A stretch of DNA of 64,000 nt from Acetobacterium malicum subsp. dehalogenans DSM 11527 (GTDB taxonomy: Bacteria > Bacillota > Clostridia > Eubacteriales > Eubacteriaceae). A model generated the notes under the pieces. It searched no databases and was not told the DNA's origin. It worked only from the letters and a program-made list of their open reading frames with translations. Each line of letters begins with the position of its first letter. Position 1 is the stretch's first letter. The position numbers and the translations under genes were made by a program. The stretch is taken from NCBI RefSeq assembly GCF_000472665.1, contig NZ_AXAC01000017.1, positions 1-64,000 on the forward strand, read 5' to 3'. This document shows, piece after piece, positions 1-64,000 of this stretch.

Positions 1-1302
1 GCTTCCCATTTCGCATAATAGGTAATCCCATCAACCGGATATTTTTCTGGCAGCTCACTGACTTCTTCACCGGAAAAATCAGCTTCTTTAAACCATCTTA
101 GCGTATAGCCAACTCTGTTTTGCACCGGCATGGTTCGATCAGTGATTTCCTGATCGGTGACACCATTTAAATCCGGTATTTCCGTTCCACCATTTTCTTC
201 AAAACTAATCACCGATGGGTTGGCTTCCCATTTCGCATAGTAAGTTAAGCCATCGACCGGATACTTATCAGGTAGTGCGGTCACGACATCCCCGCTGAAA
301 TCAGCACTGGCAAACCAGCCATTAAAGGTGTACCCGTCCCGGACTGTGATCGGCATACTCGTATCAAGAATTTCCCGATCCGTGGCACCAACCATCTTCG
401 GTACGTCGGTACCGTTATTGGTGACAAATTCAATCGCTGCTTCATCCGCTGTCCATAAGGCAAATAGGGTCGTGTCCTGGGTGACTGTATCAACTCCAAA
501 ATCCCAGGGCGTAATGCAGGCGTCTTCCTTGAACCAGCCACCAAACGAATACCCGCTTCGGATCGGATCGGGCGGCTTTGTCGTTACCGACTCATTCTGT
601 GCCGTCTGTGCCGGCACAGCGCTCCCGCCCAGGGAATCAAAGCTTACCGTATACAGATTAACATTCCACTTGGCAAACAGCGTTAAATCCGACTGCACCC
701 GATCACTGGCAAATGTCCAGACAGTGTTGCATGCTGCGTCCTGATACCAGCCTTTAAACGTAAATCCCGGCTTGAAAGGGTCACTCGGACTGGTAATCAT
801 CATGTTATAATCAGCACTGATTGAACCAACCAGACTGCCACCCTGAGAGTCAAACGTGACCGTTAAAGCGGTGGCATCCCACTTCCCATAAAGGGTCGTG
901 TCGCCGGCAATGGTGTCTTCAGTAAAGTTCCATGGGGTATTGCATTCAATCTCCTTAAACCATCCCAGAAAAACATAATTACTCCGGGTTGGAATTGGTG
1001 TCGGTTCTTCGATATTTGAGCCATATTCGACCGTAATCGAACTAAAAGTGTCAGTTCCTCCCTGGGGATCAAAATGGATTAAATAGGTGTTTATTTCCCA
1101 TTTGGCATAGAGTGTGGTGACTCCCATAATCCGATCCGATTCAAAATTCCAGGGATAAGCAAAACCAGGATCTTTAAACCACCCTTTAAACGAATATCCC
1201 TCCCGGGTCGGTTGACCTGGTTCTGTCAGCAGCGCATTGTATTCAGCGCTCTGGGCACCTATGTCATTGCCACCGTTGGTATCAAAATAAACCTCATAGG
1301 TG
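1..1302 (-). repeat. InlB-type B-repeats in the adhesin gene
   Basis: Six consecutive repeats of about 200 bp are visible. The four N-terminal ones have the WNF...D..TLYAKW form. The two nearest the window edge are a longer subtype containing a KYPVDG-x-TYYAKW block, and they are similar to each other at DNA level, pointing to recent duplication. The array probably continues to the left. Confidence 0.7.
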
Positions 1303-3278
1303 AGCGGTGTTTTGATCACTTCCTCATATAAGGTATATACAGCCTGTACCGGATTGATAAGCACGTCGTAGATAACCGGGAGATCCGGATCAACCACAAC
1401 CTCTACGTCAAACGCATACGCTTCACTCTCACCGGCAGCAGCATTAAGGGATTTAAAGGCATAACGATTGGTTCCCAGATTGGCCGGAACAAATTCAATC
1501 GTCCAGACGATCTCATTGGCCAGCTCATTGACCGACCGGCTGATCAGCATCCCGTCACCCAGGGAATCGGATCCAAATTGTTTCCCGACACCACTGTCTG
1601 TATTGGTAAAGGTCAGATTCTTGGTGGCCCGATTGGTCACCACTTCAATTTTGACCGTTTCATTCTTATAGTACGGTGCTTCTGTGACAGCCTTGACCGA
1701 TTTGATCACCGGTGCCACCGTTTCATCAGTGGTATCTTCCCCGGGTACACTGGTTGGCGGTACCAGGTTGGCCGGCAGATCGGTGGGCATCGTATCACCC
1801 ACCTTTGGATCCGGTGGGGTACTTTCCTCCAATGGCCGGATCGTCAGCGTCCGATGGGTGTACTCATTCCCACCACAATTGATGGTACCCTCCGGATAAG
1901 GTGAAATCGACATTTCCAGATCATAGCTGGTTACTGTACTGACATCCGGGGTATGCCATTTTAAATAGCTGTAGGACTCGGTTTTCATCGGAGCCACCAG
2001 CGAATCGGTACCAATCACTTCGCCGTTGATCTTATAAGTCACCGTCAGCTCACTCCCGGGGGTCGCATTGATATTGGAGTAAACCGGCGTACTTAAAATA
2101 ACATCGGTATTGGGCCGATAATCGTTATCCCGGGGCTTATTGTATTCGGCGGGTTTAAGTGCCCGAGCCATACCCCAACCGCCATATTTGACCTGTTGAT
2201 CGCTGAACCAGCGATTAAAAGGAATGGCAGCATTCTGGTCTACCCCGGAGCCGGCTGCCAACCCATACCAGGTGCTATTGGTAATGACTGAGTTTCCCAT
2301 CAGCAAAAATGCCAACCGGGAGACATGCTGCCGATTGGCATTGGGCTTCCAGGCATCCGGCTGTTGTCCGGCCCAGGCCGTCCAGCGGGTTTCATCGTAA
2401 CGCCAGTCCATCTGATGGTTAATCTGAGAAACTGCAAAATCAGTAGCTGATAAAGCATAACCGTAATAGGATCCCGGGTGGGCAGTATCCTTCACATAGA
2501 CAATCGATACCGGCTCATAAACGATCAGCCATTCCACCTGATTGGTGGGGTTGTCACTGATTGCATCGGGTAAAATCCCTTTCGGATTCCAGCCGGTTCG
2601 GGTTTCGCCATCAATGGTAAACTCCAGATTTTTGACAAGGTCTTCCTTTGACACCCCTTGTTTACCGGCATAGAAATTGAGAACGGTATTGATCGTATCA
2701 AGGCTATTGAAATAACTAGCTACCTTGGTAATGCTGCCCACTGAATCCCCATAAATAACACCGTTGTCGTAAATATCGCCATCACTGAGCTGTGGGACAT
2801 AAGGTGGTTGTACAGGAGGCTTTAATAAATAAATACCGCTACCTGATGCAAGCTGAACCGGATCCAGTGCATTGACATCCCCGCCTTTACTCTGGAGTTC
2901 CATTAAAGTATCAACCTTGTTTTCCTTGGAAAAGAATAATCCGGAGATATTCGATGGCCGAGAACCAGCTGCCCAGCCATTCCAATTGGAAACTGGAGTC
3001 AGATAAACAGCCTGATTACCAATCCGGTAAAATTCATTCATGTTCGATGAATCCTTATTGACCGTATCTGACTTGGCCACAAACAAGGAAACCTTCCACA
3101 TATACTGATCGCTGTAGTAGAAGGCATCTTCAGTATAGGTCGGGTTCCCAGGCACGGTACTGGAATTATCTTCAGCCCGGGCCACCATGGGTGTCATTCC
3201 CCAAAAAAAACCTGTCAGTAAAACAGTCAGCATCACTAACCACAGTGACCTGAAATGACTTTTTACATGCACATCCAT
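1..3278 (-). CDS. Large secreted InlB-repeat surface protein (partial, C-terminus outside window)
   Basis: An open frame runs uninterrupted from an ATG at 3276-3278 (AGGAGG six bases upstream) off the left edge. The N-terminus is basic, then a hydrophobic stretch ending in a signal-peptidase-like ARA-ED site, so export is likely. About 600 residues of unrecognised, Trp/Tyr/Asn-rich ectodomain follow. After them come at least six Listeria/Bacteroides-type (InlB B-repeat, Flg_new-like) repeats of about 70 residues, each with a FDxxGG start, a GWF centre and a YAKW-type end. The family mediates surface adhesion; mating-pair contact or biofilm is an inference from its place in a conjugative element. 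The anchor signal is not visible because the C-terminus is cut off. Confidence 0.8.
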   Translation of the reverse strand, partial: MDVHVKSHFRSLWLVMLTVLLTGFFWGMTPMVARAEDNSSTVPGNPTYTEDAFYYSDQYMWKVSLFVAKSDTVNKDSSNMNEFYRIGNQAVYLTPVSNWNGWAAGSRPSNISGLFFSKENKVDTLMELQSKGGDVNALDPVQLASGSGIYLLKPPVQPPYVPQLSDGDIYDNGVIYGDSVGSITKVASYFNSLDTINTVLNFYAGKQGVSKEDLVKNLEFTIDGETRTGWNPKGILPDAISDNPTNQVEWLIVYEPVSIVYVKDTAHPGSYYGYALSATDFAVSQINHQMDWRYDETRWTAWAGQQPDAWKPNANRQHVSRLAFLLMGNSVITNSTWYGLAAGSGVDQNAAIPFNRWFSDQQVKYGGWGMARALKPAEYNKPRDNDYRPNTDVILSTPVYSNINATPGSELTVTYKINGEVIGTDSLVAPMKTESYSYLKWHTPDVSTVTSYDLEMSISPYPEGTINCGGNEYTHRTLTIRPLEESTPPDPKVGDTMPTDLPANLVPPTSVPGEDTTDETVAPVIKSVKAVTEAPYYKNETVKIEVVTNRATKNLTFTNTDSGVGKQFGSDSLGDGMLISRSVNELANEIVWTIEFVPANLGTNRYAFKSLNAAAGESEAYAFDVEVVVDPDLPVIYDVLINPVQAVYTLYEEVIKTPLTYEVYFDTNGGNDIGAQSAEYNALLTEPGQPTREGYSFKGWFKDPGFAYPWNFESDRIMGVTTLYAKWEINTYLIHFDPQGGTDTFSSITVEYGSNIEEPTPIPTRSNYVFLGWFKEIECNTPWNFTEDTIAGDTTLYGKWDATALTVTFDSQGGSLVGSISADYNMMITSPSDPFKPGFTFKGWYQDAACNTVWTFASDRVQSDLTLFAKWNVNLYTVSFDSLGGSAVPAQTAQNESVTTKPPDPIRSGYSFGGWFKEDACITPWDFGVDTVTQDTTLFALWTADEAAIEFVTNNGTDVPKMVGATDREILDTSMPITVRDGYTFNGWFASADFSGDVVTALPDKYPVDGLTYYAKWEANPSVISFEENGGTEIPDLNGVTDQEITDRTMPVQNRVGYTLRWFKEADFSGEEVSELPEKYPVDGITYYAKWE

Positions 3279-3301
3279 TCATTCCTCCTTATTTTCTGCA
3301 T

Positions 3302-3330
3302 AAAAAAAGAACAATCCGAAAATTGTTCTC
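3302..3330 (-). terminator. Rho-independent terminator
   Basis: Eight-base stem AGAACAAT/ATTGTTCT followed on the minus strand by seven T. It lies just downstream of the 3351-3884 gene and separates it from the adhesin gene. Confidence 0.7.
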
Positions 3331-3350
3331 TTAAATATCCATTATCCATA

Positions 3351-3884
3351 TTAATTGCTCACAAAACCACCAGATCCATCGCCCCATGAATTCCCAGTTG
3401 AATCACCCTCTGTCGCCCCTAAATCACCATTCCATCCGCCACCACTGCTCTCCGCTGCCGGCGCTTCATAAGCTGGTTCTTCATAAGCTGGCTCAACATA
3501 GGTGTCCTGGGGAGCTTCGTAATGTCCACCGGTTTCTTCACTGGTGTAGACCGGTTCTGATGCAATTGCCGGGGTATTAACGGTGGTCACGTTGCTTTCG
3601 ACCACGGTGCTGTTATCATTGGTGACAGTTTGGGCCTCAACCACCTTGCTTTCCACCGGGGTGGTGGTTACCGCCGTTGTCTTTTCGGTATTGATATCCT
3701 GTACCTTCACTGTTTTTTCATCGGCAGTGGACTGCCAGGTATCTGTATTGTTGGGTAAAATTGTATAAATGCCAAGGCCAATCATACCAGTCATCAGAAC
3801 TCCGCCAATACCAAGAACGATCCGCTGTTTCAACGTTGTTTTTGCCAACCAGGTGGTTAAAGCTGCTACATTTGTTTTCATCAT
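3351..3884 (-). CDS. Single-pass membrane protein with low-complexity extracellular tail
   Basis: I do not recognise a family. The protein of about 177 residues has a short basic cytoplasmic N-terminus, one hydrophobic segment at roughly residues 22-42, then a Thr/Val/Glu-rich stretch, a Tyr-Glu-Pro repeat and a Gly/Ser/Trp-rich C-terminus. This suggests a membrane-anchored, extended surface protein. The ATG at 3882-3884 is preferred because AGAGG lies just upstream; the longer frame adds an unlikely leader. It sits between the adhesin and the Fic gene and has a terminator after it. Confidence 0.6.
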   Translation of the reverse strand: MMKTNVAALTTWLAKTTLKQRIVLGIGGVLMTGMIGLGIYTILPNNTDTWQSTADEKTVKVQDINTEKTTAVTTTPVESKVVEAQTVTNDNSTVVESNVTTVNTPAIASEPVYTSEETGGHYEAPQDTYVEPAYEEPAYEAPAAESSGGGWNGDLGATEGDSTGNSWGDGSGGFVSN

Positions 3885-4013
3885 TTTACCTCTCTCTTTC
3901 ATCATCTAAAAATTATATCAGAATAAACCATAATCAACTTCTTGTCAAGGTTTAATTTTAATATTTATAATTTTATTTTTATTGCCGACAAATTTCTTTC
4001 CCATCGGAAACAT

Positions 4014-4160
4014 TTATCCAGCAGGCTGTTTTCTTTTTTCAATCCCTGTTTCCAACCGGCTAATCATCAGCTCCTTTTTATCCAGCAGTCTACGCTGCTT
4101 GACAATAAGATACCCTTCCACAACTGTGATTAAACCAAAACCGATTAGTAACATTTCCAT
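4014..4160 (-). CDS. 48-residue membrane protein with charged helix
   Basis: A small frame with AAGGAG eight bases before its ATG (4158-4160). It encodes an N-terminal hydrophobic segment of about 18 residues followed by a Lys/Arg/Glu-rich, probably coiled-coil tail. Layout and size match the small gene at 5169-5309, so the two may be paralogues. Function unknown. It lies downstream of the Fic gene, beyond a terminator-like hairpin. Confidence 0.5.
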   Translation of the reverse strand: MEMLLIGFGLITVVEGYLIVKQRRLLDKKELMISRLETGIEKRKQPAG

Positions 4161-4186
4161 GGCTTCACTCCTTCTTTTTGATCAAT

Positions 4187-4213
4187 AAAAAAAGAACAAT
4201 TCTCAAATTGTCC
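4187..4213 (-). terminator. Terminator downstream of the Fic gene
   Basis: Short ACAATT/AATTGT stem followed on the minus strand by a run of T. It sits between the Fic gene and the 48-residue gene. Confidence 0.5.
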
Positions 4214-4264
4214 CCTTATGTTAATCTCATTATTTTAATTTTACGCTGTTTCCTGTTATTATTT

Positions 4265-4281
4265 TGTTTCCTCGGGAAACA
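4265..4281. repeat. Dispersed 17-bp palindrome, copy 1 (reverse orientation)
   Basis: Exact TGTTTCCTCGGGAAACA, the reverse complement of the main form TGTTTCCCGAGGAAACA. It starts three bases beyond the Fic stop codon. The family has seven-base arms TGTTTCC/GGAAACA around a three-base centre. It is concentrated in the element and resembles ParB/Noc sites (see findings). Confidence 0.9.
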
Positions 4282-4284
4282 AAA

Positions 4285-5151
4285 CTACATTTCCGGTTCC
4301 CAGTCATTTTCTTTTTCATCTTCAGAAATAAGCTGCATTTCCTGATTGAGCAGTGGATAATCCTGATCAAAGAGCAGATTTTCAAAGAACTTGATCAAAT
4401 AGGCATCGGTATGACTGATGTTTTTTACTTGATTGCTATAATTGGCCCGTACCAGAGCATTTCTGAAATAAAGCGCATTATCTTCAAAAGGATCATTATT
4501 CACCTGAAAACCCAGACCATTTAAATATTGAACCATAAATACCGCCACCGTTCGGGTGTTTCCTTCCCGGAAGGGATGCACCTGCCAGATGGAAGAAGTA
4601 AAGCTGCAAATACTGCCGACTTTTTCCTGATCGTCCATACTGACGTAATTTTTCTTTTTTTCGGTCTCAAAGTCATAGGCCAGAGTATCTTCAATCATGA
4701 AATAATTAGCATAAGAAACGCTCTCACCGCCTAGAACCGGCTCTTTTTTATAAATATTTTTCTCCCTGAAAACACCAACCCATTCCGCCGGCAGAATATT
4801 TTTAAAGAGATACCGATGAATGCCTTTAAGCGATACCGGACTTAGAACAAAGCCGGCGTTATCCAGCAGAGAAGCAATCCGTGTCGAAACTATGTCGCAT
4901 TCTCGCTCGCCTTTTACCTGGTCATCTTCCGGCAAGGTCTGATAATGGTTGACCAGGGCATTTTCAACTTCCTGATAGGTCAGCTTGCCACTGAAATGAT
5001 CCGGAAGTAATTCATTGGTCAGATATTCGGAAGGATTTAGCTGATCGATCTTATTCAGTCCAAAACCAATATTCCAGTATTTTTCTTTTTGGCTTCGATC
5101 CCTTGTTTCTTCGATCACTTGATAGGTTTCAGTATATTTCTGATCAGTCAT
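4285..5151 (-). CDS. Fic-domain protein (probable AMP transferase)
   Basis: A 288-residue protein with the Fic core HPFREGNTR at about residues 190-200, close to the family consensus HPFxxGNGR, whose His is catalytic in AMP transfer. The last position before Arg is Thr instead of Gly. N-terminal and flanking helices fit a Fic fold. I could not find the usual inhibitory (S/T)xxxE(G/N) helix or an adjacent VbhA-like antitoxin. The extreme C-terminus is acidic and ends NDWEPEM, matching tails on the relaxase, Toprim and DUF4406-like proteins. Fic proteins are known substrates of some type IV secretion systems, so transfer to the recipient is possible (inference). Target unknown. Confidence 0.8.
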   Translation of the reverse strand: MTDQKYTETYQVIEETRDRSQKEKYWNIGFGLNKIDQLNPSEYLTNELLPDHFSGKLTYQEVENALVNHYQTLPEDDQVKGERECDIVSTRIASLLDNAGFVLSPVSLKGIHRYLFKNILPAEWVGVFREKNIYKKEPVLGGESVSYANYFMIEDTLAYDFETEKKKNYVSMDDQEKVGSICSFTSSIWQVHPFREGNTRTVAVFMVQYLNGLGFQVNNDPFEDNALYFRNALVRANYSNQVKNISHTDAYLIKFFENLLFDQDYPLLNQEMQLISEDEKENDWEPEM

Positions 5152-5168
5152 TGTCTCATCCTCGTTTT

Positions 5169-5309
5169 TTATTCTCTCTTAAGCTTCATTATAGCACATT
5201 CAAGCATATTTATTTTTACTTCCTTTCGCTCAATTTCTTTTTTTAATCGTTTTAACCAAACAGCTTCAATCATGACAAGACCCGTTAGCAAAACTAAAAT
5301 AATGATCAA
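5169..5309 (-). CDS. 46-residue membrane/coiled-coil protein, TTG start
   Basis: The frame starts at TTG (5307-5309), which overlaps the TGA stop of the upstream gene as TTGA; GGGGAG lies upstream, so translational coupling is likely. It encodes a hydrophobic N-terminus and a Lys/Glu-rich helical tail, like the 4014-4160 product. Function unknown. It immediately precedes the Fic gene and could be a small regulator of it, but no antitoxin motif is visible. Confidence 0.5.
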   Translation of the reverse strand: MIIILVLLTGLVMIEAVWLKRLKKEIERKEVKINMLECAIMKLKRE

Positions 5310-5875
5310 GATCTCACTCCCCTCAATCCATCTGATTTTTTCGATTTCCTGTTCCGTTTTGTTTCCCGAGGAAACAAGCTTGCCTTTTTAATCACCTGCT
5401 CCTGTTTCAAAAGTGATTGAATAAAACAACTAATTAAAGAACGATAGATTAAATACTCGTTTAAATTGATGCATGAATCCATATGATAGATTCCGTGTCC
5501 CGAAACGCAATACCATAAACGATGGTATGCATCCTTATAGTGGCCGGTTTCAATGGCCATCAGAGCTTTGCAGGCCACCATAAACTGGCGTCCCATCATC
5601 TCCCGTGTGTAATAAGGGGCTATTATTTTTTCCTCGTAACAGCGTTCTATGTAATATTTTTGAAATCTTTCCAGGTAGTGCAGACCTTTAATCAGGATCG
5701 GCTTCATATCTTTTTCATTAAATGGGGCATGAAAATAATCCGTGTGCCAGTAATCATTGGGTTGAATCTCATTTAAAATATCAACCAGCCGTTTTGTTTT
5801 TGCCAGTAAACAAGGTGTTTCCTCATTTACTTCTATCTGAACCATCGTCTTTAATTCCGTTATATTATTCATCAC
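5306..5875 (-). CDS. Unknown soluble protein with palindrome-encoded tail
   Basis: A protein of about 189 residues without a recognised family. It is rich in Tyr, His and Cys in the middle and probably alpha-helical. GGAGGG precedes a GTG start. The dispersed palindrome at 5360-5376 is inside the frame and is translated as LFPRET, giving a basic tail that looks like a late addition after an ancestral stop was lost. It lies between the Tad genes and the Fic gene. Confidence 0.6.
   Translation of the reverse strand: MMNNITELKTMVQIEVNEETPCLLAKTKRLVDILNEIQPNDYWHTDYFHAPFNEKDMKPILIKGLHYLERFQKYYIERCYEEKIIAPYYTREMMGRQFMVACKALMAIETGHYKDAYHRLWYCVSGHGIYHMDSCINLNEYLIYRSLISCFIQSLLKQEQVIKKASLFPRETKRNRKSKKSDGLRGVRS
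5360..5376. repeat. Dispersed 17-bp palindrome, copy 2 (inside coding sequence)
   Basis: Exact forward copy, read through by the 5306-5875 gene. TTTCCTG, often seen to the left of the motif, is also present. Confidence 0.9.
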
Positions 5876-5924
5876 ATTTATTTCCCTCCCAACCTTTCTG
5901 GATTTTTATTTTTTTAATGCGCTG

Positions 5925-6485
5925 CTAGAACTTTGGTGTATAACCAGATACCGTTACCCGCTCCACCACAATCGGGGGAGCGTTAAACATGGCTCCCAAA
6001 AACCGCCAGGGCACCGTGATGGTATTGGTGGTTTCTACGGTAAGGGCATCCCCCTCCGCTGCTGCCAGCTGGGTGTTGGTGATTTTCACCGTTGTATCCC
6101 TTGGCTTTAAGGAAAACAAGACATTGCCGGCATCATCCTCCTTGACCCAGGTATTGCCCGCCACCTTAAATTCGATCATTTTTTTCATTTGAGCAAGGAT
6201 CTGTTCCCGGTTCATCACTTCTTCCCAGTCATCGGTTAATTCGGCTTTCGTATACGTCCCGGCATAACCTTCCCGGACACCCTGATAAACCTCGTCCCAG
6301 TTTTCTATCGCCACGCCCTGAACCGACTGCTCCACCGCCTGATCCAGTTGCATAACGATGGATACAACCCTTAAATACTCGTACATCGCACAGAATAGCA
6401 TCAGTAGAATTAGCAGTAGTGCCGCAACCATGGGAACAGACATCCCAGAATCTTTTTTCTTAAATAGCTCCGTCAATCCCATCAT
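5925..6485 (-). CDS. TadE/TadF-like minor pseudopilin
   Basis: A 186-residue protein whose basic N-terminus ends in KKDSG, followed by one hydrophobic helix and a long soluble domain. This is the layout of type IVb/Tad pseudopilins processed by a prepilin peptidase after Gly. The start overlaps the end of the preceding TadE-like gene, so the two are co-translated. It probably forms the pilus base or tip with its neighbour. The identity rests on architecture and on the upstream TadA-TadB-TadC genes. Confidence 0.6.
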   Translation of the reverse strand: MMGLTELFKKKDSGMSVPMVAALLLILLMLFCAMYEYLRVVSIVMQLDQAVEQSVQGVAIENWDEVYQGVREGYAGTYTKAELTDDWEEVMNREQILAQMKKMIEFKVAGNTWVKEDDAGNVLFSLKPRDTTVKITNTQLAAAEGDALTVETTNTITVPWRFLGAMFNAPPIVVERVTVSGYTPKF

Positions 6486-6886
6486 TTATAGTACACTCCG
6501 CTTCGTCCACTGGCAGGAGCCACCAGTTCAATGTTGAAACCACCCCCAATAAAACTGCTGAACCAGACAAAATCTGACTTCACTGTTACCTGGATCGGAT
6601 CGTTAATCTGCACATTTTTTGTCCCCCCGATATACTGTGTTCCGTTAAAACTGATTTCTTTTGTTTTTAATCCCGTTTCTGCCTGCAAATATTCATAAGT
6701 ATCCATTACTGTATTCCCGGTATTCCCCACTAGCTCCGCATCCCGCAAGACACCATGGGCGATGTAGTTTAACTTCTGATACTGTGTCCAGACCGGTAAA
6801 ACCCCCATAATCAAGGTTAAAATAAACATTGCCAACAGGAAGAATATCGAAAACTCCAAAATGGCTGAACCTTTATCTACTTTCAT
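6482..6886 (-). CDS. tadE: TadE-like pseudopilin
   Basis: A 134-residue protein starting with a short DKG-SAILEF sequence and a hydrophobic helix of about 22 residues. The Gly cleavage site and Glu at position +5 are hallmarks of TadE/TadF and other prepilin-like proteins. The remainder is periplasm- or surface-exposed. GGAGAG precedes the ATG. It directly follows tadC and overlaps the next pseudopilin gene. Confidence 0.7.
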   Translation of the reverse strand: MKVDKGSAILEFSIFFLLAMFILTLIMGVLPVWTQYQKLNYIAHGVLRDAELVGNTGNTVMDTYEYLQAETGLKTKEISFNGTQYIGGTKNVQINDPIQVTVKSDFVWFSSFIGGGFNIELVAPASGRSGVYYK

Positions 6887-6896
6887 TTGAACTCTC

Positions 6897-7778
6897 CTAT
6901 CCGAAAATACTTGGCAGTGTGGTCATAATGTCATAACCAATGGCATAAACCACCATGAGCAGAAATGTAAAAAGCAAAATATAGGGGTACTTTTTAATTT
7001 TTTCCAGTCGCCGGTTCATTTCCTTTTTCAACCGGTTCTTTTCAAAAGACCGCAATTGAATCCCCAGCTGCTCAAAGTAAGCCACGATATCATCGCCCCT
7101 TATAACTGCAATTAAGCCCTGGGTTACATCCGATAAAAGGGAGCTGACCACCCGGGCGTCCAGCCGGGATATCGCATTTTCATAATCCGATGTTTTCATG
7201 TCGGCAATGGTTATTTCTACTTCTTCGCCCAGTTCGCCGTCCGAGTTTTTACGGTAATCAATCAGGATCGCCAACAGATCCTGTCGTTTTTTTATTTCCT
7301 GTTGGACGGTATTGACAAACCGGGGTAATTCCCATTCAATTTTTTCACGACGTTTCCGCATTAACTGATCAATCTTTCCGATTTGATCTGAAAATCGCCA
7401 GAAGGCATAAAAAAGTAGAATGAGCGTAAAAATCGGATGAACAAATACCAGGATTAAACCCAACCCGGCATAAATACCGGACTCCACAAAGGCACGTCCA
7501 TAGACCATTTCCGGGGTATCCAAAGATCCCAGGGATTTTAGGGCATTGCTCATTTTTTTACGTTTGTAGGGATTGAGCCGGACATAGGGCAGAATCAAAT
7601 GGGATACCTTAAAGATAAAGGCATCCAGAAAGTTGACCTTCTCCTTCTTTTTTTTGCCAACTGCCATGATTGTTTTTATTTCCCGATGGGATGGCACATC
7701 AAAAATGCCACCGACCAACTGAAATAATCCATAACCAAAAAGCATTGCCAGAATGATTAAATAGGCCGTGTTATTCAT
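6897..7778 (-). CDS. tadC: Tad pilus inner-membrane platform protein TadC
   Basis: A 293-residue membrane protein with an N-terminal helix, a central hydrophobic pair at about residues 95-130, a long cytoplasmic GspF-like helical region and a C-terminal membrane segment. This is the T2SSF/TadC layout. With TadB it forms the platform on which the ATPase TadA works. It has its own GGAGG ribosome site and lies 17 bp after tadB. Confidence 0.75.
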   Translation of the reverse strand: MNNTAYLIILAMLFGYGLFQLVGGIFDVPSHREIKTIMAVGKKKKEKVNFLDAFIFKVSHLILPYVRLNPYKRKKMSNALKSLGSLDTPEMVYGRAFVESGIYAGLGLILVFVHPIFTLILLFYAFWRFSDQIGKIDQLMRKRREKIEWELPRFVNTVQQEIKKRQDLLAILIDYRKNSDGELGEEVEITIADMKTSDYENAISRLDARVVSSLLSDVTQGLIAVIRGDDIVAYFEQLGIQLRSFEKNRLKKEMNRRLEKIKKYPYILLFTFLLMVVYAIGYDIMTTLPSIFG

Positions 7779-7795
7779 TATTTAGCCTCCTTTTG

Positions 7796-8749
7796 CTAAC
7801 GATTGTATTCGATGGGTTTGATATCCTTTATTGCAGCATTGAGGGAGATAAAAATGATCATCAGTACAACGGCCAGAATGATCTTCCCGCCCCATGAATC
7901 CATAAGTGCCAGGTACCAGGTTCTATTGATGAAATAAAAAAGCACCGGCACACCGACATTCATAAAAACCATGGTGAGAACAATCCGCAACGGCGTATGC
8001 ATATCCGTTCCAAAGTCATCATTCGCTTCTTTGATATCCGTAAATTTACGGACAATCGCCGGCAGCGTTTCAATCAGGTTGGGATTGTCCTGGCAGGCAA
8101 TCACCGCCCGGCACCACTCCTTATAAATCTGGTTATCGATCTTTTCACTCATTTCCAGCAGTGCCCCGGGAATATCCGCCGTGATATAACTGATATCAAA
8201 GACAAAGGCTTCAAACACCGGCAACAGGGGTGGATTGATATGGTGCAAATTTTCCTCAATGGCTTTGATGATATTTCGTGATCGACTGTAGGAAGTCGTG
8301 ATCACCGACAGTGTTTTATTGAGTTCATCATTTAATTCCTTCCGATAGGTTATTTCTGCCAGTTTGATGTACCAGAACGGGAATAAAGCCAGACCAACGC
8401 CAAGCACTGCTGATATTAAAATGTTCTCCATCATTAATCCAAGAATCAGACCCACAATAAACAGAATTGTTGCTGCCATCACCAGAATGGTAAAAACACT
8501 TTCCCGATTGGTTGTTTTTAAGATCATCTGGGCTTCCCGGATGGTTGTGGTCAGTCCCTGAAATGGCGACCTTCGAAATAGTAACCTTCGCTTTTTCGGG
8601 ACGGTCTTTTTAATCACCGATTGAATATCCTGCTTATCATTGACGACCCGATCCATGAGCTGGCTTGTCAGATCAAAAGGGGATACGTTAAATAACAGGC
8701 ACAGGCCCGCAATCAGCAGCGCAAAAATTAAAAAGCTTATCCCGTTCAT
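7796..8749 (-). CDS. tadB: Tad pilus inner-membrane platform protein TadB
   Basis: A 317-residue protein with hydrophobic segments near the N-terminus, at about 88-130 and at the C-terminus, enclosing a soluble helical T2SSF-type domain. The gene starts in an ATGA overlap with the stop of tadA, the usual translationally coupled tadA-tadB-tadC order. It is part of the pilus assembly platform in the cytoplasmic membrane. Confidence 0.75.
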   Translation of the reverse strand: MNGISFLIFALLIAGLCLLFNVSPFDLTSQLMDRVVNDKQDIQSVIKKTVPKKRRLLFRRSPFQGLTTTIREAQMILKTTNRESVFTILVMAATILFIVGLILGLMMENILISAVLGVGLALFPFWYIKLAEITYRKELNDELNKTLSVITTSYSRSRNIIKAIEENLHHINPPLLPVFEAFVFDISYITADIPGALLEMSEKIDNQIYKEWCRAVIACQDNPNLIETLPAIVRKFTDIKEANDDFGTDMHTPLRIVLTMVFMNVGVPVLFYFINRTWYLALMDSWGGKIILAVVLMIIFISLNAAIKDIKPIEYNR

Positions 8750-10083
8750 CGCGCCTTTCCATCCTCGTCTAACTGCTTATCAATGAAACGCTCCAGGGTA
8801 CGGGTCGGAACACCATTGGTAATCAGCCACTGTTGCAGACTTTTTGACATGTTGTTACGCTTAACAAAATGTCCTTTAATGACTGTCTTTTCATCTGAAA
8901 TTTTTTCCGAGCTGTCAATTTCATAGTCATACAACGTCCGGAAGTTTGAATTCCCATGTTCATCCACAATACATTCGGTGATCTCCATGACTTTTCGGGA
9001 GTAATCGTCCAGACGCTTACAGAAGATAGCAATGGTAAAGGCTTCGCATACCAGTCGGTACAGCACCTTATCCTCCAAAGTAGAATCCATCATACAGAGG
9101 GTCAGCATCCGGGTATAGGCTGCCCGGCAGGAGTTGGCGTGGGTGGTTGTCAAAACCGCATGGCCGGTTCGGGCTGCTTCCTGGGCAGCATAAGCTTCTT
9201 CCCCTTTCATTTCCTGGGGGACGATAATATCCGGATCACAGGTCAGGGCTGTTTTTAATAACTCTCTTGAGTTAATCGACCCATGGGTTTTCCAGTGAAC
9301 CACGTTATTATCGATAATCCCATTTTCATCCCGGGTTACTAAATCCAGTTCTCTGACATTTTCTTCAATGGAAACGATCCGCTTTCGTTTATCCACATCT
9401 CCGAGAATTCCGTCTAAAGTTGTCGTTTTTCCGGAGCTGGTCGATCCGGCTACAACCCCACTCAAGCCACTGGAAGCGCACAGATTGATAAAATCAAACA
9501 TTTCCTCTGTGAGGGTTTCCTTCCTGATTAAATCATTCCTTCTTAGTTTACTGGGATTGACAAAACGGATTGATGCCTGAACGCCCCTTTCCTCATCGAT
9601 AATCGGTGGGCAAACTGCGGTGATTCGAATATTATTTTTTAAGTACCCAGTCACAACAGGTGTTGCAGCGGATAAGGTTTTTTCTGATTGCTGAAATAAT
9701 AATCGGATCATGATGTTTTTGGCTGATTCGGCTGACAGGAAAGTTTCCGGGGCACGAACCACATCCCCATTTTTATAATGCAGCACCACACTATCAAAAC
9801 TATTGACATTGACTTCCTCCAGCTCCTTATCCTCATTTTCCAGATAAGGCGTTAAAATCCCGTATTCCCCCATTTCTGAAAAGATCCGATTAAGCAGCTC
9901 AATGCTGGTGTATCCATCGATTAATACACGATGATCTTCAATATACTTACGAATATCTTTCTTAATCAACGCTTCATTTTTTTTGACATCACCCAGCGCC
10001 TTGGAATTGGTTCGGCTGATATACTGTTGAATACGCCCGATCAGATCCAGCAGCTCCTGATTGCGCTTGTATTGACTGTTCAT
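8746..10083 (-). CDS. tadA: Tad pilus assembly ATPase TadA/CpaF
   Basis: A 445-residue member of the type II/IV secretion ATPase (VirB11/GspE-like) family. Walker A GSTSSGKTTT is at about residues 214-223; the Asp-box/Walker-B-like region PDIIVPQEMKGEEA and the His box ARTGHAVLTTTHA follow. The N-terminal domain fits CpaF/TadA. It powers assembly of the Tad pilus at the cytoplasmic face. Both ends overlap neighbours by ATGA, so tadZ-tadA-tadB are tightly coupled. In a conjugative element it could also take the role of a VirB11 ATPase (inference). Confidence 0.85.
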   Translation of the reverse strand: MNSQYKRNQELLDLIGRIQQYISRTNSKALGDVKKNEALIKKDIRKYIEDHRVLIDGYTSIELLNRIFSEMGEYGILTPYLENEDKELEEVNVNSFDSVVLHYKNGDVVRAPETFLSAESAKNIMIRLLFQQSEKTLSAATPVVTGYLKNNIRITAVCPPIIDEERGVQASIRFVNPSKLRRNDLIRKETLTEEMFDFINLCASSGLSGVVAGSTSSGKTTTLDGILGDVDKRKRIVSIEENVRELDLVTRDENGIIDNNVVHWKTHGSINSRELLKTALTCDPDIIVPQEMKGEEAYAAQEAARTGHAVLTTTHANSCRAAYTRMLTLCMMDSTLEDKVLYRLVCEAFTIAIFCKRLDDYSRKVMEITECIVDEHGNSNFRTLYDYEIDSSEKISDEKTVIKGHFVKRNNMSKSLQQWLITNGVPTRTLERFIDKQLDEDGKAR

Positions 10084-10961
10084 TCGATTTCCTCCTTCGC
10101 TTTTCTAAATGGAATTTTAAAAAGCTTACGTTTCGGACTTTTTTCTTTTTTAATGCGCTCTTTTTTTTGCCGTTTTTTTTGATTTCCCGATTTTCTTTTT
10201 TTATTTTTCTGATCCTTACTTTCTTCTTCCTGGATCAGCTCCTGACTTAACTGGTTGAGTGCATCCACAAACTCCCGATTCCGTTTGGTTTGTTTAAGGG
10301 ACTTAATGGATGTTTCCTCCAGATAAGCCATCTGAATATCCATACTGTAAGGAAAGGCATAATCGACGCCCCCGTATTTATCCCCCACCAGCAGCCAGGA
10401 GTCAAAATCCCAGGGGTTATTCAATACCCGGATAACATTGTCCCGAAACCCGGTAAAGTCCTGGAGCATGGCAGTGGTTCCATTAAAAAAGGCGATGCTT
10501 TTTAAATCACCGCCACCGACCATCACACACTTTCCATAACGTAATCCATACTGGGTAATCCAATCGTTGTGAAAGTTGGATTGACCATCAACGATGGCAT
10601 ATTTAAACTTCTGGCCCAGGGTGACAAACAGGTCAATGACCTGGGGTTCCACCACCTCCGGATAACTGAGCTTGGAATCCTCACTGCGGTATCCCAAAAA
10701 GGCCAGGTATTTATTCTTGGGGTGATTGACTAACGTTTTTAGCAGTTCTTCCTGGTCAAACCCGGCCATGGTAATAATCTTTCCCAGAGATCCACCTTCC
10801 TTATTGAGACTGGGAAAGAGATAGGATAAGGGACTGGCCTGATCTTCGGTGAAAATCAGAACCACATTTTCCTTTGTTTTTTCACTGATTTTCTTGGCCA
10901 ACTCCAGACTGAGAGTTGTTTTCCCACCCCCCGGGGATCCCCATACGGTGATTACTTCCAT
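10080..10961 (-). CDS. TadZ/CpaE-like P-loop ATPase
   Basis: A 293-residue protein with the deviant Walker A GSPGGGKTTL at about residues 8-17 and a ParA/MinD-like domain. A very Lys-rich tail of about 60 residues may bind membrane or nucleic acid. TadZ/CpaE proteins place the Tad machine at a cell site. It lies directly before tadA, with an ATGA overlap. Confidence 0.65.
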   Translation of the reverse strand: MEVITVWGSPGGGKTTLSLELAKKISEKTKENVVLIFTEDQASPLSYLFPSLNKEGGSLGKIITMAGFDQEELLKTLVNHPKNKYLAFLGYRSEDSKLSYPEVVEPQVIDLFVTLGQKFKYAIVDGQSNFHNDWITQYGLRYGKCVMVGGGDLKSIAFFNGTTAMLQDFTGFRDNVIRVLNNPWDFDSWLLVGDKYGGVDYAFPYSMDIQMAYLEETSIKSLKQTKRNREFVDALNQLSQELIQEEESKDQKNKKRKSGNQKKRQKKERIKKEKSPKRKLFKIPFRKAKEEIE

Positions 10962-11107
10962 ACTGACGCCTCCTTTTCCATTATTGCGTGATGCTCGCTT
11001 TTCGGATCAATAAAAATTATCTTCTTGTCTTTTAAAAATTCTCTCAATCGTTGAAAATCACAACGCATTCCCATAAACCTGCTTGATGGTTCCTGGTTTT
11101 GCTCCAT
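10952..11107 (-). CDS. 51-residue protein upstream of tadZ
   Basis: A small frame with GGAGG six bases before its ATG (11105-11107); its stop overlaps the tadZ start. The upstream extension of the frame is only read-through of two palindrome copies (translated as LFPRET), so I exclude it. The product is charged, soluble and unrecognised. Translational coupling to tadZ suggests a linked role. Confidence 0.5.
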   Translation of the reverse strand: MEQNQEPSSRFMGMRCDFQRLREFLKDKKIIFIDPKSEHHAIMEKEASVWK

Positions 11108-11132
11108 TATATCCTCCGTTTCCTGATCATTT

Positions 11133-11149
11133 TGTTTCCCGAGGAAACA
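11133..11149. repeat. Dispersed 17-bp palindrome, copy 3
   Basis: Exact forward copy, 47 bp from copy 4, forming a pair in the spacer between cpaB and the 51-residue gene. Confidence 0.9.
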
Positions 11150-11179
11150 AGATCGTAAATCGTCCAATCCATCATTTCC

Positions 11180-11196
11180 TGTTTCCCGAGGAAACA
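11180..11196. repeat. Dispersed 17-bp palindrome, copy 4
   Basis: Exact forward copy two bases after the cpaB stop codon. Confidence 0.9.
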
Positions 11197-11198
11197 AC

Positions 11199-11918
11199 TT
11201 AAATGCCACCCACCTTAAATACTTCTTCCTGTTTTTGTAAAAACTGGTTGGCTGTATCTTCATCCCCTCGATACATCAGGGCAAAGATGATATTACCATT
11301 CTTTTCCAAACCGGTGAGCAGCTGGGCCTGGGCTTTATTGACCAGCAGGGTCACCGTCGCCGGCAGCTCCGTATCATCTGAGAGTTTTTCTCCACCCATA
11401 TCCACCCCGGTCTGGGTGGTCACCGCCAGAACTTTGACATATTGCAGTTCGGGATAAACGGTGCTGCGGTTACCCACTGCTTCGGCATTATTTAAAATCA
11501 TCACCACATCGCCAGGCATCAGCTTTCCGGAAATCCCATTAGCAAAGTCCTTGATGGTGACCGAAATAATCTGTTTCCCGCCATCCAGGGCACTCATATA
11601 GTTCCCACTGGTGATCATGTCATTAACCAACTTGCTTTGCAGGACATAATCACCGGATTCCAGCTTTGCGGTGGAATACTTACCAATGACCTCATTCTTA
11701 TTTTTGATGGCGTTAGCCGGCAAGTTATATCCGCTAACCTCCACTTCCTCAACATTCCGTTCGGTGAGTTGATCCCCCACCCGGATGGTTTCTTTGACCC
11801 GTACAATCGTTGTGGTATTGCCAATCATTCCTGTGCCTAGGGGCACAATCACCCAGGATAATAACAACGCAAAGACGACTACAAAAAAACCAATCAGCAT
11901 CTTACCTCCATTTTTCAC
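11199..11918 (-). CDS. cpaB: CpaB/RcpC-like SAF-domain pilus protein
   Basis: A protein of about 239 residues with an N-terminal membrane helix and a SAF domain (the GDQLTERNVEEVEV region) typical of CpaB/RcpC, which acts in Tad pilus assembly outside the membrane. The GTG at 11916-11918 overlaps the prepilin peptidase stop as GTGA and is preceded by AAGGATGG. An internal ATG at 11898-11900 with its own GGAGG is an alternative start. Confidence 0.7.
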   Translation of the reverse strand: MKNGGKMLIGFFVVVFALLLSWVIVPLGTGMIGNTTTIVRVKETIRVGDQLTERNVEEVEVSGYNLPANAIKNKNEVIGKYSTAKLESGDYVLQSKLVNDMITSGNYMSALDGGKQIISVTIKDFANGISGKLMPGDVVMILNNAEAVGNRSTVYPELQYVKVLAVTTQTGVDMGGEKLSDDTELPATVTLLVNKAQAQLLTGLEKNGNIIFALMYRGDEDTANQFLQKQEEVFKVGGI

Positions 11919-12508
11919 TGATACACCATCCTTTCTAACAGCATTAAAGCAATCATAAAACCCGAGCACAGAAATGGTGCGAAGGCAAACACTTCATTGC
12001 GCTTCAGATGCCTGGCCCGGGACCATAGGATACTTAAGAGTAATCCGATCATTAGACCGGTTACGCCAGCATCCCATCCCAGATAAAACCCACAAGCGGT
12101 GACGAGTTTAACATCCCCTAAGCCAATAGCCTGATCCTGTTTGGTCGCTTTTTTAATTAGCCAGCCAGAAACAGCCATCAGACTTCCCAGCGTCACTGCC
12201 CCAGGGATGGCCTGCTTCATTAACCATTCCCCGTTGATCCCAAGACAACCCACTAACAAAATCAGGGGATGGACAAATCGGGGTATCGTTTTTGTCTTAA
12301 AATCGAAGTATCCGACGTAAAACATCAGACACAAAAACAATCCGGTGCGTAAAATAATCACCGGATCATCAATCACCAATAATAAAAATAATAAAGGCGT
12401 TACCACAATGAATGTCGTGGATAAAAACGCCTTTTCAAACTGCCTTTTTAATACCGATCCCATATAGAACCAGCACCCCAATACGCCGGCAAACCCTAAT
12501 GCTGCCAT
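11915..12508 (-). CDS. Prepilin peptidase (TadV/CpaA, A24 family)
   Basis: A polytopic protein of about 197 residues. The two catalytic Asp motifs of A24 aspartic prepilin peptidases are visible: FDFKTKTIP after the second or third membrane segment, and GLGDVKL later. It would cleave the Gly-type leaders of the element's pilins. The ATG at 12506-12508, seven bases after AGGAG, is preferred over the upstream GTG. Confidence 0.75.
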   Translation of the reverse strand: MAALGFAGVLGCWFYMGSVLKRQFEKAFLSTTFIVVTPLLFLLLVIDDPVIILRTGLFLCLMFYVGYFDFKTKTIPRFVHPLILLVGCLGINGEWLMKQAIPGAVTLGSLMAVSGWLIKKATKQDQAIGLGDVKLVTACGFYLGWDAGVTGLMIGLLLSILWSRARHLKRNEVFAFAPFLCSGFMIALMLLERMVYQ

Positions 12509-12516
12509 TTCCTCTC

Positions 12517-12837
12517 CTATTCCCACTCATTTAAATGGATGTAGGCATAGTGCTTACGGCCCCGATAATAACTGATGATGTGCGAAAGCATATCCAGAAA
12601 AGACTGATTATCTTTCTCGCTTTTCTTCAAAATCAGATAAGAAGACAACAGAATCGCCAGGCCACCGAAAAATGTTCCGATGGGATCGGCAAAGGTAACA
12701 TAGTAAAGGGCACACAGAATGACGGTGATGCAGACCATCACTCCCATCAGGAATACTTCCTTTACCTCCATTCCCTCAATCACCTGACGGTTGGCTTTAA
12801 TCCCCATGGGGATATACAGTTCCTCGTGATACTCCAT
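12517..12837 (-). CDS. PrgI/VirB3-like conjugation membrane protein
   Basis: A protein of about 106 residues with two close membrane helices at roughly residues 28-70 and a basic Tyr-rich tail, the pattern of the PrgI family (VirB3-like) in Gram-positive conjugation systems. There the next gene is normally a VirB4 ATPase; here it is the prepilin peptidase and Tad set. GGAGG precedes ATG 12835-12837. Confidence 0.6.
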   Translation of the reverse strand: MEYHEELYIPMGIKANRQVIEGMEVKEVFLMGVMVCITVILCALYYVTFADPIGTFFGGLAILLSSYLILKKSEKDNQSFLDMLSHIISYYRGRKHYAYIHLNEWE

Positions 12838-12853
12838 CAATTCCTCCTTTCTC

Positions 12854-12870
12854 TGTTTCCCGAGGAAACA
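12854..12870. repeat. Dispersed 17-bp palindrome, copy 5
   Basis: Exact forward copy three bases after the stop codon of the 75-residue membrane gene and just before the ribosome site of the PrgI-like gene. Confidence 0.9.
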
Positions 12871-12873
12871 GCT

Positions 12874-13101
12874 TTATGTGATATAAGCCAGAATCACATC
12901 CCGAAACGGGATCAGGGTATTGACAATGACACAGAAGATTAAAACGTGCCTGATCCGCCTGACGTAAACCCCTTTTTCATCAGGCGAATGAATCATATGG
13001 GTAATACAATAACCCACCCGAAAGGCAACACCAACATTGATCAAGGTGAGCAGTAGGCCGTAGATGTTATTCAGATCCGCAAAATAATCAATGGTTTCCA
13101 T
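12874..13101 (-). CDS. Small two-helix membrane protein
   Basis: A 75-residue protein with two hydrophobic segments (about 14-33 and 50-70) joined by a basic loop. It sits between VirB6-like and VirB3-like genes, so a place in the mating channel is likely. AAAGGAG precedes the ATG. I do not recognise the family. Confidence 0.55.
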   Translation of the reverse strand: METIDYFADLNNIYGLLLTLINVGVAFRVGYCITHMIHSPDEKGVYVRRIRHVLIFCVIVNTLIPFRDVILAYIT

Positions 13102-13130
13102 GAGACTCCTTTCTTCGCAATTTTCTGTTT

Positions 13131-13949
13131 TTATTTTACCGACCGCACGGCCACCTCCGTGACTCGGGCAATGGTTAACGCCTTTCCCGATAAATTGGCA
13201 TTGCCAGCATGAACCATAAACTGTTGTAGCAAGACCGGTGTGGAAATTCCTGCTGCAAGGGCACCAAAGCCAATGGCAAAATCACCGGTGGCCATCAGTA
13301 CATAGGATAGTGACAACAGTGACAGCTGGATAATGGTGGTAATACCGGCCTTGAAAAAGGTCATCATAAAGGGGGCAAACACCCCGTTGTCACTTTCAAT
13401 GAGTCCCACACAGGCCAGTGGAAAACCGATCTGCATGATCCACATCTGAAAACCTCGGGCCAGCATTTGAAAATAGAGGATCAATGCACCAATGAAAAAA
13501 ACAAGCACCGCAAATGGCCCCATATTTGCTTCAATTAAGTTCTTAACATAGTTTTCTTCGTATAGAAACTCTGAATTCATACTGTTCAAGATTTCATACA
13601 GCACCCCCGTACACACCCGGGCAAAGATCTGATAGAGCATCGGAAAAGCCACAATCATGACCACCGCTTTAACCGTTCGTTGCAGCATCGCCATGGGATC
13701 GCTATCCGGATCACCGCCTGTCCAGGTGATATAGGTTTCAAAGCCACTCTTAGAAAACTTAATTACCAATAGTAACAGGGCCAGTTGATAAAAAATTTGC
13801 GTCAGCCCCGTGGACAAATCGAGTCCCGAAACATCTCCGATATATTTATCGATGTAAAACACCTGCTCCGCCAGATTCTTGATGCTGCCGGTGATCACTC
13901 CGCTATTATTAACTGAATCATAAATAAAATTTTTAAAGATTGTATACAT
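13131..13949 (-). CDS. TrbL/VirB6-like polytopic conjugation protein
   Basis: A 272-residue protein with five or six hydrophobic segments, the layout of VirB6/TrbL inner-membrane channel proteins found next to coupling-protein genes in Firmicute conjugative elements. The first 30 residues are soluble. A hairpin with a T run separates it from the 85-residue gene upstream. It probably forms part of the DNA-transfer channel. Confidence 0.6.
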   Translation of the reverse strand: MYTIFKNFIYDSVNNSGVITGSIKNLAEQVFYIDKYIGDVSGLDLSTGLTQIFYQLALLLLVIKFSKSGFETYITWTGGDPDSDPMAMLQRTVKAVVMIVAFPMLYQIFARVCTGVLYEILNSMNSEFLYEENYVKNLIEANMGPFAVLVFFIGALILYFQMLARGFQMWIMQIGFPLACVGLIESDNGVFAPFMMTFFKAGITTIIQLSLLSLSYVLMATGDFAIGFGALAAGISTPVLLQQFMVHAGNANLSGKALTIARVTEVAVRSVK

Positions 13950-13971
13950 GGTTCTTCCTTCTCTCTTTGAT

Positions 13972-14009
13972 AAAAAAAGAAAAAGAACGGTTCAAACCAC
14001 AACCGTTCT
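13972..14009 (-). terminator. Intra-operon terminator or attenuator
   Basis: Nine-base stem AGAACGGTT/AACCGTTCT followed by T-rich sequence on the minus strand. It lies between the candidate pilin gene and the VirB6-like gene and could raise expression of the pilin relative to later genes. Confidence 0.65.
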
Positions 14010-14025
14010 TCTTAAATCTTTGCAT

Positions 14026-14283
14026 TTAAGATGTGGGTATATTTGAGAACAACGCTTGAATGTTTGAAGTAATCGACGGTAAAATCGTATTCCCAATGAT
14101 GTCCCGAAATCCAAACAAAAACAGTGCCACGCCCAGCAACCCGACAATCCACATCCCCGCGCCCTCAATAATTGAACCGGAATCGGTTTTCACTTCTTTC
14201 GCTTCGCCGTTTACAAATTTTGCGTGCTTAAGCACCAGGGATCTACCCAACGATTCTGCGACATTTTTTAATTTTAAAGCCAT
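14026..14283 (-). CDS. Candidate major pilin (Flp- or Maff2-like)
   Basis: An 85-residue protein with a basic leader of about 35 residues ending KTDSG, then SIIEG and one long hydrophobic stretch (about 43-65) and a polar tail. The DSG site resembles those of the two TadE-like proteins, so cleavage by the element's prepilin peptidase is plausible; Glu is at +4 rather than +5. A terminator directly downstream fits an abundant structural subunit. It could instead be a Maff2-type conjugation protein. Confidence 0.45.
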   Translation of the reverse strand: MALKLKNVAESLGRSLVLKHAKFVNGEAKEVKTDSGSIIEGAGMWIVGLLGVALFLFGFRDIIGNTILPSITSNIQALFSNIPTS

Positions 14284-14318
14284 TAAATTTCTCCTTTAAT
14301 TTTATTTTTAATTTCTCA

Positions 14319-14335
14319 TGTTTCCTCGGAAAACA
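14319..14335. repeat. Dispersed palindrome, degenerate copy 6
   Basis: TGTTTCCTCGGAAAACA, one mismatch from the reverse form, five bases after the stop of the 14341-14592 gene. Confidence 0.75.
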
Positions 14336-14340
14336 ACTTT

Positions 14341-14592
14341 TCAGGAACTCGGGAAGTAGCTTAAGAGCATAGTGATAAAACCATTGACCGTCATTCCAAT
14401 AACCAGATAAACCAGCGTCGTTTTCATGTTTTCTTTATACTTAATTTTTTCATGATCGTCAGCCTGTAGCCGTTTGACCACATTCCAGCCGATGACAATC
14501 AGCGCCAAAAGCGGCAAAACAATATAGAGTGCCAGGGACGCATCGGTCAAAAGCTTAACTAATCCGGTTACCCATACAAATTCTGTCAACAT
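14341..14592 (-). CDS. VirB2/TrbC-like two-helix membrane protein
   Basis: A protein of about 83 residues with two hydrophobic segments separated by a short charged loop (about 43-60), the usual arrangement of VirB2/TrbC-like mating-channel subunits. It lies directly after the coupling protein gene. ATG 14590-14592 is chosen because it is eight bases from GGAGG; two upstream in-frame starts are too close to it. Confidence 0.5.
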   Translation of the reverse strand: MLTEFVWVTGLVKLLTDASLALYIVLPLLALIVIGWNVVKRLQADDHEKIKYKENMKTTLVYLVIGMTVNGFITMLLSYFPSS

Positions 14593-14630
14593 CGCCATCA
14601 CCTCCTTTCATCAGAAGTTTCAACGCTTCC

Positions 14631-16574
14631 TTAAATCTGATAGCGCTTCCAGATTCCCCATAATTGGATTCCATTCTCCTGGTGGGTTGATCTGGCATCG
14701 CTGCGGATCATCCGGAGCTTGTTATTATGCTCTTTGCTGCCTAATCCATAGAAGTCATTAAATGACCATTTGCTTAAGTCCGGGGACGTCATAATCGCCG
14801 GATCATTCCGACTGGTTGCCAGGTTATAGGGACGTCGGATCCGACTGACTTCATTGGCTGTCAGCAGCTCCCGGCCCACCAGATTCACCGATTGACTGGA
14901 ATTGGAAGTGTAATGCTGCTGGGACGATGACAAGGAATAGGATGTGGTGGTATATTTCCCCAGTCGTTCGGACACCTCTTTTTGGGTTTCCAGATCCTCG
15001 GCCTGAAGATAAATCCAGGTTTCACAGTTGGATCGGATAATCCGGGCAATCTCCCGACCATATTTTTCTTCCAGTTGTGCCAGAGATTGAACAAAAATGT
15101 TAAAGCGGATCCCCCGACCGCCACCAACAGAAAGCTGGGTGGCAAACTCTGGAATCTTGGTAAAGTTCCCAAACTCATCCAGCACATAATTGACCCGGAT
15201 CGGTAAACGTCCGCCCAGCTTATCTGCAAAATCCGACAGCGCACTATAAACTTGGGTGCAGAACAGTGAAGCCAGAGAGTAATAGGTGGTTTTACCATCA
15301 GGTAGAATCATAAATACCGCCGTGGGCCGACTGCCAATGTCTTTGGGGCGAAAATCCGTTTTCCGGGTCATTTCATAAATCAGCGGATTGGTAAAGAGTC
15401 TTAAGGTCGTCAGCGCGCTGGTGTAAAAGCTGCCCCGGGTCTTTGATGGGGCAATATCGGAAATAGCTACCAGCCCCAAGGCCGGATGTGTCGGATTCTC
15501 AACTTTCAGTTTCTTCATATATTTGGCCAACATCATCTCGTCCCCTTGTTTGGGAGCTTTACACATCTCGGCTATGAAATAAAATACGTTGGTCAGGTTC
15601 TGATACTCCGGATTATCCATGTTTTCAAAAACCACGATCATAATGCAGCTGGCAATAATACTGGCTTCACCGTTGTTCCATAGTTTTTCCCCCTTGGCTT
15701 CCCCGACCAGTGCTCCGGTGATATCCCAAACATAATCGATGGCCTGAGACATATTTCCGCTTTCGACCGCATCGATAATCGACTGAAGAAAGTTGTAGTG
15801 ATTACTTTTAAGGGGATCTTTAAAATCCAGAGCAAACAGGTCAATACCGCATTTTTTTAGAAATGGGGCCGTATAATCGTAGTTCTCGCCTTTGGGATCC
15901 GAAACAATCACCGATTCTCTGGCCATTGCCAACAAGCCGATGGTTTGCAGGATCACGGTTCGCCCTTTACCACAGCGGGTTGCGCCGATGATTAGGCCGT
16001 GAACGTCTTCCCCGATAAAATAGACCTTTTCATTTCGTAATCCCTGTCGATCTTTCCCAATAATCAGACCACCCATTTTAAAGGGCTTTTTATTTTCCGT
16101 GATGGTTTTCTCAACCCAGTAGTTACCTTTTTTGATCTGTCTTCTTTCCTCCTTTCCGCTGCGTAACAAAAATTGAATAAAGGGATTATTCTTGCGGATG
16201 ACCACGTAATCAAAGGCCCGATCCTTCTTGTTGGGATCCAGCCACCGGGCCGAACCATGCTGATTCTGACCGGCCGGCCTGGGGGTTTGAATATCAGGGG
16301 TAATACTGATCAGCTCACTCTTATAAGTTTTGCTTTGGCCAATAAAAAAAGCCACTGCCATAAACAAGGCAAAGGCCAGACACAGAAGATACATGTGAAA
16401 GGTATTTTCTCTCACAACAACATAATTAAACACTTCCTTTAACGGGACGTTATAGGGTAAAATCCCCTGCCCTGTCATAAAGCCATCAATGGTCCGGATA
16501 AAAAACAGACTTCCGATGGCCAGCAACACAAAGACGAATCCTGCCATCAGCCCACGAACAATTTTTAACTTCAC
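14631..16574 (-). CDS. Type IV coupling protein (TraG/VirD4)
   Basis: A 647-residue protein with two N-terminal membrane helices (about 8-28 and 60-78) and an ATPase domain. Walker A is in IIGATRCGKGRTV and Walker B in SVIVSDPKGE, followed by the VNYVLDEFGNF box typical of TraG/VirD4. It brings the relaxase-DNA complex and protein substrates to the conjugation channel. It heads the membrane gene group and is the main evidence that the element is self-transmissible or at least mating-capable. Confidence 0.9.
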   Translation of the reverse strand: MKLKIVRGLMAGFVFVLLAIGSLFFIRTIDGFMTGQGILPYNVPLKEVFNYVVVRENTFHMYLLCLAFALFMAVAFFIGQSKTYKSELISITPDIQTPRPAGQNQHGSARWLDPNKKDRAFDYVVIRKNNPFIQFLLRSGKEERRQIKKGNYWVEKTITENKKPFKMGGLIIGKDRQGLRNEKVYFIGEDVHGLIIGATRCGKGRTVILQTIGLLAMARESVIVSDPKGENYDYTAPFLKKCGIDLFALDFKDPLKSNHYNFLQSIIDAVESGNMSQAIDYVWDITGALVGEAKGEKLWNNGEASIIASCIMIVVFENMDNPEYQNLTNVFYFIAEMCKAPKQGDEMMLAKYMKKLKVENPTHPALGLVAISDIAPSKTRGSFYTSALTTLRLFTNPLIYEMTRKTDFRPKDIGSRPTAVFMILPDGKTTYYSLASLFCTQVYSALSDFADKLGGRLPIRVNYVLDEFGNFTKIPEFATQLSVGGGRGIRFNIFVQSLAQLEEKYGREIARIIRSNCETWIYLQAEDLETQKEVSERLGKYTTTSYSLSSSQQHYTSNSSQSVNLVGRELLTANEVSRIRRPYNLATSRNDPAIMTSPDLSKWSFNDFYGLGSKEHNNKLRMIRSDARSTHQENGIQLWGIWKRYQI

Positions 16575-16585
16575 ATTTTCACCGC

Positions 16586-17266
16586 CTATTCCGATACCCG
16601 GACATAATAGAATGTTCCGGATTCATTCTCCAGCTTAAGCCGATCCTTCATTACCAGTTCGGCCTGAAAGTCCCGGCTTGTCCCGTTTAGTGATAAGCTT
16701 AAAGTGCCATCGGTAAAGGTGTAGTCTCCCTGATCATGGCCCTCATGCCCTGCTTCATCTTCTGATAAAGCGTGGCCATCGGTCATCGTATAGTGACCGT
16801 CTTCTGTCAGGATCAATTGTAACCCGCCTTTTTCATAGTTCCAGGTACCTGCTAAACTTTTTTGGTTTGTCGTCACCGCTTCACCTCCGATTTTTTCATA
16901 GGTGAGATTGCCCCCTTCTGATTTTATTTTCAATGTGCCATCGCCTTGCAATTCATAGGTCATGATAATTTTACCCGCTCCACCTGTTAAGCTGCTCTGA
17001 TCCCAATCCTCCTTTGTTCCGTCAGCTTTGATTGTATAATCCAAGTGGAGGATAATTTCCTTCTTATCATAATCATAGGTACCGCCTGTATTGGCATTCC
17101 CTTTGCCATACCCCAGGGTAAAATTTCCATCGTCATTTAGCGCAATATAGGTATTGCTGTCTTTGTTGTACCATTCGCCGGTTACTACCGGCTTTTTAAA
17201 AATATCAGTGACCAGATCGGCTATGTCGCATACACAAGTTACGACTGCCACTGTACCAACCAACAA
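16586..17266 (-). CDS. Exported beta-rich protein (lipocalin-like repeats)
   Basis: A protein of at least 226 residues made of two similar beta-rich units, each with a TGEW or AGTWNY start and a glycine-rich ending, like secreted DUF5640/lipocalin-type modules. The listed start is a TTG. A strong AGGAGG lies 26 bases further upstream, eight bases before an in-frame ATT (17288-17290); starting there adds residues reading KRIVLLILLV and completes a signal peptide, so the true start is probably the ATT codon. It precedes the coupling protein gene. Confidence 0.6.
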   Translation of the reverse strand: MLVGTVAVVTCVCDIADLVTDIFKKPVVTGEWYNKDSNTYIALNDDGNFTLGYGKGNANTGGTYDYDKKEIILHLDYTIKADGTKEDWDQSSLTGGAGKIIMTYELQGDGTLKIKSEGGNLTYEKIGGEAVTTNQKSLAGTWNYEKGGLQLILTEDGHYTMTDGHALSEDEAGHEGHDQGDYTFTDGTLSLSLNGTSRDFQAELVMKDRLKLENESGTFYYVRVSE

Positions 17267-17372
17267 TATCAGCAGTACTATTCTTTTAATTTGTCAATCC
17301 TCCTTTCATTTTTTTTGGTCTCTTTTAACTGCTATCCAAATAGTACATCGACTTCCTCCATTTCCTGATTCT

Positions 17373-17389
17373 TGTTTCCCGAGGAAACA
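17373..17389. repeat. Dispersed 17-bp palindrome, copy 7
   Basis: Exact forward copy, paired with copy 8 at 50-bp spacing in the spacer downstream of the Toprim gene. Confidence 0.9.
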
Positions 17390-17422
17390 CGATTAACGTT
17401 GATCATCTGCTTTTTTATTTCC

Positions 17423-17439
17423 TGTTTCCCGAGGAAACA
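17423..17439. repeat. Dispersed 17-bp palindrome, copy 8
   Basis: Exact forward copy eight bases after the Toprim gene stop. Confidence 0.9.
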
Positions 17440-17447
17440 GATTTCCT

Positions 17448-18458
17448 TCAAGCTTCCTGCGCCCACTCATCTTCTGCTACCTCCTGAAGGGCTGCTTTTT
17501 CTCGCTCCTTAGAAATATGCTGCAACAATTGATTCCAGTCTTTATGCGGTTCTGTCGGTAATTTTAAATCAAAGTTATATTTCCCCGGGCTTTCTTCCTC
17601 AACAGCATTAATCAGCTCCAGAGTATTTTTATGTCCGGGTTCATCATTATCCAGGCACATGACCACATTCTCAATCTCCGGGTGTGTTTCCAGATAATGG
17701 AGCAGCCCAATATGCGCTACTCCATTTAACGCAATATAGTGATCATCCTTATTCTGAGTAACATCTCCGATTTGACGTTTGAGGGTTTGAAAGGACAGCA
17801 TATCAATGGGTGCTTCAAATACCAGCACCTGGTTCCCTTTACCTTCATGAATAAAAGGATAGTGCTTGTCTGAGTTTTTTACGATCCCTTTAAACGGTTC
17901 CTTTCCGGGGACATCATAGGTTCCCCGAAGGGAAATACTCTTGATCACCCCATTTTCATCGAATCCACAAAAGGCGCAATTATGATTTTTGTCTTCATAG
18001 ATTTTATGTTGCTTGACATAGTAGTTGACCACCTCCGGATCGATGCAGCGGGTTTTTACCAGATACGCAAAAATCCGCCGATAATTGGCGGATTTTTCTG
18101 GTGGCTTAAAGATGCCATCATTTGTTTTTTTATACTCCCTGGCTTTTGTGATATAGGTTTTTGCCACCTCACTGGGTTCGGGATGATGATTAATAAAGGC
18201 TGCCAGTTCATGGATCGCTTCACCCATGCTTTTTCCCTCCATATACATGACAAACTGAATAATCCCACCGCACGCTTCTTTTGAATCATCGGAAAGTCGA
18301 TTCCACCGGTTTAAATCGGGATCAATAAATAGACCACCCTGCTTCCTGAGTTTAACTTGATTTCCGATCTCAACCAGTTCATAACCATTGGCCATGGCAT
18401 AATCAACGATGCTGATCGCTTTGACCTTTTCAAACACTTCCTCCGGCAATCTCCCCAT
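17448..18458 (-). CDS. DUF3991/Toprim primase-like protein
   Basis: A protein of about 336 residues. The N-terminal half resembles the DUF3991/zinc-finger-like region of element primases. The C-terminal half carries Toprim motifs: a Glu in LVFEAPIDML and DxD in MCLDNDEPG. Such proteins prime complementary-strand synthesis after transfer. AAGGAG before ATG 18456-18458 sets the start; the longer frame only reads through a palindrome. The C-terminus is EDEWAQEA, nearly identical to that of the next gene. Confidence 0.75.
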   Translation of the reverse strand: MGRLPEEVFEKVKAISIVDYAMANGYELVEIGNQVKLRKQGGLFIDPDLNRWNRLSDDSKEACGGIIQFVMYMEGKSMGEAIHELAAFINHHPEPSEVAKTYITKAREYKKTNDGIFKPPEKSANYRRIFAYLVKTRCIDPEVVNYYVKQHKIYEDKNHNCAFCGFDENGVIKSISLRGTYDVPGKEPFKGIVKNSDKHYPFIHEGKGNQVLVFEAPIDMLSFQTLKRQIGDVTQNKDDHYIALNGVAHIGLLHYLETHPEIENVVMCLDNDEPGHKNTLELINAVEEESPGKYNFDLKLPTEPHKDWNQLLQHISKEREKAALQEVAEDEWAQEA

Positions 18459-18479
18459 CACCTGCTCCTTTCTATTTCC

Positions 18480-18496
18480 TGTTTCCTCGGGAAACA
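18480..18496. repeat. Dispersed 17-bp palindrome, copy 9 (reverse orientation)
   Basis: Exact reverse copy three bases after the DUF4406-like gene stop and close to the Toprim gene's ribosome site. Confidence 0.9.
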
Positions 18497-18499
18497 AGC

Positions 18500-19087
18500 T
18501 TATGCTTCCTGCGCCCAGTCTTCTTCATAATCCGGTTCCGGTTCATGGCGATTTATTGCTGAAATATCGATAATCTCCGGATCATTCTCAATTCCATGTT
18601 TTAACTGATCAATCCGTTCCATCATCTGATCGGCTGATACATTGGATCGGGCATAGCTTGATACATCCAGTCCCTCGTCGAGTCCAACGCATACCAGTTC
18701 CCACTGTTCATTTGAAAACGCTTCTTTAAATACCCCCTGATAGGCCATAAAATCTTTATAGGTTTCCCGATCCATATCCTTCGCAATAATCGGTTTATTC
18801 ATTTCTTTGGCCAAAATAATCTCACTGATCATGCCTTCGGATAAGGTATTACCATGCACCCAGATCTCTTTGCATTGCTTAAGCAGTTCGATCCCCATTT
18901 CAAGCCCCTTTTCCCGCTGACTTGGGATGGTATCATCCAGGTATTGGGTAAAGATGGTGTGGGGTGCCAGTGGCAGCACATTTAATTCGCTGGCCTGCCG
19001 GCACCATTCTTTGGCCCGGTTCATATTGTCTTCCATGCTTCTTTCTTCGTTCGCCTTCAGTGGCGAACACACATATACCATTTTCAT
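18500..19087 (-). CDS. DUF4406/nucleoside deoxyribosyltransferase-like protein
   Basis: A protein of about 195 residues. The N-terminus MVYVCSPL and later SEGMISEI fit the Rossmann-like nucleoside 2-deoxyribosyltransferase superfamily (DUF4406/DUF7768), common on phages and mobile elements. A role in nucleotide metabolism is likely, substrate unknown. GGGGG precedes ATG 19085-19087; a terminator upstream argues against the longer frame. The acidic C-terminus ends EEDWAQEA. Confidence 0.65.
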   Translation of the reverse strand: MKMVYVCSPLKANEERSMEDNMNRAKEWCRQASELNVLPLAPHTIFTQYLDDTIPSQREKGLEMGIELLKQCKEIWVHGNTLSEGMISEIILAKEMNKPIIAKDMDRETYKDFMAYQGVFKEAFSNEQWELVCVGLDEGLDVSSYARSNVSADQMMERIDQLKHGIENDPEIIDISAINRHEPEPDYEEDWAQEA

Positions 19088-19108
19088 GTCAGTTATCCCC
19101 CTTATTTT

Positions 19109-19125
19109 TGTTTCCCGATAAAACA
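19109..19125. repeat. Dispersed palindrome, degenerate copy 10
   Basis: TGTTTCCCGATAAAACA, two mismatches, in the leader of the DUF4406-like gene. Confidence 0.6.
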
Positions 19126-19142
19126 GCTTTGAGTTGTTACAT

Positions 19143-19165
19143 AAAAAAAACAGATCATCATCTGT
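19143..19165 (-). terminator. Terminator downstream of ssb
   Basis: Stem ACAGAT/ATCTGT with a four-base loop followed by eight T on the minus strand. Confidence 0.6.
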
Positions 19166-19220
19166 GATATCTGTCTGGTAAGTTTCTCCTTCTTTAAGCA
19201 CCCCATTTATCAGAATCGCT

Positions 19221-19649
19221 TCAAAAAGGGATATCGTCTTCGTCAGCCATTAGATGAAAATCTTCATCAAGTCCCATCACTCCATTTTCCATTCCGGATG
19301 AACCATTTGGATTACTGCCGTTATTCTCCTTTCGCTTGGTGGAAATGAAATAGACCTCATCGGCCACCACTTCGGTCACGTACCGGCGCTGACCATCCTG
19401 GCCATCATAGCTCCGCACCTGTAATCGCCCCGACACCCCAATTTGACTGCCCTTGGATAAATACTGTCCGACAAACTCGGCCTGCTTCCCCCACACCACA
19501 ATGGGTATAAAATCAGCTTCCTTTTGTCCGTCTTTGTTTTTAAAGCGCCGATCCACCGCCAGGGTGAATGTCGCCACGGCCTTACCGGTGGTGGTATTTT
19601 TTACCTCCGGATCTCTGGTCAGCCTGCCAACTAAATTTACTTTGTTCAT
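19221..19649 (-). CDS. ssb: Single-stranded DNA-binding protein
   Basis: A protein of about 142 residues with the OB-fold start NKVNLVGRLTRDPE, the conserved FTLAVDR and VWGKQAEF blocks, and the acidic DEDDIPF tail that binds partner proteins. It coats transferred single strands. The ATG at 19647-19649 follows GGAG. It lies between mobC and the primase-like gene, a normal place for an element-borne SSB. Confidence 0.92.
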   Translation of the reverse strand: MNKVNLVGRLTRDPEVKNTTTGKAVATFTLAVDRRFKNKDGQKEADFIPIVVWGKQAEFVGQYLSKGSQIGVSGRLQVRSYDGQDGQRRYVTEVVADEVYFISTKRKENNGSNPNGSSGMENGVMGLDEDFHLMADEDDIPF

Positions 19650-19676
19650 CAACTTCTCCTTTAATTTATATTTCCC

Positions 19677-19693
19677 TGTTTCCCGAGGAAACA
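19677..19693. repeat. Dispersed 17-bp palindrome, copy 11
   Basis: Exact forward copy 28 bases beyond the mobC stop and just before the ssb ribosome site. Confidence 0.9.
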
Positions 19694-19721
19694 GGAATGA
19701 GCCAATAAAAAAAGATCTATC

Positions 19722-20252
19722 TCATTTGCTGATAATTCGATTCAGCTTGATATAAATCTCCGTTAGTGTTTTCTGTACTGATTTTAATTCAGGGGCATTG
19801 ATCTTCCCCATATGGCATAGTTTGGTCAATTGATTAAGATTCGTGCCGATCCTGGTCAGATCCTTTGAAAAATCTTTGAGTCCGTCTAAAACGACTAGCT
19901 GCCCCCCGGTATAGGTTTCTCTGACATACTGACCCACTGTCATGTTGGCCATTTTCGCGTTGGCTTCTATTTTTGAATGCATATCCGCTGTACACCGAAA
20001 CGAGATGGTACAGGGATAGGTTTGGCTTTTTTCTTTAGCAGCGTTCACGGTATTTTTAATGACTTCATCCAGGTCATCCCGACTCAGGTAAAAGATCAGG
20101 CCCAGCTGCTGCTTTACTTGATCACTGGGAATGGTTAACCCATTTTCATACCGATAAATCTTTTTTCGTGAGACTCCCAGCATCGTTGCCAGGGCATCCT
20201 GGGACAATTCTTTTTCCAGACGCAAACTGCAAAGTGTTTTCTGTTTTATCAA
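19722..20252 (-). CDS. mobC: XRE-MobC fusion, relaxosome accessory protein
   Basis: A protein of about 176 residues. Residues 1-60 form an XRE helix-turn-helix (LSQDALATMLGVSRKKIYRYENG). The C-terminal half has a ribbon-helix-helix-like SFRCTADMHSKIEANA block and the MobC feature DLTRIGTNLNQL. MobC proteins bind oriT and help the relaxase. An XRE domain fused in front is unusual and suggests that the protein also represses its own operon. GGAGGTGA six bases before TTG 20250-20252 marks the likely start; ATG 20262-20264 is an alternative. Confidence 0.75.
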   Translation of the reverse strand: MIKQKTLCSLRLEKELSQDALATMLGVSRKKIYRYENGLTIPSDQVKQQLGLIFYLSRDDLDEVIKNTVNAAKEKSQTYPCTISFRCTADMHSKIEANAKMANMTVGQYVRETYTGGQLVVLDGLKDFSKDLTRIGTNLNQLTKLCHMGKINAPELKSVQKTLTEIYIKLNRIISK

Positions 20253-20266
20253 AATCACCTCCATCC

Positions 20267-20283
20267 TGTTTCCCGAGGAAACA
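20267..20283. repeat. Dispersed 17-bp palindrome, copy 12
   Basis: Exact forward copy five bases after the stop of the 115-residue gene, adjoining the mobC ribosome site. Confidence 0.9.
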
Positions 20284-20288
20284 AGATT

Positions 20289-20636
20289 TTATAAAGAACA
20301 GGAAACAGCATCGATATAAATCTGAGTTTCTTGGCCATCGCTTTGAGCAACAAATTGATTAAAGCCGACATAGATATCACTTAATCCATTGTTGATCAAA
20401 TCTGTTGACTTGTTCTTTTCTTGCCATTCTATCAAGTCATCAAAACTTTTTAAAAAGATTTCCTTTTCGCTTTTTTCAATACAGATCAAATAGACCCCAT
20501 TCTTTTCAATATCTGCTTCGAAACAGTTTTGGCTTTTTCTGCCACCCAGGGTCCCAAGATATTCCATATTGAAAATCTCTTTGTCATTTGCCCAGTTTGC
20601 AAATTCAGCGGTATTCTTAAATTCCAGTTCATTCAT
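20289..20636 (-). CDS. Unknown 115-residue protein
   Basis: No family recognised. It is an acidic soluble protein with mixed alpha/beta character and a central Glu/Lys-rich region. AGGAGG precedes the ATG. It lies between mobC and a membrane protein, in a region where relaxosome accessory genes are common. Confidence 0.55.
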   Translation of the reverse strand: MNELEFKNTAEFANWANDKEIFNMEYLGTLGGRKSQNCFEADIEKNGVYLICIEKSEKEIFLKSFDDLIEWQEKNKSTDLINNGLSDIYVGFNQFVAQSDGQETQIYIDAVSCSL

Positions 20637-20670
20637 TGATACATCCTCCTATGTTATTTTCCTTTAATCC

Positions 20671-20687
20671 TGTTTCCCGAGGAAACA
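20671..20687. repeat. Dispersed 17-bp palindrome, copy 13
   Basis: Exact forward copy, 88 bases from the next upstream stop codon, in a spacer with no recognised gene. Confidence 0.9.
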
Positions 20688-20775
20688 AGATTTACCACTA
20701 TTTAAAATTTTCTATCAGAAAAAAAACGCTCAGATTTTACATTATCCTTGACTTAACCAGACGATTAAGGTTTTG

Positions 20776-21432
20776 CTAAAACATACTTCTCCACTCATCG
20801 TCGATTTTTTTTCGCTCTTTTTTTAACCTGTAATTCGAGACAGTGATCAAAACAACTACGACTGCGATAATGCCACCCACAATAATTAATAGAAAATAGG
20901 CAATCCCCTTTCCGATTACACCGTCATTTTCAACTCCACTAGTTTGTTTGTTTATCATGTTTTCATTATTTAATACAATCTCAGCCGTATTTTTACCAGA
21001 AAGCTTCAGCTTAATCTGTTCATCGATGGAACTGCTCCCTTTCATAACATTGTTTACATAATTAAAGATATCAAATTTTTCAATTGATTCAGGCTTTGTA
21101 TAATCCATGTACCTGATAACCATTGTTTCACCAGCTGGCGATTGGAATTCCAGGGAATCTGCATCTTTGACTTTATAGACAGCTTTATAATTCTCGCTAT
21201 TATGATATATCTCGATTAACCCATCCTTCGCCTTTATTCGGTACAAGTCGACTGTTTCTATATTTGAATCACTCAAAAATACAATTTCATCTATTCTTTC
21301 AACTACCGGCTTGTTTAGATATTGGAGATCATTACTTTTGCTTATATAACCAATTAATCCAGTAGCAGCAATTACAATAACAACTAAAAATATGAATCGA
21401 CCTCCGCCTTCACTCCGCCCATCACTATTCAT
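20776..21432 (-). CDS. Membrane protein with external domain
   Basis: A 218-residue protein with an N-terminal helix (about 13-29), an exposed region of about 135 residues and a second helix (about 175-200) before a short basic tail. No family recognised. Its position near the candidate oriT suggests a mating or envelope role, but nothing in the sequence proves it. Confidence 0.55.
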   Translation of the reverse strand: MNSDGRSEGGGRFIFLVVIVIAATGLIGYISKSNDLQYLNKPVVERIDEIVFLSDSNIETVDLYRIKAKDGLIEIYHNSENYKAVYKVKDADSLEFQSPAGETMVIRYMDYTKPESIEKFDIFNYVNNVMKGSSSIDEQIKLKLSGKNTAEIVLNNENMINKQTSGVENDGVIGKGIAYFLLIIVGGIIAVVVVLITVSNYRLKKERKKIDDEWRSMF

Positions 21433-21475
21433 TGATTATAACCTCCACTATTTAATCCTATTATCAACGTTATTT

Positions 21476-21492
21476 TGTTTCCCGAGGAAACA
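21476..21492. repeat. Dispersed 17-bp palindrome, copy 14
   Basis: Exact forward copy at the left edge of the candidate oriT region. Confidence 0.9.
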
Positions 21493-21700
21493 GGAATCTT
21501 ATTTCCGGGGGTTTGGGGGTGTCCCCCATACTTCATTTTCTCAGAAAGAGAAAACAAGATCTGAATGTTTCAGATGGGCCGTTCGCCCATCTGTAAACAT
21601 TCGGGAATCTTGCCCTTCGTCCCAACTCCGGTCTTTTGGGCGTTACAAATGGGCATTTGTAACGCCCGAGTGATTGAAAAAGAAAATAGGGGGCTGATCG
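21493..21700. other. Candidate origin of transfer (oriT)
   Basis: About 200 noncoding bases with several strong inverted repeats: GGGGG/CCCCC at 21515-21527, a bulged hairpin with arms of 17 and 18 bases at 21563-21602, and a perfect 14-base stem with a two-base loop at 21638-21667. Between the last two is CTTGCCCTTC (21609-21618), a plausible nick-region core. Location between relaxosome-type genes supports oriT. The nick site itself is not proven. Confidence 0.5.
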
Positions 21701-21708
21701 GCCATAAT

Positions 21709-22506
21709 CTAGGCATGTTTTTCGATCCTTTCATGCTTTTTTAAAATTTCATCGATTTTTATTGTGGTTAAATTAGTGATACTTGCTATCTGTCGAGGGG
21801 TTTTCCCTTCACTTTTTAAATTTAAAACCTTATTTTCGATGGATTCTTCGCTCTCACCTGGGATTTTCGAAATATTTTCGTTTTTAATTTCTTCAATTTG
21901 AAGGGTCTGCATGGGTTTTTGTTCAAACAACTGATTTATTCCTGAAAATAAATTGGTTTTGAGGTTTTCAATGTAGGCTTGATTATCATTTAATTTATTT
22001 TCCAGTTTTTTAATGATGAAATCCTTCTTTTCATTTTCATTCTTGTAATTTTCCAGCAAATCCATTTTTCCGGTTAAGCCCATATCCACGATAATTTCTT
22101 TCATTTCGCTGTTATGATATTTTAACCGGTCATTTTCTAATGCAAATTCTTCTTTTTCGGCCTGAAGCTTGGCGATAATTTTTTCCAATGTCGTAATATC
22201 TTTATGATCAGCTTTGATCACAATCTCATCATTTGAATTTTTATCGTCATTCTGGTTGGCTAATTCTGCTCGTTGCTTTTCAATCGGTAATCGGTCATGA
22301 TCATTTTTTTCAAGTGGATGATCCACTTTATGTTTTAATTGATCAACATCCGACTGAGGAATATCCGGTTCAACCTCACTGATTATTGCATCCTCATAAT
22401 CATCTCTGGGTGATTCCACCACTGTTTCATCTTCCTTTAGTCCCCATGGTTTCTTAGGCTTTTTATTAAATACCATTTGATCGAATGATCTGCCTTTATT
22501 TTTCAT
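21709..22506 (-). CDS. Coiled-coil protein with C-terminal HTH
   Basis: A 265-residue protein with a disordered acidic N-terminal third, a long coiled coil at about residues 100-200, and a C-terminal helix-turn-helix-like segment (EGKTPRQIASITNL). It could be an oriT or tandem-repeat binding accessory protein, since it lies between the candidate oriT and the 46-bp array. No named family recognised. Confidence 0.55.
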   Translation of the reverse strand: MKNKGRSFDQMVFNKKPKKPWGLKEDETVVESPRDDYEDAIISEVEPDIPQSDVDQLKHKVDHPLEKNDHDRLPIEKQRAELANQNDDKNSNDEIVIKADHKDITTLEKIIAKLQAEKEEFALENDRLKYHNSEMKEIIVDMGLTGKMDLLENYKNENEKKDFIIKKLENKLNDNQAYIENLKTNLFSGINQLFEQKPMQTLQIEEIKNENISKIPGESEESIENKVLNLKSEGKTPRQIASITNLTTIKIDEILKKHERIEKHA

Positions 22507-22553
22507 TAATCTTACACTCCTTTAAATTTTTATATTTTCATGTCAGTCCATCG

Positions 22554-22800
22554 TTACGCACCGGGTGCGTTTTTTGCTCCGATCATCCAGTCTGGTCTGC
22601 TACTGCACTGGGTGCACTTTTTGATCTGACCTCCGGCTTGATCGGCTACTGCACCGGGTGCACTTTTTGATCTGCCCTCCGGCTTGATCGGCTACTGCAC
22701 TGGGTGCACTTTTTGATCTGCCCTCCGGCTTGATCGGCTACTGCACCGGGTGCACTTTTTGATCCGCCCTCCGGCTTGATCGGCTACTGCACCGTGTGCG
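22554..22800. repeat. 46-bp tandem array with TGCAC-GTGCA palindromes
   Basis: Five units start at 22600, 22646, 22692, 22738 and 22784 at exact 46-bp spacing, with a degenerate unit before them. Each contains TGCAC(C/T)GGGTGCA (altered to TGCACCGTGTGCG in the last) followed by a T run and a GATC-rich half. It lies between the relaxase stop and the coiled-coil gene. Candidate iterons, partition site or relaxosome site. Confidence 0.85.
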
Positions 22801-22847
22801 TATTGTATATGTTTATTTTAAAGAAATAAGTTTCTTTTTAATCATTT

Positions 22848-22864
22848 TGTTTCCCGAGGAAACA
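22848..22864. repeat. Dispersed 17-bp palindrome, copy 15
   Basis: Exact forward copy three bases after the relaxase stop codon. Confidence 0.9.
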
Positions 22865-22867
22865 AAT

Positions 22868-23881
22868 TTATAATTCCTGCTCCCAATCATAGCTGCTGTT
22901 TTCTTTTTGCTTGATCTTTTCTTTTAGCGCTTCTCCTTCCAGCTTCTTTTTCATGTGAGTTAATGGATAATAATTAGACTCCTTACTCTTACCGGATCGT
23001 AAAGCCGTAAGAATATTCCTAGCATTTCTGGCGAAATCGTCCATTTCTTTCTGGTGCATTTTTTTCGTCCGCTCACTTCTTCTTTGGCAATTTCTCTCAA
23101 ACTGCTCCAGTAATTTTTCTTTAGTGAACCGCTCCGGCGGATAGAGTTTATTATTTCTGCACTTCTTACCTTCTGGCGTTGTAAACGTGATGTGCTTATG
23201 ATGATCCCATTGGACTTCATAACCAAGCTTTTCCATGTTCGATATAAATTCATCCTGGCTAAAGGAATGCTTTACGCACTCTTTAACGGCCAGAAATAAT
23301 TCATATTTCCAGCTCTGTCCCTGCTTCTGCTTTTCATACTCTCCCTGTTTAACGGTATGCAGCTTCTCATTATTGTCTTCAGGCTGAACCACCTGGTCCT
23401 GGTCATTTTGCTTATCCCACCAGATCCGGATATTTTCCTCCCGACACAGCTCCAGAGATTTATCCTTGATGTCCTCCAGATCGGCTTTGCTAATATGCCA
23501 TTTTGCACCAGTTTCAGCATTCACTGAATTGATACAAAAATGGTTATGGATATGATCCCGATCCGTATGAGTTCCAATAACGACCTGGAAGCCGTTAAAA
23601 ATATCGGTTTCTTCAATCAGTCGGCGCCCAATGTCATGGATAAGCTGCATGTCCTGTATTTCTGGTGGAAAACTCTGTTCGGCATGAATATAAAGTCGTC
23701 CACTTTCCTTGTTATAAATATTTTTGATCAGCATGAATTCTTCATAAGCACTCTCAGACGAACAGTTTATGGTTGACACCAGGTGATTTTCTTCTTCCAT
23801 TTTCTTGGTGTAGTCAATACAGTTCCGCATTCCGGTTTTTGTTTGGCCATGCATGAACTTGATGATTTTAAAAACTGCCAT
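22868..23881 (-). CDS. MOBP-type relaxase
   Basis: A 337-residue protein with the relaxase/mobilization nuclease domain. Motif III is HTDRDHIHNHFCIN at about residues 103-116, giving the metal-binding His residues; a Tyr near residue 24 (CIDYTKK) is the likely nicking Tyr. It would nick oriT and lead the strand through the coupling protein. The second half is charged and helical. The C-terminus YDWEQEL matches the tag-like tails on three other element proteins. The next gene upstream (parB) ends directly before the start. Confidence 0.85.
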   Translation of the reverse strand: MAVFKIIKFMHGQTKTGMRNCIDYTKKMEEENHLVSTINCSSESAYEEFMLIKNIYNKESGRLYIHAEQSFPPEIQDMQLIHDIGRRLIEETDIFNGFQVVIGTHTDRDHIHNHFCINSVNAETGAKWHISKADLEDIKDKSLELCREENIRIWWDKQNDQDQVVQPEDNNEKLHTVKQGEYEKQKQGQSWKYELFLAVKECVKHSFSQDEFISNMEKLGYEVQWDHHKHITFTTPEGKKCRNNKLYPPERFTKEKLLEQFERNCQRRSERTKKMHQKEMDDFARNARNILTALRSGKSKESNYYPLTHMKKKLEGEALKEKIKQKENSSYDWEQEL

Positions 23882-24754
23882 TTAACTGCTCCGGGAAAAA
23901 TACTGATCCAATGCCAACTCAACAGTCATCTGGATGTCACCTTCATCCTCCAGATCTGGAAAGTATTTTTCGATAATCTCCGGTGAGATTTTAAAGGTTT
24001 TTTCCGTCTTCTTTTTTAAAGCCTTATCATTGAAGATATCATTGAGCACTTCCATTGAAATTTCGACACTTTCCGCTTTTTTCCGGATGATATTTGCTTT
24101 ATGGTAGGAAAGCTTATTTCCGTCCAGCATAAAGGATCTCACCACGTCCTGTTCGGCATCAGAGAGATAAGACAGCTCCACCGCCGACTTGACGCTCAGT
24201 TTCCCTGAATCACAGAGATCTTTTAACCCTGTGGTCAGATTATCATCAATCTGCACGTAATAAAAAATCTGTCGTGTCCCAATATTGAAAGGATTATCTT
24301 TTTCCAATTCATTGAATTTAGATCGTTCAATGTCTGATAATTGATCTTTTCTTTTATTTAAGTCCTTCATCAGTTTATATCGACGGGCTACAATTTTTGC
24401 TTTCTCAGATATTTTGAAATCATTGAGATTTCGCTTTTTGATATTTGTTTCAATCAGCATCAGTTCAGCAGCGCTATCATCTTTTAAACCCTCATAAATA
24501 ACCGCATGAATATCTCTTTTTACAAGTCTTTTACAAGCTTCCACACGATTATGTCCGGAAATAATCTCAAACATCCCCTCATACTCATTATGTGGTCGAA
24601 CCAGGATCGGATCTGTCACTCCCATATCTTCAATACTTTCCATCATCGATTTCATTTCACTTTCATTGTACTTGGTAAAAATGTGATTCTTGAAATCAAT
24701 GAGACGATTAACTTCAATTCTAGCATAAATTGAAGATTCAGAATAATCAGCCAT
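23882..24754 (-). CDS. ParB-like protein, copy 2
   Basis: A 290-residue ParB/RepB/Spo0J-type protein: N-terminal nucleotide-binding domain with GHNRVEACKRL (the ParB box II position) and ETNIKKRNL, then a DNA-binding helical region and a C-terminal dimer-like segment. It is clearly paralogous to the 26155-27087 product. It could bind the dispersed palindromes or the 46-bp array; that is inference. It ends flush with the relaxase start. Confidence 0.8.
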   Translation of the reverse strand: MADYSESSIYARIEVNRLIDFKNHIFTKYNESEMKSMMESIEDMGVTDPILVRPHNEYEGMFEIISGHNRVEACKRLVKRDIHAVIYEGLKDDSAAELMLIETNIKKRNLNDFKISEKAKIVARRYKLMKDLNKRKDQLSDIERSKFNELEKDNPFNIGTRQIFYYVQIDDNLTTGLKDLCDSGKLSVKSAVELSYLSDAEQDVVRSFMLDGNKLSYHKANIIRKKAESVEISMEVLNDIFNDKALKKKTEKTFKISPEIIEKYFPDLEDEGDIQMTVELALDQYFSRSS

Positions 24755-24812
24755 ATTTACTTAACATCCTTTCAATAAAAAATAAAAGTCCCTGTTTGGG
24801 TCCAATTGATTT

Positions 24813-24829
24813 TGTTTCCCGAGGAAACA
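24813..24829. repeat. Dispersed 17-bp palindrome, copy 16
   Basis: Exact forward copy five bases after the radical-SAM gene stop; the rightmost copy in the element. Confidence 0.9.
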
Positions 24830-24834
24830 AAATT

Positions 24835-25701
24835 CTATGTTGAATAGTCTCTAAATTGTGTTCCTCGTTCCATATGCGCTTTGATTGACGCCGGTCGCTG
24901 CCATTGTCTGGTGAACGCTTTCCATTCCATCGAATACTCGGTTTTAAACGGTTTGAAATCCCGCCTTAGTTGGGCAAAGGGCATGGCTCCCATCCGGTAT
25001 ACTTCCTGGAGCCGATTTTCATTCGCTTCCATATCATCACCAATCAAGACATAGCATTTAATCTTTTCCCGATTAAATCCCCCTTTAATTAGCTTATCAC
25101 AGGCCGTTCTGAAAGCCGGCAGCGACTGATCGGTATCACAGGCCAACCATAATTCATCAATTTTTAGACTTCTGACATTCTCAACGAAATGATCATCGAT
25201 CAAATTTGATTGCAATCCCCCTTTAAACTGGATCCGTCGCTGCGACCGTAACATTTCAAACACTTTTTCTTTATGCTTTTTACTGGTCTGAAGAAAATTA
25301 TTGTCCTGGATAATATTTCCAGGACAAATAGGTAATTCTTTTAAGCGCCCCTCAATCTTTGGTACGATGCACCAGGGACATTGATTATTACATCCCCTGC
25401 TGGTAAAAATAATGTTTGGTTTGAGATATAGTCCCGGCACGAAATCTTCCGCTGCACTTACAAATCCGGGGCCACCAACTTTCACTGGCCGGTCTGTAAA
25501 TGCCTGGTATTGTTCCTGAAGCTTGATGCAATAGTCCTTGTCCCAGGTAAAGGAACAGGAAATATGAATCTCATCAAACGTTGGAAAAAGTGAAAACATG
25601 GGTGCCTGGATGATTCCATCCGGATAATAGGTCAGGGGATCTTCAGGCGTGTAACTGGTTTTCTTTGGGAAAACCCGAAGTATCTGCTTATCCCAGTTCA
25701 T
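24835..25701 (-). CDS. Radical-SAM-like protein
   Basis: A 288-residue protein with SRGCNNQCPWC at about residues 121-131, a CxxxCxxC site that would hold a 4Fe-4S cluster, and a preceding PGLYLKP-type strand. Related proteins occur on phages and mobile elements without known substrates. The gene lies between two parB genes and one base after the zinc-ribbon gene, so the two are surely co-expressed. Reaction unknown. Confidence 0.65.
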   Translation of the reverse strand: MNWDKQILRVFPKKTSYTPEDPLTYYPDGIIQAPMFSLFPTFDEIHISCSFTWDKDYCIKLQEQYQAFTDRPVKVGGPGFVSAAEDFVPGLYLKPNIIFTSRGCNNQCPWCIVPKIEGRLKELPICPGNIIQDNNFLQTSKKHKEKVFEMLRSQRRIQFKGGLQSNLIDDHFVENVRSLKIDELWLACDTDQSLPAFRTACDKLIKGGFNREKIKCYVLIGDDMEANENRLQEVYRMGAMPFAQLRRDFKPFKTEYSMEWKAFTRQWQRPASIKAHMERGTQFRDYST

Positions 25702-25702
25702 T

Positions 25703-26140
25703 TCAATTAATTTGTTGCACTAATTGAATATAGCGCTTATTGATTTCATCATCCGTCATATTCTGCCGATTATAAAAGACTTCTTTCTCAAAAAGTTCGA
25801 GTGGATGAGTGACATGATTTCCATTATTATCAATTGTATAACTGATTCCAAAGCATCCCAGCTCCAGCTCTTCCAGCCATTCTCCTGTAACTTCAGCTTT
25901 TACATCTAGGTCTCTTATCTGTCCACAGTACGGACAACGTAACTGATCGGACGTTTCAGCGAAGTGCTTGCCAACGATAAATTCTTTATCACAACCATAA
26001 CAGACATATTTCACCAAATCGTCTTCATAGTGCTTTTCACCTGATTCTTTTTCCCAAATTAAATTCGCCATCATTTTGTATATGATATAAATACCATAAT
26101 CCTCCTTGTAAAATTCCTCCGAAATTACTTCTTCCACCAA
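25703..26140 (-). CDS. Zinc-ribbon protein
   Basis: A protein of up to 145 residues with two Cys pairs (VCYGC and CPYC, about 25 residues apart) forming a zinc ribbon, followed by an acidic alpha/beta region. The listed start is a GTG in the loop of a 14-bp inverted repeat; an ATG-ATG pair 24 codons later is an alternative and has no clear ribosome site. It is coupled to the radical-SAM gene. Confidence 0.6.
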   Translation of the reverse strand: MVEEVISEEFYKEDYGIYIIYKMMANLIWEKESGEKHYEDDLVKYVCYGCDKEFIVGKHFAETSDQLRCPYCGQIRDLDVKAEVTGEWLEELELGCFGISYTIDNNGNHVTHPLELFEKEVFYNRQNMTDDEINKRYIQLVQQIN

Positions 26141-26156
26141 GCGGAAGAAGTAATTT
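26122..26156. repeat. Perfect 14-bp inverted repeat
   Basis: Arms AAATTACTTCTTCC and GGAAGAAGTAATTT around a seven-base loop, spanning the 3' end of parB and the GTG start of the zinc-ribbon gene. It may be an operator, a parS-like site or an RNA hairpin controlling translation. Confidence 0.8.
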
Positions 26157-27087
26157 AAGGTATGTGCGTCGTGATAGTGACTTGCTTTTCACTATTTTCA
26201 AAATATTTTGATAAGGCTAATTCCAGAATATCAATAATCTCAGCTTCTCCTTTGTTCCCAAAATACTTTTTTAAAAGAATCGTTGGAATTTTGAGTAGTT
26301 TCTTTTTTTCATTATCTTTCTGGCGCAATAACCGTTCCAGCGATTCTTTCGTTAATCCTTCATCCAGGGAAAGTTTTTTTATTGCCTTAGCTTTTGAATC
26401 TGTGATTCTAATGCCATCATTAATCAAATCCCAAATCAGTTCCTGATCAGCTTCCTCAAGATAACTTAATTCGACTGAGGACTTGATCGATAGTTTACCT
26501 AAATCCATTAAGTCCCTTAAATCACTAAATAGAAAATCATTTATTCTGACATAATTACATATTTGAGATTTTCCCAAGTGAAATGGTTTTTCCTCATCCT
26601 TCTCACTGTGATGGTCTTCGGTATTTTCTTTTAATAGATCCGTTCTTAGTCCCTGTTTTTTCATTAGTTTATGCCACTCCGTGATAATTCTGGCCCGATC
26701 AGATAATTTGAAGTCTTCAATATTACGCTGCATCAGATTCGTTTCTATTACAATTAGTTTAGATTCATCTTCCGAGATGTTCTCCATAATCCTGGCATGG
26801 ATCTTTCCGATTCCCAGGCGCTTACAAGCATTGACCCGGTTGTGTCCAGCCAATATTTCAAACATCCCAGTTTCAGTGGGGTGATCTCTAATAATAATAG
26901 GTGTCAGAAGCCCTCTTAACTCTATACTTTTCATCAGTTCTAACATATCCACTTCCGAATAAGGTGCAAAAATATGATCACCAAATCCAATCAAACGATC
27001 TGTTTCAATCATGACCAGACAGCTATCCTCGTCGTCATCAAGATTAAACATACTATCGTAATTTTTTTGATTCTCCACTACTTTCAC
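26155..27087 (-). CDS. parB: ParB-like partition protein, copy 1
   Basis: A 310-residue ParB/RepB/Spo0J-family protein. GHNRVNACKRLG and ETNLMQRNI mark the N-terminal CTP-binding-type domain; an HTH region follows around GKSQICNYVRI, then a C-terminal helical part. It sits eight bases after parA as in a normal parAB unit, so it is the likely centromere-binding partner. Confidence 0.85.
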   Translation of the reverse strand: MKVVENQKNYDSMFNLDDDEDSCLVMIETDRLIGFGDHIFAPYSEVDMLELMKSIELRGLLTPIIIRDHPTETGMFEILAGHNRVNACKRLGIGKIHARIMENISEDESKLIVIETNLMQRNIEDFKLSDRARIITEWHKLMKKQGLRTDLLKENTEDHHSEKDEEKPFHLGKSQICNYVRINDFLFSDLRDLMDLGKLSIKSSVELSYLEEADQELIWDLINDGIRITDSKAKAIKKLSLDEGLTKESLERLLRQKDNEKKKLLKIPTILLKKYFGNKGEAEIIDILELALSKYFENSEKQVTITTHIP

Positions 27088-27095
27088 CTGCTTTG

Positions 27096-27917
27096 TTAAT
27101 TTTCAACTAATTCTTTTGCTAAACTCTCATAAGATTCAACCGCTTTGATAATGCTTTCCTTTTCTCTTTTGATTGTAAATTTATCGTGCAATTCTCTGAC
27201 ACTAAGAGATAACTTCCCAGCATCAGCTACTTTGGATAATGATGGTATTTTAGAATCATATACGTGGATCCGTTCACCAAACACATCCATAATAATATTT
27301 TCCATCTCTTTGGTTGATTTTAGTTTTGGCGTATACTTTGTAATCAAAATTCCGCCAATCACCAATTTCCGATTGATGTGTTTTTTCTTAACTGTTTTAA
27401 TCGTATTAAATAATGCTTCGATCCCTTTAACTGCCCAAAACTCTGGAGCAACGGGTATCACAACCAGATCTGCTGCTGCCAAGGCATTGATCGGAAGCAT
27501 AAGCAGTGATGGCATACAGTCAATAAGCACATAATCATAGTCGGTTTTATACTCATCAAGAATTCCTTTGAGCACAAACTCTCTCATGGTTGCGTTCACC
27601 AGCTGAATTTCCACATTCGATAACTCAATATTCGAAGGGAGAAGATCAACCAATTCTTTATGCAAGATGACTTCTTCTTTAGCAGGAAGTTCTTCATCAT
27701 AAATTGATTTTGTCATCAATGTCGATATGGTCATTCTCAGTTCATCCGGTCTTTGCACCCCCGATTGCATAGTCAAGTTACCCTGGGAGTCCAGATCAAC
27801 AAGCAACACCTTTTTCCCTAATTTACCTAATTCCCATCCCAGGTTATAGGTCGAAGTAGTTTTTCCGACACCGCCTTTTTGATTAACAATTGCAATTGTC
27901 GTACATTTCTTTTCCAT
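27096..27917 (-). CDS. parA: ParA partition ATPase
   Basis: A protein of about 273 residues with the deviant Walker A VNQKGGVGKTTS at the N-terminus and LLVDLDSQGN, DYVLIDCMPS and later ParA motifs. It would segregate the replicated element together with ParB. GGAGG seven bases before ATG 27915-27917 sets the start; the longer frame crosses a terminator-like hairpin. Confidence 0.9.
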   Translation of the reverse strand: MEKKCTTIAIVNQKGGVGKTTSTYNLGWELGKLGKKVLLVDLDSQGNLTMQSGVQRPDELRMTISTLMTKSIYDEELPAKEEVILHKELVDLLPSNIELSNVEIQLVNATMREFVLKGILDEYKTDYDYVLIDCMPSLLMLPINALAAADLVVIPVAPEFWAVKGIEALFNTIKTVKKKHINRKLVIGGILITKYTPKLKSTKEMENIIMDVFGERIHVYDSKIPSLSKVADAGKLSLSVRELHDKFTIKREKESIIKAVESYESLAKELVEN

Positions 27918-27937
27918 TAATATCCTCCAAAATTTTA

Positions 27938-27965
27938 TAAAAAAAAGAGACCCTTTCGAATCTCT
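27938..27965 (-). terminator. Weak terminator before parA
   Basis: Five-base stem AGAGA/TCTCT followed by eight T on the minus strand, between the kinase-like gene and parA. A TCCACCGGGTGGA-type palindrome lies beside it at about 27978-27990. Confidence 0.4.
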
Positions 27966-28056
27966 ATTTACTTCGTCCACCGGGTGGAAAAGTTCGTTAT
28001 TAATTTTATGTAAAACACTTTGAGTAAAAGTCTCAGTTTCTTATTCTAGCCAATTG

Positions 28057-29130
28057 CTATTTTGCTCTCTGACGAAAACGATCGGTCAACTGGTTATAGC
28101 CGTTTAGTATAAATTTCACGATATAGTCTGCATTCACCTCTATATTTGTATTAAGTATTGCCAGGCGAATCAGATCTTCATTGAGAACCGGGATATGATA
28201 GCTCTCTGTTATTTCATCAAACAATTCAAGAAAATCGTGAATAAACAGATCATTCTTTCTTTCAATATCTGATGGATAACCTTTACTGATTAGTGCAATA
28301 TTATTATCAAAATTTGGCGCCATACTTAAGAATACTCCAGTTTCAGGATCTCTTAGAAATCCATAATTTTCAGTATGACGATCCATATTAAAACAAATTG
28401 TATCTATAAACAGAATATCCAGGTATTCTCTGGCCATGGCCGCATTCAGTTCCTTAATTCGATTGTAGTTAAATCCATAGTCGACCTCGTCGCCAACAAG
28501 ACTTCTTGCCGGTTCATAGTTCAACTTTGCCCCATTTGTGAAATCCCGGCTCTTAATTCCTTTGTCCCAGGCTTCACAGTATGCCATACTAAATCCCATT
28601 AAGTTTCCTAATTCATGAATAAACAATTCAGAAAATACTTCAAGTTGATTACCCAGCTTATATAACCACCATTGACCATTTTCCAGACGCCAGCACTTTT
28701 CAAACGAACCAATATTTGTCAGTTCCGGTGTACGACTATTTATGATTTCAGGCCGGTTCACCTGATTAAAGCTGTCCGGATCTCCCAACAATGCTAAATT
28801 ATCAAAGTAATTCTGACTAAAGCGAACCTGATTATAATCTAAGCCTGTTTCTTCATCCATTTTGATCCAGTAAGTATCGGTGATCGTTGATCCATTGACT
28901 CGCATGGTAACTTCCGCATCATCAGCACTGGTCAATCTCAAAACCCGTTTTAACAATCGTGAATTAGTCCGGTGCCGATCGATGGCCCGGCTTTCCAGCC
29001 ACTCAACTAAGCTACCATTTCGCTGTAAATATAAAGGCAGAAGACCTGATTCAATGGGAACAAGGTCGTCATTGACGATTTGGGCAATTTTTTTATCTCG
29101 ACTCATTAAATAACCGTTTATTGGCTTCAT
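28057..29130 (-). CDS. HipA/CtkA-like protein kinase
   Basis: A protein of about 357 residues. The catalytic-loop-like NMDRHTENYGF (about residues 252-262) and the metal-binding APNFDNN further on match HipA-type or PI3/4-kinase-like folds. No HipB partner lies next to it. Roles seen in the family are toxin-type phosphorylation of tRNA synthetases or other targets; here the target is unknown. GGTGGAG precedes ATG 29128-29130. It lies between rep and par genes. Confidence 0.6.
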   Translation of the reverse strand: MKPINGYLMSRDKKIAQIVNDDLVPIESGLLPLYLQRNGSLVEWLESRAIDRHRTNSRLLKRVLRLTSADDAEVTMRVNGSTITDTYWIKMDEETGLDYNQVRFSQNYFDNLALLGDPDSFNQVNRPEIINSRTPELTNIGSFEKCWRLENGQWWLYKLGNQLEVFSELFIHELGNLMGFSMAYCEAWDKGIKSRDFTNGAKLNYEPARSLVGDEVDYGFNYNRIKELNAAMAREYLDILFIDTICFNMDRHTENYGFLRDPETGVFLSMAPNFDNNIALISKGYPSDIERKNDLFIHDFLELFDEITESYHIPVLNEDLIRLAILNTNIEVNADYIVKFILNGYNQLTDRFRQRAK

Positions 29131-29289
29131 TCTCCACCTCATTTTGATATTAATACTAAACCTCAACGATAGAAACTATATTATAACATTCTTTCGCGTT
29201 GACCGCTTTAAGTTTTCATTACCACTAGTCAAAATCTGCTCCTCCCATCTTGATCAACTCCTCTATATGCGTCATCTTCATAGGTTCTA

Positions 29290-30222
29290 CTAATCCTTCC
29301 AGTCAGCAATATCAATGGCCACTTGGTTAACCATAAACAGGTTCGTTTCCAGTGATTCATTGTAAAGCATGGTTTGAATGTATGCTTTTGAATTTACAAT
29401 TCGATCCGTGATATTTTTAAATTTATGAATAATATTGTCAATATGAGTTGGCTCCAGACGCATTAGTGCTGCTCTCACTAACTCCTGGCATTTACTGTCG
29501 CCATTGACCACAGTTGCAGGCGCAAAATACATGTCCAATAAGTTCATTTTAATATCATCGATAATTTGATCATTGACTTGTGATTCTCTATTCTCCGAAA
29601 ACACTTTCGTTTCAAAATAGAAATCAATCTTTTCAAATTCCGTCAATCCATCTTTCATGTTTAACTCATTTTTAACCGAGACATAGTTTGACTGACTGAA
29701 TAGAATCTCAGTCTTACTTATATCAGTATTATTTATATTAGTATTATTTAGTCGTTGTTTTGACGGTTCCGGAATCGTTATTTTGACGTGTCCAGAATCG
29801 TTGTTTTGACGGTTCTGTAACAAATCGCACTTATAATGCATCACATCCAACTCTGTGGGAGCTCTATTATTTACCATCATATTCTCAAGAAACTTACCAA
29901 CATAAATCAAATTTGGTTTTTGTAATCCCTGTCGTTTTTCCTCAACGAGACTTTTTTCTTTCAATTCATTGAAGAGTCGGGTGATTTTCTTATCCGCAGC
30001 ACCCATAATTTCCATTATTTCTTTACGGGTGTAGATAATGAATACCCGCCCCAATTCATCAACCCAGTTATTCTTTCTGGATAAACTTACCCGGTCTAAC
30101 AGTACCCCATAAAGCAGCTTGCTTTCTGCAGACAGAGTTTTATACTCCGGATTAGTCATTAATTCTTTAGGTACTCTAATGAATGCAAACTGGTCTGCAT
30201 CATACATCGTAAAATAATTCAT
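29290..30222 (-). CDS. repA: Replication initiator, RepA_N family
   Basis: A protein of about 310 residues whose first 110 residues match the RepA_N winged-helix domain (FIRVPKELMTNPEYK, LSAESKLLYGVLLDRVSLS). Such initiators drive theta replication of plasmids and some conjugative elements. ATG 30220-30222 overlaps the upstream stop as ATGA and has GGAGG before it; the longer frame is spurious. Presence of rep plus par genes implies that the excised form can replicate. Confidence 0.8.
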   Translation of the reverse strand: MNYFTMYDADQFAFIRVPKELMTNPEYKTLSAESKLLYGVLLDRVSLSRKNNWVDELGRVFIIYTRKEIMEIMGAADKKITRLFNELKEKSLVEEKRQGLQKPNLIYVGKFLENMMVNNRAPTELDVMHYKCDLLQNRQNNDSGHVKITIPEPSKQRLNNTNINNTDISKTEILFSQSNYVSVKNELNMKDGLTEFEKIDFYFETKVFSENRESQVNDQIIDDIKMNLLDMYFAPATVVNGDSKCQELVRAALMRLEPTHIDNIIHKFKNITDRIVNSKAYIQTMLYNESLETNLFMVNQVAIDIADWKD

Positions 30223-30503
30223 AGAATCCTCCGCATTTGCGTTATCAGTATCAAAGGATCCTGAACCTGGATTAACCCAGCTTTTGTTAATTCTTTTACG
30301 CATTTTTTCATAAGCGTCAGCGAATATCCAGATTCTTTACCCAACTCGTCTAAGGCCGTTGACTGGCGTTCCATCATCAGTGCAAACAGTAGTTTACTAT
30401 CAGCACTGATCTTCTGATAAGAACCACTGAATAGAAAACGTGGCACTCTAAACGTATTATTATCAATAGCATTTAAATCATACTCAGTCAAATATTCCAT
30501 CAT
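30219..30503 (-). CDS. Short RepA_N-like protein
   Basis: About 94 residues resembling the N-terminal DNA-binding part of RepA (FRVPRFLFS, SADSKLLFALMMERQS). It ends in an ATGA overlap with repA. It may be a decoy, regulator or truncated initiator paralogue. ATG 30501-30503 is preferred, after GGGG; an upstream ATG at 30570-30572 adds an unlike leader. Confidence 0.6.
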   Translation of the reverse strand: MMEYLTEYDLNAIDNNTFRVPRFLFSGSYQKISADSKLLFALMMERQSTALDELGKESGYSLTLMKKCVKELTKAGLIQVQDPLILITQMRRIL

Positions 30504-30592
30504 TTTCCCCTTTCTGTTTAATAAAAATAAAAAATCAATGCACCCTTGGAAAAAGGCAAATTGATTATTCATTTTCTTTGGGTATGACGGAA

Positions 30593-30614
30593 ATCTTTAG
30601 CATATGCTAAAGAT
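30593..30614. promoter_or_regulatory. 22-bp palindrome upstream of rep genes
   Basis: A perfect inverted repeat centred on CATATG, with arms reading ATCTTTAGCAT, located 90 bp upstream of the short RepA-like start, where an operator would be expected. Confidence 0.6.
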
Positions 30615-30647
30615 CTGATGAAAAATTGCTGACAATGAATAAATTCG

Positions 30648-30677
30648 TTGTTTATTTCAGTTGAAATCGGGTATAAT
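30648..30677 (+). promoter_or_regulatory. Strong promoter in the noncoding region
   Basis: TTGTTT and TATAAT separated by 18 bp. No coding frame follows on the + strand. Confidence 0.5.
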
Positions 30678-30680
30678 GAC

Positions 30681-30716
30681 CGGACAGGATTATTAAATCC
30701 TGTCCGGGATTTTTTT
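30681..30716 (+). terminator. Terminator directly at the promoter's start site
   Basis: Ten-base stem CGGACAGGAT/ATCCTGTCCG, six-base loop, then a T-rich run on the + strand. It lies at the expected transcription start, which is odd. Confidence 0.6.
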
Positions 30717-30965
30717 ATTTGATTGCATTTGACATCGCTTCCCCAATCGAGGGCATACCATGAAATTCTCCTGGTTAGGGATGGACAGAACTAAATCCCG
30801 CTACATAAGCCGGCACCATTAAGCGCTGCATAGCCAAATCTCCCCGTGTCATTGCGCTTATTCTCTACCACGAGAATATTTTAGCAAAACAGATGAATCT
30901 ATTCCGTTTCGGCGCTTAGCCTCATCGACCGAAGGGATCTTTGGATCTCCATGATACGTGATATA

Positions 30966-30996
30966 ATATAGAATGAAGTCGCAATTCATTCTATAT
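30966..30996. repeat. 12-bp inverted repeat
   Basis: Perfect arms ATATAGAATGAA/TTCATTCTATAT around a seven-base loop in the noncoding region. Confidence 0.7.
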
Positions 30997-31035
30997 CTTT
31001 GTCAATGATCACCTGATAGTTTTTAACTATCGTAC

Positions 31036-31085
31036 TGGTGGAAAAGCTGGGACTCGAACCCAGATGAATACCGATATTCTTTTCC
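31036..31085 (-). other. 50-nt tRNA-like fold without D and anticodon arms
   Basis: On the minus strand: perfect 7-bp acceptor stem (GGAAAAG/CTTTTCC), a perfect 5-bp T stem with a TTCGAGT loop, an A discriminator and encoded CCA. Between acceptor and T arm there are only 15 bases, able to form a small hairpin. Either a remnant left by tRNA-targeted integration or a minimal tRNA mimic. Confidence 0.55.
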
Positions 31086-31205
31086 ATAAAAAGAATGCGC
31101 AGCATGGAGTCGGTTTATGTATTAATTTCAAAATGAGATCATTCTTTTTAAAAGGTCTTTTTTTATAGATGTCTGTTATTATCGCTGACTACTGTTATTG
31201 CCTTT

Positions 31206-31446
31206 TCAAACGATTGATGAAGTTATAAAAATGATTCCTGATCGACAACTACAATTGATCCCAGTAGCACCACCAATTTCTTTTAATAACAGTTTCACTT
31301 CTTTGCTTGAAATATTGGAAATAAGCGAATTCGCTTCAATACATGTACTTCTCCCGATCTTGTGATTCCGGCCAATGAAGAAACTCAATTTTGGTACATT
31401 TCATCTGATGAATCCCTTCCGATAATTCAAAATAGTTTATCTTCAT
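31206..31446 (-). pseudogene. Possible remnant of a small gene
   Basis: Two short frames overlap in this stretch: a 36-residue frame starting at ATG 31444-31446 (ending at 31336) and a 60-residue frame ending at 31206. Neither has a strong ribosome site. They may be a frameshifted remnant. No family recognised. Confidence 0.25.
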
Positions 31447-31463
31447 TTAAATTCTCACTTCAC

Positions 31464-31919
31464 TTATAATTCGATGCCACATTCAACAATTTCTTTTAAT
31501 AACTGAACACATTCCTCTTTGCTTTGAACATCCTTGCCATAGGCTTCCTCTAAGTACTCATCATAAACTTCATTAAAATACTCATCATTCTCCAGCATTT
31601 CAGACATCGACTCTAAATCATAGTCGTAATTGTAAAGAAAATAGTGGAAGAAATAATAAAATTCACTCATTCCATATGCCCGTTCATACCATTGACCCGC
31701 CAGATCACATTCATCACTGCCATTGGAACACCATCCTGTTAGATCCGCAACAAACGATTGAATAAAATCTCCTGGGTTTTTAAAGCCAGCTTTATAAGCT
31801 TTCAGTTTAAGATTGGAATATTGCTCATCTGTAAGCGCGATTGCTATGTCATCACGAATACGATCAGTTTTTACATCATCACTTTGGTCCTGCATAAAAT
31901 CAGCGTAAGTACTACTCAT
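31464..31919 (-). CDS. Unknown acidic element protein
   Basis: A protein of about 151 residues. The segment AGFKNPGDFIQSFVADLTG followed by SNGSDE resembles small hypothetical proteins often found on clostridial integrative elements. The second half is rich in Tyr, Asp and Glu. It belongs to the leftward group that starts with the regulators. Function unknown. Confidence 0.6.
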   Translation of the reverse strand: MSSTYADFMQDQSDDVKTDRIRDDIAIALTDEQYSNLKLKAYKAGFKNPGDFIQSFVADLTGWCSNGSDECDLAGQWYERAYGMSEFYYFFHYFLYNYDYDLESMSEMLENDEYFNEVYDEYLEEAYGKDVQSKEECVQLLKEIVECGIEL

Positions 31920-31936
31920 TTTCACTTCGCCCTTTC

Positions 31937-32206
31937 TTATCTGAATGTATAAGACTGATTAAAAAAATTCCACAGTGCCAGCTTAGGTATTTTTGTGAAG
32001 CGATTTGTTAATTCACCTTTATCTCCACCAATAGCAAACGGACACCTACCTTGGTATGCTGCCGCTTTAAGACACTCAACATCCATTCCTAAAACCTTCG
32101 CAGCATCAGTTGCAGGAACACTATAACTTTTAGGATTTTTATCCATCAACCAAACCAATTCTTCATATTGTTTTTTTACTGATTCTGGGGCGTTATCAAG
32201 GTTCAT
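31937..32206 (-). CDS. Small DNA-binding-like protein (possible excisionase)
   Basis: An 89-residue basic protein with a helix-turn-helix-like segment (ATDAAKVLGMDVECLKAAAYQG). AAGGAGG precedes the ATG. Its place between an XRE regulator and accessory genes, on an element with a tyrosine integrase, suggests an excisionase or activator, but the family is not certain. Confidence 0.5.
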   Translation of the reverse strand: MNLDNAPESVKKQYEELVWLMDKNPKSYSVPATDAAKVLGMDVECLKAAAYQGRCPFAIGGDKGELTNRFTKIPKLALWNFFNQSYTFR

Positions 32207-32229
32207 GAGTTCCCTCCTTAATATTCCTG

Positions 32230-32433
32230 TTAGGAAAGTTCGTTGTCAAAAAAAATATCTTCAATAGTTTTATCAAAAAATTCGGAGATTATTTTTGCTT
32301 CATTTAACGAAAACGGGGTCGATCCCATTTCTTTCTTATAGTAGGCCGAAGCTGTCTTAAGCCCAATTAGATTAGCCATTTCCTTATGTGTCAGATTGTT
32401 TTCGGATCGTATTTTTTTTAAATAGATATTCAT
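32230..32433 (-). CDS. XRE-family regulator (Cro-like)
   Basis: A protein of about 67 residues consisting of one XRE helix-turn-helix (LTHKEMANLIGLKTASAYYKKEMG). It is transcribed away from the 32598 repressor gene, sharing an intergenic region with TTTCCT-type operators, as in a phage cI/cro switch. GAGG lies six bases before ATG 32431-32433. Confidence 0.75.
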   Translation of the reverse strand: MNIYLKKIRSENNLTHKEMANLIGLKTASAYYKKEMGSTPFSLNEAKIISEFFDKTIEDIFFDNELS

Positions 32434-32444
32434 TCCATACCTCA

Positions 32445-32459
32445 TTTCCTATTAGGAAA
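32445..32459. promoter_or_regulatory. Operator of the XRE switch
   Basis: TTTCCTATTAGGAAA, a perfect palindrome with central T. Related sites are TTCCTGTTAGGAA at 32224-32236 and TTTTCCAATTAGGCAA at 32517-32532. Confidence 0.65.
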
Positions 32460-32597
32460 GTATTCACTTGTATTATATTGTCTCACCAGGAAATTGTCAA
32501 TAGATATTATGATATATTTTCCAATTAGGCAATGTTTGGCAATTTACATATTTATAGTGTTAAAATACACGTAGAATTCTAAGTTCGGAGGGGGAAA

Positions 32598-32993
32598 GTG
32601 AACAGAATAAAAGAATTACGAATTGAAAAAGGATGGACACAATCACAGCTTGGAAAAGCGCTTAATGTAAAGGATTCAGCCATTTCAAAGTATGAATCTG
32701 AAAGAATTCCTATAACTGCAGAAACAATTAAAAAAATTTCTGAGTTGTTTAATGTAACCACAGATTATATTTTGTGTTTATCTGACTTTCCTAATGAGTA
32801 TACGAAAATAGTCAATACCACAATTAATTTAACTCAGAACGAGCAAGAATTACTCGAGATTTTCAATAAGGTAACGAACGAACGTGATCAAATAAAACTC
32901 ATTGGCCGGTTTGATGAAATTGTTGAACAAGTGATCGGTGATTTTAAGTCCGGCCATGCCCCATCTACTCGCTCAAAGAAAATCGTTGGTTAG
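32598..32993 (+). CDS. XRE-family repressor (cI-like)
   Basis: A 131-residue protein with an N-terminal XRE domain (WTQSQLGKALNVKDSAISKYESERIP) and a helical C-terminus. GGAGGGGG precedes the GTG start. It is divergent from the Cro-like gene and faces the integrase, the usual arrangement for maintaining the integrated state. Confidence 0.8.
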   Translation: MNRIKELRIEKGWTQSQLGKALNVKDSAISKYESERIPITAETIKKISELFNVTTDYILCLSDFPNEYTKIVNTTINLTQNEQELLEIFNKVTNERDQIKLIGRFDEIVEQVIGDFKSGHAPSTRSKKIVG

Positions 32994-33060
32994 AATAGTA
33001 TGTGATCTCAGATAAAAAAATTAACAACTTCTCACTAAGCAAAAAAAAGGAGGTATATTT

Positions 33061-33445
33061 ATGAGATTGAATCCTGAATGCGTACGTGACTACTTTTATA
33101 TCTTGAAGACAAGCTTCCATTCACATCTCATCTGTGCGCCAATAATATTGAAATTGCTCCTTATGAAACCACAGATATCATATACACAGTTGCAAAACTC
33201 ACAGAAGCAAACTATATCAAAACATCCCAAATTTCCTATTCAGCTGAAACAATACCAACATTTCACATTCAATCATTAACCTGGTGTGGGCATGAGTTAC
33301 TGGATAACATTCGGGATGATAATGTTTGGGAAAAAACTAAGTTTGTTGTGGCCCATTCTCTTCAGTTTCCATCGGGATTATTGAAGATATTTCGAACAGG
33401 CTCATTTTAAAAATAATTGATGAAAGTTTACATCTAAATCCTTAG
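33061..33445 (+). pseudogene. DUF2513 pseudogene with two frameshifts
   Basis: The start MRLNPECVRD is in one frame. After about 33,090 the expected LLYLEDKLPF...LTWCGHELLDNIRDDNVWEKTK continues in another frame, and a second shift is needed near the end to reach IIEDISNRLILKIIDESLHLNP. An AAAGGAGG site precedes the ATG. Two independent shifts argue against a sequencing error alone. Confidence 0.65.
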
Positions 33446-33615
33446 TTTCTAAAACAATAGATGTTTTCTATGCATAACGATCAATCTATTCATTTAATCG
33501 CCAACTGCGCATAACACAGTTCCAGGCCCCAACAAAGTAGCAACAGCTTCCAATGAAAAATCTCTTTCTCAGATTCACGACCCAAAACAATCAAATACTC
33601 TTATACCTTAGATTC

Positions 33616-33695
33616 TTAACTTGCCAGTAACTTTCATCAAGTAATCATTTGATTGATCAAACGCAATATAACGCTATTTTTTAACTTGCCGGTAA
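33616..33695. repeat. Direct repeats upstream of the integrase
   Basis: TTAACTTGCC(A/G)GTAA occurs at 33616-33630 and 33681-33695. These are plausible arm-type integrase sites. The rest of 33446-33849 shows no gene. Confidence 0.5.
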
Positions 33696-33879
33696 TTTGC
33701 TCTACAAAACACACTTATAATTTAATGATAGATATGAACAAAATTTAAAAAGCCTTCGATATATTCAATCTCAACTTAAAATTTATGTGTGAACGAAAAA
33801 TTAACGCTCCGGATGGCAGTCCGTGGCTTCTCAAAGTTTGTGACCAGGGATGGATGTTTATTTGAAAGGAGTAACAAAC

Positions 33880-34974
33880 TTGCCAACAAAACTTATACAA
33901 GTAAGAAAAACAATCGGACATACCGTTGAAGGAAAACCGATCAGAAAGTCCTTTTACGCAAAAACAAAACGTGAAGGCGAAAGAAAATATTTAGAGTTCT
34001 TGAAGGAAGCTGAAAAAGAAAACAAAACCGCCCTTCATTACACTTTTTCTGAATTTTCGAAAGTTTGGCTCGAAACAAAGCGCGATGAAGTGAACGACAA
34101 TACCTATAAGCAGACTTATTTAACAAATATGAAGGTGTTGGAAGCTGCATTCGGAGATAAATTGTTGGAATCAATCACCCAGATCAATCTTCAGAAATTC
34201 TTCAGCGCTCAATCCGGGATCAGTAAGTCAAAGATGGATAAACTTTATCTCATTGCCAACGCTGTTTTTTCGACTGCTTTCGAAAACGACCTGATTGATA
34301 AAAACCCAATGACAAAGGTAAAAAAAGGTCAGGTAAGCAATCCAAAAGAATTACGTACCTACACAGATCAACAATATCGGTTCGTAATCGATTTTGCCAA
34401 AGAGCACCCTTATGGTCTGGGCGTTTTTATTATGCTCAAAACAGGTTTAAGAAGAAGTGAGCTGTTTGCCCTTAAATGGGACAGCATCGATTTTGGAAAG
34501 AAAATTATGTACATAAAAAATGCAGCTGTAAAAGAATTCGGAAGTTATGTGATCGATAAGACAAAGACTTTTTCATCCATGCGACAAATTCCATTGGATG
34601 ACGAATTTGTTAACCACTTAAAAAATCAAACTCAGCATAGCGAATATATCATCACATTGGGCAGTAAACTGAATCAAATCGCTGATCTGGATAATTGGAC
34701 CAAAAGACGCTATAACCCTTTCATTCTCGATTTATCGGAGTTTTATATAGCAGAAAAAGAAAAAGCTAATGTTGAAAATTATGATCCACTACCAAAGCTC
34801 CGTATTCACGAGTTAAGACATACTTATGGAACCTTACTCTACCGATCAGGCACCGACGTCTATACTGTTTCAAAAATTCTAGGGCATGCTGATGTGCAAA
34901 TCACAACAAAAATCTATGTTCACGACACTGTAGAAGACATAAGAAGCCGCATTGACTTCACTAAATTGCCTTAA
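33880..34974 (+). CDS. int: Tyrosine integrase (Tn916-type)
   Basis: A protein of about 364 residues: an N-terminal arm-DNA-binding domain, a SAM-like core-binding domain and a catalytic domain with Arg in TGLRRSELFALKW, HELRHTYG and the Tyr in KIYVH near the C-terminus. It inserts and excises the element at the tRNA-Thr gene. AAAGGAG lies eight bases before TTG 33880-33882, preferred over ATG 33850, which has no ribosome site. It ends about 195 bp from the tRNA 3' end. Confidence 0.9.
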   Translation: MPTKLIQVRKTIGHTVEGKPIRKSFYAKTKREGERKYLEFLKEAEKENKTALHYTFSEFSKVWLETKRDEVNDNTYKQTYLTNMKVLEAAFGDKLLESITQINLQKFFSAQSGISKSKMDKLYLIANAVFSTAFENDLIDKNPMTKVKKGQVSNPKELRTYTDQQYRFVIDFAKEHPYGLGVFIMLKTGLRRSELFALKWDSIDFGKKIMYIKNAAVKEFGSYVIDKTKTFSSMRQIPLDDEFVNHLKNQTQHSEYIITLGSKLNQIADLDNWTKRRYNPFILDLSEFYIAEKEKANVENYDPLPKLRIHELRHTYGTLLYRSGTDVYTVSKILGHADVQITTKIYVHDTVEDIRSRIDFTKLP

Positions 34975-35000
34975 AACAACTACTAAAATGAACGTAAAAA

Positions 35001-35070
35001 AGGTAGGACACTGAAGTAGGACAAAAAGTAGGACAATAATAGCAAGAAATAGCCAGAAATAGCAAGAGAT
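35001..35070. repeat. Short direct repeats between integrase and tRNA
   Basis: Three copies of a (G/A)GTAGGACA-type sequence, then three copies of ATAG(C)(A/C)AGAA-type sequence. They are likely arm-type integrase or excisionase sites beside the attachment site. Confidence 0.5.
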
Positions 35071-35113
35071 ATGTCATTTTAAACAGTCGGTCGTCTAAAT
35101 TGTGTACGGAACA

Positions 35114-35147
35114 AAATAAAAAGAATGGCTATTTAAAGCCATTCTTT
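35114..35147. terminator. Bidirectional terminator
   Basis: Eleven-base stem AAAGAATGGCT/AGCCATTCTTT between the integrase and tRNA-Thr. Confidence 0.65.
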
Positions 35148-35168
35148 CGATGAAATATTATTCTTTAC

Positions 35169-35244
35169 TGGAGCTAGCGGGGGGAATCGAACCCCCGACC
35201 TACTGATTACGAATCAGTTGCGCTACCATCTGTGCCACGCCAGC
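35169..35244 (-). tRNA. tRNA-Thr(CGT), insertion site of the element
   Basis: A 76-nt cloverleaf with encoded CCA. Acceptor GCTGGCG/CGCTAGC (one G-T pair), anticodon loop TTCGTAA, T stem CGGGG/CCCCG. The 3' end faces the integrase gene, as expected when a tyrosine integrase uses the tRNA 3' part as attB; the tRNA stays intact. The matching att copy must be left of the window. Confidence 0.92.
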
Positions 35245-35300
35245 AGTAAAAACTTACTGAACTATCATAACACAAACCATTGCTCCAATTCAATATTTTT

Positions 35301-35636
35301 TTACCATTTACCTTTTGAGATATGTCCGGCTATTTCAGCTTTGCACATTTCTTTGATTACATAACAATCTGCTTCGGCTTTCTGGAAGATATGCAAACAA
35401 GCAGGATCCAGATTAATTTCCGCACCCTTTCTTGACAGATGAACGATTTTTTCTGCCAGGCCAATCACTTCCATATGAATATCATTGGTAACATAGGAAT
35501 CATAAACCTTTTTGGCATCTTCATCACTTAAAGCTTCAAATTGGTCCCGGGGTGCTCCACATTTAGGGCAAGTCTCAGGTGCCTCAACGCCTTCCATCTT
35601 ATAACCGCATACTCCGCATTTCCATAACTTTTTCAT
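35301..35636 (-). CDS. Rubredoxin-like protein
   Basis: A 111-residue protein. Residues 1-40 form a rubredoxin-type iron site with CGVCG and CPKCG pairs. The remainder is helical with two further Cys. Rubredoxins and rubrerythrin relatives serve electron transfer and oxygen or peroxide defence in anaerobes. First chromosomal gene right of the element. Confidence 0.75.
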   Translation of the reverse strand: MKKLWKCGVCGYKMEGVEAPETCPKCGAPRDQFEALSDEDAKKVYDSYVTNDIHMEVIGLAEKIVHLSRKGAEINLDPACLHIFQKAEADCYVIKEMCKAEIAGHISKGKW

Positions 35637-35796
35637 TTATTACCCTCCATTTACTTTTTTTCTTTCAGTTTTTGTTTGACTGATACTATTATATACCCAA
35701 AATAATAAAAATATCTACTTTGATTAAAAAATAACGATAATTTTTTATCCTTGTGTAAACCTTTAACTCCATGTTAAAATGATGTCAATTAAATAC

Positions 35797-35882
35797 CAGA
35801 GTAGACAAGATGCGTAAAGTGTTAAAGGATGGGAAGTTGCCTTTAAACGAAATGTGACCATTGCGGTATCTTGTCGCTTCCG
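35797..35882 (+). promoter_or_regulatory. THF riboswitch upstream of folT
   Basis: GAGTAGACAAGATGCG ... GCGGTATCTTGTCGCTTCCGCT has the conserved core of the folT/THF riboswitch and is nearly identical to the copy before folE. A promoter TTGTGT-17-TAAAAT lies just before it, and a GCTTCCGC/GCGGAAGC hairpin follows and could control folT translation or termination. Confidence 0.85.
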
Positions 35883-35939
35883 CTGTTACAATGCAGATTG
35901 TAGGTTGCGGAAGCATTACTTTAAAATCAAGGAGGTTTT

Positions 35940-36698
35940 ATGAAAAGTAATGCTTTTATTAGTAGTACCACCCGGACCCGGATCGTGGTCAATTGTGGAC
36001 TGCTCATTGCCATCAGCATCGTGCTGAAGATTCTGTTTGAGGTGTATATCCCTCTTGGTGGTTTTCCATCGCTCCGGTTAAACATTACTGCTTTGCCAAT
36101 TATGCTAAGTGGTATCCTGTTTGGACCGCTGGCAGGCTTTGCTGTTGGTTTTATTTCCGATATCCTGTGCTTTATCATTAAACCAGGTGGCCCTTTCTTT
36201 ATCGGATTTACGCTTGCCAATGGACTGACTGGTTTTATTCCAGGCTTACTTTTTATGATGTTAAGAAAAAAAGAAATCAAACATCTGGAATGGTTCAACC
36301 TGGTATTCATTGCTTTAGCATCAATAATTCTGGCTGTTTCCGGGACCTTTAGTTTTGACAATGGCACCATTTATTATGCGGGAGAACCGTTGAGTATGGT
36401 TTTCTTTGTGCTCTTTATTGCTTTAATGATCGCATTTGCGGTGTTCCCCATTATTGTTGTAAAGAAATCCAATCTTGATAGTGAATATCGCAGCGATCAT
36501 ATTCTGTTTATCGTGAGTGTTTCACAATTGGTCACATCAATTTTGTTGAATACGTGGTTTTTGAGTATTCTTTATGGACAAGCGGTGGCAGTATTACTTC
36601 CGGCCCGACTCATTACCAATATCTTCCTGATTCCGTTGTACACGATTATGCTCGTTGGTTTATTAAAAATTCTTCCCAGCTTTATCAAACAACGTTAG
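35940..36698 (+). CDS. folT: Folate ECF transporter S component
   Basis: A 252-residue membrane protein with about six hydrophobic segments and the S-component features PLGGFPSLRLNITALPIML and GPLAGFAVGFISD. It binds folate or THF and works with a shared ECF energy module encoded elsewhere. GGAGG precedes the ATG. The THF riboswitch in front shuts it off when THF is abundant, in line with the substrate call. Confidence 0.88.
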   Translation: MKSNAFISSTTRTRIVVNCGLLIAISIVLKILFEVYIPLGGFPSLRLNITALPIMLSGILFGPLAGFAVGFISDILCFIIKPGGPFFIGFTLANGLTGFIPGLLFMMLRKKEIKHLEWFNLVFIALASIILAVSGTFSFDNGTIYYAGEPLSMVFFVLFIALMIAFAVFPIIVVKKSNLDSEYRSDHILFIVSVSQLVTSILLNTWFLSILYGQAVAVLLPARLITNIFLIPLYTIMLVGLLKILPSFIKQR

Positions 36699-36715
36699 TC
36701 CAGAATCTATTCTCA

Positions 36716-36752
36716 AAAGAGGCAGCTATTTTTAGTTTGCCTCTTTCTATTT
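36716..36752 (+). terminator. Terminator after folT
   Basis: Nine-base stem AAAGAGGCA/TGCCTCTTT followed by a T-rich run. Confidence 0.65.
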
Positions 36753-36877
36753 TGTTCTCGCCCCAATCTACCGGATTTTCATTCCTATGATTGTTTTGTT
36801 TAAAACGCTAATTTCGATCTTGTCTTAATTTCTATCTGGAAAAAAGTCCTAAAGCCAGTCAAATTTGTTCTGTTTGC

Positions 36878-36906
36878 TTGAGTATTGCCATAAAAGATAG
36901 TATACT
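36878..36906 (+). promoter_or_regulatory. Promoter of fba
   Basis: TTGAGT and TATACT separated by 17 bp, about 75 bp before the aldolase start. Confidence 0.55.
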
Positions 36907-36981
36907 AATACCGTCGCTAATTATAAATGTACTATATATAAACAGGCAAAATTATGATAAACACTTAGGAGGTTTTAGAAA

Positions 36982-37911
36982 ATGGGATTAGTAACATCAA
37001 CTGAAATGTTCAAAAAAGCTTATGAAGGTGGCTACGCTGTTGGGGCTTTCAATGTCAACAACATGGAAATTATCCAGGGCATCGTAGAAGCCGCCGCTGA
37101 AGAACAAGCTCCCCTTATTTTACAAGTATCGGCAGGTGCCAGAAAATATGCCCATCCCGTCTATTTAAGAAAATTAGTTGAAGCAGCCATCGAGGTTACC
37201 GGTTTGGATATTTGTCTCCATTTAGATCACGGCGATGATTTCGAGATTTGCAAAACCTGTGTCGATAGCGGTTTTACCTCAGTTATGGTTGATGGTTCAA
37301 AACATCCCTTTGCTGAAAATATCGCCTTAACCAAAAAAGTGGTTGAATATGCTCATGATCACGGCGTTGTGGTTGAAGCCGAGCTGGGTAAACTGGCTGG
37401 TGTTGAAGACGATGTAAATGTTGACACCCCCAACGCAACCTATACCGATCCGGATGAAGCGGTCGAATTTGTTGAAAAAACCGGTTGTGATTCTTTAGCG
37501 ATCACAATTGGCACCAGCCATGGAGCTTTCAAATTTAAAGGCGAACCCCGTCTGGATTTTGAACGACTTTATAAAATTTCCGACCTGTTACCCGGCTTCC
37601 CGCTGGTCCTTCACGGGGCATCCTCCGTTCCCAAAGAATTTGTCGATCTTTGCAATCAATATGGCGGACAAATTCCTGGTGCCAAAGGTGTTCCTGAAGA
37701 TATGTTACGAAAAGCTGCCAAGTCAGGTGTTTGTAAAATCAATATCGACACCGATCTGCGTCTCGCGATGACCGCTTCAATCCGCCAGGTATTTGTAGAA
37801 AATCCCGGCTGGTTCGATCCCCGTCAATATTTGGGACCTGGGCGTTCTGCCATTAAAGCGATGGTTGCCCATAAAATCAAGAATGTCTTGGACTGCAGCC
37901 ACAAACGATAA
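36982..37911 (+). CDS. fba: Class II fructose-bisphosphate aldolase
   Basis: A 309-residue zinc aldolase. HLDHGDDFEICK holds catalytic Asp and a metal-binding His; the metal-binding VVEAELGKLAG, TIGTSHGAFK and LVLHGASSVP follow. It interconverts fructose-1,6-bisphosphate with the two triose phosphates, mainly for gluconeogenesis in an acetogen. GGAGG precedes the ATG, and it stands alone with its own promoter and terminator. Confidence 0.93.
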   Translation: MGLVTSTEMFKKAYEGGYAVGAFNVNNMEIIQGIVEAAAEEQAPLILQVSAGARKYAHPVYLRKLVEAAIEVTGLDICLHLDHGDDFEICKTCVDSGFTSVMVDGSKHPFAENIALTKKVVEYAHDHGVVVEAELGKLAGVEDDVNVDTPNATYTDPDEAVEFVEKTGCDSLAITIGTSHGAFKFKGEPRLDFERLYKISDLLPGFPLVLHGASSVPKEFVDLCNQYGGQIPGAKGVPEDMLRKAAKSGVCKINIDTDLRLAMTASIRQVFVENPGWFDPRQYLGPGRSAIKAMVAHKIKNVLDCSHKR

Positions 37912-37945
37912 TTTTTAATTATCCTTAACTCGTTCTCCGTTTTTA

Positions 37946-37991
37946 GGGCGTGCCGCAAAAAAACTTTGGTTGTTTGCGACATGCTCTTTTT
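37946..37991 (+). terminator. Terminator after fba
   Basis: Imperfect long stem between GGGCGTGCCGCAAA and TTTGCGACATGCTC followed by a T run. Confidence 0.65.
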
Positions 37992-38152
37992 ATGTAAAAG
38001 CACCGACCGTACTGCTCCCTGAGTTCAGCAGCCAAACCGGAACTTAAAGCTTACCGGAGCGGTTAAATTATTCTTTATATGACATCGAAACTTAATTTAT
38101 TTACCCGGCTTCCATGGTATAATAATCACAAAATACTTCTTAAGGATTATAA

Positions 38153-39130
38153 ATGAAAATAATTGTTATCACCGAAAATGAAAGTAACCAACGACTGGAT
38201 CGCTTTCTAAAAAAACTCATGCCCCAGGCATCGACGGGATTTCTCCAGAAGATGTTGCGAAAAAAGAGAATCAAACTCAATGGTCAAAAATCGGAACCCT
38301 CCACCGCGATCACCGCCGGCGACGTGGTCCAGATTTATTTCTCTGAAGAAACCATTGCCAGCTTCCGAACCGATTCCACCAAAAAAAAGCTGGATAAAAA
38401 TAGTACCATTCTTGATATTATTTATGAAAACAATGACCTGCTGGTTCTTAACAAACCCGCCGAAGTGCTCACCCAACCTGATAAAACCGAGGAGCTTTCG
38501 CTGATTGATTATGCTGTTGACTATCTGATTAAAAAGGGTGATTATGACCCTAAAACCAATCTTACTTTCACGCCGGCCTGTGCCAACCGATTGGATAAAA
38601 ATACCACCGGGATCATCCTGGTACCCAAGAACTACAAAACCCTGCAGGAGGTTAATGGTGCTATCCGTGAGGATCAAACTGAAAAGATCTACTTTGCGAT
38701 CGTCTCCGGCAAACCCAAAGCCGCCGATGAGATCGTCGGTTATTTGAAAAAAGACGGCGATAAAAATACCGTTACCTTCTCCGAGCAGCAAACTGCCCCC
38801 ACCGATAAAAAAGCGGTGCTGAACTATGAAACCCTGGAAAGTCATGGTGATTATGCGCTCTTAAAAGTGATTTTAAAAACCGGCCGTTCTCACCAGATTC
38901 GGGTCCAGTTGGCTGCCGTTGGTTTTCCCATTGTGGGGGATCCCAAATATGGCAGCCGTCAGGTCAACAGCCGTTTATATGAGGAATCCGGCCTGAAAAG
39001 TCAGTTACTTCACAGTGCCCAATACACACTGACGGATATGAAAAAAACCTTCACCGCCCCAGTCCCCCCGGTTTTTGAAAAAGCCTTGAAACGCTTTGGT
39101 TTCAAAGACCCCTTTCTCTCTGAGAAATAA
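38153..39130 (+). CDS. RluA-family pseudouridine synthase
   Basis: A 325-residue protein with an N-terminal S4 RNA-binding domain (about residues 12-60) and a pseudouridine synthase domain. The catalytic Asp is in NRLDKNTTG, and GRSHQIRVQLA and the C-terminal HS box are present. It modifies uridines in 23S rRNA (RluC/RluD type; exact site not determinable). It starts a group with recU and luxS at short spacing. Confidence 0.88.
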   Translation: MKIIVITENESNQRLDRFLKKLMPQASTGFLQKMLRKKRIKLNGQKSEPSTAITAGDVVQIYFSEETIASFRTDSTKKKLDKNSTILDIIYENNDLLVLNKPAEVLTQPDKTEELSLIDYAVDYLIKKGDYDPKTNLTFTPACANRLDKNTTGIILVPKNYKTLQEVNGAIREDQTEKIYFAIVSGKPKAADEIVGYLKKDGDKNTVTFSEQQTAPTDKKAVLNYETLESHGDYALLKVILKTGRSHQIRVQLAAVGFPIVGDPKYGSRQVNSRLYEESGLKSQLLHSAQYTLTDMKKTFTAPVPPVFEKALKRFGFKDPFLSEK

Positions 39131-39132
39131 TC

Positions 39133-39675
39133 ATGGGGTACTGGAACAGCCGCGGGCTGCGGGGCAGTCAGCTCGAAGAAAACTTAAATATTACCAATAA
39201 AATTTATCTGGAGCAGGGTTTGGCGGTGGTTCAGAAAATTCCCACTTCCATCAAACCGATTGAGTTGGACCCGGCTAAGGGAACCATCAAACTGGCTTAC
39301 TTTGAAGAGAAAAGCACCGTCGATTATCTGGGTAACATCCAGGGCATCCCAGTCTGTTTTGACGCCAAGGAAACCAGCCAGAAACGATTGCCGATTGCCA
39401 ATATCCATAAGCATCAGATGGAGTTTATGGAAGCTTTTGAAAAACAGGAGGGGCTGTCCTTCCTGATCGTCCACTTTAAATTCTGTGACGAAACCTTCCT
39501 GCTCCCTTTTAACATCTTGAAAACCTATTGGGATAATGCCCAGCATGATGGTCGAAAGTCCATTCCCTATGCAGATTTTGATCAGAATCTGCGCATTTAC
39601 CCTTTTCACAATATCCTCCTCCATTACCTGGAGGCGATCAACCATTATCTTACCGGAAAGGAAAAACAAAAATGA
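39133..39675 (+). CDS. recU: Holliday junction resolvase RecU
   Basis: A 180-residue protein. NSRGLRGSQLEENLN at the start, then the catalytic region DYLGNIQGIPVCFDAKET and the HQMEFM block, match RecU resolvases of Firmicutes. It cuts four-way junctions in recombination and chromosome segregation. It starts two bases after the pseudouridine synthase stop and overlaps luxS by four bases. Confidence 0.85.
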   Translation: MGYWNSRGLRGSQLEENLNITNKIYLEQGLAVVQKIPTSIKPIELDPAKGTIKLAYFEEKSTVDYLGNIQGIPVCFDAKETSQKRLPIANIHKHQMEFMEAFEKQEGLSFLIVHFKFCDETFLLPFNILKTYWDNAQHDGRKSIPYADFDQNLRIYPFHNILLHYLEAINHYLTGKEKQK

Positions 39676-40151
39676 AAAAAATTGCCAGCTTCACCATCAA
39701 CCATCTGGATTTACTGAGGGGCGTCTACATCTCCCGCAAAGATTATTGCGGCGACCACTGCATTACCACCTTTGATATTCGGATGAAAGAGCCCAACCGC
39801 GAACCAGTGATCAACAACGGTGAACTCCACGCGATGGAACATCTGGGCGCAACCTTCCTGCGAAACGACCCGGTTCTCAGTGATGAAATTGTTTATTTTG
39901 GACCAATGGGCTGTCGCACCGGCTTCTATCTGCTGATGAAAGGCGAACGGACACCGGCGGATATCATGCCCTTGATTATCAAACTGTTTACCTTTATGGC
40001 CGATTATGATGACGAAATACCTGGCGCCACGCCCCGGGACTGCGGTAACTACCTCGATATGAACCTGCCCATGGCCCGTTATGAAGCCAAGAAATTTCTG
40101 ACCGAAATTCTTGAAAACATCCAGCCGGAAAATATGGTTTATCCGGAATAA
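39672..40151 (+). CDS. luxS: S-ribosylhomocysteine lyase
   Basis: A 159-residue protein with the metal site HAMEHLGATFLRN (HxxEH) and the later Cys in RDCGNYLDMNLP. It cleaves S-ribosylhomocysteine to homocysteine and the AI-2 precursor DPD, recycling the SAM methyl cycle. The gene overlaps recU by ATGA and ends at a bidirectional terminator. Confidence 0.92.
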   Translation: MKKIASFTINHLDLLRGVYISRKDYCGDHCITTFDIRMKEPNREPVINNGELHAMEHLGATFLRNDPVLSDEIVYFGPMGCRTGFYLLMKGERTPADIMPLIIKLFTFMADYDDEIPGATPRDCGNYLDMNLPMARYEAKKFLTEILENIQPENMVYPE

Positions 40152-40162
40152 CAGCCACCAAT

Positions 40163-40189
40163 AAAAAAAAGCCCTGACGGGCTTTTTTT
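40163..40189. terminator. Bidirectional terminator between luxS and the 40188 gene
   Basis: AAAGCCC-TGAC-GGGCTTT stem with A and T runs on both sides. Confidence 0.85.
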
Positions 40190-41051
40190 ATTTCCGAGTT
40201 TTCGACTCCGTTGCTTTTTCCAGTTTCTTATTTTCATTCTTATTTTTACCAACCATTTTTTCAAATAATTGCTCCGAACGCGATTTTCTTTCACTCATTT
40301 TTTTCTCATGGATGCGAGTGAACTTATTGATCCGACCAACCCATGTTTTCGCCTCAGCAATCATGCTGCTGTCATCGGGATTTGGAATCACCGCGGTCCA
40401 TTCCTGAAACAATCGCCCATTTCGCGTTAAAGCCTCATAATTAATGGCCAGAACCTTATACATTTTCTCACCATTATCATAGTTTTTCAGTTTAGCCTGG
40501 GCTTTTGACCATTTGTGAAACCGCCCCATGATATAAGCACTGTCTTCATGAATGATCGTGACATAGGGTTTAACCAGTGCCTTATATTTAAAACTCTGCG
40601 GCAAGATTAGGGTGAACAGCACTGACAAGGTGGCAAAGAACGCAAAAAAGACAAAGCCCAGCCATTTCAGCCCTTCTGATAACATAATAAAGAGTAAAAT
40701 CGAAATAACCAGCTCAATTCCCAGTAAAATCCAGATTTTTTTCTTTTCGGAATTTTTCTGGATCTCGTTTAGTTCGCCAATAAATCCCTCGTACTGGGCT
40801 TCGTCATATTCCCAGACCAGGGCTTCGTCTTTTTTCTCCATAAAAGCCTCAAATTGGCGATAGCGGCGATAGAAAAAGAAGGCATAGCCAAGCGAAAAAA
40901 CAATAATAACGACCCCGGCATAGGTAAAGTAAAACTGATAGATTCCCACCGCTTTGATCACAAACGGAACAAAAATAATAACGACCCCTAAAACAGCGAC
41001 GATTAATGATAGAATAATATTCTGCTTTTCAGGATTTTTAATTTCCAACAT
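40188..41051 (-). CDS. Four-helix membrane protein of unknown function
   Basis: A 287-residue protein with two pairs of hydrophobic helices (about 12-60 and 105-150), a cytoplasmic domain resembling YcxB-type proteins and a Lys-rich C-terminus. No catalytic motif seen. It stands as a single gene between terminators and thyX. Confidence 0.6.
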   Translation of the reverse strand: MLEIKNPEKQNIILSLIVAVLGVVIIFVPFVIKAVGIYQFYFTYAGVVIIVFSLGYAFFFYRRYRQFEAFMEKKDEALVWEYDEAQYEGFIGELNEIQKNSEKKKIWILLGIELVISILLFIMLSEGLKWLGFVFFAFFATLSVLFTLILPQSFKYKALVKPYVTIIHEDSAYIMGRFHKWSKAQAKLKNYDNGEKMYKVLAINYEALTRNGRLFQEWTAVIPNPDDSSMIAEAKTWVGRINKFTRIHEKKMSERKSRSEQLFEKMVGKNKNENKKLEKATESKTRK

Positions 41052-41113
41052 ACCTTTTCACAACCTTTTCAATTTTTAGTTTATTTTTATTGAACATCTT
41101 GTCCATTGATTAT

Positions 41114-41884
41114 TTAAATTTGTTTGAATTTTTCTCTGACCTCAGTAATTTTTCCACAGGTCATCGTTCCCTCGGGACATGGGCCTTCGACACAGCGGGG
41201 GCCGCCGTTTTTAAACAGCAAGGGCGCCACTTTTTTACATTCTCTGAGCATTTGCGTGGCCAGTTCCCGGATTTCCCATTGGGCCCGGTTGCAACAGCGT
41301 TGATTGAAGAAATGCAGCAGTTCCCGGGTATTCATGGTGGTCACAATTTTAGTCTCACAGGCATTGGGCAAAACAAACCGGGCATCTTCGATTCCCTGCT
41401 TCTCGGCGGTCATAGCGGCCTGTTTTTCGGATAAGCCGGTCGCCATCAAATCCCTGGTATACTTTTCAATGAGCTTTTCCGCCAGGGCGTCATAGGTGTT
41501 CTGGGCATTTTCCATCCCTTCAACAAAGATCTTTTCACCACCTGGCAGCGCTTTGATTTCTGGGGGAATCACATAATTGAACTGACCTTCACTGACATAG
41601 CGTTGCGATTTCTGGCTGAAACTTGCCATCCGGTGGCGCACCAGCTGATGGGTTAAAGCCCGGCTCACCCCTTCAATGGCAAAGGTAAAACTGGCATGTT
41701 CGATGGGTGAGGCATGACCCATGTCCATCAAACGGGTTAAAAAGCGTTCGACATTGTCATCGGTCAGATCTTCCATAATCTCACCGGCGCCGGCTTTGGA
41801 ATAACATAGCTTGGCAGCTGCGGCAACTAATTTCTCGGGATCTGGTGTGTGTTGAATCAATGTTACACTTAATGTTGTTTCCAT
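41114..41884 (-). CDS. thyX: Flavin-dependent thymidylate synthase
   Basis: A 256-residue ThyX protein. The signature [14 protein letters not shown] at about residues 80-93 matches RHRxxSxxxxSxRY. It makes dTMP from dUMP using methylene-THF as one-carbon donor and FAD, without producing dihydrofolate. That suits an organism with a large THF pool but no need to recycle DHF. A C-terminal Cys/His-rich tail is present. Confidence 0.9.
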
Positions 41885-42125
41885 AAGATTCTCCTTTCAT
41901 TTAAAAACATTCCTAATTATTCTCCACATTTTCTTCTGGAGCTTTAATATCTCATTATAACATTTTTCCTGTGAAAGTACAGTTCATAAACAGCATCTTA
42001 AAAATTTGCAAGTCGATCACCAATTCTTTCCCTATGGTGACAACTATTTCTATTCAGGTTTGTGCCATTCTTGGATATAATAGGTCAAAATGGAGTCGTT
42101 TTACAAGAAGATGGAGGTAACCCCT

Positions 42126-42659
42126 ATGTTTGGCAATCTTGATACCGTCCCTGAATTATTAAAAAATTATCAGTATAAAACTGGTGAAAAGCATAAATAT
42201 CTTGGTGATTACTATCGCCTGATGATTGAAGAATCACCTACCACTGGCGTCATCATCAACAATTATAATATGGTTCTCAATGTAAATGACGTTCAATCCC
42301 TTTCGCATAAAGAATTTGTTTTAGATATGTGGTATCGGGAACAGGCCCGGGAAGTTTTTGTCGAAGCGATGGCCTCTGCCATTGTCAAAGCCGCTCCTTA
42401 TCAGGTTCGTTTTCCCGACTTGAAAATCTATCGGCTGGACAATCGCTGGGGTGCCTGTTCACCAAAAAGTCAACGGGTTATCCTTAATCTGGAGTTGATT
42501 AAGACCCCCAAGGAATGTATTGAATACATCGCTTTGCACGAAATGCTGCACTTTCGTTTTCCCAATCATAATCTTTCCTTCTATGGTGCCCTGGGCACAC
42601 TGATGTCAGACTGGAAAGAACGGGAAGATATGCTCAACCGTAAATATCGCTTAACCTGA
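42126..42659 (+). CDS. YgjP-like metallopeptidase (M48/DUF45)
   Basis: A protein of about 177 residues with the zinc site HEMLHF (HExxH) followed by NHNLSFY, and the upstream NRWGACSPKSQRVILNLELI typical of YgjP/DUF45 proteins. Biological substrate unknown. GGAGG lies eight bases before ATG 42126; the longer frame lacks a ribosome site. Confidence 0.8.
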   Translation: MFGNLDTVPELLKNYQYKTGEKHKYLGDYYRLMIEESPTTGVIINNYNMVLNVNDVQSLSHKEFVLDMWYREQAREVFVEAMASAIVKAAPYQVRFPDLKIYRLDNRWGACSPKSQRVILNLELIKTPKECIEYIALHEMLHFRFPNHNLSFYGALGTLMSDWKEREDMLNRKYRLT

Positions 42660-42663
42660 ACCA

Positions 42664-42699
42664 AAAATAAGATCTGTCTCGCTGAGACAGATCTTATTT
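42664..42699. terminator. Bidirectional terminator
   Basis: Long perfect stem AAGATCTGTCTC/GAGACAGATCTT with three-base loop between convergent genes. Confidence 0.85.
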
Positions 42700-42723
42700 T
42701 TTACATTTTAGTTCTCAGTGTTT

Positions 42724-43947
42724 TTAATTCTCGGTTGCCAGCGTCATCTTATGTTTGGCATTCATTCGTTTGGCAAACAAGACCAGAATAATGGCCGCAA
42801 TATTAATCCCTAATGTGATGATAAAGGCCAGGTTATAGCTGCCGCCACTTTGTTCAACCGCATAAGCGGCAATCTGTGGTCCGATAAAGGCCCCGATAGA
42901 CAGCCCGGTCATTACCACCCCATAATTCATACTTAAATTTTTGATACCAAAATTATCGGCCGTGATCGATGGGAATAAACCGAACACTCCGCCATAGCTG
43001 GCGGCGATCAAACAGATGCCAACCATGAAAAGCGGTAAGTCCTTGGTGAAATACAAGGCCACTAAACCGGCGCCACTTAAGGCAAACATACACATCAAGG
43101 TATTGTAGCGTCCAATTTTATCCGATACCGTTCCCCAGACAACCCGACCGGTCGCATTGGCCAGGCCGATAAAACCAACTGCAAAAGCTGCCTGCTCGGG
43201 GGATAAACCAACCATCACCTGGCCGATTGGTGAAGCCTGGCTGATAATCATTAACCCGGAAATACAACCTAACACCATTAATCCCCATATCACATAAAAA
43301 TCGGGGGTTTTTAACATATCCCGGGTGGCGACATCACTACTGGACTGACTGATTGCCGCAGCAGTGACGTTATTATCTGTTACAGGTACCGGCGGTGCGG
43401 CAATAAATATCCCCAACACCAGGATCACCCCGGCAAAGATCAAACCCAAGGTCTGAAAGGCCCCCAATACACCCTGAGCAGCAATAAATTGGACCGCCAC
43501 CGGGGCAAAGATCAGCGAACCGGCTCCAAACCCGCCAGCCGTCAAACCGCCGGCCAAACCCTTATGCTCAGGAAACCATTTAACCGTATTGGAAACGGTA
43601 ATCGAGTAAATCAATCCGATTCCCGATCCCGCAATTAAGCCATAGGCAATGTAGATTTGATAAACGGTGGTGATCATGCCGCTTAAGTAAAGACCCAAAC
43701 CAAACAACACCCCGCCTAATAAGACGACCACCCGGACACCGAAACGTTTCACCAGTGGTCCCGCAAAAATCATCGCAATCGGTAAGACAAATAAATTAAT
43801 CGTAAACGCCATTGATGCCTGGGAGGGGGTCCAGCCAAAATCCATCTGCAACGGTTTTGAGAAAACACTCCAGGCATAGGCAAAGCCGATACACAAGTTA
43901 ATCACAATGCTAACTGCCAGGATTAACCATTTTTTATTGTTATTCAT
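42724..43947 (-). CDS. OFA-family MFS transporter
   Basis: A protein of about 407 residues with twelve predicted membrane segments. YAWSVFSKPLQ at the start and GLANATGRVVWGTVSDKIGR in the middle are characteristic of the oxalate/formate antiporter family. The substrate is probably a carboxylate handled by the adjacent CoA-transferase. AGAGG precedes ATG 43945-43947; the longer frame overlaps ctfB. Confidence 0.8.
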   Translation of the reverse strand: MNNNKKWLILAVSIVINLCIGFAYAWSVFSKPLQMDFGWTPSQASMAFTINLFVLPIAMIFAGPLVKRFGVRVVVLLGGVLFGLGLYLSGMITTVYQIYIAYGLIAGSGIGLIYSITVSNTVKWFPEHKGLAGGLTAGGFGAGSLIFAPVAVQFIAAQGVLGAFQTLGLIFAGVILVLGIFIAAPPVPVTDNNVTAAAISQSSSDVATRDMLKTPDFYVIWGLMVLGCISGLMIISQASPIGQVMVGLSPEQAAFAVGFIGLANATGRVVWGTVSDKIGRYNTLMCMFALSGAGLVALYFTKDLPLFMVGICLIAASYGGVFGLFPSITADNFGIKNLSMNYGVVMTGLSIGAFIGPQIAAYAVEQSGGSYNLAFIITLGINIAAIILVLFAKRMNAKHKMTLATEN

Positions 43948-43970
43948 TTTATTTTCCTCTTCAATTCTTT

Positions 43971-44624
43971 CTAAGTAATTTCGATATGTTCCCATTCGAT
44001 GATGTTCATAATCGTCCCTTCGGTGAGCCGCTCAACCTCAGCTGCCGTTATCCCTGGTGCCAGTTCTTCCAGGTACAAACCAGCTTCCGCCACCCGGAAC
44101 ACCGCCTTATCGGTAATAATCATATCCACCACCCCAGCAGCCGTTAACGGCAGGGTACATTTTTTTCTGATTTTCGGGTTGCCATGTTTATCGGTATGGG
44201 TCATCGCTACAATCACCCGTTTACATCCGTAAAGCAAATCCATGGCACCGCCCATTCCGGTTAACAGCTTACCAGGAATTTTCCAGCTGGCGATACTGCC
44301 ACCTTCATCAACCTCCAGCGCTCCGACCACCGTCATGTCAATATGTCCGCCCCGGATCATCGCAAATGAGGTCGCCACATCAAAGACAGCACCACCGGCC
44401 ATCATCGTAATCGGTTCGGCTCCAGCATTGGCAATATCCGGATTGCTTTCGCCCCGTTTAGGTTTGGGACCAAACATTAAACCGCCATTTTCAGTCTGGA
44501 GGAACACCTGGGTTCCGGCAGGGATATAATTGGCCGATTCGGTGGGAATTCCAATTCCTAAATTGACATACATTCCGTCTTTAAATTCCTGGGCAATTCT
44601 TCTGGCAATATAATTTCGCGGCAT
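43971..44624 (-). CDS. CoA-transferase subunit B
   Basis: A 217-residue protein with the beta-subunit active-site Glu in QTENGGLMFG and the GIGIPTESANY block. Together with the next gene it forms a family I 3-oxoacid/short-chain acyl CoA-transferase, moving CoA between carboxylates. The two genes are 11 bp apart and the MFS gene follows. Which acids are used cannot be told from sequence. Confidence 0.87.
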   Translation of the reverse strand: MPRNYIARRIAQEFKDGMYVNLGIGIPTESANYIPAGTQVFLQTENGGLMFGPKPKRGESNPDIANAGAEPITMMAGGAVFDVATSFAMIRGGHIDMTVVGALEVDEGGSIASWKIPGKLLTGMGGAMDLLYGCKRVIVAMTHTDKHGNPKIRKKCTLPLTAAGVVDMIITDKAVFRVAEAGLYLEELAPGITAAEVERLTEGTIMNIIEWEHIEIT

Positions 44625-44635
44625 TTTTCGACCTC

Positions 44636-45352
44636 CTATAATTTATTTGTGGCAATCCACAATTCTTCATAAATATTTTTTCGTTCTTCATAGCTGTGTC
44701 CCTGAACAATATAATCCACAAAGATCCCCGGTGTCCCTACCTGCTCACAGGCAATCTCGCCAACCCCGACGATCTCATCAACTTCAGCAATGACGATGTC
44801 GGCTGCGGTTGCCATAACCGGATTGGTATTACTCATCCCCTGGTACTGCAAATTTCCTAAAGGATCACTGCGATAGGCTTTAATAACCGCCACATCAGCC
44901 CGGATCGGTTTAAATAACAGATAGGGGTTTCCATCGACGATAATTTTTTCGGCCATCGCTTCAACCTCAGTTCCCATTCCCACCGGCGTCACAACTGCCC
45001 CCAGCCCGGCACCGCCAGCCCGAACCCGCTCCACAAAGGTGCCCATCGGACTTAGTTCCAGTTCCACTTCTTCGCCCACAATCTGTTTGATCAAATTGGG
45101 ATCCGTACCCACATGCGATGTCACATATTTAATAATCTGCTTGTTTAAAACCATTTTTCCGATATCAACACCGCCGCCCCGGTAGCCGGCGCCAATACTG
45201 ATGACGGTTAGATCTTTGATCCCTGCCGCCGCTATTTCGTCGATCATTTTTAGTGGAACAGCAGCCCCTAAAAATCCTCCGATCATAACAGAAGATTTAT
45301 CAATAATCTTTTTTACGGCTTCCTGCGTCGTAATTTGTACTGCCACTTTCAT
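44636..45352 (-). CDS. CoA-transferase subunit A
   Basis: A 238-residue protein with the alpha-subunit features VMIGGFLGAAVP, SPMGTFVERVRAGGAG and DVAVIKAYRSDPLGNLQY. It is the partner of subunit B in the same operon. The long noncoding stretch upstream presumably holds the promoter. Confidence 0.87.
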   Translation of the reverse strand: MKVAVQITTQEAVKKIIDKSSVMIGGFLGAAVPLKMIDEIAAAGIKDLTVISIGAGYRGGGVDIGKMVLNKQIIKYVTSHVGTDPNLIKQIVGEEVELELSPMGTFVERVRAGGAGLGAVVTPVGMGTEVEAMAEKIIVDGNPYLLFKPIRADVAVIKAYRSDPLGNLQYQGMSNTNPVMATAADIVIAEVDEIVGVGEIACEQVGTPGIFVDYIVQGHSYEERKNIYEELWIATNKL

Positions 45353-45837
45353 GACCTCCTTTTGTACCCGATATTTACCAAATCGTTTTTAGATGGTTCC
45401 TCAATTTAACATGAAACCAGCCATTTACAACTACAATTTTTTGACCGATAAATGGAATTTTTCATATTATTTCGCTAGGGTTTAAACCAATTTTGTTTAA
45501 GTATAACTTTGAACTATTAATGTTACTCATATAATCATTATTCACGTGTCTTTAATCAGACTCAAGAACTGTCTTATAATCTAATAATTCCCAACAAAAT
45601 ATCTGTTTATTAAGAAAATTTAAGTTTTATCCAGATTTGATTCAATTGTTTGTTAAATATCGAATTATATTCATTTTATTTAACTAATTTTTACCCTCTC
45701 TACACAAATTTATGAGCCGACAAAAAAATAACTGGATAAAACAGCGCAGCTGCATTATCCAGTTATTCTCTATTTTATTTATTATCCATTATTATTAAAG
45801 TTAACCTTAATCAGATCGCACGGCAATTTCGTCAAAT
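45353..45837. other. Noncoding spacer upstream of the CoA-transferase operon
   Basis: AT-rich region with no convincing gene. It ends in the terminator of the leftward DUF6320 gene at 45722-45768. No clear activator site recognised. Confidence 0.5.
45722..45768 (-). terminator. Terminator after the DUF6320 gene
   Basis: Twelve-base stem AATAACTGGATAA/TTATCCAGTTATT followed by T run on the minus strand. Confidence 0.75.
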
Positions 45838-46557
45838 TCAGACATGCATTTTCTTTTTCAGCATTCTTCTGGTTTTTTCCGGAATCCGGTGATAAATGGT
45901 CTGGAGTAAAACAATGATGCAAATTCCCGAGACTGCCACAATCAATGACCAGGTCAAATGAATGCTGCCCTGAACGTTCAGGCTGATAATTCCGTCAATG
46001 CCGATTGCCAGAACAATCACAAAAAGAATCAGATTAGAGGGAATAAAAATAAATTGACTTTTATGCCGGGTATGTTTCAAAATAAATCGGAACAGGCTGA
46101 CATCCAGATAAACCAGGGTGGCAATTGGAAATGCGTAGCTTAGAAACCAGTTCGTTTGACTACCGCTAATCAGATAAACGGATAGACAGGTAATCACCAC
46201 CGTTATATAGGCACCCAGAAAATTTAAGTTCGGGTGCAGATAACCCATGGCAAAAAAGACAATCGCAAAAATACCGAGATCGGCCAGAGCAATATATTTA
46301 AGCAACACATGGTTCCAGGGATAGACCAGATAAATCACTCCAATAATTACCATAATACTGATGGCGATAATAGTCAGCGAAAAGAACGCCTTATTCTTCT
46401 TTCCCAGATGATCTTCATCATAAGTATTGATGGCCTGGGGATATTTGCTGTCTTCGGGATAATTCCCTTCATTGACGTCAGGGATGGGAAATTCGCACAA
46501 TGGACAGTTTTTCACATCAGTTTCCACTTCAACGCCGCATTTCGGACAATAAGCCAT
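45838..46557 (-). CDS. DUF6320-like zinc-ribbon membrane protein
   Basis: A 239-residue protein. The N-terminus has a zinc ribbon (CPKCG, CPLC), then six hydrophobic segments. Such DUF6320-type proteins commonly follow a condensation-fold acyltransferase gene, as here, where it starts five bases after it. Role unknown, probably in the same envelope or lipid pathway. Confidence 0.65.
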   Translation of the reverse strand: MAYCPKCGVEVETDVKNCPLCEFPIPDVNEGNYPEDSKYPQAINTYDEDHLGKKNKAFFSLTIIAISIMVIIGVIYLVYPWNHVLLKYIALADLGIFAIVFFAMGYLHPNLNFLGAYITVVITCLSVYLISGSQTNWFLSYAFPIATLVYLDVSLFRFILKHTRHKSQFIFIPSNLILFVIVLAIGIDGIISLNVQGSIHLTWSLIVAVSGICIIVLLQTIYHRIPEKTRRMLKKKMHV

Positions 46558-46561
46558 AGTC

Positions 46562-47863
46562 TCACCTCTTATTCGTTTCGATTTTTACCGGAATACCCAG
46601 TTGTCTTATTTTTCTGAAAAAGATCTTCTCAATCACCGTTTCGCCGGTGGTTTTTCCAAAGCATAGGGCCAGGCAATTGTCATAACTGACGGTTACCATT
46701 TTCAGCCGGCTTTCGGCACTGGGTGAGGGGAACACCTCAAAACTCTTCACATAAGGGCGCAGCTCTTCCGGCACCGTAACCACCCCCAAATTTGACAATC
46801 CACTGGTATATCCCCGTTCGCCGTAACGTTTATAGACTACCGGCATAAACAGTTTTTTGACCCATAGCGGAATGATCCTCAAAAAGATCAGCTGTTCATT
46901 GCGAACATTTCTGGAAATATAGCGGTTAATATGCTTGCGATTCATATACAGGCCCATGTATCCTTTAATCTGCTCGATTATTTCGGCCCGGGTATAGTAT
47001 CCCAACGCCAGATCAATCTCCGGATTCAGACTGATGAAAAAATTTCTCAGCGTAATCGAGGGAAACATCCGTCTTAAATCCACCGGTACATTGATGGCAA
47101 TCCGTTGCCGATGCTTTTTATGCTCACTGATCGGCAATTCCATGATATATTCCTGAATGCTCTCAAAATAAAGGGCCAGAATAAACTGGGTCAGGGTACA
47201 GCCTTGGCTTTTAGCCAAAGCCAGCAAGGGTGCCACCGGCACAAAGCCAGTCAAAAGCAAATATTCGCCTTTATCCAGCAGTTCAAAGGGAAAATGAAAG
47301 ACTTTTTTACTGCCCGGTGGCGGGGGAACATTTTCTTCATAGTAGACTTTAAATGAATCTTCAAACTCCCCCGGATCCACATCCGCATCGATGTCCATGG
47401 CTTTGCCCAGATCTTTCGGCACAATCCCCTTAAACAGCTTAAAATATTCAATAATCAGGGTTTGCAGAAAGGCCAGGCCACCACTCCCATCACAGATGCT
47501 GTGATTAAATTCCACATGAATATATTTTTTATAATAGAGTACCCGAAAGGGAAAGGTTTTTCCCTGCCGCTGGCGCATCGTCTTGCAGGGATAATAGGTT
47601 TCTTCCTCAACCCTCGGGATCGCTTCGGTATGTTCATAATAGTACCAGAAAAAACCCCGCTTCAGCGTTACCTGAAAATAAGGGAAACGATGGATAATCT
47701 GTTCCAGCGCTTTTTGCAGCGTCGCCGGATCAACAATTTCCGATAATTCCACCGTCATCCGGTACACCGTTGTCATCCGCGATGAGGCAATGGCCGTATA
47801 AAGCACCCCGGCATTATCCAGGGAATAAAAATTCTTCTTATGATTCTTTTCCTCCATCATCAA
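46562..47863 (-). CDS. Condensation-fold acyltransferase (alcohol acetyltransferase-like)
   Basis: A 433-residue protein related to NRPS condensation or WS/DGAT-type acyltransferases. The active site is HSICDGSGGLAF at about residue 155 (HxxxDG). It transfers an acyl group from CoA to an alcohol or lipid; the substrate is not known. It overlaps the upstream 104-residue gene by ATGA. Confidence 0.7.
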   Translation of the reverse strand: MMMEEKNHKKNFYSLDNAGVLYTAIASSRMTTVYRMTVELSEIVDPATLQKALEQIIHRFPYFQVTLKRGFFWYYYEHTEAIPRVEEETYYPCKTMRQRQGKTFPFRVLYYKKYIHVEFNHSICDGSGGLAFLQTLIIEYFKLFKGIVPKDLGKAMDIDADVDPGEFEDSFKVYYEENVPPPPGSKKVFHFPFELLDKGEYLLLTGFVPVAPLLALAKSQGCTLTQFILALYFESIQEYIMELPISEHKKHRQRIAINVPVDLRRMFPSITLRNFFISLNPEIDLALGYYTRAEIIEQIKGYMGLYMNRKHINRYISRNVRNEQLIFLRIIPLWVKKLFMPVVYKRYGERGYTSGLSNLGVVTVPEELRPYVKSFEVFPSPSAESRLKMVTVSYDNCLALCFGKTTGETVIEKIFFRKIRQLGIPVKIETNKR

Positions 47864-48174
47864 CCCCCGCCTCTGAGAAAGTTTTTTCGAAACGTGCGCA
47901 AAAAATCTTCAAACTGATCTTTTGCTACCGCCAGGGTGACGTCCACTGCAACCAGCGAACATACCCCCAGACTTTCCTGACGCTCCTCGGATAAGGTCAC
48001 CTGCCAGCCCGCCCCGGCATAGGTATCGCCCTGGACACTTGTTGCTTTCGCTGACAGATAACGTTCGTACTCCCATCTGGGAATCCCCCGCATATAAAGT
48101 GTTTTTACGGTAACTTGATCAGGACTGAGCAATTCCCATTCTTTTTCTTCTGAATCTGTCATCGTTTTACTCAT
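47860..48174 (-). CDS. Unknown 104-residue protein
   Basis: A soluble protein that is not recognised. Pattern is mixed alpha/beta with a Trp/Tyr-rich middle. It overlaps the acyltransferase start, so it belongs to that three-gene operon. Confidence 0.55.
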   Translation of the reverse strand: MSKTMTDSEEKEWELLSPDQVTVKTLYMRGIPRWEYERYLSAKATSVQGDTYAGAGWQVTLSEERQESLGVCSLVAVDVTLAVAKDQFEDFLRTFRKNFLRGGG

Positions 48175-48538
48175 TTCTTTTCATATTTCTGTTGATGTTA
48201 TTTTCTTATTTGGCAGAGTCATTTTAACATAGTCTTCTTAAGTAAACGATGAAATTCTTAATAATGAACGCTTTCTTTTATCAATTTCCGCTATTCGTTT
48301 TCATCTTCCAACCCAAAATAAGTAAAAATCTTGCCCACCGATTACATGGTTTTCACGACTTTGTTAAAAATCTGGTTAAATTTTTTCTCTTTACTTTTTC
48401 CATTTATTTATCTAACTTTTTCTGGATGTTTTTAGTCGTTATTTCCTTAACAAAAGAGTCTTAGCCATTTTAAGAATACGTTATATTACCCTTGTAACTG
48501 ACCCTGTCCCATGTTAAAATACACCCAATTAAATATAA

Positions 48539-48628
48539 CAGAGTAGACAAGATGCGTAAAGTGTTAGAGGATGGGAAGTTGCCTTTAAACGAAATGAACT
48601 CATTGCGATATCTTGTTGCTTCCGCTGG
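48539..48628 (+). promoter_or_regulatory. THF riboswitch upstream of the folate operon
   Basis: The core GAGTAGACAAGATGCG ... GCGATATCTTGTTGCTTCCGCT is nearly the same as the copy before folT. A promoter TTGTAA-TAAAAT precedes it. Downstream hairpins and a terminator provide the expression platform. Confidence 0.85.
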
Positions 48629-48658
48629 ACCCCTTAACATCCAATTAAGGGTTGCGGG

Positions 48659-48702
48659 AGCATTGCTTAAAACATTTTGTTTTATTTAAGTAATGCTTTT
48701 TT
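48659..48702 (+). terminator. Riboswitch terminator before folE
   Basis: AGCATTGCTTAAA pairs with TTTAAGTAATGCT, followed by seven T. It is positioned between the THF aptamer and folE, so it is likely the regulated terminator. Confidence 0.75.
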
Positions 48703-48764
48703 TATTTGGTTTTAGTAAAAACCATTCCGGATCAATATCAAGTTGATTCGGCGATAGGAGAAAA

Positions 48765-49325
48765 ATGATTGATCAAAAGAAAATCCAAGAAGCTGTCACA
48801 ATGATTTTAGAAGCCATCGGCGAAGACCCCACCCGCGAAGGACTGGTTGAAACCCCGGCCCGGGTAGCCCGGATGTATGCCGAAATTTTTTCAGGGCTGA
48901 ACCATACTGCTGAAGTTCACCTGGCCAAAACCTTTGCGGTGAAATCTGACGACATTGTCATCGAACGGGATATCCCCTTTTATTCGATGTGCGAGCATCA
49001 CCTGCTGCCATTCTATGGCAAGGTCCATATCGCCTATATCCCCAACGGTCGCGTAGCCGGGCTTTCAAAACTTGTGCGAACGGTTGATTTATACTCAAAA
49101 AAACCACAGCTTCAGGAAGTCTTAACCACTGACATCGGCGAAGCGATTATGGAGTATCTGCACGCCCGAGGAGTTATGGTTATCGTCGAAGCCGAACACC
49201 TGTGCATGAACATGCGTGGCGTCAAACGTCCTGGTACCCGAACCGTCACCGCGATGCAAGCCGGCATCTTTCAACATAACAAAGAACTGAAAGATGAAGT
49301 CCATAAGCTTTTAAGCATCAAATAG
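48765..49325 (+). CDS. folE: GTP cyclohydrolase I
   Basis: A 186-residue protein with the zinc site CEHHLLPF and [12 protein letters not shown]. It converts GTP to 7,8-dihydroneopterin triphosphate, the first step of folate synthesis. It starts the operon folE-HD-folP-folBK behind a THF riboswitch. AGGAG precedes the ATG. Confidence 0.93.
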
Positions 49326-49335
49326 GACGTGGTTA

Positions 49336-49818
49336 ATGGATCAGTTGAAAAATACCAATTTACTTTATCAAAACAAGGACTTTCAAAACTATCTCGAAAA
49401 AATAAAAATCTGTGAGATCAAACGCCAGTTTTGTCGTCACGACCTCGACCATTTTTTAGCGGTCGCCCGCATTGCCAGTATAAAGACCACAGAAGCCGGT
49501 TTAAACTTCTCCCGGGATCTTATTTATACGACCGCACTGCTCCACGATATTGGCCGTTTTGTGCAGTATCAGGATAAAACCCCCCATGAAATTGCCTCTC
49601 ATCAGTTGGCAATTCCATTGCTTAGAACCCTCGATTACAGCGACGATGAAAATAAACTGATCCTTGATGCTATCCGCAATCATCGTAATCCGGAAGCCCA
49701 GGGCTTCAGTCGAATCGTTTATGAAAGCGATAAATTATCCCGGGCATGTTTTTGCTGCCCGGTTGAAAAAGAATGTGACTGGTCAAGTCAAAAGAAAAAC
49801 CTGACCATTGTTTATTAA
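49336..49818 (+). CDS. HD-domain hydrolase in the folate operon
   Basis: A 160-residue HD-superfamily protein (HDLDHFLAV and LLHDIGRF hold the metal ligands) with a Cys-rich tail, FCCPVEKECDW. The position between folE and folP suggests removal of phosphate from dihydroneopterin triphosphate, a step with no other visible enzyme here. That role is inferred from context. Confidence 0.75.
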   Translation: MDQLKNTNLLYQNKDFQNYLEKIKICEIKRQFCRHDLDHFLAVARIASIKTTEAGLNFSRDLIYTTALLHDIGRFVQYQDKTPHEIASHQLAIPLLRTLDYSDDENKLILDAIRNHRNPEAQGFSRIVYESDKLSRACFCCPVEKECDWSSQKKNLTIVY

Positions 49819-49830
49819 AGGAGTTCCCCC

Positions 49831-50658
49831 ATGCAAATTGGCAATAAAAATTTTGACTTAACCAATCAGATCCTCATTATGGGGATCTTAAACGTTACCC
49901 CGGATTCGTTTTCCGATGGCGGAAAATTCAACAATCTGGACGCCAGCCTTAAACAGGTTGAAAAAATGATCGCTGACGGCGCCGATCTCATCGATCTCGG
50001 TGGTGAATCCACCCGACCCGGTCATACCCAGATCAGTGATGAAGAAGAAATTGACCGGATCGTGCCGATGATCACGGCGATCCAAAAGCGTTTTGATATC
50101 CCCATTTCCATCGATACCTACAAGGGTCCCGTCGGCGCGGCAGCCTTACAGGCCGGTGCCGATATGGTCAATGATATCTGGGGCTTTAAATATGACCCCA
50201 CCTTGGCCGACGTTACCGCCAGGTACCAGGTCCCCTGTGTGCTGATGCATAATCGCAATAATCAGAATTATTGTCATCTGATCACCGATATTATCAGCGA
50301 TCTACAGGAATCCATTGACATCGCACTGCAGGCAGGCATCTCCCGGGATGCCATCATCCTCGATCCCGGCATTGGCTTTGCCAAGGATTATGCCCAGAAT
50401 ATGGAAACGATGCACCACCTGGAAGCCCTCCAAAGTCTGGGCTATCCGCTGCTGCTGGGTACCTCCCGGAAAGGCTTTATCGGCCTGACCCTGGACTTAC
50501 CAGTTACCGAACGAGTGGAAGGCACCGTTGCCACCACTGTTATTGGCATTATGAAGGGCGCTTCGATTATTCGGGTTCATGATGTCCGGGAAAATAAACG
50601 GGCCGCTCAAATGACTATCGGCATTCTGAAAGGAGCACCATGGACAAACTCTATATAA
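49831..50658 (+). CDS. folP: Dihydropteroate synthase
   Basis: A 275-residue TIM-barrel protein with NVTPDSFSDGG, DLGGESTRPG and GTSRKGFIG. It joins p-aminobenzoate to the pterin to form dihydropteroate. The end overlaps folBK by 19 bases, so translation is coupled. Confidence 0.93.
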   Translation: MQIGNKNFDLTNQILIMGILNVTPDSFSDGGKFNNLDASLKQVEKMIADGADLIDLGGESTRPGHTQISDEEEIDRIVPMITAIQKRFDIPISIDTYKGPVGAAALQAGADMVNDIWGFKYDPTLADVTARYQVPCVLMHNRNNQNYCHLITDIISDLQESIDIALQAGISRDAIILDPGIGFAKDYAQNMETMHHLEALQSLGYPLLLGTSRKGFIGLTLDLPVTERVEGTVATTVIGIMKGASIIRVHDVRENKRAAQMTIGILKGAPWTNSI

Positions 50659-51458
50659 AAGATTTTGAAGTCTTCGCCTACCACGGGGTTTTCCCCGAAG
50701 AAAAAACCCTGGGCCAAAAATTTCTGATTTCGGTAACCTTAAGTCTGGATATGCAAGAAGCCGCCCTCACTGGCGACTTGACGAAATCGGTTCACTATGG
50801 CGAACTGTGTCATGCCCTGGAAGTCGAATTTAAAAAGGAGAGTTATGACCTCATCGAAACGGCCGGGGAAATGCTGACTACCTATGTTTTAAAACATTAC
50901 CCGATGGTTAAACATGTCAGTATCATGATCAAGAAACCCTGGGCCCCGATATTAAAATCGATGGATACTGTCGCCATCGAAATTAATCGCGGTTGGCATC
51001 AAGCTTTTATCGGACTGGGCACCAATATGGGCGACCGCAATCAGAATTTAACCTTGGCCATCGAGGCCATCAGAGCTACCCCGGGCATAGAAGTCCTGAC
51101 CCAGTCTACCATCATTGAAACCGAACCCTGGGGGTATACCGATCAGGATGCGTTTCTTAATTGCGTACTGAAAATCAGAACCACCCTGCCCCCTCATATC
51201 CTGATGAGTCAGCTGCTCGACATCGAACTGGGCCTCAAGCGGGAACGGACGATCCATTGGGGACCGCGAACCATCGATCTGGATATCTTATTCTATGATA
51301 ACCTGGTGACTGATGACCCCCATGTCATCCTGCCCCATCCGCGCGTTCAGGAGCGAGCTTTCGTAATGGAATCAATGGCAGAAATTGCGCCTTACTTTGT
51401 CCACCCGCTACTCAATCAACGGATGGCTGAAATTTTAGACAACTTAAAAAACGCATAA
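50640..51458 (+). CDS. folBK: FolB-FolK fusion (aldolase and HPPK)
   Basis: A 272-residue bifunctional enzyme. Residues 1-118 are dihydroneopterin aldolase (FAYHGVFPEEK, YDLIETAGEM). From about 120 comes the pyrophosphokinase with IGLGTNMGDR, ETEPWGYTDQ and WGPRTIDLDILFYD. It makes and activates hydroxymethyl-dihydropterin. AAAGGAG precedes the ATG inside folP. Confidence 0.92.
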   Translation: MDKLYIKDFEVFAYHGVFPEEKTLGQKFLISVTLSLDMQEAALTGDLTKSVHYGELCHALEVEFKKESYDLIETAGEMLTTYVLKHYPMVKHVSIMIKKPWAPILKSMDTVAIEINRGWHQAFIGLGTNMGDRNQNLTLAIEAIRATPGIEVLTQSTIIETEPWGYTDQDAFLNCVLKIRTTLPPHILMSQLLDIELGLKRERTIHWGPRTIDLDILFYDNLVTDDPHVILPHPRVQERAFVMESMAEIAPYFVHPLLNQRMAEILDNLKNA

Positions 51459-51460
51459 GA

Positions 51461-51504
51461 AAAGAGTCCGTGAATTTTTTTTAATTTCACGGACTCTTTT
51501 CTTT
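51461..51504. terminator. Bidirectional terminator
   Basis: Long stem AAAGAGTCCGTGAA/TTCACGGACTCTTT between convergent operons. Confidence 0.85.
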
Positions 51505-51535
51505 TTTATCATAACTAATTCATCTCTAATCGATG

Positions 51536-52114
51536 CTATCCAAAATAAATTGCATAGGCTGTCCGGCTGGGGGTGGTAAGACCCATTTCGGTAACGGTGA
51601 CACCAATTTCAGCTTCGACATTTTCAAACAGTTCAAAGATTCTTTTTCCGGATTCCAGCCGGAATCCGTCTTCGCCGGGATAGATACAATCCCTGATCTC
51701 CACCCCATAGCGATTCTTAATATCGCGAATTAGGGCTTCTCTGGCAAATTCGCAGGCGAAATTGCAGAGCTCCATGATAATGTACTGATCCAGAACATTT
51801 TCCCGGGAAAGGCAATAGTTCTCGATTTCCGGTCCGGCAGTGACGATATTCGGAAAAACGTAGGTCGCTTGAGAAATTTTTTCGACCCCAATTTCACTGA
51901 CAAATTCGACACCATCCAGGGTGAAGTGGGTAGCATCAATGATTTTCGCTTCGGAAACCCGATACAAAACCTTCGGTTTCGGAATGTTTCTTGCGGTCTC
52001 AAGAATCCGTTCGATGGGTAGTGCCCGTCTTGATCCTTTTTTCATCCGGATATGTTCATAAAATTCGACTTCATTCAAGAAAAATCCCAGGTTAGTCATT
52101 GTAATGCTGCTCAT
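51536..52114 (-). CDS. B12-dependent methionine synthase activation-like protein
   Basis: A protein of about 192 residues resembling stand-alone MetH activation domains, ending with SRTAYAIYFG. These may help reactivate oxidised corrinoid proteins, many of which occur in acetogens. ATG 52112-52114 is the likely start because the longer frame overlaps proS in another frame. It follows proS by 19 bp. Confidence 0.6.
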   Translation of the reverse strand: MSSITMTNLGFFLNEVEFYEHIRMKKGSRRALPIERILETARNIPKPKVLYRVSEAKIIDATHFTLDGVEFVSEIGVEKISQATYVFPNIVTAGPEIENYCLSRENVLDQYIIMELCNFACEFAREALIRDIKNRYGVEIRDCIYPGEDGFRLESGKRIFELFENVEAEIGVTVTEMGLTTPSRTAYAIYFG

Positions 52115-52133
52115 CTTCACACGCTCACTCTTT

Positions 52134-53585
52134 CTAATAAGCGCGGGCGAAGTAAGCCATTTTTTGCGCCGGCTTGCCGCAACATACGCATTTACCTTCG
52201 TACAACACTTCCTGTTCATCTTCAAAAGGAATACAACGGATTGATGCCCCGGTATCTTCCTTGATCTTATCTTCACAACTACGCTCACCACACCACATAG
52301 CTTTGATAAAGCCGGGATTATCTGCTAAATTCCTTTTGAATTCATCAATGTTTTCCGCGGTTGAGGTTTTGTCTTCCCGCATTTTCAAGGCTTTATTAAA
52401 AAGGTTCGCCTGAATTTCGGTCAGTAAGTCGGCCACCGCCTGGGCGACATTATCCAGGTTGACCTGAATTTTTTCGCCAGTATCGCGACGGGCCAGTACA
52501 CATTGACCATTCTCAATATCACGAGGACCGATTTCCAGACGGATCGGCACGCCCTTCATTTCCCACTGGTTAAACTTCCAGCCCGGCGAATAGCCATCCA
52601 GATCATCGACCTTAACTCTAAAGTCTTTTCCCAGCGTTTTGCTGATTTCCCAGGCTTTATCCAGAACCCCTTCTTTATGTTGGGCTACTGGAATGACGAC
52701 CACTTGGATCGGGGCAATTTTTGGTGGTAAAACCAGGCCATTGTCATCCCCATGAACCATAATGATACCACCAATTAACCGGGTTGATACGCCCCAGGAG
52801 GTATGAAACGGAAAGGATTGCTCATTATTGCGATCCAGATAAGTAATTTCAAAGGCCTTGGTGAAATGCTGACCGAGATTATGGGAGGTTCCTGATTGGA
52901 GTGCCTGACCATCATGCATCAGTGCTTCCATGGTATAGGTTGCATCGGCTCCGGCGAATTTTTCTTTATCGCTTTTTCGACCCACTACCATCGGCATGGC
53001 CAGGTGACTTTCCGCAATCTCCCGGTAGATCCCCAGCATCTGCATGGTTTCTTCCTGGGCTTCTTCTGGAGTTTCATGAAGGGTATGACCTTCCTGCCAT
53101 AAAAACTCAGAAGTTCTTAAAAATGGTCGGGTGGTTTTTTCCCACCTGACTACCGAACACCATTGATTATACAAGTAAGGGAGTTGACGGTAAGAATTCA
53201 GCCACTTTGAGTACATGCTGCAAATGATCGTTTCTGAGGTCGGGCGCACTGCCAGTCGTTCAGCCAGTTCTTTGCCGCCACCATGGGTTACCCAGGCTAC
53301 CTCAGGGGCAAACCCTTCGACATGTTCAGCTTCTTTGGTTAAGAGGCTTTCTGGAATCAAAAGCGGAAAATACATGTTTTCATGACCGGTTTCTTTGAAG
53401 CGTTTGTCATAAGCGCCCTGGATCAGTTCCCAAATCGCATAGCCATAGGGTCTGATCACCATAAAGCCTTTTACCGGCGAATAATCCACCAATTCTGTTT
53501 TGGAGATAACATCGGTATACCATTGGGGGAAATCCACTGCCATGGGTGTGATTTCTTTGACTTGATTTGTCTGTTTTTTTCCCAT
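52134..53585 (-). CDS. proS: Prolyl-tRNA synthetase, archaeal/eukaryotic-type (type 3)
   Basis: A 483-residue class II synthetase. [33 protein letters not shown] and the C-terminal zinc-binding region with CGERSC and CVCCG are typical of the short archaeal-type ProRS without editing insert. It charges tRNA-Pro. It lies after rplL with a terminator between. Confidence 0.93.
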
Positions 53586-53617
53586 TGTTCTTCTTTCTCA
53601 GACTTCGTCTGTTAAAC

Positions 53618-53649
53618 AAAAAAATCACCTGCGCAAGCAAGTGATTTTT
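53618..53649 (-). terminator. Terminator after rplL
   Basis: AAAATCAC/GTGATTTT stem followed by a T run on the minus strand. Confidence 0.75.
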
Positions 53650-53665
53650 AGTGGTTATCGAGTAA

Positions 53666-54049
53666 TTATTTTACTTCGACGCTTCCGCCAACTTCTTCAA
53701 TTTTAGCTTTAATATCATCAGCTTCTTCTCTAGTAGCTGCTTCTTTGATTGGTTTTGGAGCTTCATCAACTAATGCTTTTGCTTCTTTTAAGCCTAAGCC
53801 AGTTAATTCACGAACAACTTTGATAACTTTGATTTTTTGATCGCCAGCAGCAGATAAAATTACATCAAATTCAGTTTGTTCTTCTGCTTCTTCAGCAGCA
53901 CCACCAGCAGCTGGAGCAGCCATCATAGCCATTGGAGCTGCAGCGCTAACGCCGAATTCTTCTTCTAATGCTTTTACCAGTTCAGATAATTCTAATACTG
54001 TTAAACCTTTTACGTCTTCAATTAATTGTGTTACTTTTTCACTTGCCAT
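53666..54049 (-). CDS. rplL: Ribosomal protein L7/L12
   Basis: A 127-residue protein: helical N-terminal dimer domain, Ala-rich hinge, and C-terminal [25 protein letters not shown]. It forms the ribosome stalk that recruits translation factors. Last gene of the rplJ-rplL unit. Confidence 0.96.
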
Positions 54050-54098
54050 TTTATAAAACCTCCAAATATTCTTTCTTTAATTTAATTTGTCTTTCGAA

Positions 54099-54620
54099 TT
54101 ATGCTTGTTTTTGTTCTGCAATCGCGTTTAGTGCGACAACCAATCCACGCATGTTTCCGTTAAGTACGTTAACAAAACCTGAAATTGGTGCGTTTAAGCC
54201 ACCAAGAACCTGGGCAACCAGTACTTCTCGTGGTGGTAATTCGGCTAGATCGGCGACGCCTTGAACGTCTAAAACCTTACCATCAACCATACCTGCTTTA
54301 ATTTCTAAAGCTTTATGTTTTTTTGCAAACTCGCTAAGTAGTTTTGCTGGCGCAACTGGATCTGTATCACAGAAAGCAATTGCAGTAGGTCCAACTAAAA
54401 CGTCAAGTAAACCTTCAAAACCGGTTTCTTTAGCAGCGAACCGCATCATTGAGTTTTTATATACCTTGTAGTCGATACCTGCTGCGCGAGCCTGAGAACG
54501 TAACTCAGTCACTTCTTCAACATTCAAACCACGATAGTCGACGAGAACCGCTGTTTGAGCGTTGCGAAGTTTTCCGGCAATCTCTTGTACAATCACTTGT
54601 TTTACTTCAATCTTTGGCAT
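54099..54620 (-). CDS. rplJ: Ribosomal protein L10
   Basis: A 173-residue protein with AVLVDYRGLNVEEVTELR and a C-terminal helix binding L7/L12. It anchors the stalk to 23S rRNA and regulates its own leader. Preceded by an L10-type leader. Confidence 0.95.
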   Translation of the reverse strand: MPKIEVKQVIVQEIAGKLRNAQTAVLVDYRGLNVEEVTELRSQARAAGIDYKVYKNSMMRFAAKETGFEGLLDVLVGPTAIAFCDTDPVAPAKLLSEFAKKHKALEIKAGMVDGKVLDVQGVADLAELPPREVLVAQVLGGLNAPISGFVNVLNGNMRGLVVALNAIAEQKQA

Positions 54621-54634
54621 GTATTATCTGCACC

Positions 54635-54785
54635 TCCTTTATAAAATCGTATCAAAAAAGCTCACTCCACAGCGTGAAGAGAGCTCATATTCATTAAGCT
54701 TTTTTCTCTTCAACCTCGGTAGGATTTACATACCTACTGTCTTTGGATGAATGCGTCTTTAACAACGATGCTATTGTATCATTTG
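54635..54785 (-). promoter_or_regulatory. L10 leader
   Basis: About 150 noncoding bases before rplJ with several pairing segments, including GAGCTC-type arms at 54660-54690, at the place where L10 binds its own mRNA in Firmicutes. Confidence 0.65.
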
Positions 54786-54839
54786 TCATTTTCTATGTCA
54801 AGTCGTTTCGAAGTTTATCTTCAATGAAGCAATAGACTC

Positions 54840-55529
54840 CTAGATTTTTCCTGTGTTGACTTTAACTCCAGGGCTCATGGTACTTGCCAGAGTAACACTT
54901 CTAAAGTATTGACCCTTGGAAGCAGCTGGTTTTGCTTTTTTGACGGTATCCAATAAGACCATCATGTTTTCTTTTAAAGCTTCTTCGGTAAAAGATGCTT
55001 TTCCAATAATGACATGAATAATATTGGTTTTGTCTAAACGATACTCAACCTTACCGGCTTTGGTATCGGCAACAGCTTTTGCAACATCCATGGTTACAGT
55101 TCCTGATTTTGGGTTAGGCATTAAACCTTTAGGCCCTAATACTCGACCTAAACGACCAACTTTACCCATCATATCTGGAGTAGCAATCATTACATCAAAA
55201 TCAAACCAGTTTTCTTTTTGAATTTTATCGATAATATCGTCTTCACCAAAGAAATCAGCACCGGCTTCTTCAGCTTCCTTCAGTTTATCACCTTTAGCGA
55301 TAACCAGAACTTTAACTGTTTTTCCTGTACCATGTGGCAGAACGATTGCTCCACGAACCTGTTGATCTGCATGACGTGAGTCAACACCCAATTTAACATG
55401 CAATTCAATGGTTTCATCAAACTTTGCTGTTGCAAGTTTCTTAACCTGTGCAATGGCTGCATCCAGTTCGAATAACTCTTGCTTATCAAAGCTTTTTACC
55501 AAATCCTGATATTTTTTTCCTTTTTTCAT
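54840..55529 (-). CDS. rplA: Ribosomal protein L1
   Basis: A 229-residue protein with [16 protein letters not shown] and [15 protein letters not shown]. It binds the 23S rRNA L1 stalk. It follows rplK. Confidence 0.96.
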
Positions 55530-55590
55530 CTTTGCCTCCTTGTGGTAATAGCGGTTTCCCTCCCACTTAAGGTGTTTCTACCTTCTAAAA

Positions 55591-56016
55591 TTATTCTTCG
55601 ATTGTGATACCCATGCTACGGGCGGTTCCAGCGATCATTCTCATCGCTGATTCTACAGATGCTGCATTTAAGTCAGGCATTTTTAATGTTGCGATTTCTC
55701 TTAATTGTTCAGTTGTTACCTTAGCTACCTTGGTTTTGTTAGGTACGCCAGATCCAGACTCAATACCAGCAATTTTCTTTAACAGAACAGCAGCTGGTGG
55801 AGTTTTGGTAATAAATGAGTAAGATCGATCCTGATAAACAGTAATTACAACAGGAATAATCATCCCTGCTTCATTTGCAGTTTTTGCGTTGAATTCTTTA
55901 CAGAATCCCATAATATTAACCCCATGTTGACCTAATGCAGGTCCAACTGGTGGCGCTGGTGTTGCTTTACCGGCAGGAATTTGTAATTTAATCATACCAA
56001 TTACTTTTTTTGCCAT
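55591..56016 (-). CDS. rplK: Ribosomal protein L11
   Basis: A 141-residue protein with [26 protein letters not shown] at the start. It forms part of the GTPase centre of the 50S subunit. It lies between nusG and rplA. Confidence 0.96.
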
Positions 56017-56087
56017 GTTAACACCTCCTTCATTTTATTATAGTATTTTTTCTCCTAATGGAGTAGCATGAAGAATAGTTTTTTTCC

Positions 56088-56624
56088 TTAAGTGTTTATT
56101 TTTTCTATTTGTTCAAATCCCAGTTCAGCGAGGGTATCTCGTCCAAACATGGAAACATTGACCTTAACCTTTGATTTCTCGGCATGTACTTCTTCAATAA
56201 TTCCTGTGAAACCTTCAAGTGGTCCTTCAATTACCTTCACTTCTTCACCAACGTGCATACTGATTTCCACACGCTGCTGACGAATGCCCATGCTCTTAAG
56301 TTCAGCCTTGGACAACGGAACAGGTTTTGAAGCAGGACCAACAAACCCGGTAACACCACGAGTATTTCGGACAACATACCATGAATCATCCGTCATGAAC
56401 ATTTTGATCATGACATAACCTGGAAATAGCTTCTTTTCTTTAACGACTTTTTTGCCGTTTTTGCTTTCCACTACTTCTTGTACGGGAACCTGAACCTCAA
56501 GGATCACGTCCTCCATATTTCTGTTTTCTACTGTGGCTTCAATGCTCGCTTTTACCTTATTCTCGTAACCGGAATAGGTATGTGCAACAAACCATTGGGC
56601 CTGTTCGTGTTGATTAGTATCCAT
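56088..56624 (-). CDS. nusG: Transcription factor NusG
   Basis: A 178-residue protein with the NGN domain (WFVAHTYSGYENKV, FPGYVMIKM) and a C-terminal KOW domain (VIEGPLEGFTGIIEEV). It modulates pausing and termination and couples transcription to translation. Confidence 0.95.
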   Translation of the reverse strand: MDTNQHEQAQWFVAHTYSGYENKVKASIEATVENRNMEDVILEVQVPVQEVVESKNGKKVVKEKKLFPGYVMIKMFMTDDSWYVVRNTRGVTGFVGPASKPVPLSKAELKSMGIRQQRVEISMHVGEEVKVIEGPLEGFTGIIEEVHAEKSKVKVNVSMFGRDTLAELGFEQIEKINT

Positions 56625-56637
56625 GGTTCTCCCTTAC

Positions 56638-57015
56638 CTAAATGTTCATAAATAACGCGGCAAGTGCACCTAATCCTGAATCAACAACCCAAACGAGCAA
56701 AGTGAATATCCCAACAATTCCAGCGACAACGCCGGATTTCTTAATCAATTCCTCTTTAGTCAACCAAGTAACTTTTCGCAGTTCATGATGTACGCCTTTT
56801 AAAAAGCCGATCATCTTTTGAAAAATATTTGGTTCCTTACTTTTTTCGCTTGACTTCTTTTGTGGTTTTTTCTCATTTTTTGCCGTTGATTGAGGCGTTT
56901 TCTTTTCCTCTTTTACCAGGTTTGCTGCCTTATCATCGGTTTTTTGCGCCTGTTGTTGGGTGTTTTCTTTTCCTTGTTTACTACTGGCATTTTTAGTTTT
57001 CTTATTAGTTGCCAT
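56638..57015 (-). CDS. secE: Preprotein translocase SecE with long N-terminal extension
   Basis: A 125-residue protein. The last 60 residues are the SecE core (GVHHELRKVTWLTKEEL and one membrane helix). The first about 60 residues are a Lys/Gln/Ser-rich disordered extension, longer than in the usual Gram-positive SecE. It is part of the SecYEG channel. Confidence 0.9.
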   Translation of the reverse strand: MATNKKTKNASSKQGKENTQQQAQKTDDKAANLVKEEKKTPQSTAKNEKKPQKKSSEKSKEPNIFQKMIGFLKGVHHELRKVTWLTKEELIKKSGVVAGIVGIFTLLVWVVDSGLGALAALFMNI

Positions 57016-57033
57016 GATATTCCTCTTTATCCA

Positions 57034-57183
57034 TTATTTCGTTTCTTTATGTGGTGTATGCTTCTTGCAAAACTTGCAATATTTATCCACTTCTAAACGA
57101 TCAGGGTTATTCTTCTTGTTTTTCATGGTATCGTAATTTCTTTGCTTGCATTCTGTACATGCTAAAGTAACTTTTACTCTCAT
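57034..57183 (-). CDS. rpmG: Ribosomal protein L33
   Basis: A 49-residue protein starting [19 protein letters not shown] and holding two Cys pairs (CTEC, CKFC), the zinc-binding C+ form of L33. GGAGG precedes the ATG. First gene of the rpmG-secE-nusG-rplK cluster. Confidence 0.92.
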
Positions 57184-57438
57184 TCCAGCACCTCCTACAT
57201 CCTTATATCAACACCCGCAGGAACACGCAGGCACACGTTCCCTATTTTCATAGTCACTAACATAGAATACCACGAGAACCTTATTTTTGTCAATGAAAAC
57301 ATTGATAATTATCCGTGATTTTCTTTGTAACTGACCGACAGATTATTGTTGCTTTCGTCCAAATAAAAAAAGGCGTATAGCCTTTTGAACAACATTAAAA
57401 TTATATCAGCAACGCTGGAAATAATCAAGCGGGATTTA

Positions 57439-57945
57439 CTATTTTTCTATTTTTAATCCCCAATAATCACAGCCGATCGTTTTCCCGTCAATATCGACCG
57501 CATCCGGCATGTGGCCCCACAACCTGAAGCCATGCTTTTTAACCAGCTTGCGGCTGCTGAAATTGGTATCAAAAACAACTGCCACCAGATTTCGAAAACC
57601 AATTTCCCGGGCGGCCTCAATCGCCCGCTGCATCAACAGGGAACCAATGCCCTGGCGGTGAAAGCGACTGTCGAGGTAATAGCTGATCTCTGACGTAAAG
57701 CGGAATCCTTCCCGGCCAGCCCGAAACTCGGTGAGCGTCACCCAGCCCACCACGTAACCATCCACTTCGGCCACAAACATTGGGTGCCTGGGCGCCGAGT
57801 GATGAATAAACCAGTCTTTTCGCATCGCCATGGTCGCCGGTGAAAGCTGGGCGGTAAATTTTCGGGCGGCAATGGCCTCGTTTAAAATTTCCAATACCCG
57901 GGCATAATCTTTTTCTTCTACTAATCGTACGTTCAACTTAGTCAA
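57439..57945 (-). CDS. GNAT acetyltransferase (phosphinothricin-type)
   Basis: A 168-residue GNAT protein with the acetyl-CoA-binding loop RFHRQGIGSLLM and NFSSRKLVKKHGF, the pattern of Pat/phosphinothricin-like N-acetyltransferases. It could acetylate an amine or toxic amino-acid analogue; the substrate is unknown. It stands alone. Confidence 0.75.
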   Translation of the reverse strand: MTKLNVRLVEEKDYARVLEILNEAIAARKFTAQLSPATMAMRKDWFIHHSAPRHPMFVAEVDGYVVGWVTLTEFRAGREGFRFTSEISYYLDSRFHRQGIGSLLMQRAIEAAREIGFRNLVAVVFDTNFSSRKLVKKHGFRLWGHMPDAVDIDGKTIGCDYWGLKIEK

Positions 57946-58004
57946 TTATCTCCTGTTAATTCACAATGTATCTTATTTTTGTTGTTACTTTACTGGTTCG
58001 CCGT

Positions 58005-58190
58005 CTATTTGCGACCTATTTTTCCAAACCAGGCAATCATCACCGTCGCAATAAAAATAATTGCAACCACACCTGCTGTTGTTATAATTGGTGAAAGGAT
58101 CACACTAATCCAGGCAATAATGACTGGCGAAATCAATGCAAATAATAACAGAAGTCCGCAGACAATTAAATACTTCTTGTAATTTTCCAT
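58005..58190 (-). CDS. Small two-helix membrane protein
   Basis: About 61 residues, almost entirely hydrophobic with a basic C-terminus. AGGGAG lies six bases before ATG 58188-58190, the third of three consecutive ATG. Unknown function. Confidence 0.5.
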   Translation of the reverse strand: MENYKKYLIVCGLLLLFALISPVIIAWISVILSPIITTAGVVAIIFIATVMIAWFGKIGRK

Positions 58191-58368
58191 CATCATCTCC
58201 CTGACTAAAGATATTGCTTCAGCTTAATAACTCTATGAAGTATAAACCTTGTTGTTATACTTTGCAACAATTTAATATTATTTATTCAATTATTTACAAA
58301 ACATTGCGTTTTGATTCCCACCGCAAATTCAGCCAATAAAAAAAACGGCCATCGCCGTCCATTTTAAA

Positions 58369-58445
58369 TGGTGCACCCGAGAGGATTCGAACCTCCGGCA
58401 CGCAGTTTAGGAAACTACTGCTCTATCCACCTGAGCTACGGGCGC
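58369..58445 (-). tRNA. tRNA-Arg(CCT)
   Basis: A 77-nt cloverleaf with encoded CCA, acceptor GCGCCCG/CGGGTGC (one G-T pair), anticodon loop TTCCTAA and T stem around TTCGAAT. Reads AGG. Confidence 0.92.
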
Positions 58446-58534
58446 ACGAACTCTGCTTATTATATCAAACATTCATTTTTTTGAAAATAGTTTTTTTCGA
58501 TACGCGCCTGATAAACCAGATAAAACCCATGTAA

Positions 58535-58560
58535 AAAGGATATCACTAAAGATATCCTTT
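58535..58560 (-). terminator. Terminator after the VanY-like gene
   Basis: AAAGGATATC/GATATCCTTT stem followed by T on the minus strand. Confidence 0.6.
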
Positions 58561-58569
58561 GATATGACT

Positions 58570-58587
58570 TGTTTGTCTCGGAAAACA
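58570..58587. repeat. Degenerate chromosomal copy of the palindrome
   Basis: TGTTTGTCTCGGAAAACA, 18 bp, with TGTTT/AAACA arms kept and the centre altered; two bases after the VanY-like stop codon, the same position relative to a stop as in the element. Confidence 0.4.
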
Positions 58588-58589
58588 GC

Positions 58590-59423
58590 TTAGTTGGTAC
58601 CATAGTATTCTTCCATGGTTTTGCCGCTGTTGTAAATCGCCGTCGCCACATCGACACCTAAATAGCGCAGATGCCAGGGTTCATAGGCATAACCGGTGAT
58701 GTCGGTTTTACCCTGCGGATACCGGACAATAAACCCGTACTTATGAGCGTTTTCTTTGATGAACTGCCCTTCTGAGGTTGATCCAAAACTTTCCAGCAGA
58801 TCAAAACCGACTGCCGCACTGGTTACATCCATGGCTAAGCCCAATTGGTGCTCGCTCATTCCCGGCCGGGCACTAACCAGCTCAGCGCCATCGACTCCAT
58901 AGGTATCGACATTCCAGGCGTACAGTTCGGACTGGGTTTCATAAGAACGATAGCCGGAGCAGCAGTATAGTTCATGTCCGGCCCCCTCGGCCGCAGCAAA
59001 CAGCTTTGTCAGTCCTTCAGCAGCAACGCTTCGCAACTGGGTATCCCGGGTCGATGGCAAATCAACCGTCACCAGATCGCCGGGCACATAACTGGCTGAG
59101 ATACTGTGGTTCTTGTTCACCAGTGTTGTAATACTGTCGGTGCCGCCTGTATTTGCTGCTGTGGTGGCTTTTATTTCTTCCTTGCTTTCTGTTGCGGCTG
59201 GCTGTTCGGTTACAGCTGGTTGAGTGGTGGTCGCAGTATCCGTTTCTTTGGTCGTCATTGTCGTCTGTGCTGTTGGGGTCTGTGAATTCTTCGCGCTGTC
59301 AGCTTCTGTCTCGACTTCGTTGCGATGCCAAAAACCAATGGTTAAAACCACAATAATCAGAATCAGAATTGCTGCCAACCCGCCACATGCAATAATAAAA
59401 CGCTTTTTATCTTTTATTCGCAT
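58590..59423 (-). CDS. D-alanyl-D-alanine carboxypeptidase (VanY/M15B)
   Basis: A 277-residue protein with an N-terminal membrane anchor (about 9-30), a Thr/Glu/Ala-rich linker and a peptidase domain. SEHQLGLAMDV (SxHxxGxAxD) and EPWHLRYLG hold the zinc ligands. It trims the terminal D-Ala from peptidoglycan stem peptides outside the cell. Confidence 0.88.
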   Translation of the reverse strand: MRIKDKKRFIIACGGLAAILILIIVVLTIGFWHRNEVETEADSAKNSQTPTAQTTMTTKETDTATTTQPAVTEQPAATESKEEIKATTAANTGGTDSITTLVNKNHSISASYVPGDLVTVDLPSTRDTQLRSVAAEGLTKLFAAAEGAGHELYCCSGYRSYETQSELYAWNVDTYGVDGAELVSARPGMSEHQLGLAMDVTSAAVGFDLLESFGSTSEGQFIKENAHKYGFIVRYPQGKTDITGYAYEPWHLRYLGVDVATAIYNSGKTMEEYYGTN

Positions 59424-59495
59424 TTTTAATAACCTTCTTTATCTTTGTCATAGCTTTATTATACACCATCTCGAAAAATCCACATATCTTTTTAT

Positions 59496-59532
59496 AAAAA
59501 AATCCCGGGAAAAATTTTCATTTTTCCCGGAA
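59496..59532 (-). terminator. Terminator at the end of the nickel operon
   Basis: Stem formed by CCGGGAAAAA and TTTTTCCCGG, followed by seven T on the minus strand, about 150 bp after the last gene. Confidence 0.7.
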
Positions 59533-59684
59533 CTCATCATTCGCACCACGTCTTTATTAATGACCGTTCTTTTGCTGAACAGCTTCTTCAATAATACGAA
59601 AAAAAACAGAACAAAAAAGTCCTGCTTTCAAGCATGGGTTTTATTGATTTTATAAAGTACCGGTCTTAACAACGCCGCCAATCG

Positions 59685-59903
59685 TCAGAAGCGTAACTTC
59701 GCTTCCAGGATCTTCTTTTGCGCTTCCCGCATTTTATCAATTGCCATAAAAATTTCCTGGGATACATTATCTTTTGAAGTTCCCTTTAACTTTTCGGCCC
59801 ACTCCCGATAACCTTCGATATGGTCGCCGGTGTGATTGATCCAATGGGCCAGAAACACCTTTAAAATATCTGCTTCCTTGTCCATATTTAATTTAGCATC
59901 CAT
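59685..59903 (-). CDS. Small helical protein related to the His-rich protein tail
   Basis: A 72-residue helical protein. ADILKVFLAHWINHTGDHIEGYREWAEKL resembles the last 70 residues of the His-rich protein at 62956-63591 (IEILGLLLDHWVAHNQDHAMEYNTWVEKM), sharing HW, two further His, a Trp and a Lys-rich end. The His positions could bind metal. It is the third gene after cooT and DUF3842, so a nickel role is likely (inference). Confidence 0.6.
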   Translation of the reverse strand: MDAKLNMDKEADILKVFLAHWINHTGDHIEGYREWAEKLKGTSKDNVSQEIFMAIDKMREAQKKILEAKLRF

Positions 59904-60326
59904 CTAAACTTCTCCTAAATTAAGCTCTTTTTTAATCAAAGACACTGCTTCACGAATCTGGAGTAATAATGGTTTTTCTTCCAGTGAAACAATATGGTGA
60001 TTTTCGGGCAGAATCGGAATATAGATTTTTAATCCATCACTATTGCCAATGGCTTCGACCATCTTCGGTGTGACTTCTCCCATCATCGAGTTTGGAATCG
60101 TCATCGCAATCGAACCGATAATGAAATCAGCTTTCTTAACAGTAACGGCAATCGCATTTTCGCCGGTAGCGCCCTTATTGGCTCCTTTTTTTAACATGGC
60201 CGCAGTGGCCAGAGCATTGGTTCCCAATCCATATATTTCAATATATGGCGGTATTTCATCTTTCAGAATACCAACAATTCGAGATCCAATGCCTCCTCCC
60301 ATACCATCTAGCACTACAATGTTCAT
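59904..60326 (-). CDS. DUF3842 protein
   Basis: A 140-residue protein beginning MNIVVLDGMGGGIGSRIVG, a glycine-rich nucleotide-binding-like loop, followed by a small alpha/beta domain. DUF3842 has no proven role. It lies three bases after cooT and directly before the small helical gene, so all three are one operon. Confidence 0.75.
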   Translation of the reverse strand: MNIVVLDGMGGGIGSRIVGILKDEIPPYIEIYGLGTNALATAAMLKKGANKGATGENAIAVTVKKADFIIGSIAMTIPNSMMGEVTPKMVEAIGNSDGLKIYIPILPENHHIVSLEEKPLLLQIREAVSLIKKELNLGEV

Positions 60327-60329
60327 TGG

Positions 60330-60527
60330 CTAAACCGTTGTTCCTTCAATAATAATTTTGTGGTTAAGAAGTTTCACTTCTTTGAGTTTGCCTTGAACAA
60401 TTTTTGTACCACCCAATAAGTCAGACAAGGTTAAGCTGCCATCGTCGTTTGGAACGATATCAACAACATAGTCCATTATCTTTGTTTCTCCTTCAGGAGT
60501 AAGCATATAAGCTGAAGATTCACACAT
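60330..60527 (-). CDS. cooT: CooT-family nickel-binding protein
   Basis: A 65-residue protein starting MCESSAYML with a small beta domain. CooT binds nickel through Cys2 in a dimer and takes part in maturing carbon monoxide dehydrogenase. Close to acsB it fits nickel delivery to CODH/ACS. A promoter with a 9-bp inverted repeat lies upstream. Confidence 0.82.
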   Translation of the reverse strand: MCESSAYMLTPEGETKIMDYVVDIVPNDDGSLTLSDLLGGTKIVQGKLKEVKLLNHKIIIEGTTV

Positions 60528-60558
60528 GTTCTCAGTCTCCTTTCTTTTAATTGAGGCT

Positions 60559-60600
60559 ATTTTAACACAGTCCGCCCCTTAACACAAGCTAAGGGGCGAC
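60559..60600 (-). promoter_or_regulatory. Promoter and operator-like inverted repeat of cooT
   Basis: TTGTGT (60582-60587) and TAAAAT (60559-60564) with 17-bp spacing. CGCCCCTTA/TAAGGGGCG arms (60573-60598) enclose the -35 element, so a repressor could bind there. As RNA the same arms would form a hairpin. Confidence 0.5.
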
Positions 60601-60642
60601 TGCTTTTTATTATAACCGTTTATTCTTAATTTGGACCATAAA

Positions 60643-62778
60643 CTACATAATCGGATCCATCGATAGGGCTGGATGACCCTTTGCTTCCAGGAACTCCAAA
60701 ACTGCTTCGGAGTCAGTGGCAATGGTTTCGTCACAGACCATGTCAACAAAGTTTTCGATTCCGGTTAATTCGAATGCGGCTTTGTTTAACCGTTCCGCGA
60801 CGTCGTCCTTTAATTCTTTTGGCATCCAGACAATTCGGGTTAAACCGCCTTCAGCTGACATGAATTTTTTAGAACCGATAAAGTGACGTCCATGACCCAT
60901 AAAGCCCGGGGTCTGAACCCCGCCGCCAGTCATCGATGCCAATTCGCCAAACGTCATTCCCACTGGCGAAATTTCACTAAACTCACGGTTGACGATTACC
61001 ACACCGTTTGCTTCTGGCATGATACCGCAGATACACTCGAAACAACCACAGGATGTCATCGGATCTTCCAGAATTGAATACAGGGTTACCCGTTCAACCG
61101 CCCCTTGCGATGCCGCTGCCACAGTTTTGTTAACAGCCTCCCAGATGCCAATTTTCGCATCTACTGCCTCACCTTTTTCGATTGGCTGAGATGGTCCGGC
61201 CGGGTCAAGTTCCTTGGTGGCTTTACTGTCCAACCAGGAAACCGCACCACATAAACCTAGACGTTCCGGTGTTACGACACAGACATGGCTCGGCGCAAAG
61301 GATTGGCAGAGGGTGCAGGTGTAGAAAGTATCGACACTTTCATCGGTCAGGGCATTTAAGCGTTCGTCTCGTTTAGCGTAGATTGGTTTTACCATTTCTT
61401 CTTCTAATCGTTCAACATCTTCCAAATTTGTATAAAGTGTAACCTGACATTTATCGACCACATTGTCAAAATCTGCCCGCATTTTAGCATAAAGAACTTC
61501 GCCGATATGTTTTAATCGGAAGCCTTTTTCATACGCTTCTTTCGTTAAGCGAATCCAGGCAATGTTTCGTTGGCCGACATGCATAGCACCGTCGATGTAG
61601 TTGGTAAAGTAATGTATGCGACGTTCGAGTACCGATTCAAAATCTTTTTGCATACTCTTGCCGGCAACTTCAACTAGTATTCCTAATGGTAAGCGAACCA
61701 CATCGGCGCCATCAAATTGGGCATCGTCAATTTCTGGCCCTACGACGGTAATTTTATGGTCTTCTATTTCACTTAAATCAGCTTCTTTGACCAATTCCCA
61801 ACATTTCGTTTTATTGCCGCCAAATTCAGCAAACATGGTATCTTTACGGACCCGTTCACCTTCAAAAGCGGAGGCCACAGAAACCGGGACATCGATTTTG
61901 GTCACTTTAATTTTAATTTCCCGGGCTTCTAACGAGAACTCGACGGTTTTGGCGTGATCAGCCTGAGTCATTAAGGCACCGGGTACTTCGGGCACTGGGA
62001 CATCGGCGATGACCGGGAAGCCTAAAGCTATGGCCCCAGCGCCAACGGAGACAATCACTTCGTTCAGTTCGCCGAAGGTATTGACAAAAGCCGGTACCCG
62101 TTCTTTGGTGTAAGTTAAAAACTCTGCTAATTTACCCGGTTCGATGCCACCAAAAATCAGCGCGGCCCGAATTGCAACCGAGACCACATGGATCACCGAG
62201 GTTACTTCATGACCCAGGGGGATGACCCGATAGTCCAGTCCCATTTTCACACCGGCTTCTAAAGCTTGCTCGATAATATTACCAACCATAAAGGTTAGTA
62301 AACCTTTTTCCTGATAATCTTTGACTATCGCAGCCAATGCAGCTGGATCTGAAGATTCGCCTAATAGAACGGCAATCCCGGGGATATCGCCAGTTACCAA
62401 TGGCACGCCCAAAGATCGAATGATGGGATCGGCGACAAAACCAATACCGGCATCGTTAGCATAGGGGTCGCCATCAAGATAACGGATCGCTTCAATAATT
62501 TCGGCGCCGACGGCAGTGGCCAGTCCCGCGTTTAAGGCTTCGCCCAAATCTTCTTTGTTGGTGATCAGACTTTTAAGAATTCCCACTGCTGCCGGCAGAT
62601 CGCCCAGAGTTTTAATTTTAACCCCAGTTGCCGCATAAATGATCGGTAAAAAATAAGCTGTATCCGGGTAGCCGACCGTATGACCTTCGCCATATTTTTC
62701 AATGGCGTCATTGACTGCGCCTTCCGTTAATCCGGCAACCGCATTCGAACCAGCATAAATTAAATCTGTTAAACTCAT
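60643..62778 (-). CDS. acsB: Acetyl-CoA synthase (ACS alpha subunit), full copy
   Basis: A 711-residue protein close to full ACS length. The A-cluster ligands are visible: CTLCQSFAPSHVC plus LCG (about residues 490-520) for the 4Fe-4S cluster, and the CGC motif in SCGCFECICG (about 577) for the proximal and distal nickel. The N-terminal domain contacts CODH. It joins CO, a methyl group from the corrinoid protein and CoA into acetyl-CoA in the Wood-Ljungdahl pathway, in the cytoplasm. A second copy starts to the right. Confidence 0.97.
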   Translation of the reverse strand: MSLTDLIYAGSNAVAGLTEGAVNDAIEKYGEGHTVGYPDTAYFLPIIYAATGVKIKTLGDLPAAVGILKSLITNKEDLGEALNAGLATAVGAEIIEAIRYLDGDPYANDAGIGFVADPIIRSLGVPLVTGDIPGIAVLLGESSDPAALAAIVKDYQEKGLLTFMVGNIIEQALEAGVKMGLDYRVIPLGHEVTSVIHVVSVAIRAALIFGGIEPGKLAEFLTYTKERVPAFVNTFGELNEVIVSVGAGAIALGFPVIADVPVPEVPGALMTQADHAKTVEFSLEAREIKIKVTKIDVPVSVASAFEGERVRKDTMFAEFGGNKTKCWELVKEADLSEIEDHKITVVGPEIDDAQFDGADVVRLPLGILVEVAGKSMQKDFESVLERRIHYFTNYIDGAMHVGQRNIAWIRLTKEAYEKGFRLKHIGEVLYAKMRADFDNVVDKCQVTLYTNLEDVERLEEEMVKPIYAKRDERLNALTDESVDTFYTCTLCQSFAPSHVCVVTPERLGLCGAVSWLDSKATKELDPAGPSQPIEKGEAVDAKIGIWEAVNKTVAAASQGAVERVTLYSILEDPMTSCGCFECICGIMPEANGVVIVNREFSEISPVGMTFGELASMTGGGVQTPGFMGHGRHFIGSKKFMSAEGGLTRIVWMPKELKDDVAERLNKAAFELTGIENFVDMVCDETIATDSEAVLEFLEAKGHPALSMDPIM

Positions 62779-62845
62779 AACAATTACACACTTCCTTTTC
62801 TAAAGAAATTCAATGCCTTCAGACATTGGTAAAATAACATTCACA

Positions 62846-62869
62846 GGCGGTTGGTTTATGTCAACCGCC
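62846..62869. repeat. Hairpin in the acsB leader
   Basis: GGCGGTTG/CAACCGCC eight-base stem, 68 bp before the acsB start; no T run on the minus strand, so more likely an mRNA processing or stability element than a terminator. Confidence 0.55.
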
Positions 62870-62909
62870 CATCAATTTTATTTCTATTTTATGTAACGAT
62901 TTACGAAAC

Positions 62910-62945
62910 CTGCGTTCCAAGGTTATTATAACACTTGAAACGCAG
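62910..62945 (-). promoter_or_regulatory. Inverted repeat around a TATAAT before acsB
   Basis: CTGCGTTCCAAG/CTTGAAACGCAG, eleven of twelve pairs, enclosing TATAAT (62925-62930) on the minus strand. The -35 match is weak. Could be a promoter with operator or the 3' hairpin of the His-rich gene. Confidence 0.4.
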
Positions 62946-62955
62946 ATCCTTGTCA

Positions 62956-63591
62956 TTAATTTAATTCTTTTTTTGCTTCAACCAAATGTTTATCGGCCTC
63001 ACTCATCAGTGCGATCGCTTCAATCAGGGATTCGGCGACATCATTTTTACCCAGACGATTCATTTTTTCAACCCAGGTATTGTATTCCATGGCGTGATCC
63101 TGATTATGGGCAACCCAATGATCCAGCAACAAGCCTAAGATTTCGATATCTTTATTTTCGACATCGCCACCGTGACAGCAGCCAGCTCCATTTTTGCCAT
63201 GATTCCCACAATGTCCGTGAGGGTGGGGATGTTCGTGACCGTGGGGATGAGCGTGGCCATGAGGGTGTTCGTGGCCATGACCATGTTCCTGTTCATCATG
63301 ACCATGAGGATGTTCATGTTTATGGGGGTGGGGGTGGGCATGTTTGTGGGTATGATCATGTTCATGCGCTGCTTCATGGGTATGTTCACCGCCGTGTTCA
63401 TGGTCATCGCTATGGGCATGACTATGGGTGTGGCCGTGTTCGTGATTGTGTTCATGGGCATGTTCATGTCCTTCTTCACTATCATGAGGATGGGCGTGTT
63501 GATGATCGTGACTTGTGGCTCCGCTATGAGGATGACCTTCTTCATGGTCGTGGTGTTCGCCATGACTGTGAAGCTCTTTATTGTTGCACAT
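62956..63591 (-). CDS. Histidine-rich protein (probable nickel store or chaperone)
   Basis: A 211-residue protein. Residues 1-140 contain about fifty His, mostly as HxH and HE/HP/HG repeats, plus Cys at position 2 and a C...CCH group. The last about 70 residues are a helical domain similar to the 59685-59903 protein. His-rich tracts bind Ni or Zn. The place between two acsB genes suggests nickel storage or delivery for the A-cluster. AGGAGG precedes the ATG, and a TATAAT lies at about 63629. Confidence 0.75.
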   Translation of the reverse strand: MCNNKELHSHGEHHDHEEGHPHSGATSHDHQHAHPHDSEEGHEHAHEHNHEHGHTHSHAHSDDHEHGGEHTHEAAHEHDHTHKHAHPHPHKHEHPHGHDEQEHGHGHEHPHGHAHPHGHEHPHPHGHCGNHGKNGAGCCHGGDVENKDIEILGLLLDHWVAHNQDHAMEYNTWVEKMNRLGKNDVAESLIEAIALMSEADKHLVEAKKELN

Positions 63592-63705
63592 ATTATTTCC
63601 TCCTGTTGTTCTAAATTTTGTTATGATTATAGCACTTTTTGCTTAATAAAACTATAGTTTATTTTGAATTATTCTAAACTGGTTTGACTTTTACATTTGT
63701 TTAGA

Positions 63706-63741
63706 AAAAAAGGCAGAACACGTCTGTGTTCTGCCTTCAGG
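63706..63741 (-). terminator. Terminator after the second acsB
   Basis: GGCAGAACAC/GTGTTCTGCC ten-base stem and seven T on the minus strand. Confidence 0.85.
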
Positions 63742-63775
63742 CATGTTATTATTTTTGACTCAGGTCAAAAATTAA

Positions 63776-64000
63776 TTACATAATTGGATCCATAGCTAAT
63801 GCTGGATGTCCTTTTGATTCTAAGAATTCTAATACTGCTTCTGAATCACTGGCGATTGTTTCATCACAAACCATGTCTGCGAAGTTTTCAATACCGGTCA
63901 TTTCAAATACAGCTTTATTTAAACGTTCTGCTACATCGTCTTTTAATTCTTTTGGCATCCAAACGATTCGAGATAAACCGCCTTCAGCTGACATGAATTT
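63776..64000 (-). CDS. acsB: Second acetyl-CoA synthase copy (3' end only)
   Basis: The last 75 codons of another ACS gene run off the right edge. Over 72 comparable residues it differs from the full copy at about seven positions, all conservative, while synonymous differences are more frequent. So it is a true second gene, not an assembly repeat. It ends in a strong terminator before the His-rich gene. Confidence 0.9.
   Translation of the reverse strand, partial: KFMSAEGGLSRIVWMPKELKDDVAERLNKAVFEMTGIENFADMVCDETIASDSEAVLEFLESKGHPALAMDPIM

Follow-up and report, generated by a model that had tools for sequence, protein, structure and literature searches.

In the IncI plasmids (R64, TP114), one conjugative element encodes both a T4SS and, apart from it, a type IV filament machine that comes with an adhesin of its own, and the pilus of the IncI2 plasmid TP114 is needed for mating both in broth and in the gut (PMC9045228). 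A type IV pilus is likewise essential for transfer of the ICE PAPI-1 of Pseudomonas (PMC12857230). Among Gram-positive elements, linear plasmids of Cutibacterium acnes have a tad locus beside VirB4, TcpC-like and FtsK-like conjugation genes (PMC5696575). The Clostridial CD1115/CD1110-type and Mbov_0397-type T4SSs have VirD4, VirB6 and VirB4 homologues of the kinds found in the element analysed here. To our knowledge, Gram-positive conjugation has been described as pilus-free, which makes the pairing of Tad and conjugation genes reported below surprising. Most subscription journals lay outside our search for publications on Tad cassettes of Clostridial conjugative elements, so that, although none was found, novelty is claimed tentatively.

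The window, a stretch of 64,000 nt, belongs to contig C7 from Acetobacterium malicum subsp. dehalogenans DSM 11527, and its position 1 is a contig end. The genes from VirD4 (16574) through TadF (5925) are all on the minus strand, in the set and order named by the first-pass annotation. The features of the element on this contig are as follows:

35169-35244: tRNA-Thr(CGT), from a tRNA call
35164..35216, minus strand: ICE attachment repeat, 3' half of tRNA-Thr(CGT); a 53-bp perfect direct repeat with its second copy at C19 58266-58318
33850..34974, plus strand: tyrosine integrase of the ICE (XerC/D-type matches)
23882..24754, minus strand: ParB-like protein, with ParA and a further ParB-like protein at 26155-27980
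22868..23881, minus strand: MobP-like relaxase homologue (NF040665 and NF041893 matches, E 4e-7, far under the curated cut-offs)
14631..16574, minus strand: VirD4/T4CP coupling protein, CD1115 family (NF045973 306.5 bits, cut-off 250; PF02534 E 2.8e-58)
14341..14601, minus strand: VirB2-like T4SS pilin (PF18895 27.6 bits, just above the cut-off of 26.6)
14026..14283, minus strand: DUF6133-like small protein, proposed major prepilin (KTDSG/SIIEGAG, then a hydrophobic stretch; weak PF19629 match, E 0.026)
13131..13949, minus strand: VirB6/TrbL (PF19597 E 5.2e-79)
12874..13101, minus strand: small membrane protein, kept in congeners at 48-95% identity
12517..12840, minus strand: PrgI/VirB3-like protein, named solely for its size, its position and its hydrophobic stretches; conserved in congeners, with no Pfam family above cut-off in the Pfam scan
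11915..12526, minus strand: TadV prepilin peptidase (PF01478 41.8 bits, cut-off 26.5)
11199..11969, minus strand: CpaB/RcpC (TIGR03177 76.3 bits, cut-off 71)
10080..10961, minus strand: TadZ-like ATPase with GSPGGGKTT (hhalign to the chromosomal CpaE/TadZ, E 7.2e-10)
8746..10083, minus strand: TadA/CpaF assembly ATPase with GSTSSGKTT (PF00437 E 7.8e-26; TIGR03819 match below cut-off)
7796..8749, minus strand: TadB (hhalign to the chromosomal TadB, E 3.4e-10)
6897..7778, minus strand: TadC (hhalign to the chromosomal TadC, E 1.1e-5)
6482..6886, minus strand: TadE-like minor pilin, DUF4320 (PF14208 E 7.2e-26; leader KG/SAILEF)
5925..6485, minus strand: TadF-like minor pilin, by position and a prepilin-like G/MSVPM hydrophobic N-terminus (sub-threshold PF07811 match, E 0.2)
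3351..3905, minus strand: small single-TM protein ahead of the adhesin, conserved in congeners and G036
3..3278, minus strand: 5' part of a large repeat adhesin (PF09479 repeats), which continues on C19 1-1233

The unbroken strand and several overlaps that had been noted at first pass were both confirmed: the PrgI and TadV genes overlap by 10 bp, and several other cassette pairs overlap too. Consensus promoter and terminator scans gave counts close to the shuffled expectation. The parts expected of a Tad system were found as TadA with Walker motifs, paired TadB and TadC, and TadV with CpaB/RcpC; no Flp major pilin (PF04964) was matched among the window genes scanned. TadB, TadC and TadZ gave no Pfam match above cut-off, TadB and TadC falling below PF00482 detection, and, for TadC, a Lachnospiraceae relative matches PF00482 with E 0.0014.

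The adhesin gene runs off the contig. The C7 end at window position 1 and the start of C19 share 95 identical bases, in frame inside this single gene, and a genome search found the overlap at full identity at these two contig ends only. Since the tRNA-Thr attachment repeats bound both contigs, with one repeat at each outer end, C7 and C19 together hold what is, by its sequence, a single ICE of about 93 kb integrated in tRNA-Thr. A palindrome with 25 copies in the genome has all of them on the ICE parts of C7 and C19. The entire element is contiguous in a closed Acetobacterium congener (G021), and its gene set is conserved in six congeners; the identical order in the closed genome and five further congeners rules out a chimeric assembly that fused the T4SS to the Tad locus.

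VirB4 is absent from the window because the contig ends at position 1. The earlier remark that no VirB4 was in view holds inside the window but not for the element: about 16 kb past TadF, C19 encodes VirB4 in split form and a peptidoglycan hydrolase, the two being on the strand of the Tad genes, and both are also present in the six congeners. VirB4 has Walker A and B motifs, and its matches fall below the full-length model cut-offs because the VirB4 N-domain is a separate gene. Orthologues of this separate domain from related loci, rather than the C19 proteins themselves, were predicted by structure prediction to fold like VirB4 of R388. The hydrolase, of M23 and 3D domains, comes directly after VirB4, and a TadZ-like gene lies directly behind the VirB4/M23 block. 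The element has the VirD4 and VirB4, and the integrase and attachment-site repeats, expected of an ICE. The first-pass annotation had suggested looking beyond the left edge of the window for VirB4, VirB8 and a lytic transglycosylase. VirB4 was found there, and so was a peptidoglycan hydrolase, the operon-encoded enzyme expected of MPF_FA/FATA systems; the VirB8/TcpC-like subunit of those systems was not, with no PF12642 match genome-wide at E 1, a search that a divergent form could escape. The reading that holds is one of a Tad pilus in addition to a complete T4SS.

A second machine belongs to the host. A canonical chromosomal Flp/Tad locus on contig C2 of the same genome has, like the ICE, a TadZ-TadA-TadB-TadC-TadE-type set, but the two TadA proteins are only 27% identical, and where C2 encodes three Flp pilins (the one tested matches PF04964) the ICE instead has DUF6133-like and DUF4320 proteins. 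This separate locus rules out that the Tad genes of the ICE are simply the host's own, and we take the Tad set to travel with the ICE for the same reason.

First-pass annotation had also called for a survey of other genomes, and the linkage of Tad cassette and VirB4 does recur across Clostridia. The recurring cassette consists of DUF6133-TadV-CpaB-TadZ-TadA-TadB-TadC-DUF4320/TadE-TadF and a secreted adhesin. Across 42 genomes, 37 of 55 element-type TadA cassettes had a VirB4 no more than 35 kb away, on the same strand in all 37 and downstream in 35, compared with 1 of the 18 remaining TadA loci of these genomes (Fisher p 3.8e-6, which ignores relatedness, several genomes being near-duplicates or drafts). 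This control rules out a chance neighbourhood. Tree distances of TadA and VirB4 were correlated (r 0.56; 0 of 5000 permutations). In two loci from other Clostridia (L113, L128), PrgI, the Tad cassette, VirB4N and VirB4 come in this order without any further recognised gene among them, which bears out the observation that the Tad set occupies the usual position of VirB4 behind PrgI; in a Tad-less relative, by contrast, VirB4N and VirB4 come immediately after PrgI. Residues 384-495 of the adhesin match the secreted protein that other Clostridia encode downstream of TadF, and a protein of similar build, not alignable to the 3351..3905 product, occupies the place of the single-TM protein in 28 other loci.

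With moderate confidence, we favour the reading that the genes of a Clostridial-type T4SS and those of a Tad pilus machine form a single interlocked set on the ICE, and that the pilus would aid mating-pair formation. The sequence shows the gene content, the gene order, carriage on a single element and recurrence across Clostridia; filament assembly, a pilin role for DUF6133 and the part in mating are inferred. In the proposed mechanism, TadV would cleave the prepilins, the major DUF6133-like one as well as the minor TadE and TadF, the filament would be extended by TadA with TadB and TadC, and the filament and large secreted adhesins would make and hold donor-recipient contact, after which DNA would cross through the VirB4/VirD4 T4SS. 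The earlier suggestion of a Tad mating pilus with VirB4 elsewhere fits the split VirB4 and M23/3D hydrolase on C19 and in the congeners. Counting against the favoured reading are the weak PF19629 and relaxase matches, the lack of a VirB8-like match and the cassettes with no VirB4 found nearby.

The DUF6133-like gene sits between the VirB2 and VirB6 genes. In the survey, 75 of 82 DUF6133 genes had an element-type TadA no more than 15 kb away; all 75 shared its strand, and 73 were upstream of it. DUF6133 is probably the major pilin of the Tad pilus, because its relatives have a prepilin cleavage motif in common with the TadE-like DUF4320; the ICE's own protein has Glu at +4, not +5.

By analogy, the locus is best read as encoding a Tad pilus for mating or adhesion that would work with Clostridial T4SSs in the manner of the IncI thin pilus. 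The IncI plasmids differ in having a T4b pilus, an I-type T4SS and a PilV shufflon in diderms, whereas the ICE has a Tad pilus interleaved with T4SS genes in monoderm Clostridia. PAPI-1 is also an ICE that carries a type IV filament, but VirB4 and VirD4 are its only clear T4SS homologues, whereas the Acetobacterium ICE also has a VirB2-like protein, VirB6 and the hydrolase. In the C. acnes plasmids, too, a Tad locus adjoins conjugation genes on a Gram-positive element; these are, however, actinobacterial, with an FtsK-like translocase and a putative transfer role, and not a class shown across many genera.

It is possible, if doubtful, that the Tad pilus is instead a host-cell adhesion or colonisation device, carried as cargo with no part in DNA transfer and kept by the ICE because the host benefits. 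Tad pili are classical adhesins, and large repeat adhesins come after the Tad operon. Furthermore, about a third of element-type cassettes had no VirB4 found within 35 kb, and at least one (L089) adjoins agr-like regulators with no conjugation genes seen there, so the cassette can serve other purposes. However, one would not expect cargo to be placed within a T4SS operon where prgI and tadV overlap, to share the strand of VirB4 without exception, or to accompany T4SSs of two different kinds, and the cassette is also found on plasmids bearing a different, pLS20-type T4SS.

An unlikely alternative is a PAPI-1-like chimera, in which the Tad machine is obligatory in the DNA-transfer route and TadA also does the job of VirB11, a protein that Gram-positive T4SSs, as far as we know, otherwise do not have. 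TadA is a member of the VirB11 superfamily (E 2.7e-34 to the VirB11 model, under its cut-off), the Tad genes are interleaved with those of the T4SS, and PAPI-1 provides a precedent. TadA nevertheless has its own TadB and TadC partners, and in Chakrabartyella piscis a related T4SS retains VirB6, VirB4N, VirB4, hydrolase, relaxase and VirD4, while the 40 kb read there contains no Tad genes. Because a related T4SS exists without Tad, the Tad machine is probably not the DNA channel and is unlikely to be obligatory. Equally improbable is the broader form of this idea, a widespread undescribed conjugation machine of Clostridia with an obligatory Tad filament physically coupled to the T4SS and TadA as VirB11. 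The other first-pass suggestion, that TadA replaces VirB4 in a hybrid system, drew only on the absence of VirB4 inside the window and is rejected as next to impossible, since a VirB4 with Walker motifs and a predicted VirB4-like N-domain is found in the same element and its congeners, and TadA is accompanied by a TadB, a TadC, a TadV and a pilin candidate of its own.

The proposed roles of DUF6133 as major pilin and DUF4320 as TadE-like minor pilin are testable for two families of unknown function. If the pilus joins mating cells, the spread of such elements through sediments and the liquid contents of the gut would be easier to explain; the survey found the VirB4-linked cassette in species that include Anaerotruncus colihominis and Flavonifractor plautii of the human gut, and the cassette is also present on Clostridioides plasmids.

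The first-pass annotation had read the operon at 5925-16574 of the window as coupling-protein, VirB2-, VirB6- and VirB3-like genes followed by TadV, CpaB, TadZ, TadA, TadB, TadC and two TadE-like genes. Domain matches and profile alignments bore this list out. TadB, TadC and TadZ gave no Pfam match above cut-off, but the profiles of these proteins and their relatives align with their counterparts in the canonical Tad locus on the host chromosome. The PrgI assignment is based on size, position and hydrophobicity. Several adjacent cassette genes overlap (PrgI and TadV by 10 bp), which points to a single predicted transcription unit.

Features of the element in the window and on the adjoining contig, C19
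Window, first genes from 16574, minus strand: VirD4, VirB2-like pilin, DUF6133-like small protein, VirB6/TrbL
Window, after VirB6/TrbL, minus strand: 75-aa membrane protein, PrgI/VirB3-like protein, TadV, CpaB
Window, between CpaB and TadZ, minus strand: small, doubtful ORF of 103 aa
Window, ending at 5925, minus strand: TadZ, TadA, TadB, TadC, TadE-like DUF4320 protein, TadF-like protein
Window 33850-34974: tyrosine integrase, adjoining tRNA-Thr(CGT)
Window 35169-35244: tRNA-Thr(CGT)
Window 35164-35216 and C19 58266-58318: perfect 53-bp direct repeat of the tRNA 3' half
C19, after the join, same transcription direction: further adhesins
C19 9564-10313, same transcription direction: membrane-anchored protein, 249 aa
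C19 10261-12321, same transcription direction: VirB4 ATPase, 686 aa
C19, after VirB4, same transcription direction: M23/3D peptidoglycan hydrolase, then a 310-aa protein
C19 14364-15482, after the 310-aa protein: 372-aa protein, P-loop region TadZ-like
C19, further along, same transcription direction: ArdC-like protein and a 2528-aa protein

No VirB4 had been seen initially, but the window starts at base 1 of its contig (C7), and VirB4 lies on C19. The reverse-complemented end of C7 and the start of C19 have exactly 95 bases in common, a sequence found at full identity at these two contig ends only, and across the join an open reading frame continues within a single large repeat adhesin. Of the genes suggested for a search beyond the window, VirB4 is on C19, along with a peptidoglycan hydrolase of M23/3D type, and TcpC/VirB8 (PF12642) has no match in the whole genome. 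On sequence and model evidence, the predicted VirB4 is split into two genes, an N-domain and an ATPase. The 686-aa protein matches NF045975 (E 1e-105) and NF045971 (E 1e-41), both matches beginning past the N-terminal domain, and the best 13 PDB matches of a model of orthologues of the 249-aa protein (mean pLDDT 75, query TM 0.40-0.50) are all VirB4/TrwK-containing structures of R388. A weak TrsD match is also in line with a split VirB4. The 372-aa protein is a second TadZ-like protein, larger than the first; its P-loop is atypical (GSQRRTGTTTT) and it has no Pfam match above cut-off.

Since the att copies lie at both outer ends, C7 and C19 together carry one ICE of ~93 kb. The same tRNA-Thr is occupied in the closed congener genome G036. 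The order SSB-toprim-VirD4-VirB6-Tad cassette-adhesins-VirB4N-VirB4-hydrolase stands on one contig in the Acetobacterium genomes G021 (closed), G020, G032, G034, G035 and G036, preceded by ParB and relaxase genes where the stretch extends that far. Past the att repeat, from C19 58266 onward, is a partial second copy of UmuC-type genes also found inside the ICE, and G036 has a third att copy ~10 kb further on, which suggests tandem or degraded elements at this site. A cargo block at C19 ~30.8-38.6 kb, none of it seen in G021, holds genes named by eye as SpeD-like, MoxR-type AAA, alanine-dehydrogenase-like, MFS transporter and methyltransferase-like.

The survey of other genomes proposed by the first-pass annotation found the T4SS-Tad neighbourhood recurring across Clostridia. 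A TadA scan limited to a single genome per species retained 80 loci, the named records being Clostridia or Firmicutes/Bacillota. Two main layouts were seen in gene maps: PrgI-[TadV..TadF]-VirB4N-VirB4, with no other recognised genes between (L113, L128) or with a few more (L080, L082, L098), and DUF6133-TadV..TadF followed several genes later by VirB6 and VirB4. Plasmids, too, carry TadA relatives (36-44% identity) flanked by the same cassette genes (Terrisporobacter pTPHSE1; Clostridioides pESS10701c, pCd5_2 and pESS17301a; an Oscillospiraceae plasmid), and their T4SSs vary in kind (pLS20-type VirB6 with MobP2; TrbL with MobP3). When VirB4 and TadA profiles were run over 42 of the surveyed genomes, VirB4 lay within 35 kb of 37/55 element-type TadA genes, a count inflated by near-identical ICEs (e.g. 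Anaerotruncus, Flavonifractor, CE91-St43), always on the same strand (37/37) and mostly downstream (35/37), as against 1/18 other full-length TadA/CpaF genes (Fisher p 3.8e-6). Because TadA was the sole criterion for choosing the loci, there was no selection for VirB4. Tree distances of TadA and VirB4 correlate (r 0.56, reached by 0/5000 permutations) with exceptions such as Desulfosporosinus, which makes the partnership old but not exclusive.

DUF6133, a Pfam family of unknown function, provides a candidate pilin. It had 82 genes above cut-off in the 42 genomes, 75 of them no more than 15 kb from an element-type TadA (75/75 same strand, 73/75 upstream) and the remaining 7 on contigs without TadA. 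In most of the proteins [G]E(G/N)Y(V/I)D precedes a hydrophobic stretch, and the same GEGYID-type motif is found in most TadE/DUF4320 proteins at these loci. In some divergent loci the motif is altered jointly in both genes (GEFYID in the L086 pair), and the DUF6133 profile weakly matches 135-140 aa genes that lie shortly downstream of TadA and agree with DUF4320 in size and position. This is the pattern expected if one prepilin peptidase processed both candidate substrates. The Acetobacterium pair reads DSG|SIIEGAG (DUF6133-like), its acidic residue spacing off by one, and DKG|SAILEF (DUF4320), the bar marking predicted cleavage.

The content, order, linkage, recurrence and conservation of the Tad and T4SS set are seen in the sequences; filament assembly, the identity of the pilins and a role in mating are what we infer. 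Most probably, DNA would be moved by the T4SS, and cells would be brought and held together by the Tad pilus and adhesin. It is less likely that the Tad machine is instead an obligatory part of the DNA channel: Chakrabartyella piscis carries several copies of a related VirB4, and no Tad genes lie in the 40 kb covered at one of them. That copy reads VirB6-PrgI-like-VirB4N-VirB4-hydrolase-relaxase-VirD4, with a large secreted protein upstream resembling, by eye, SpaA/Cna_B adhesins. Nor is the cassette bound to conjugation everywhere, since in the Lachnospiraceae locus L089 it adjoins agr-like genes in a draft genome without a match to the VirB4 profile. Type IV filaments that serve conjugative elements are known as a kind: they act in conjugation in IncI plasmids and PAPI-1 (PMC12857230; PMC9045228), and on Cutibacterium acnes plasmids a tad locus adjoins conjugation genes (PMC5696575). 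A type IV filament survey reports many Tad systems in Clostridia, in passages that do not link them to conjugation (PMC6668835). In the literature searched, which covered few subscription journals, the Tad variant of Clostridia, its breadth and the assignment of DUF6133 appear not to have been described before.

At most loci a large secreted protein directly follows TadF and a small membrane protein. Residues 384-495 of the Acetobacterium adhesin form a domain outside the repeats that is common to several of these proteins. The repeat adhesin (window 3-3278), whose repeats broke the assembly here, varies strongly in length among congeners, from 1465 to 2698 aa. The ICE encodes two Fic-type proteins (window 4285-5151; C19 21072-21872), one of them right in the interval between Tad genes and adhesin. 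The first (PF02661) has a counterpart of 81% identity in the G036 element, which is more distant in other respects; its conservation exceeds that of the neighbouring genes.

A 17-bp palindrome, TGTTTCCYSRGGAAACA, occurs at 14 sites in window 4266-24828 and 11 in C19 9457-43902, many in intergenic gaps. The genome (4.05 Mb) contains 25 matches to its 15-bp core; each lies on the ICE, and all (25/25) have the full palindrome. The ICE codes for ParA and two ParB-like proteins, and the palindrome resembles the bacterial parS site; it is possibly a distributed ParB or KorB-like operator. Its centre is polar, mostly TCG in the reading direction from ParB to just beyond TadF and mostly CGA beyond that point as far as the helicase, a pattern kept in congeners.
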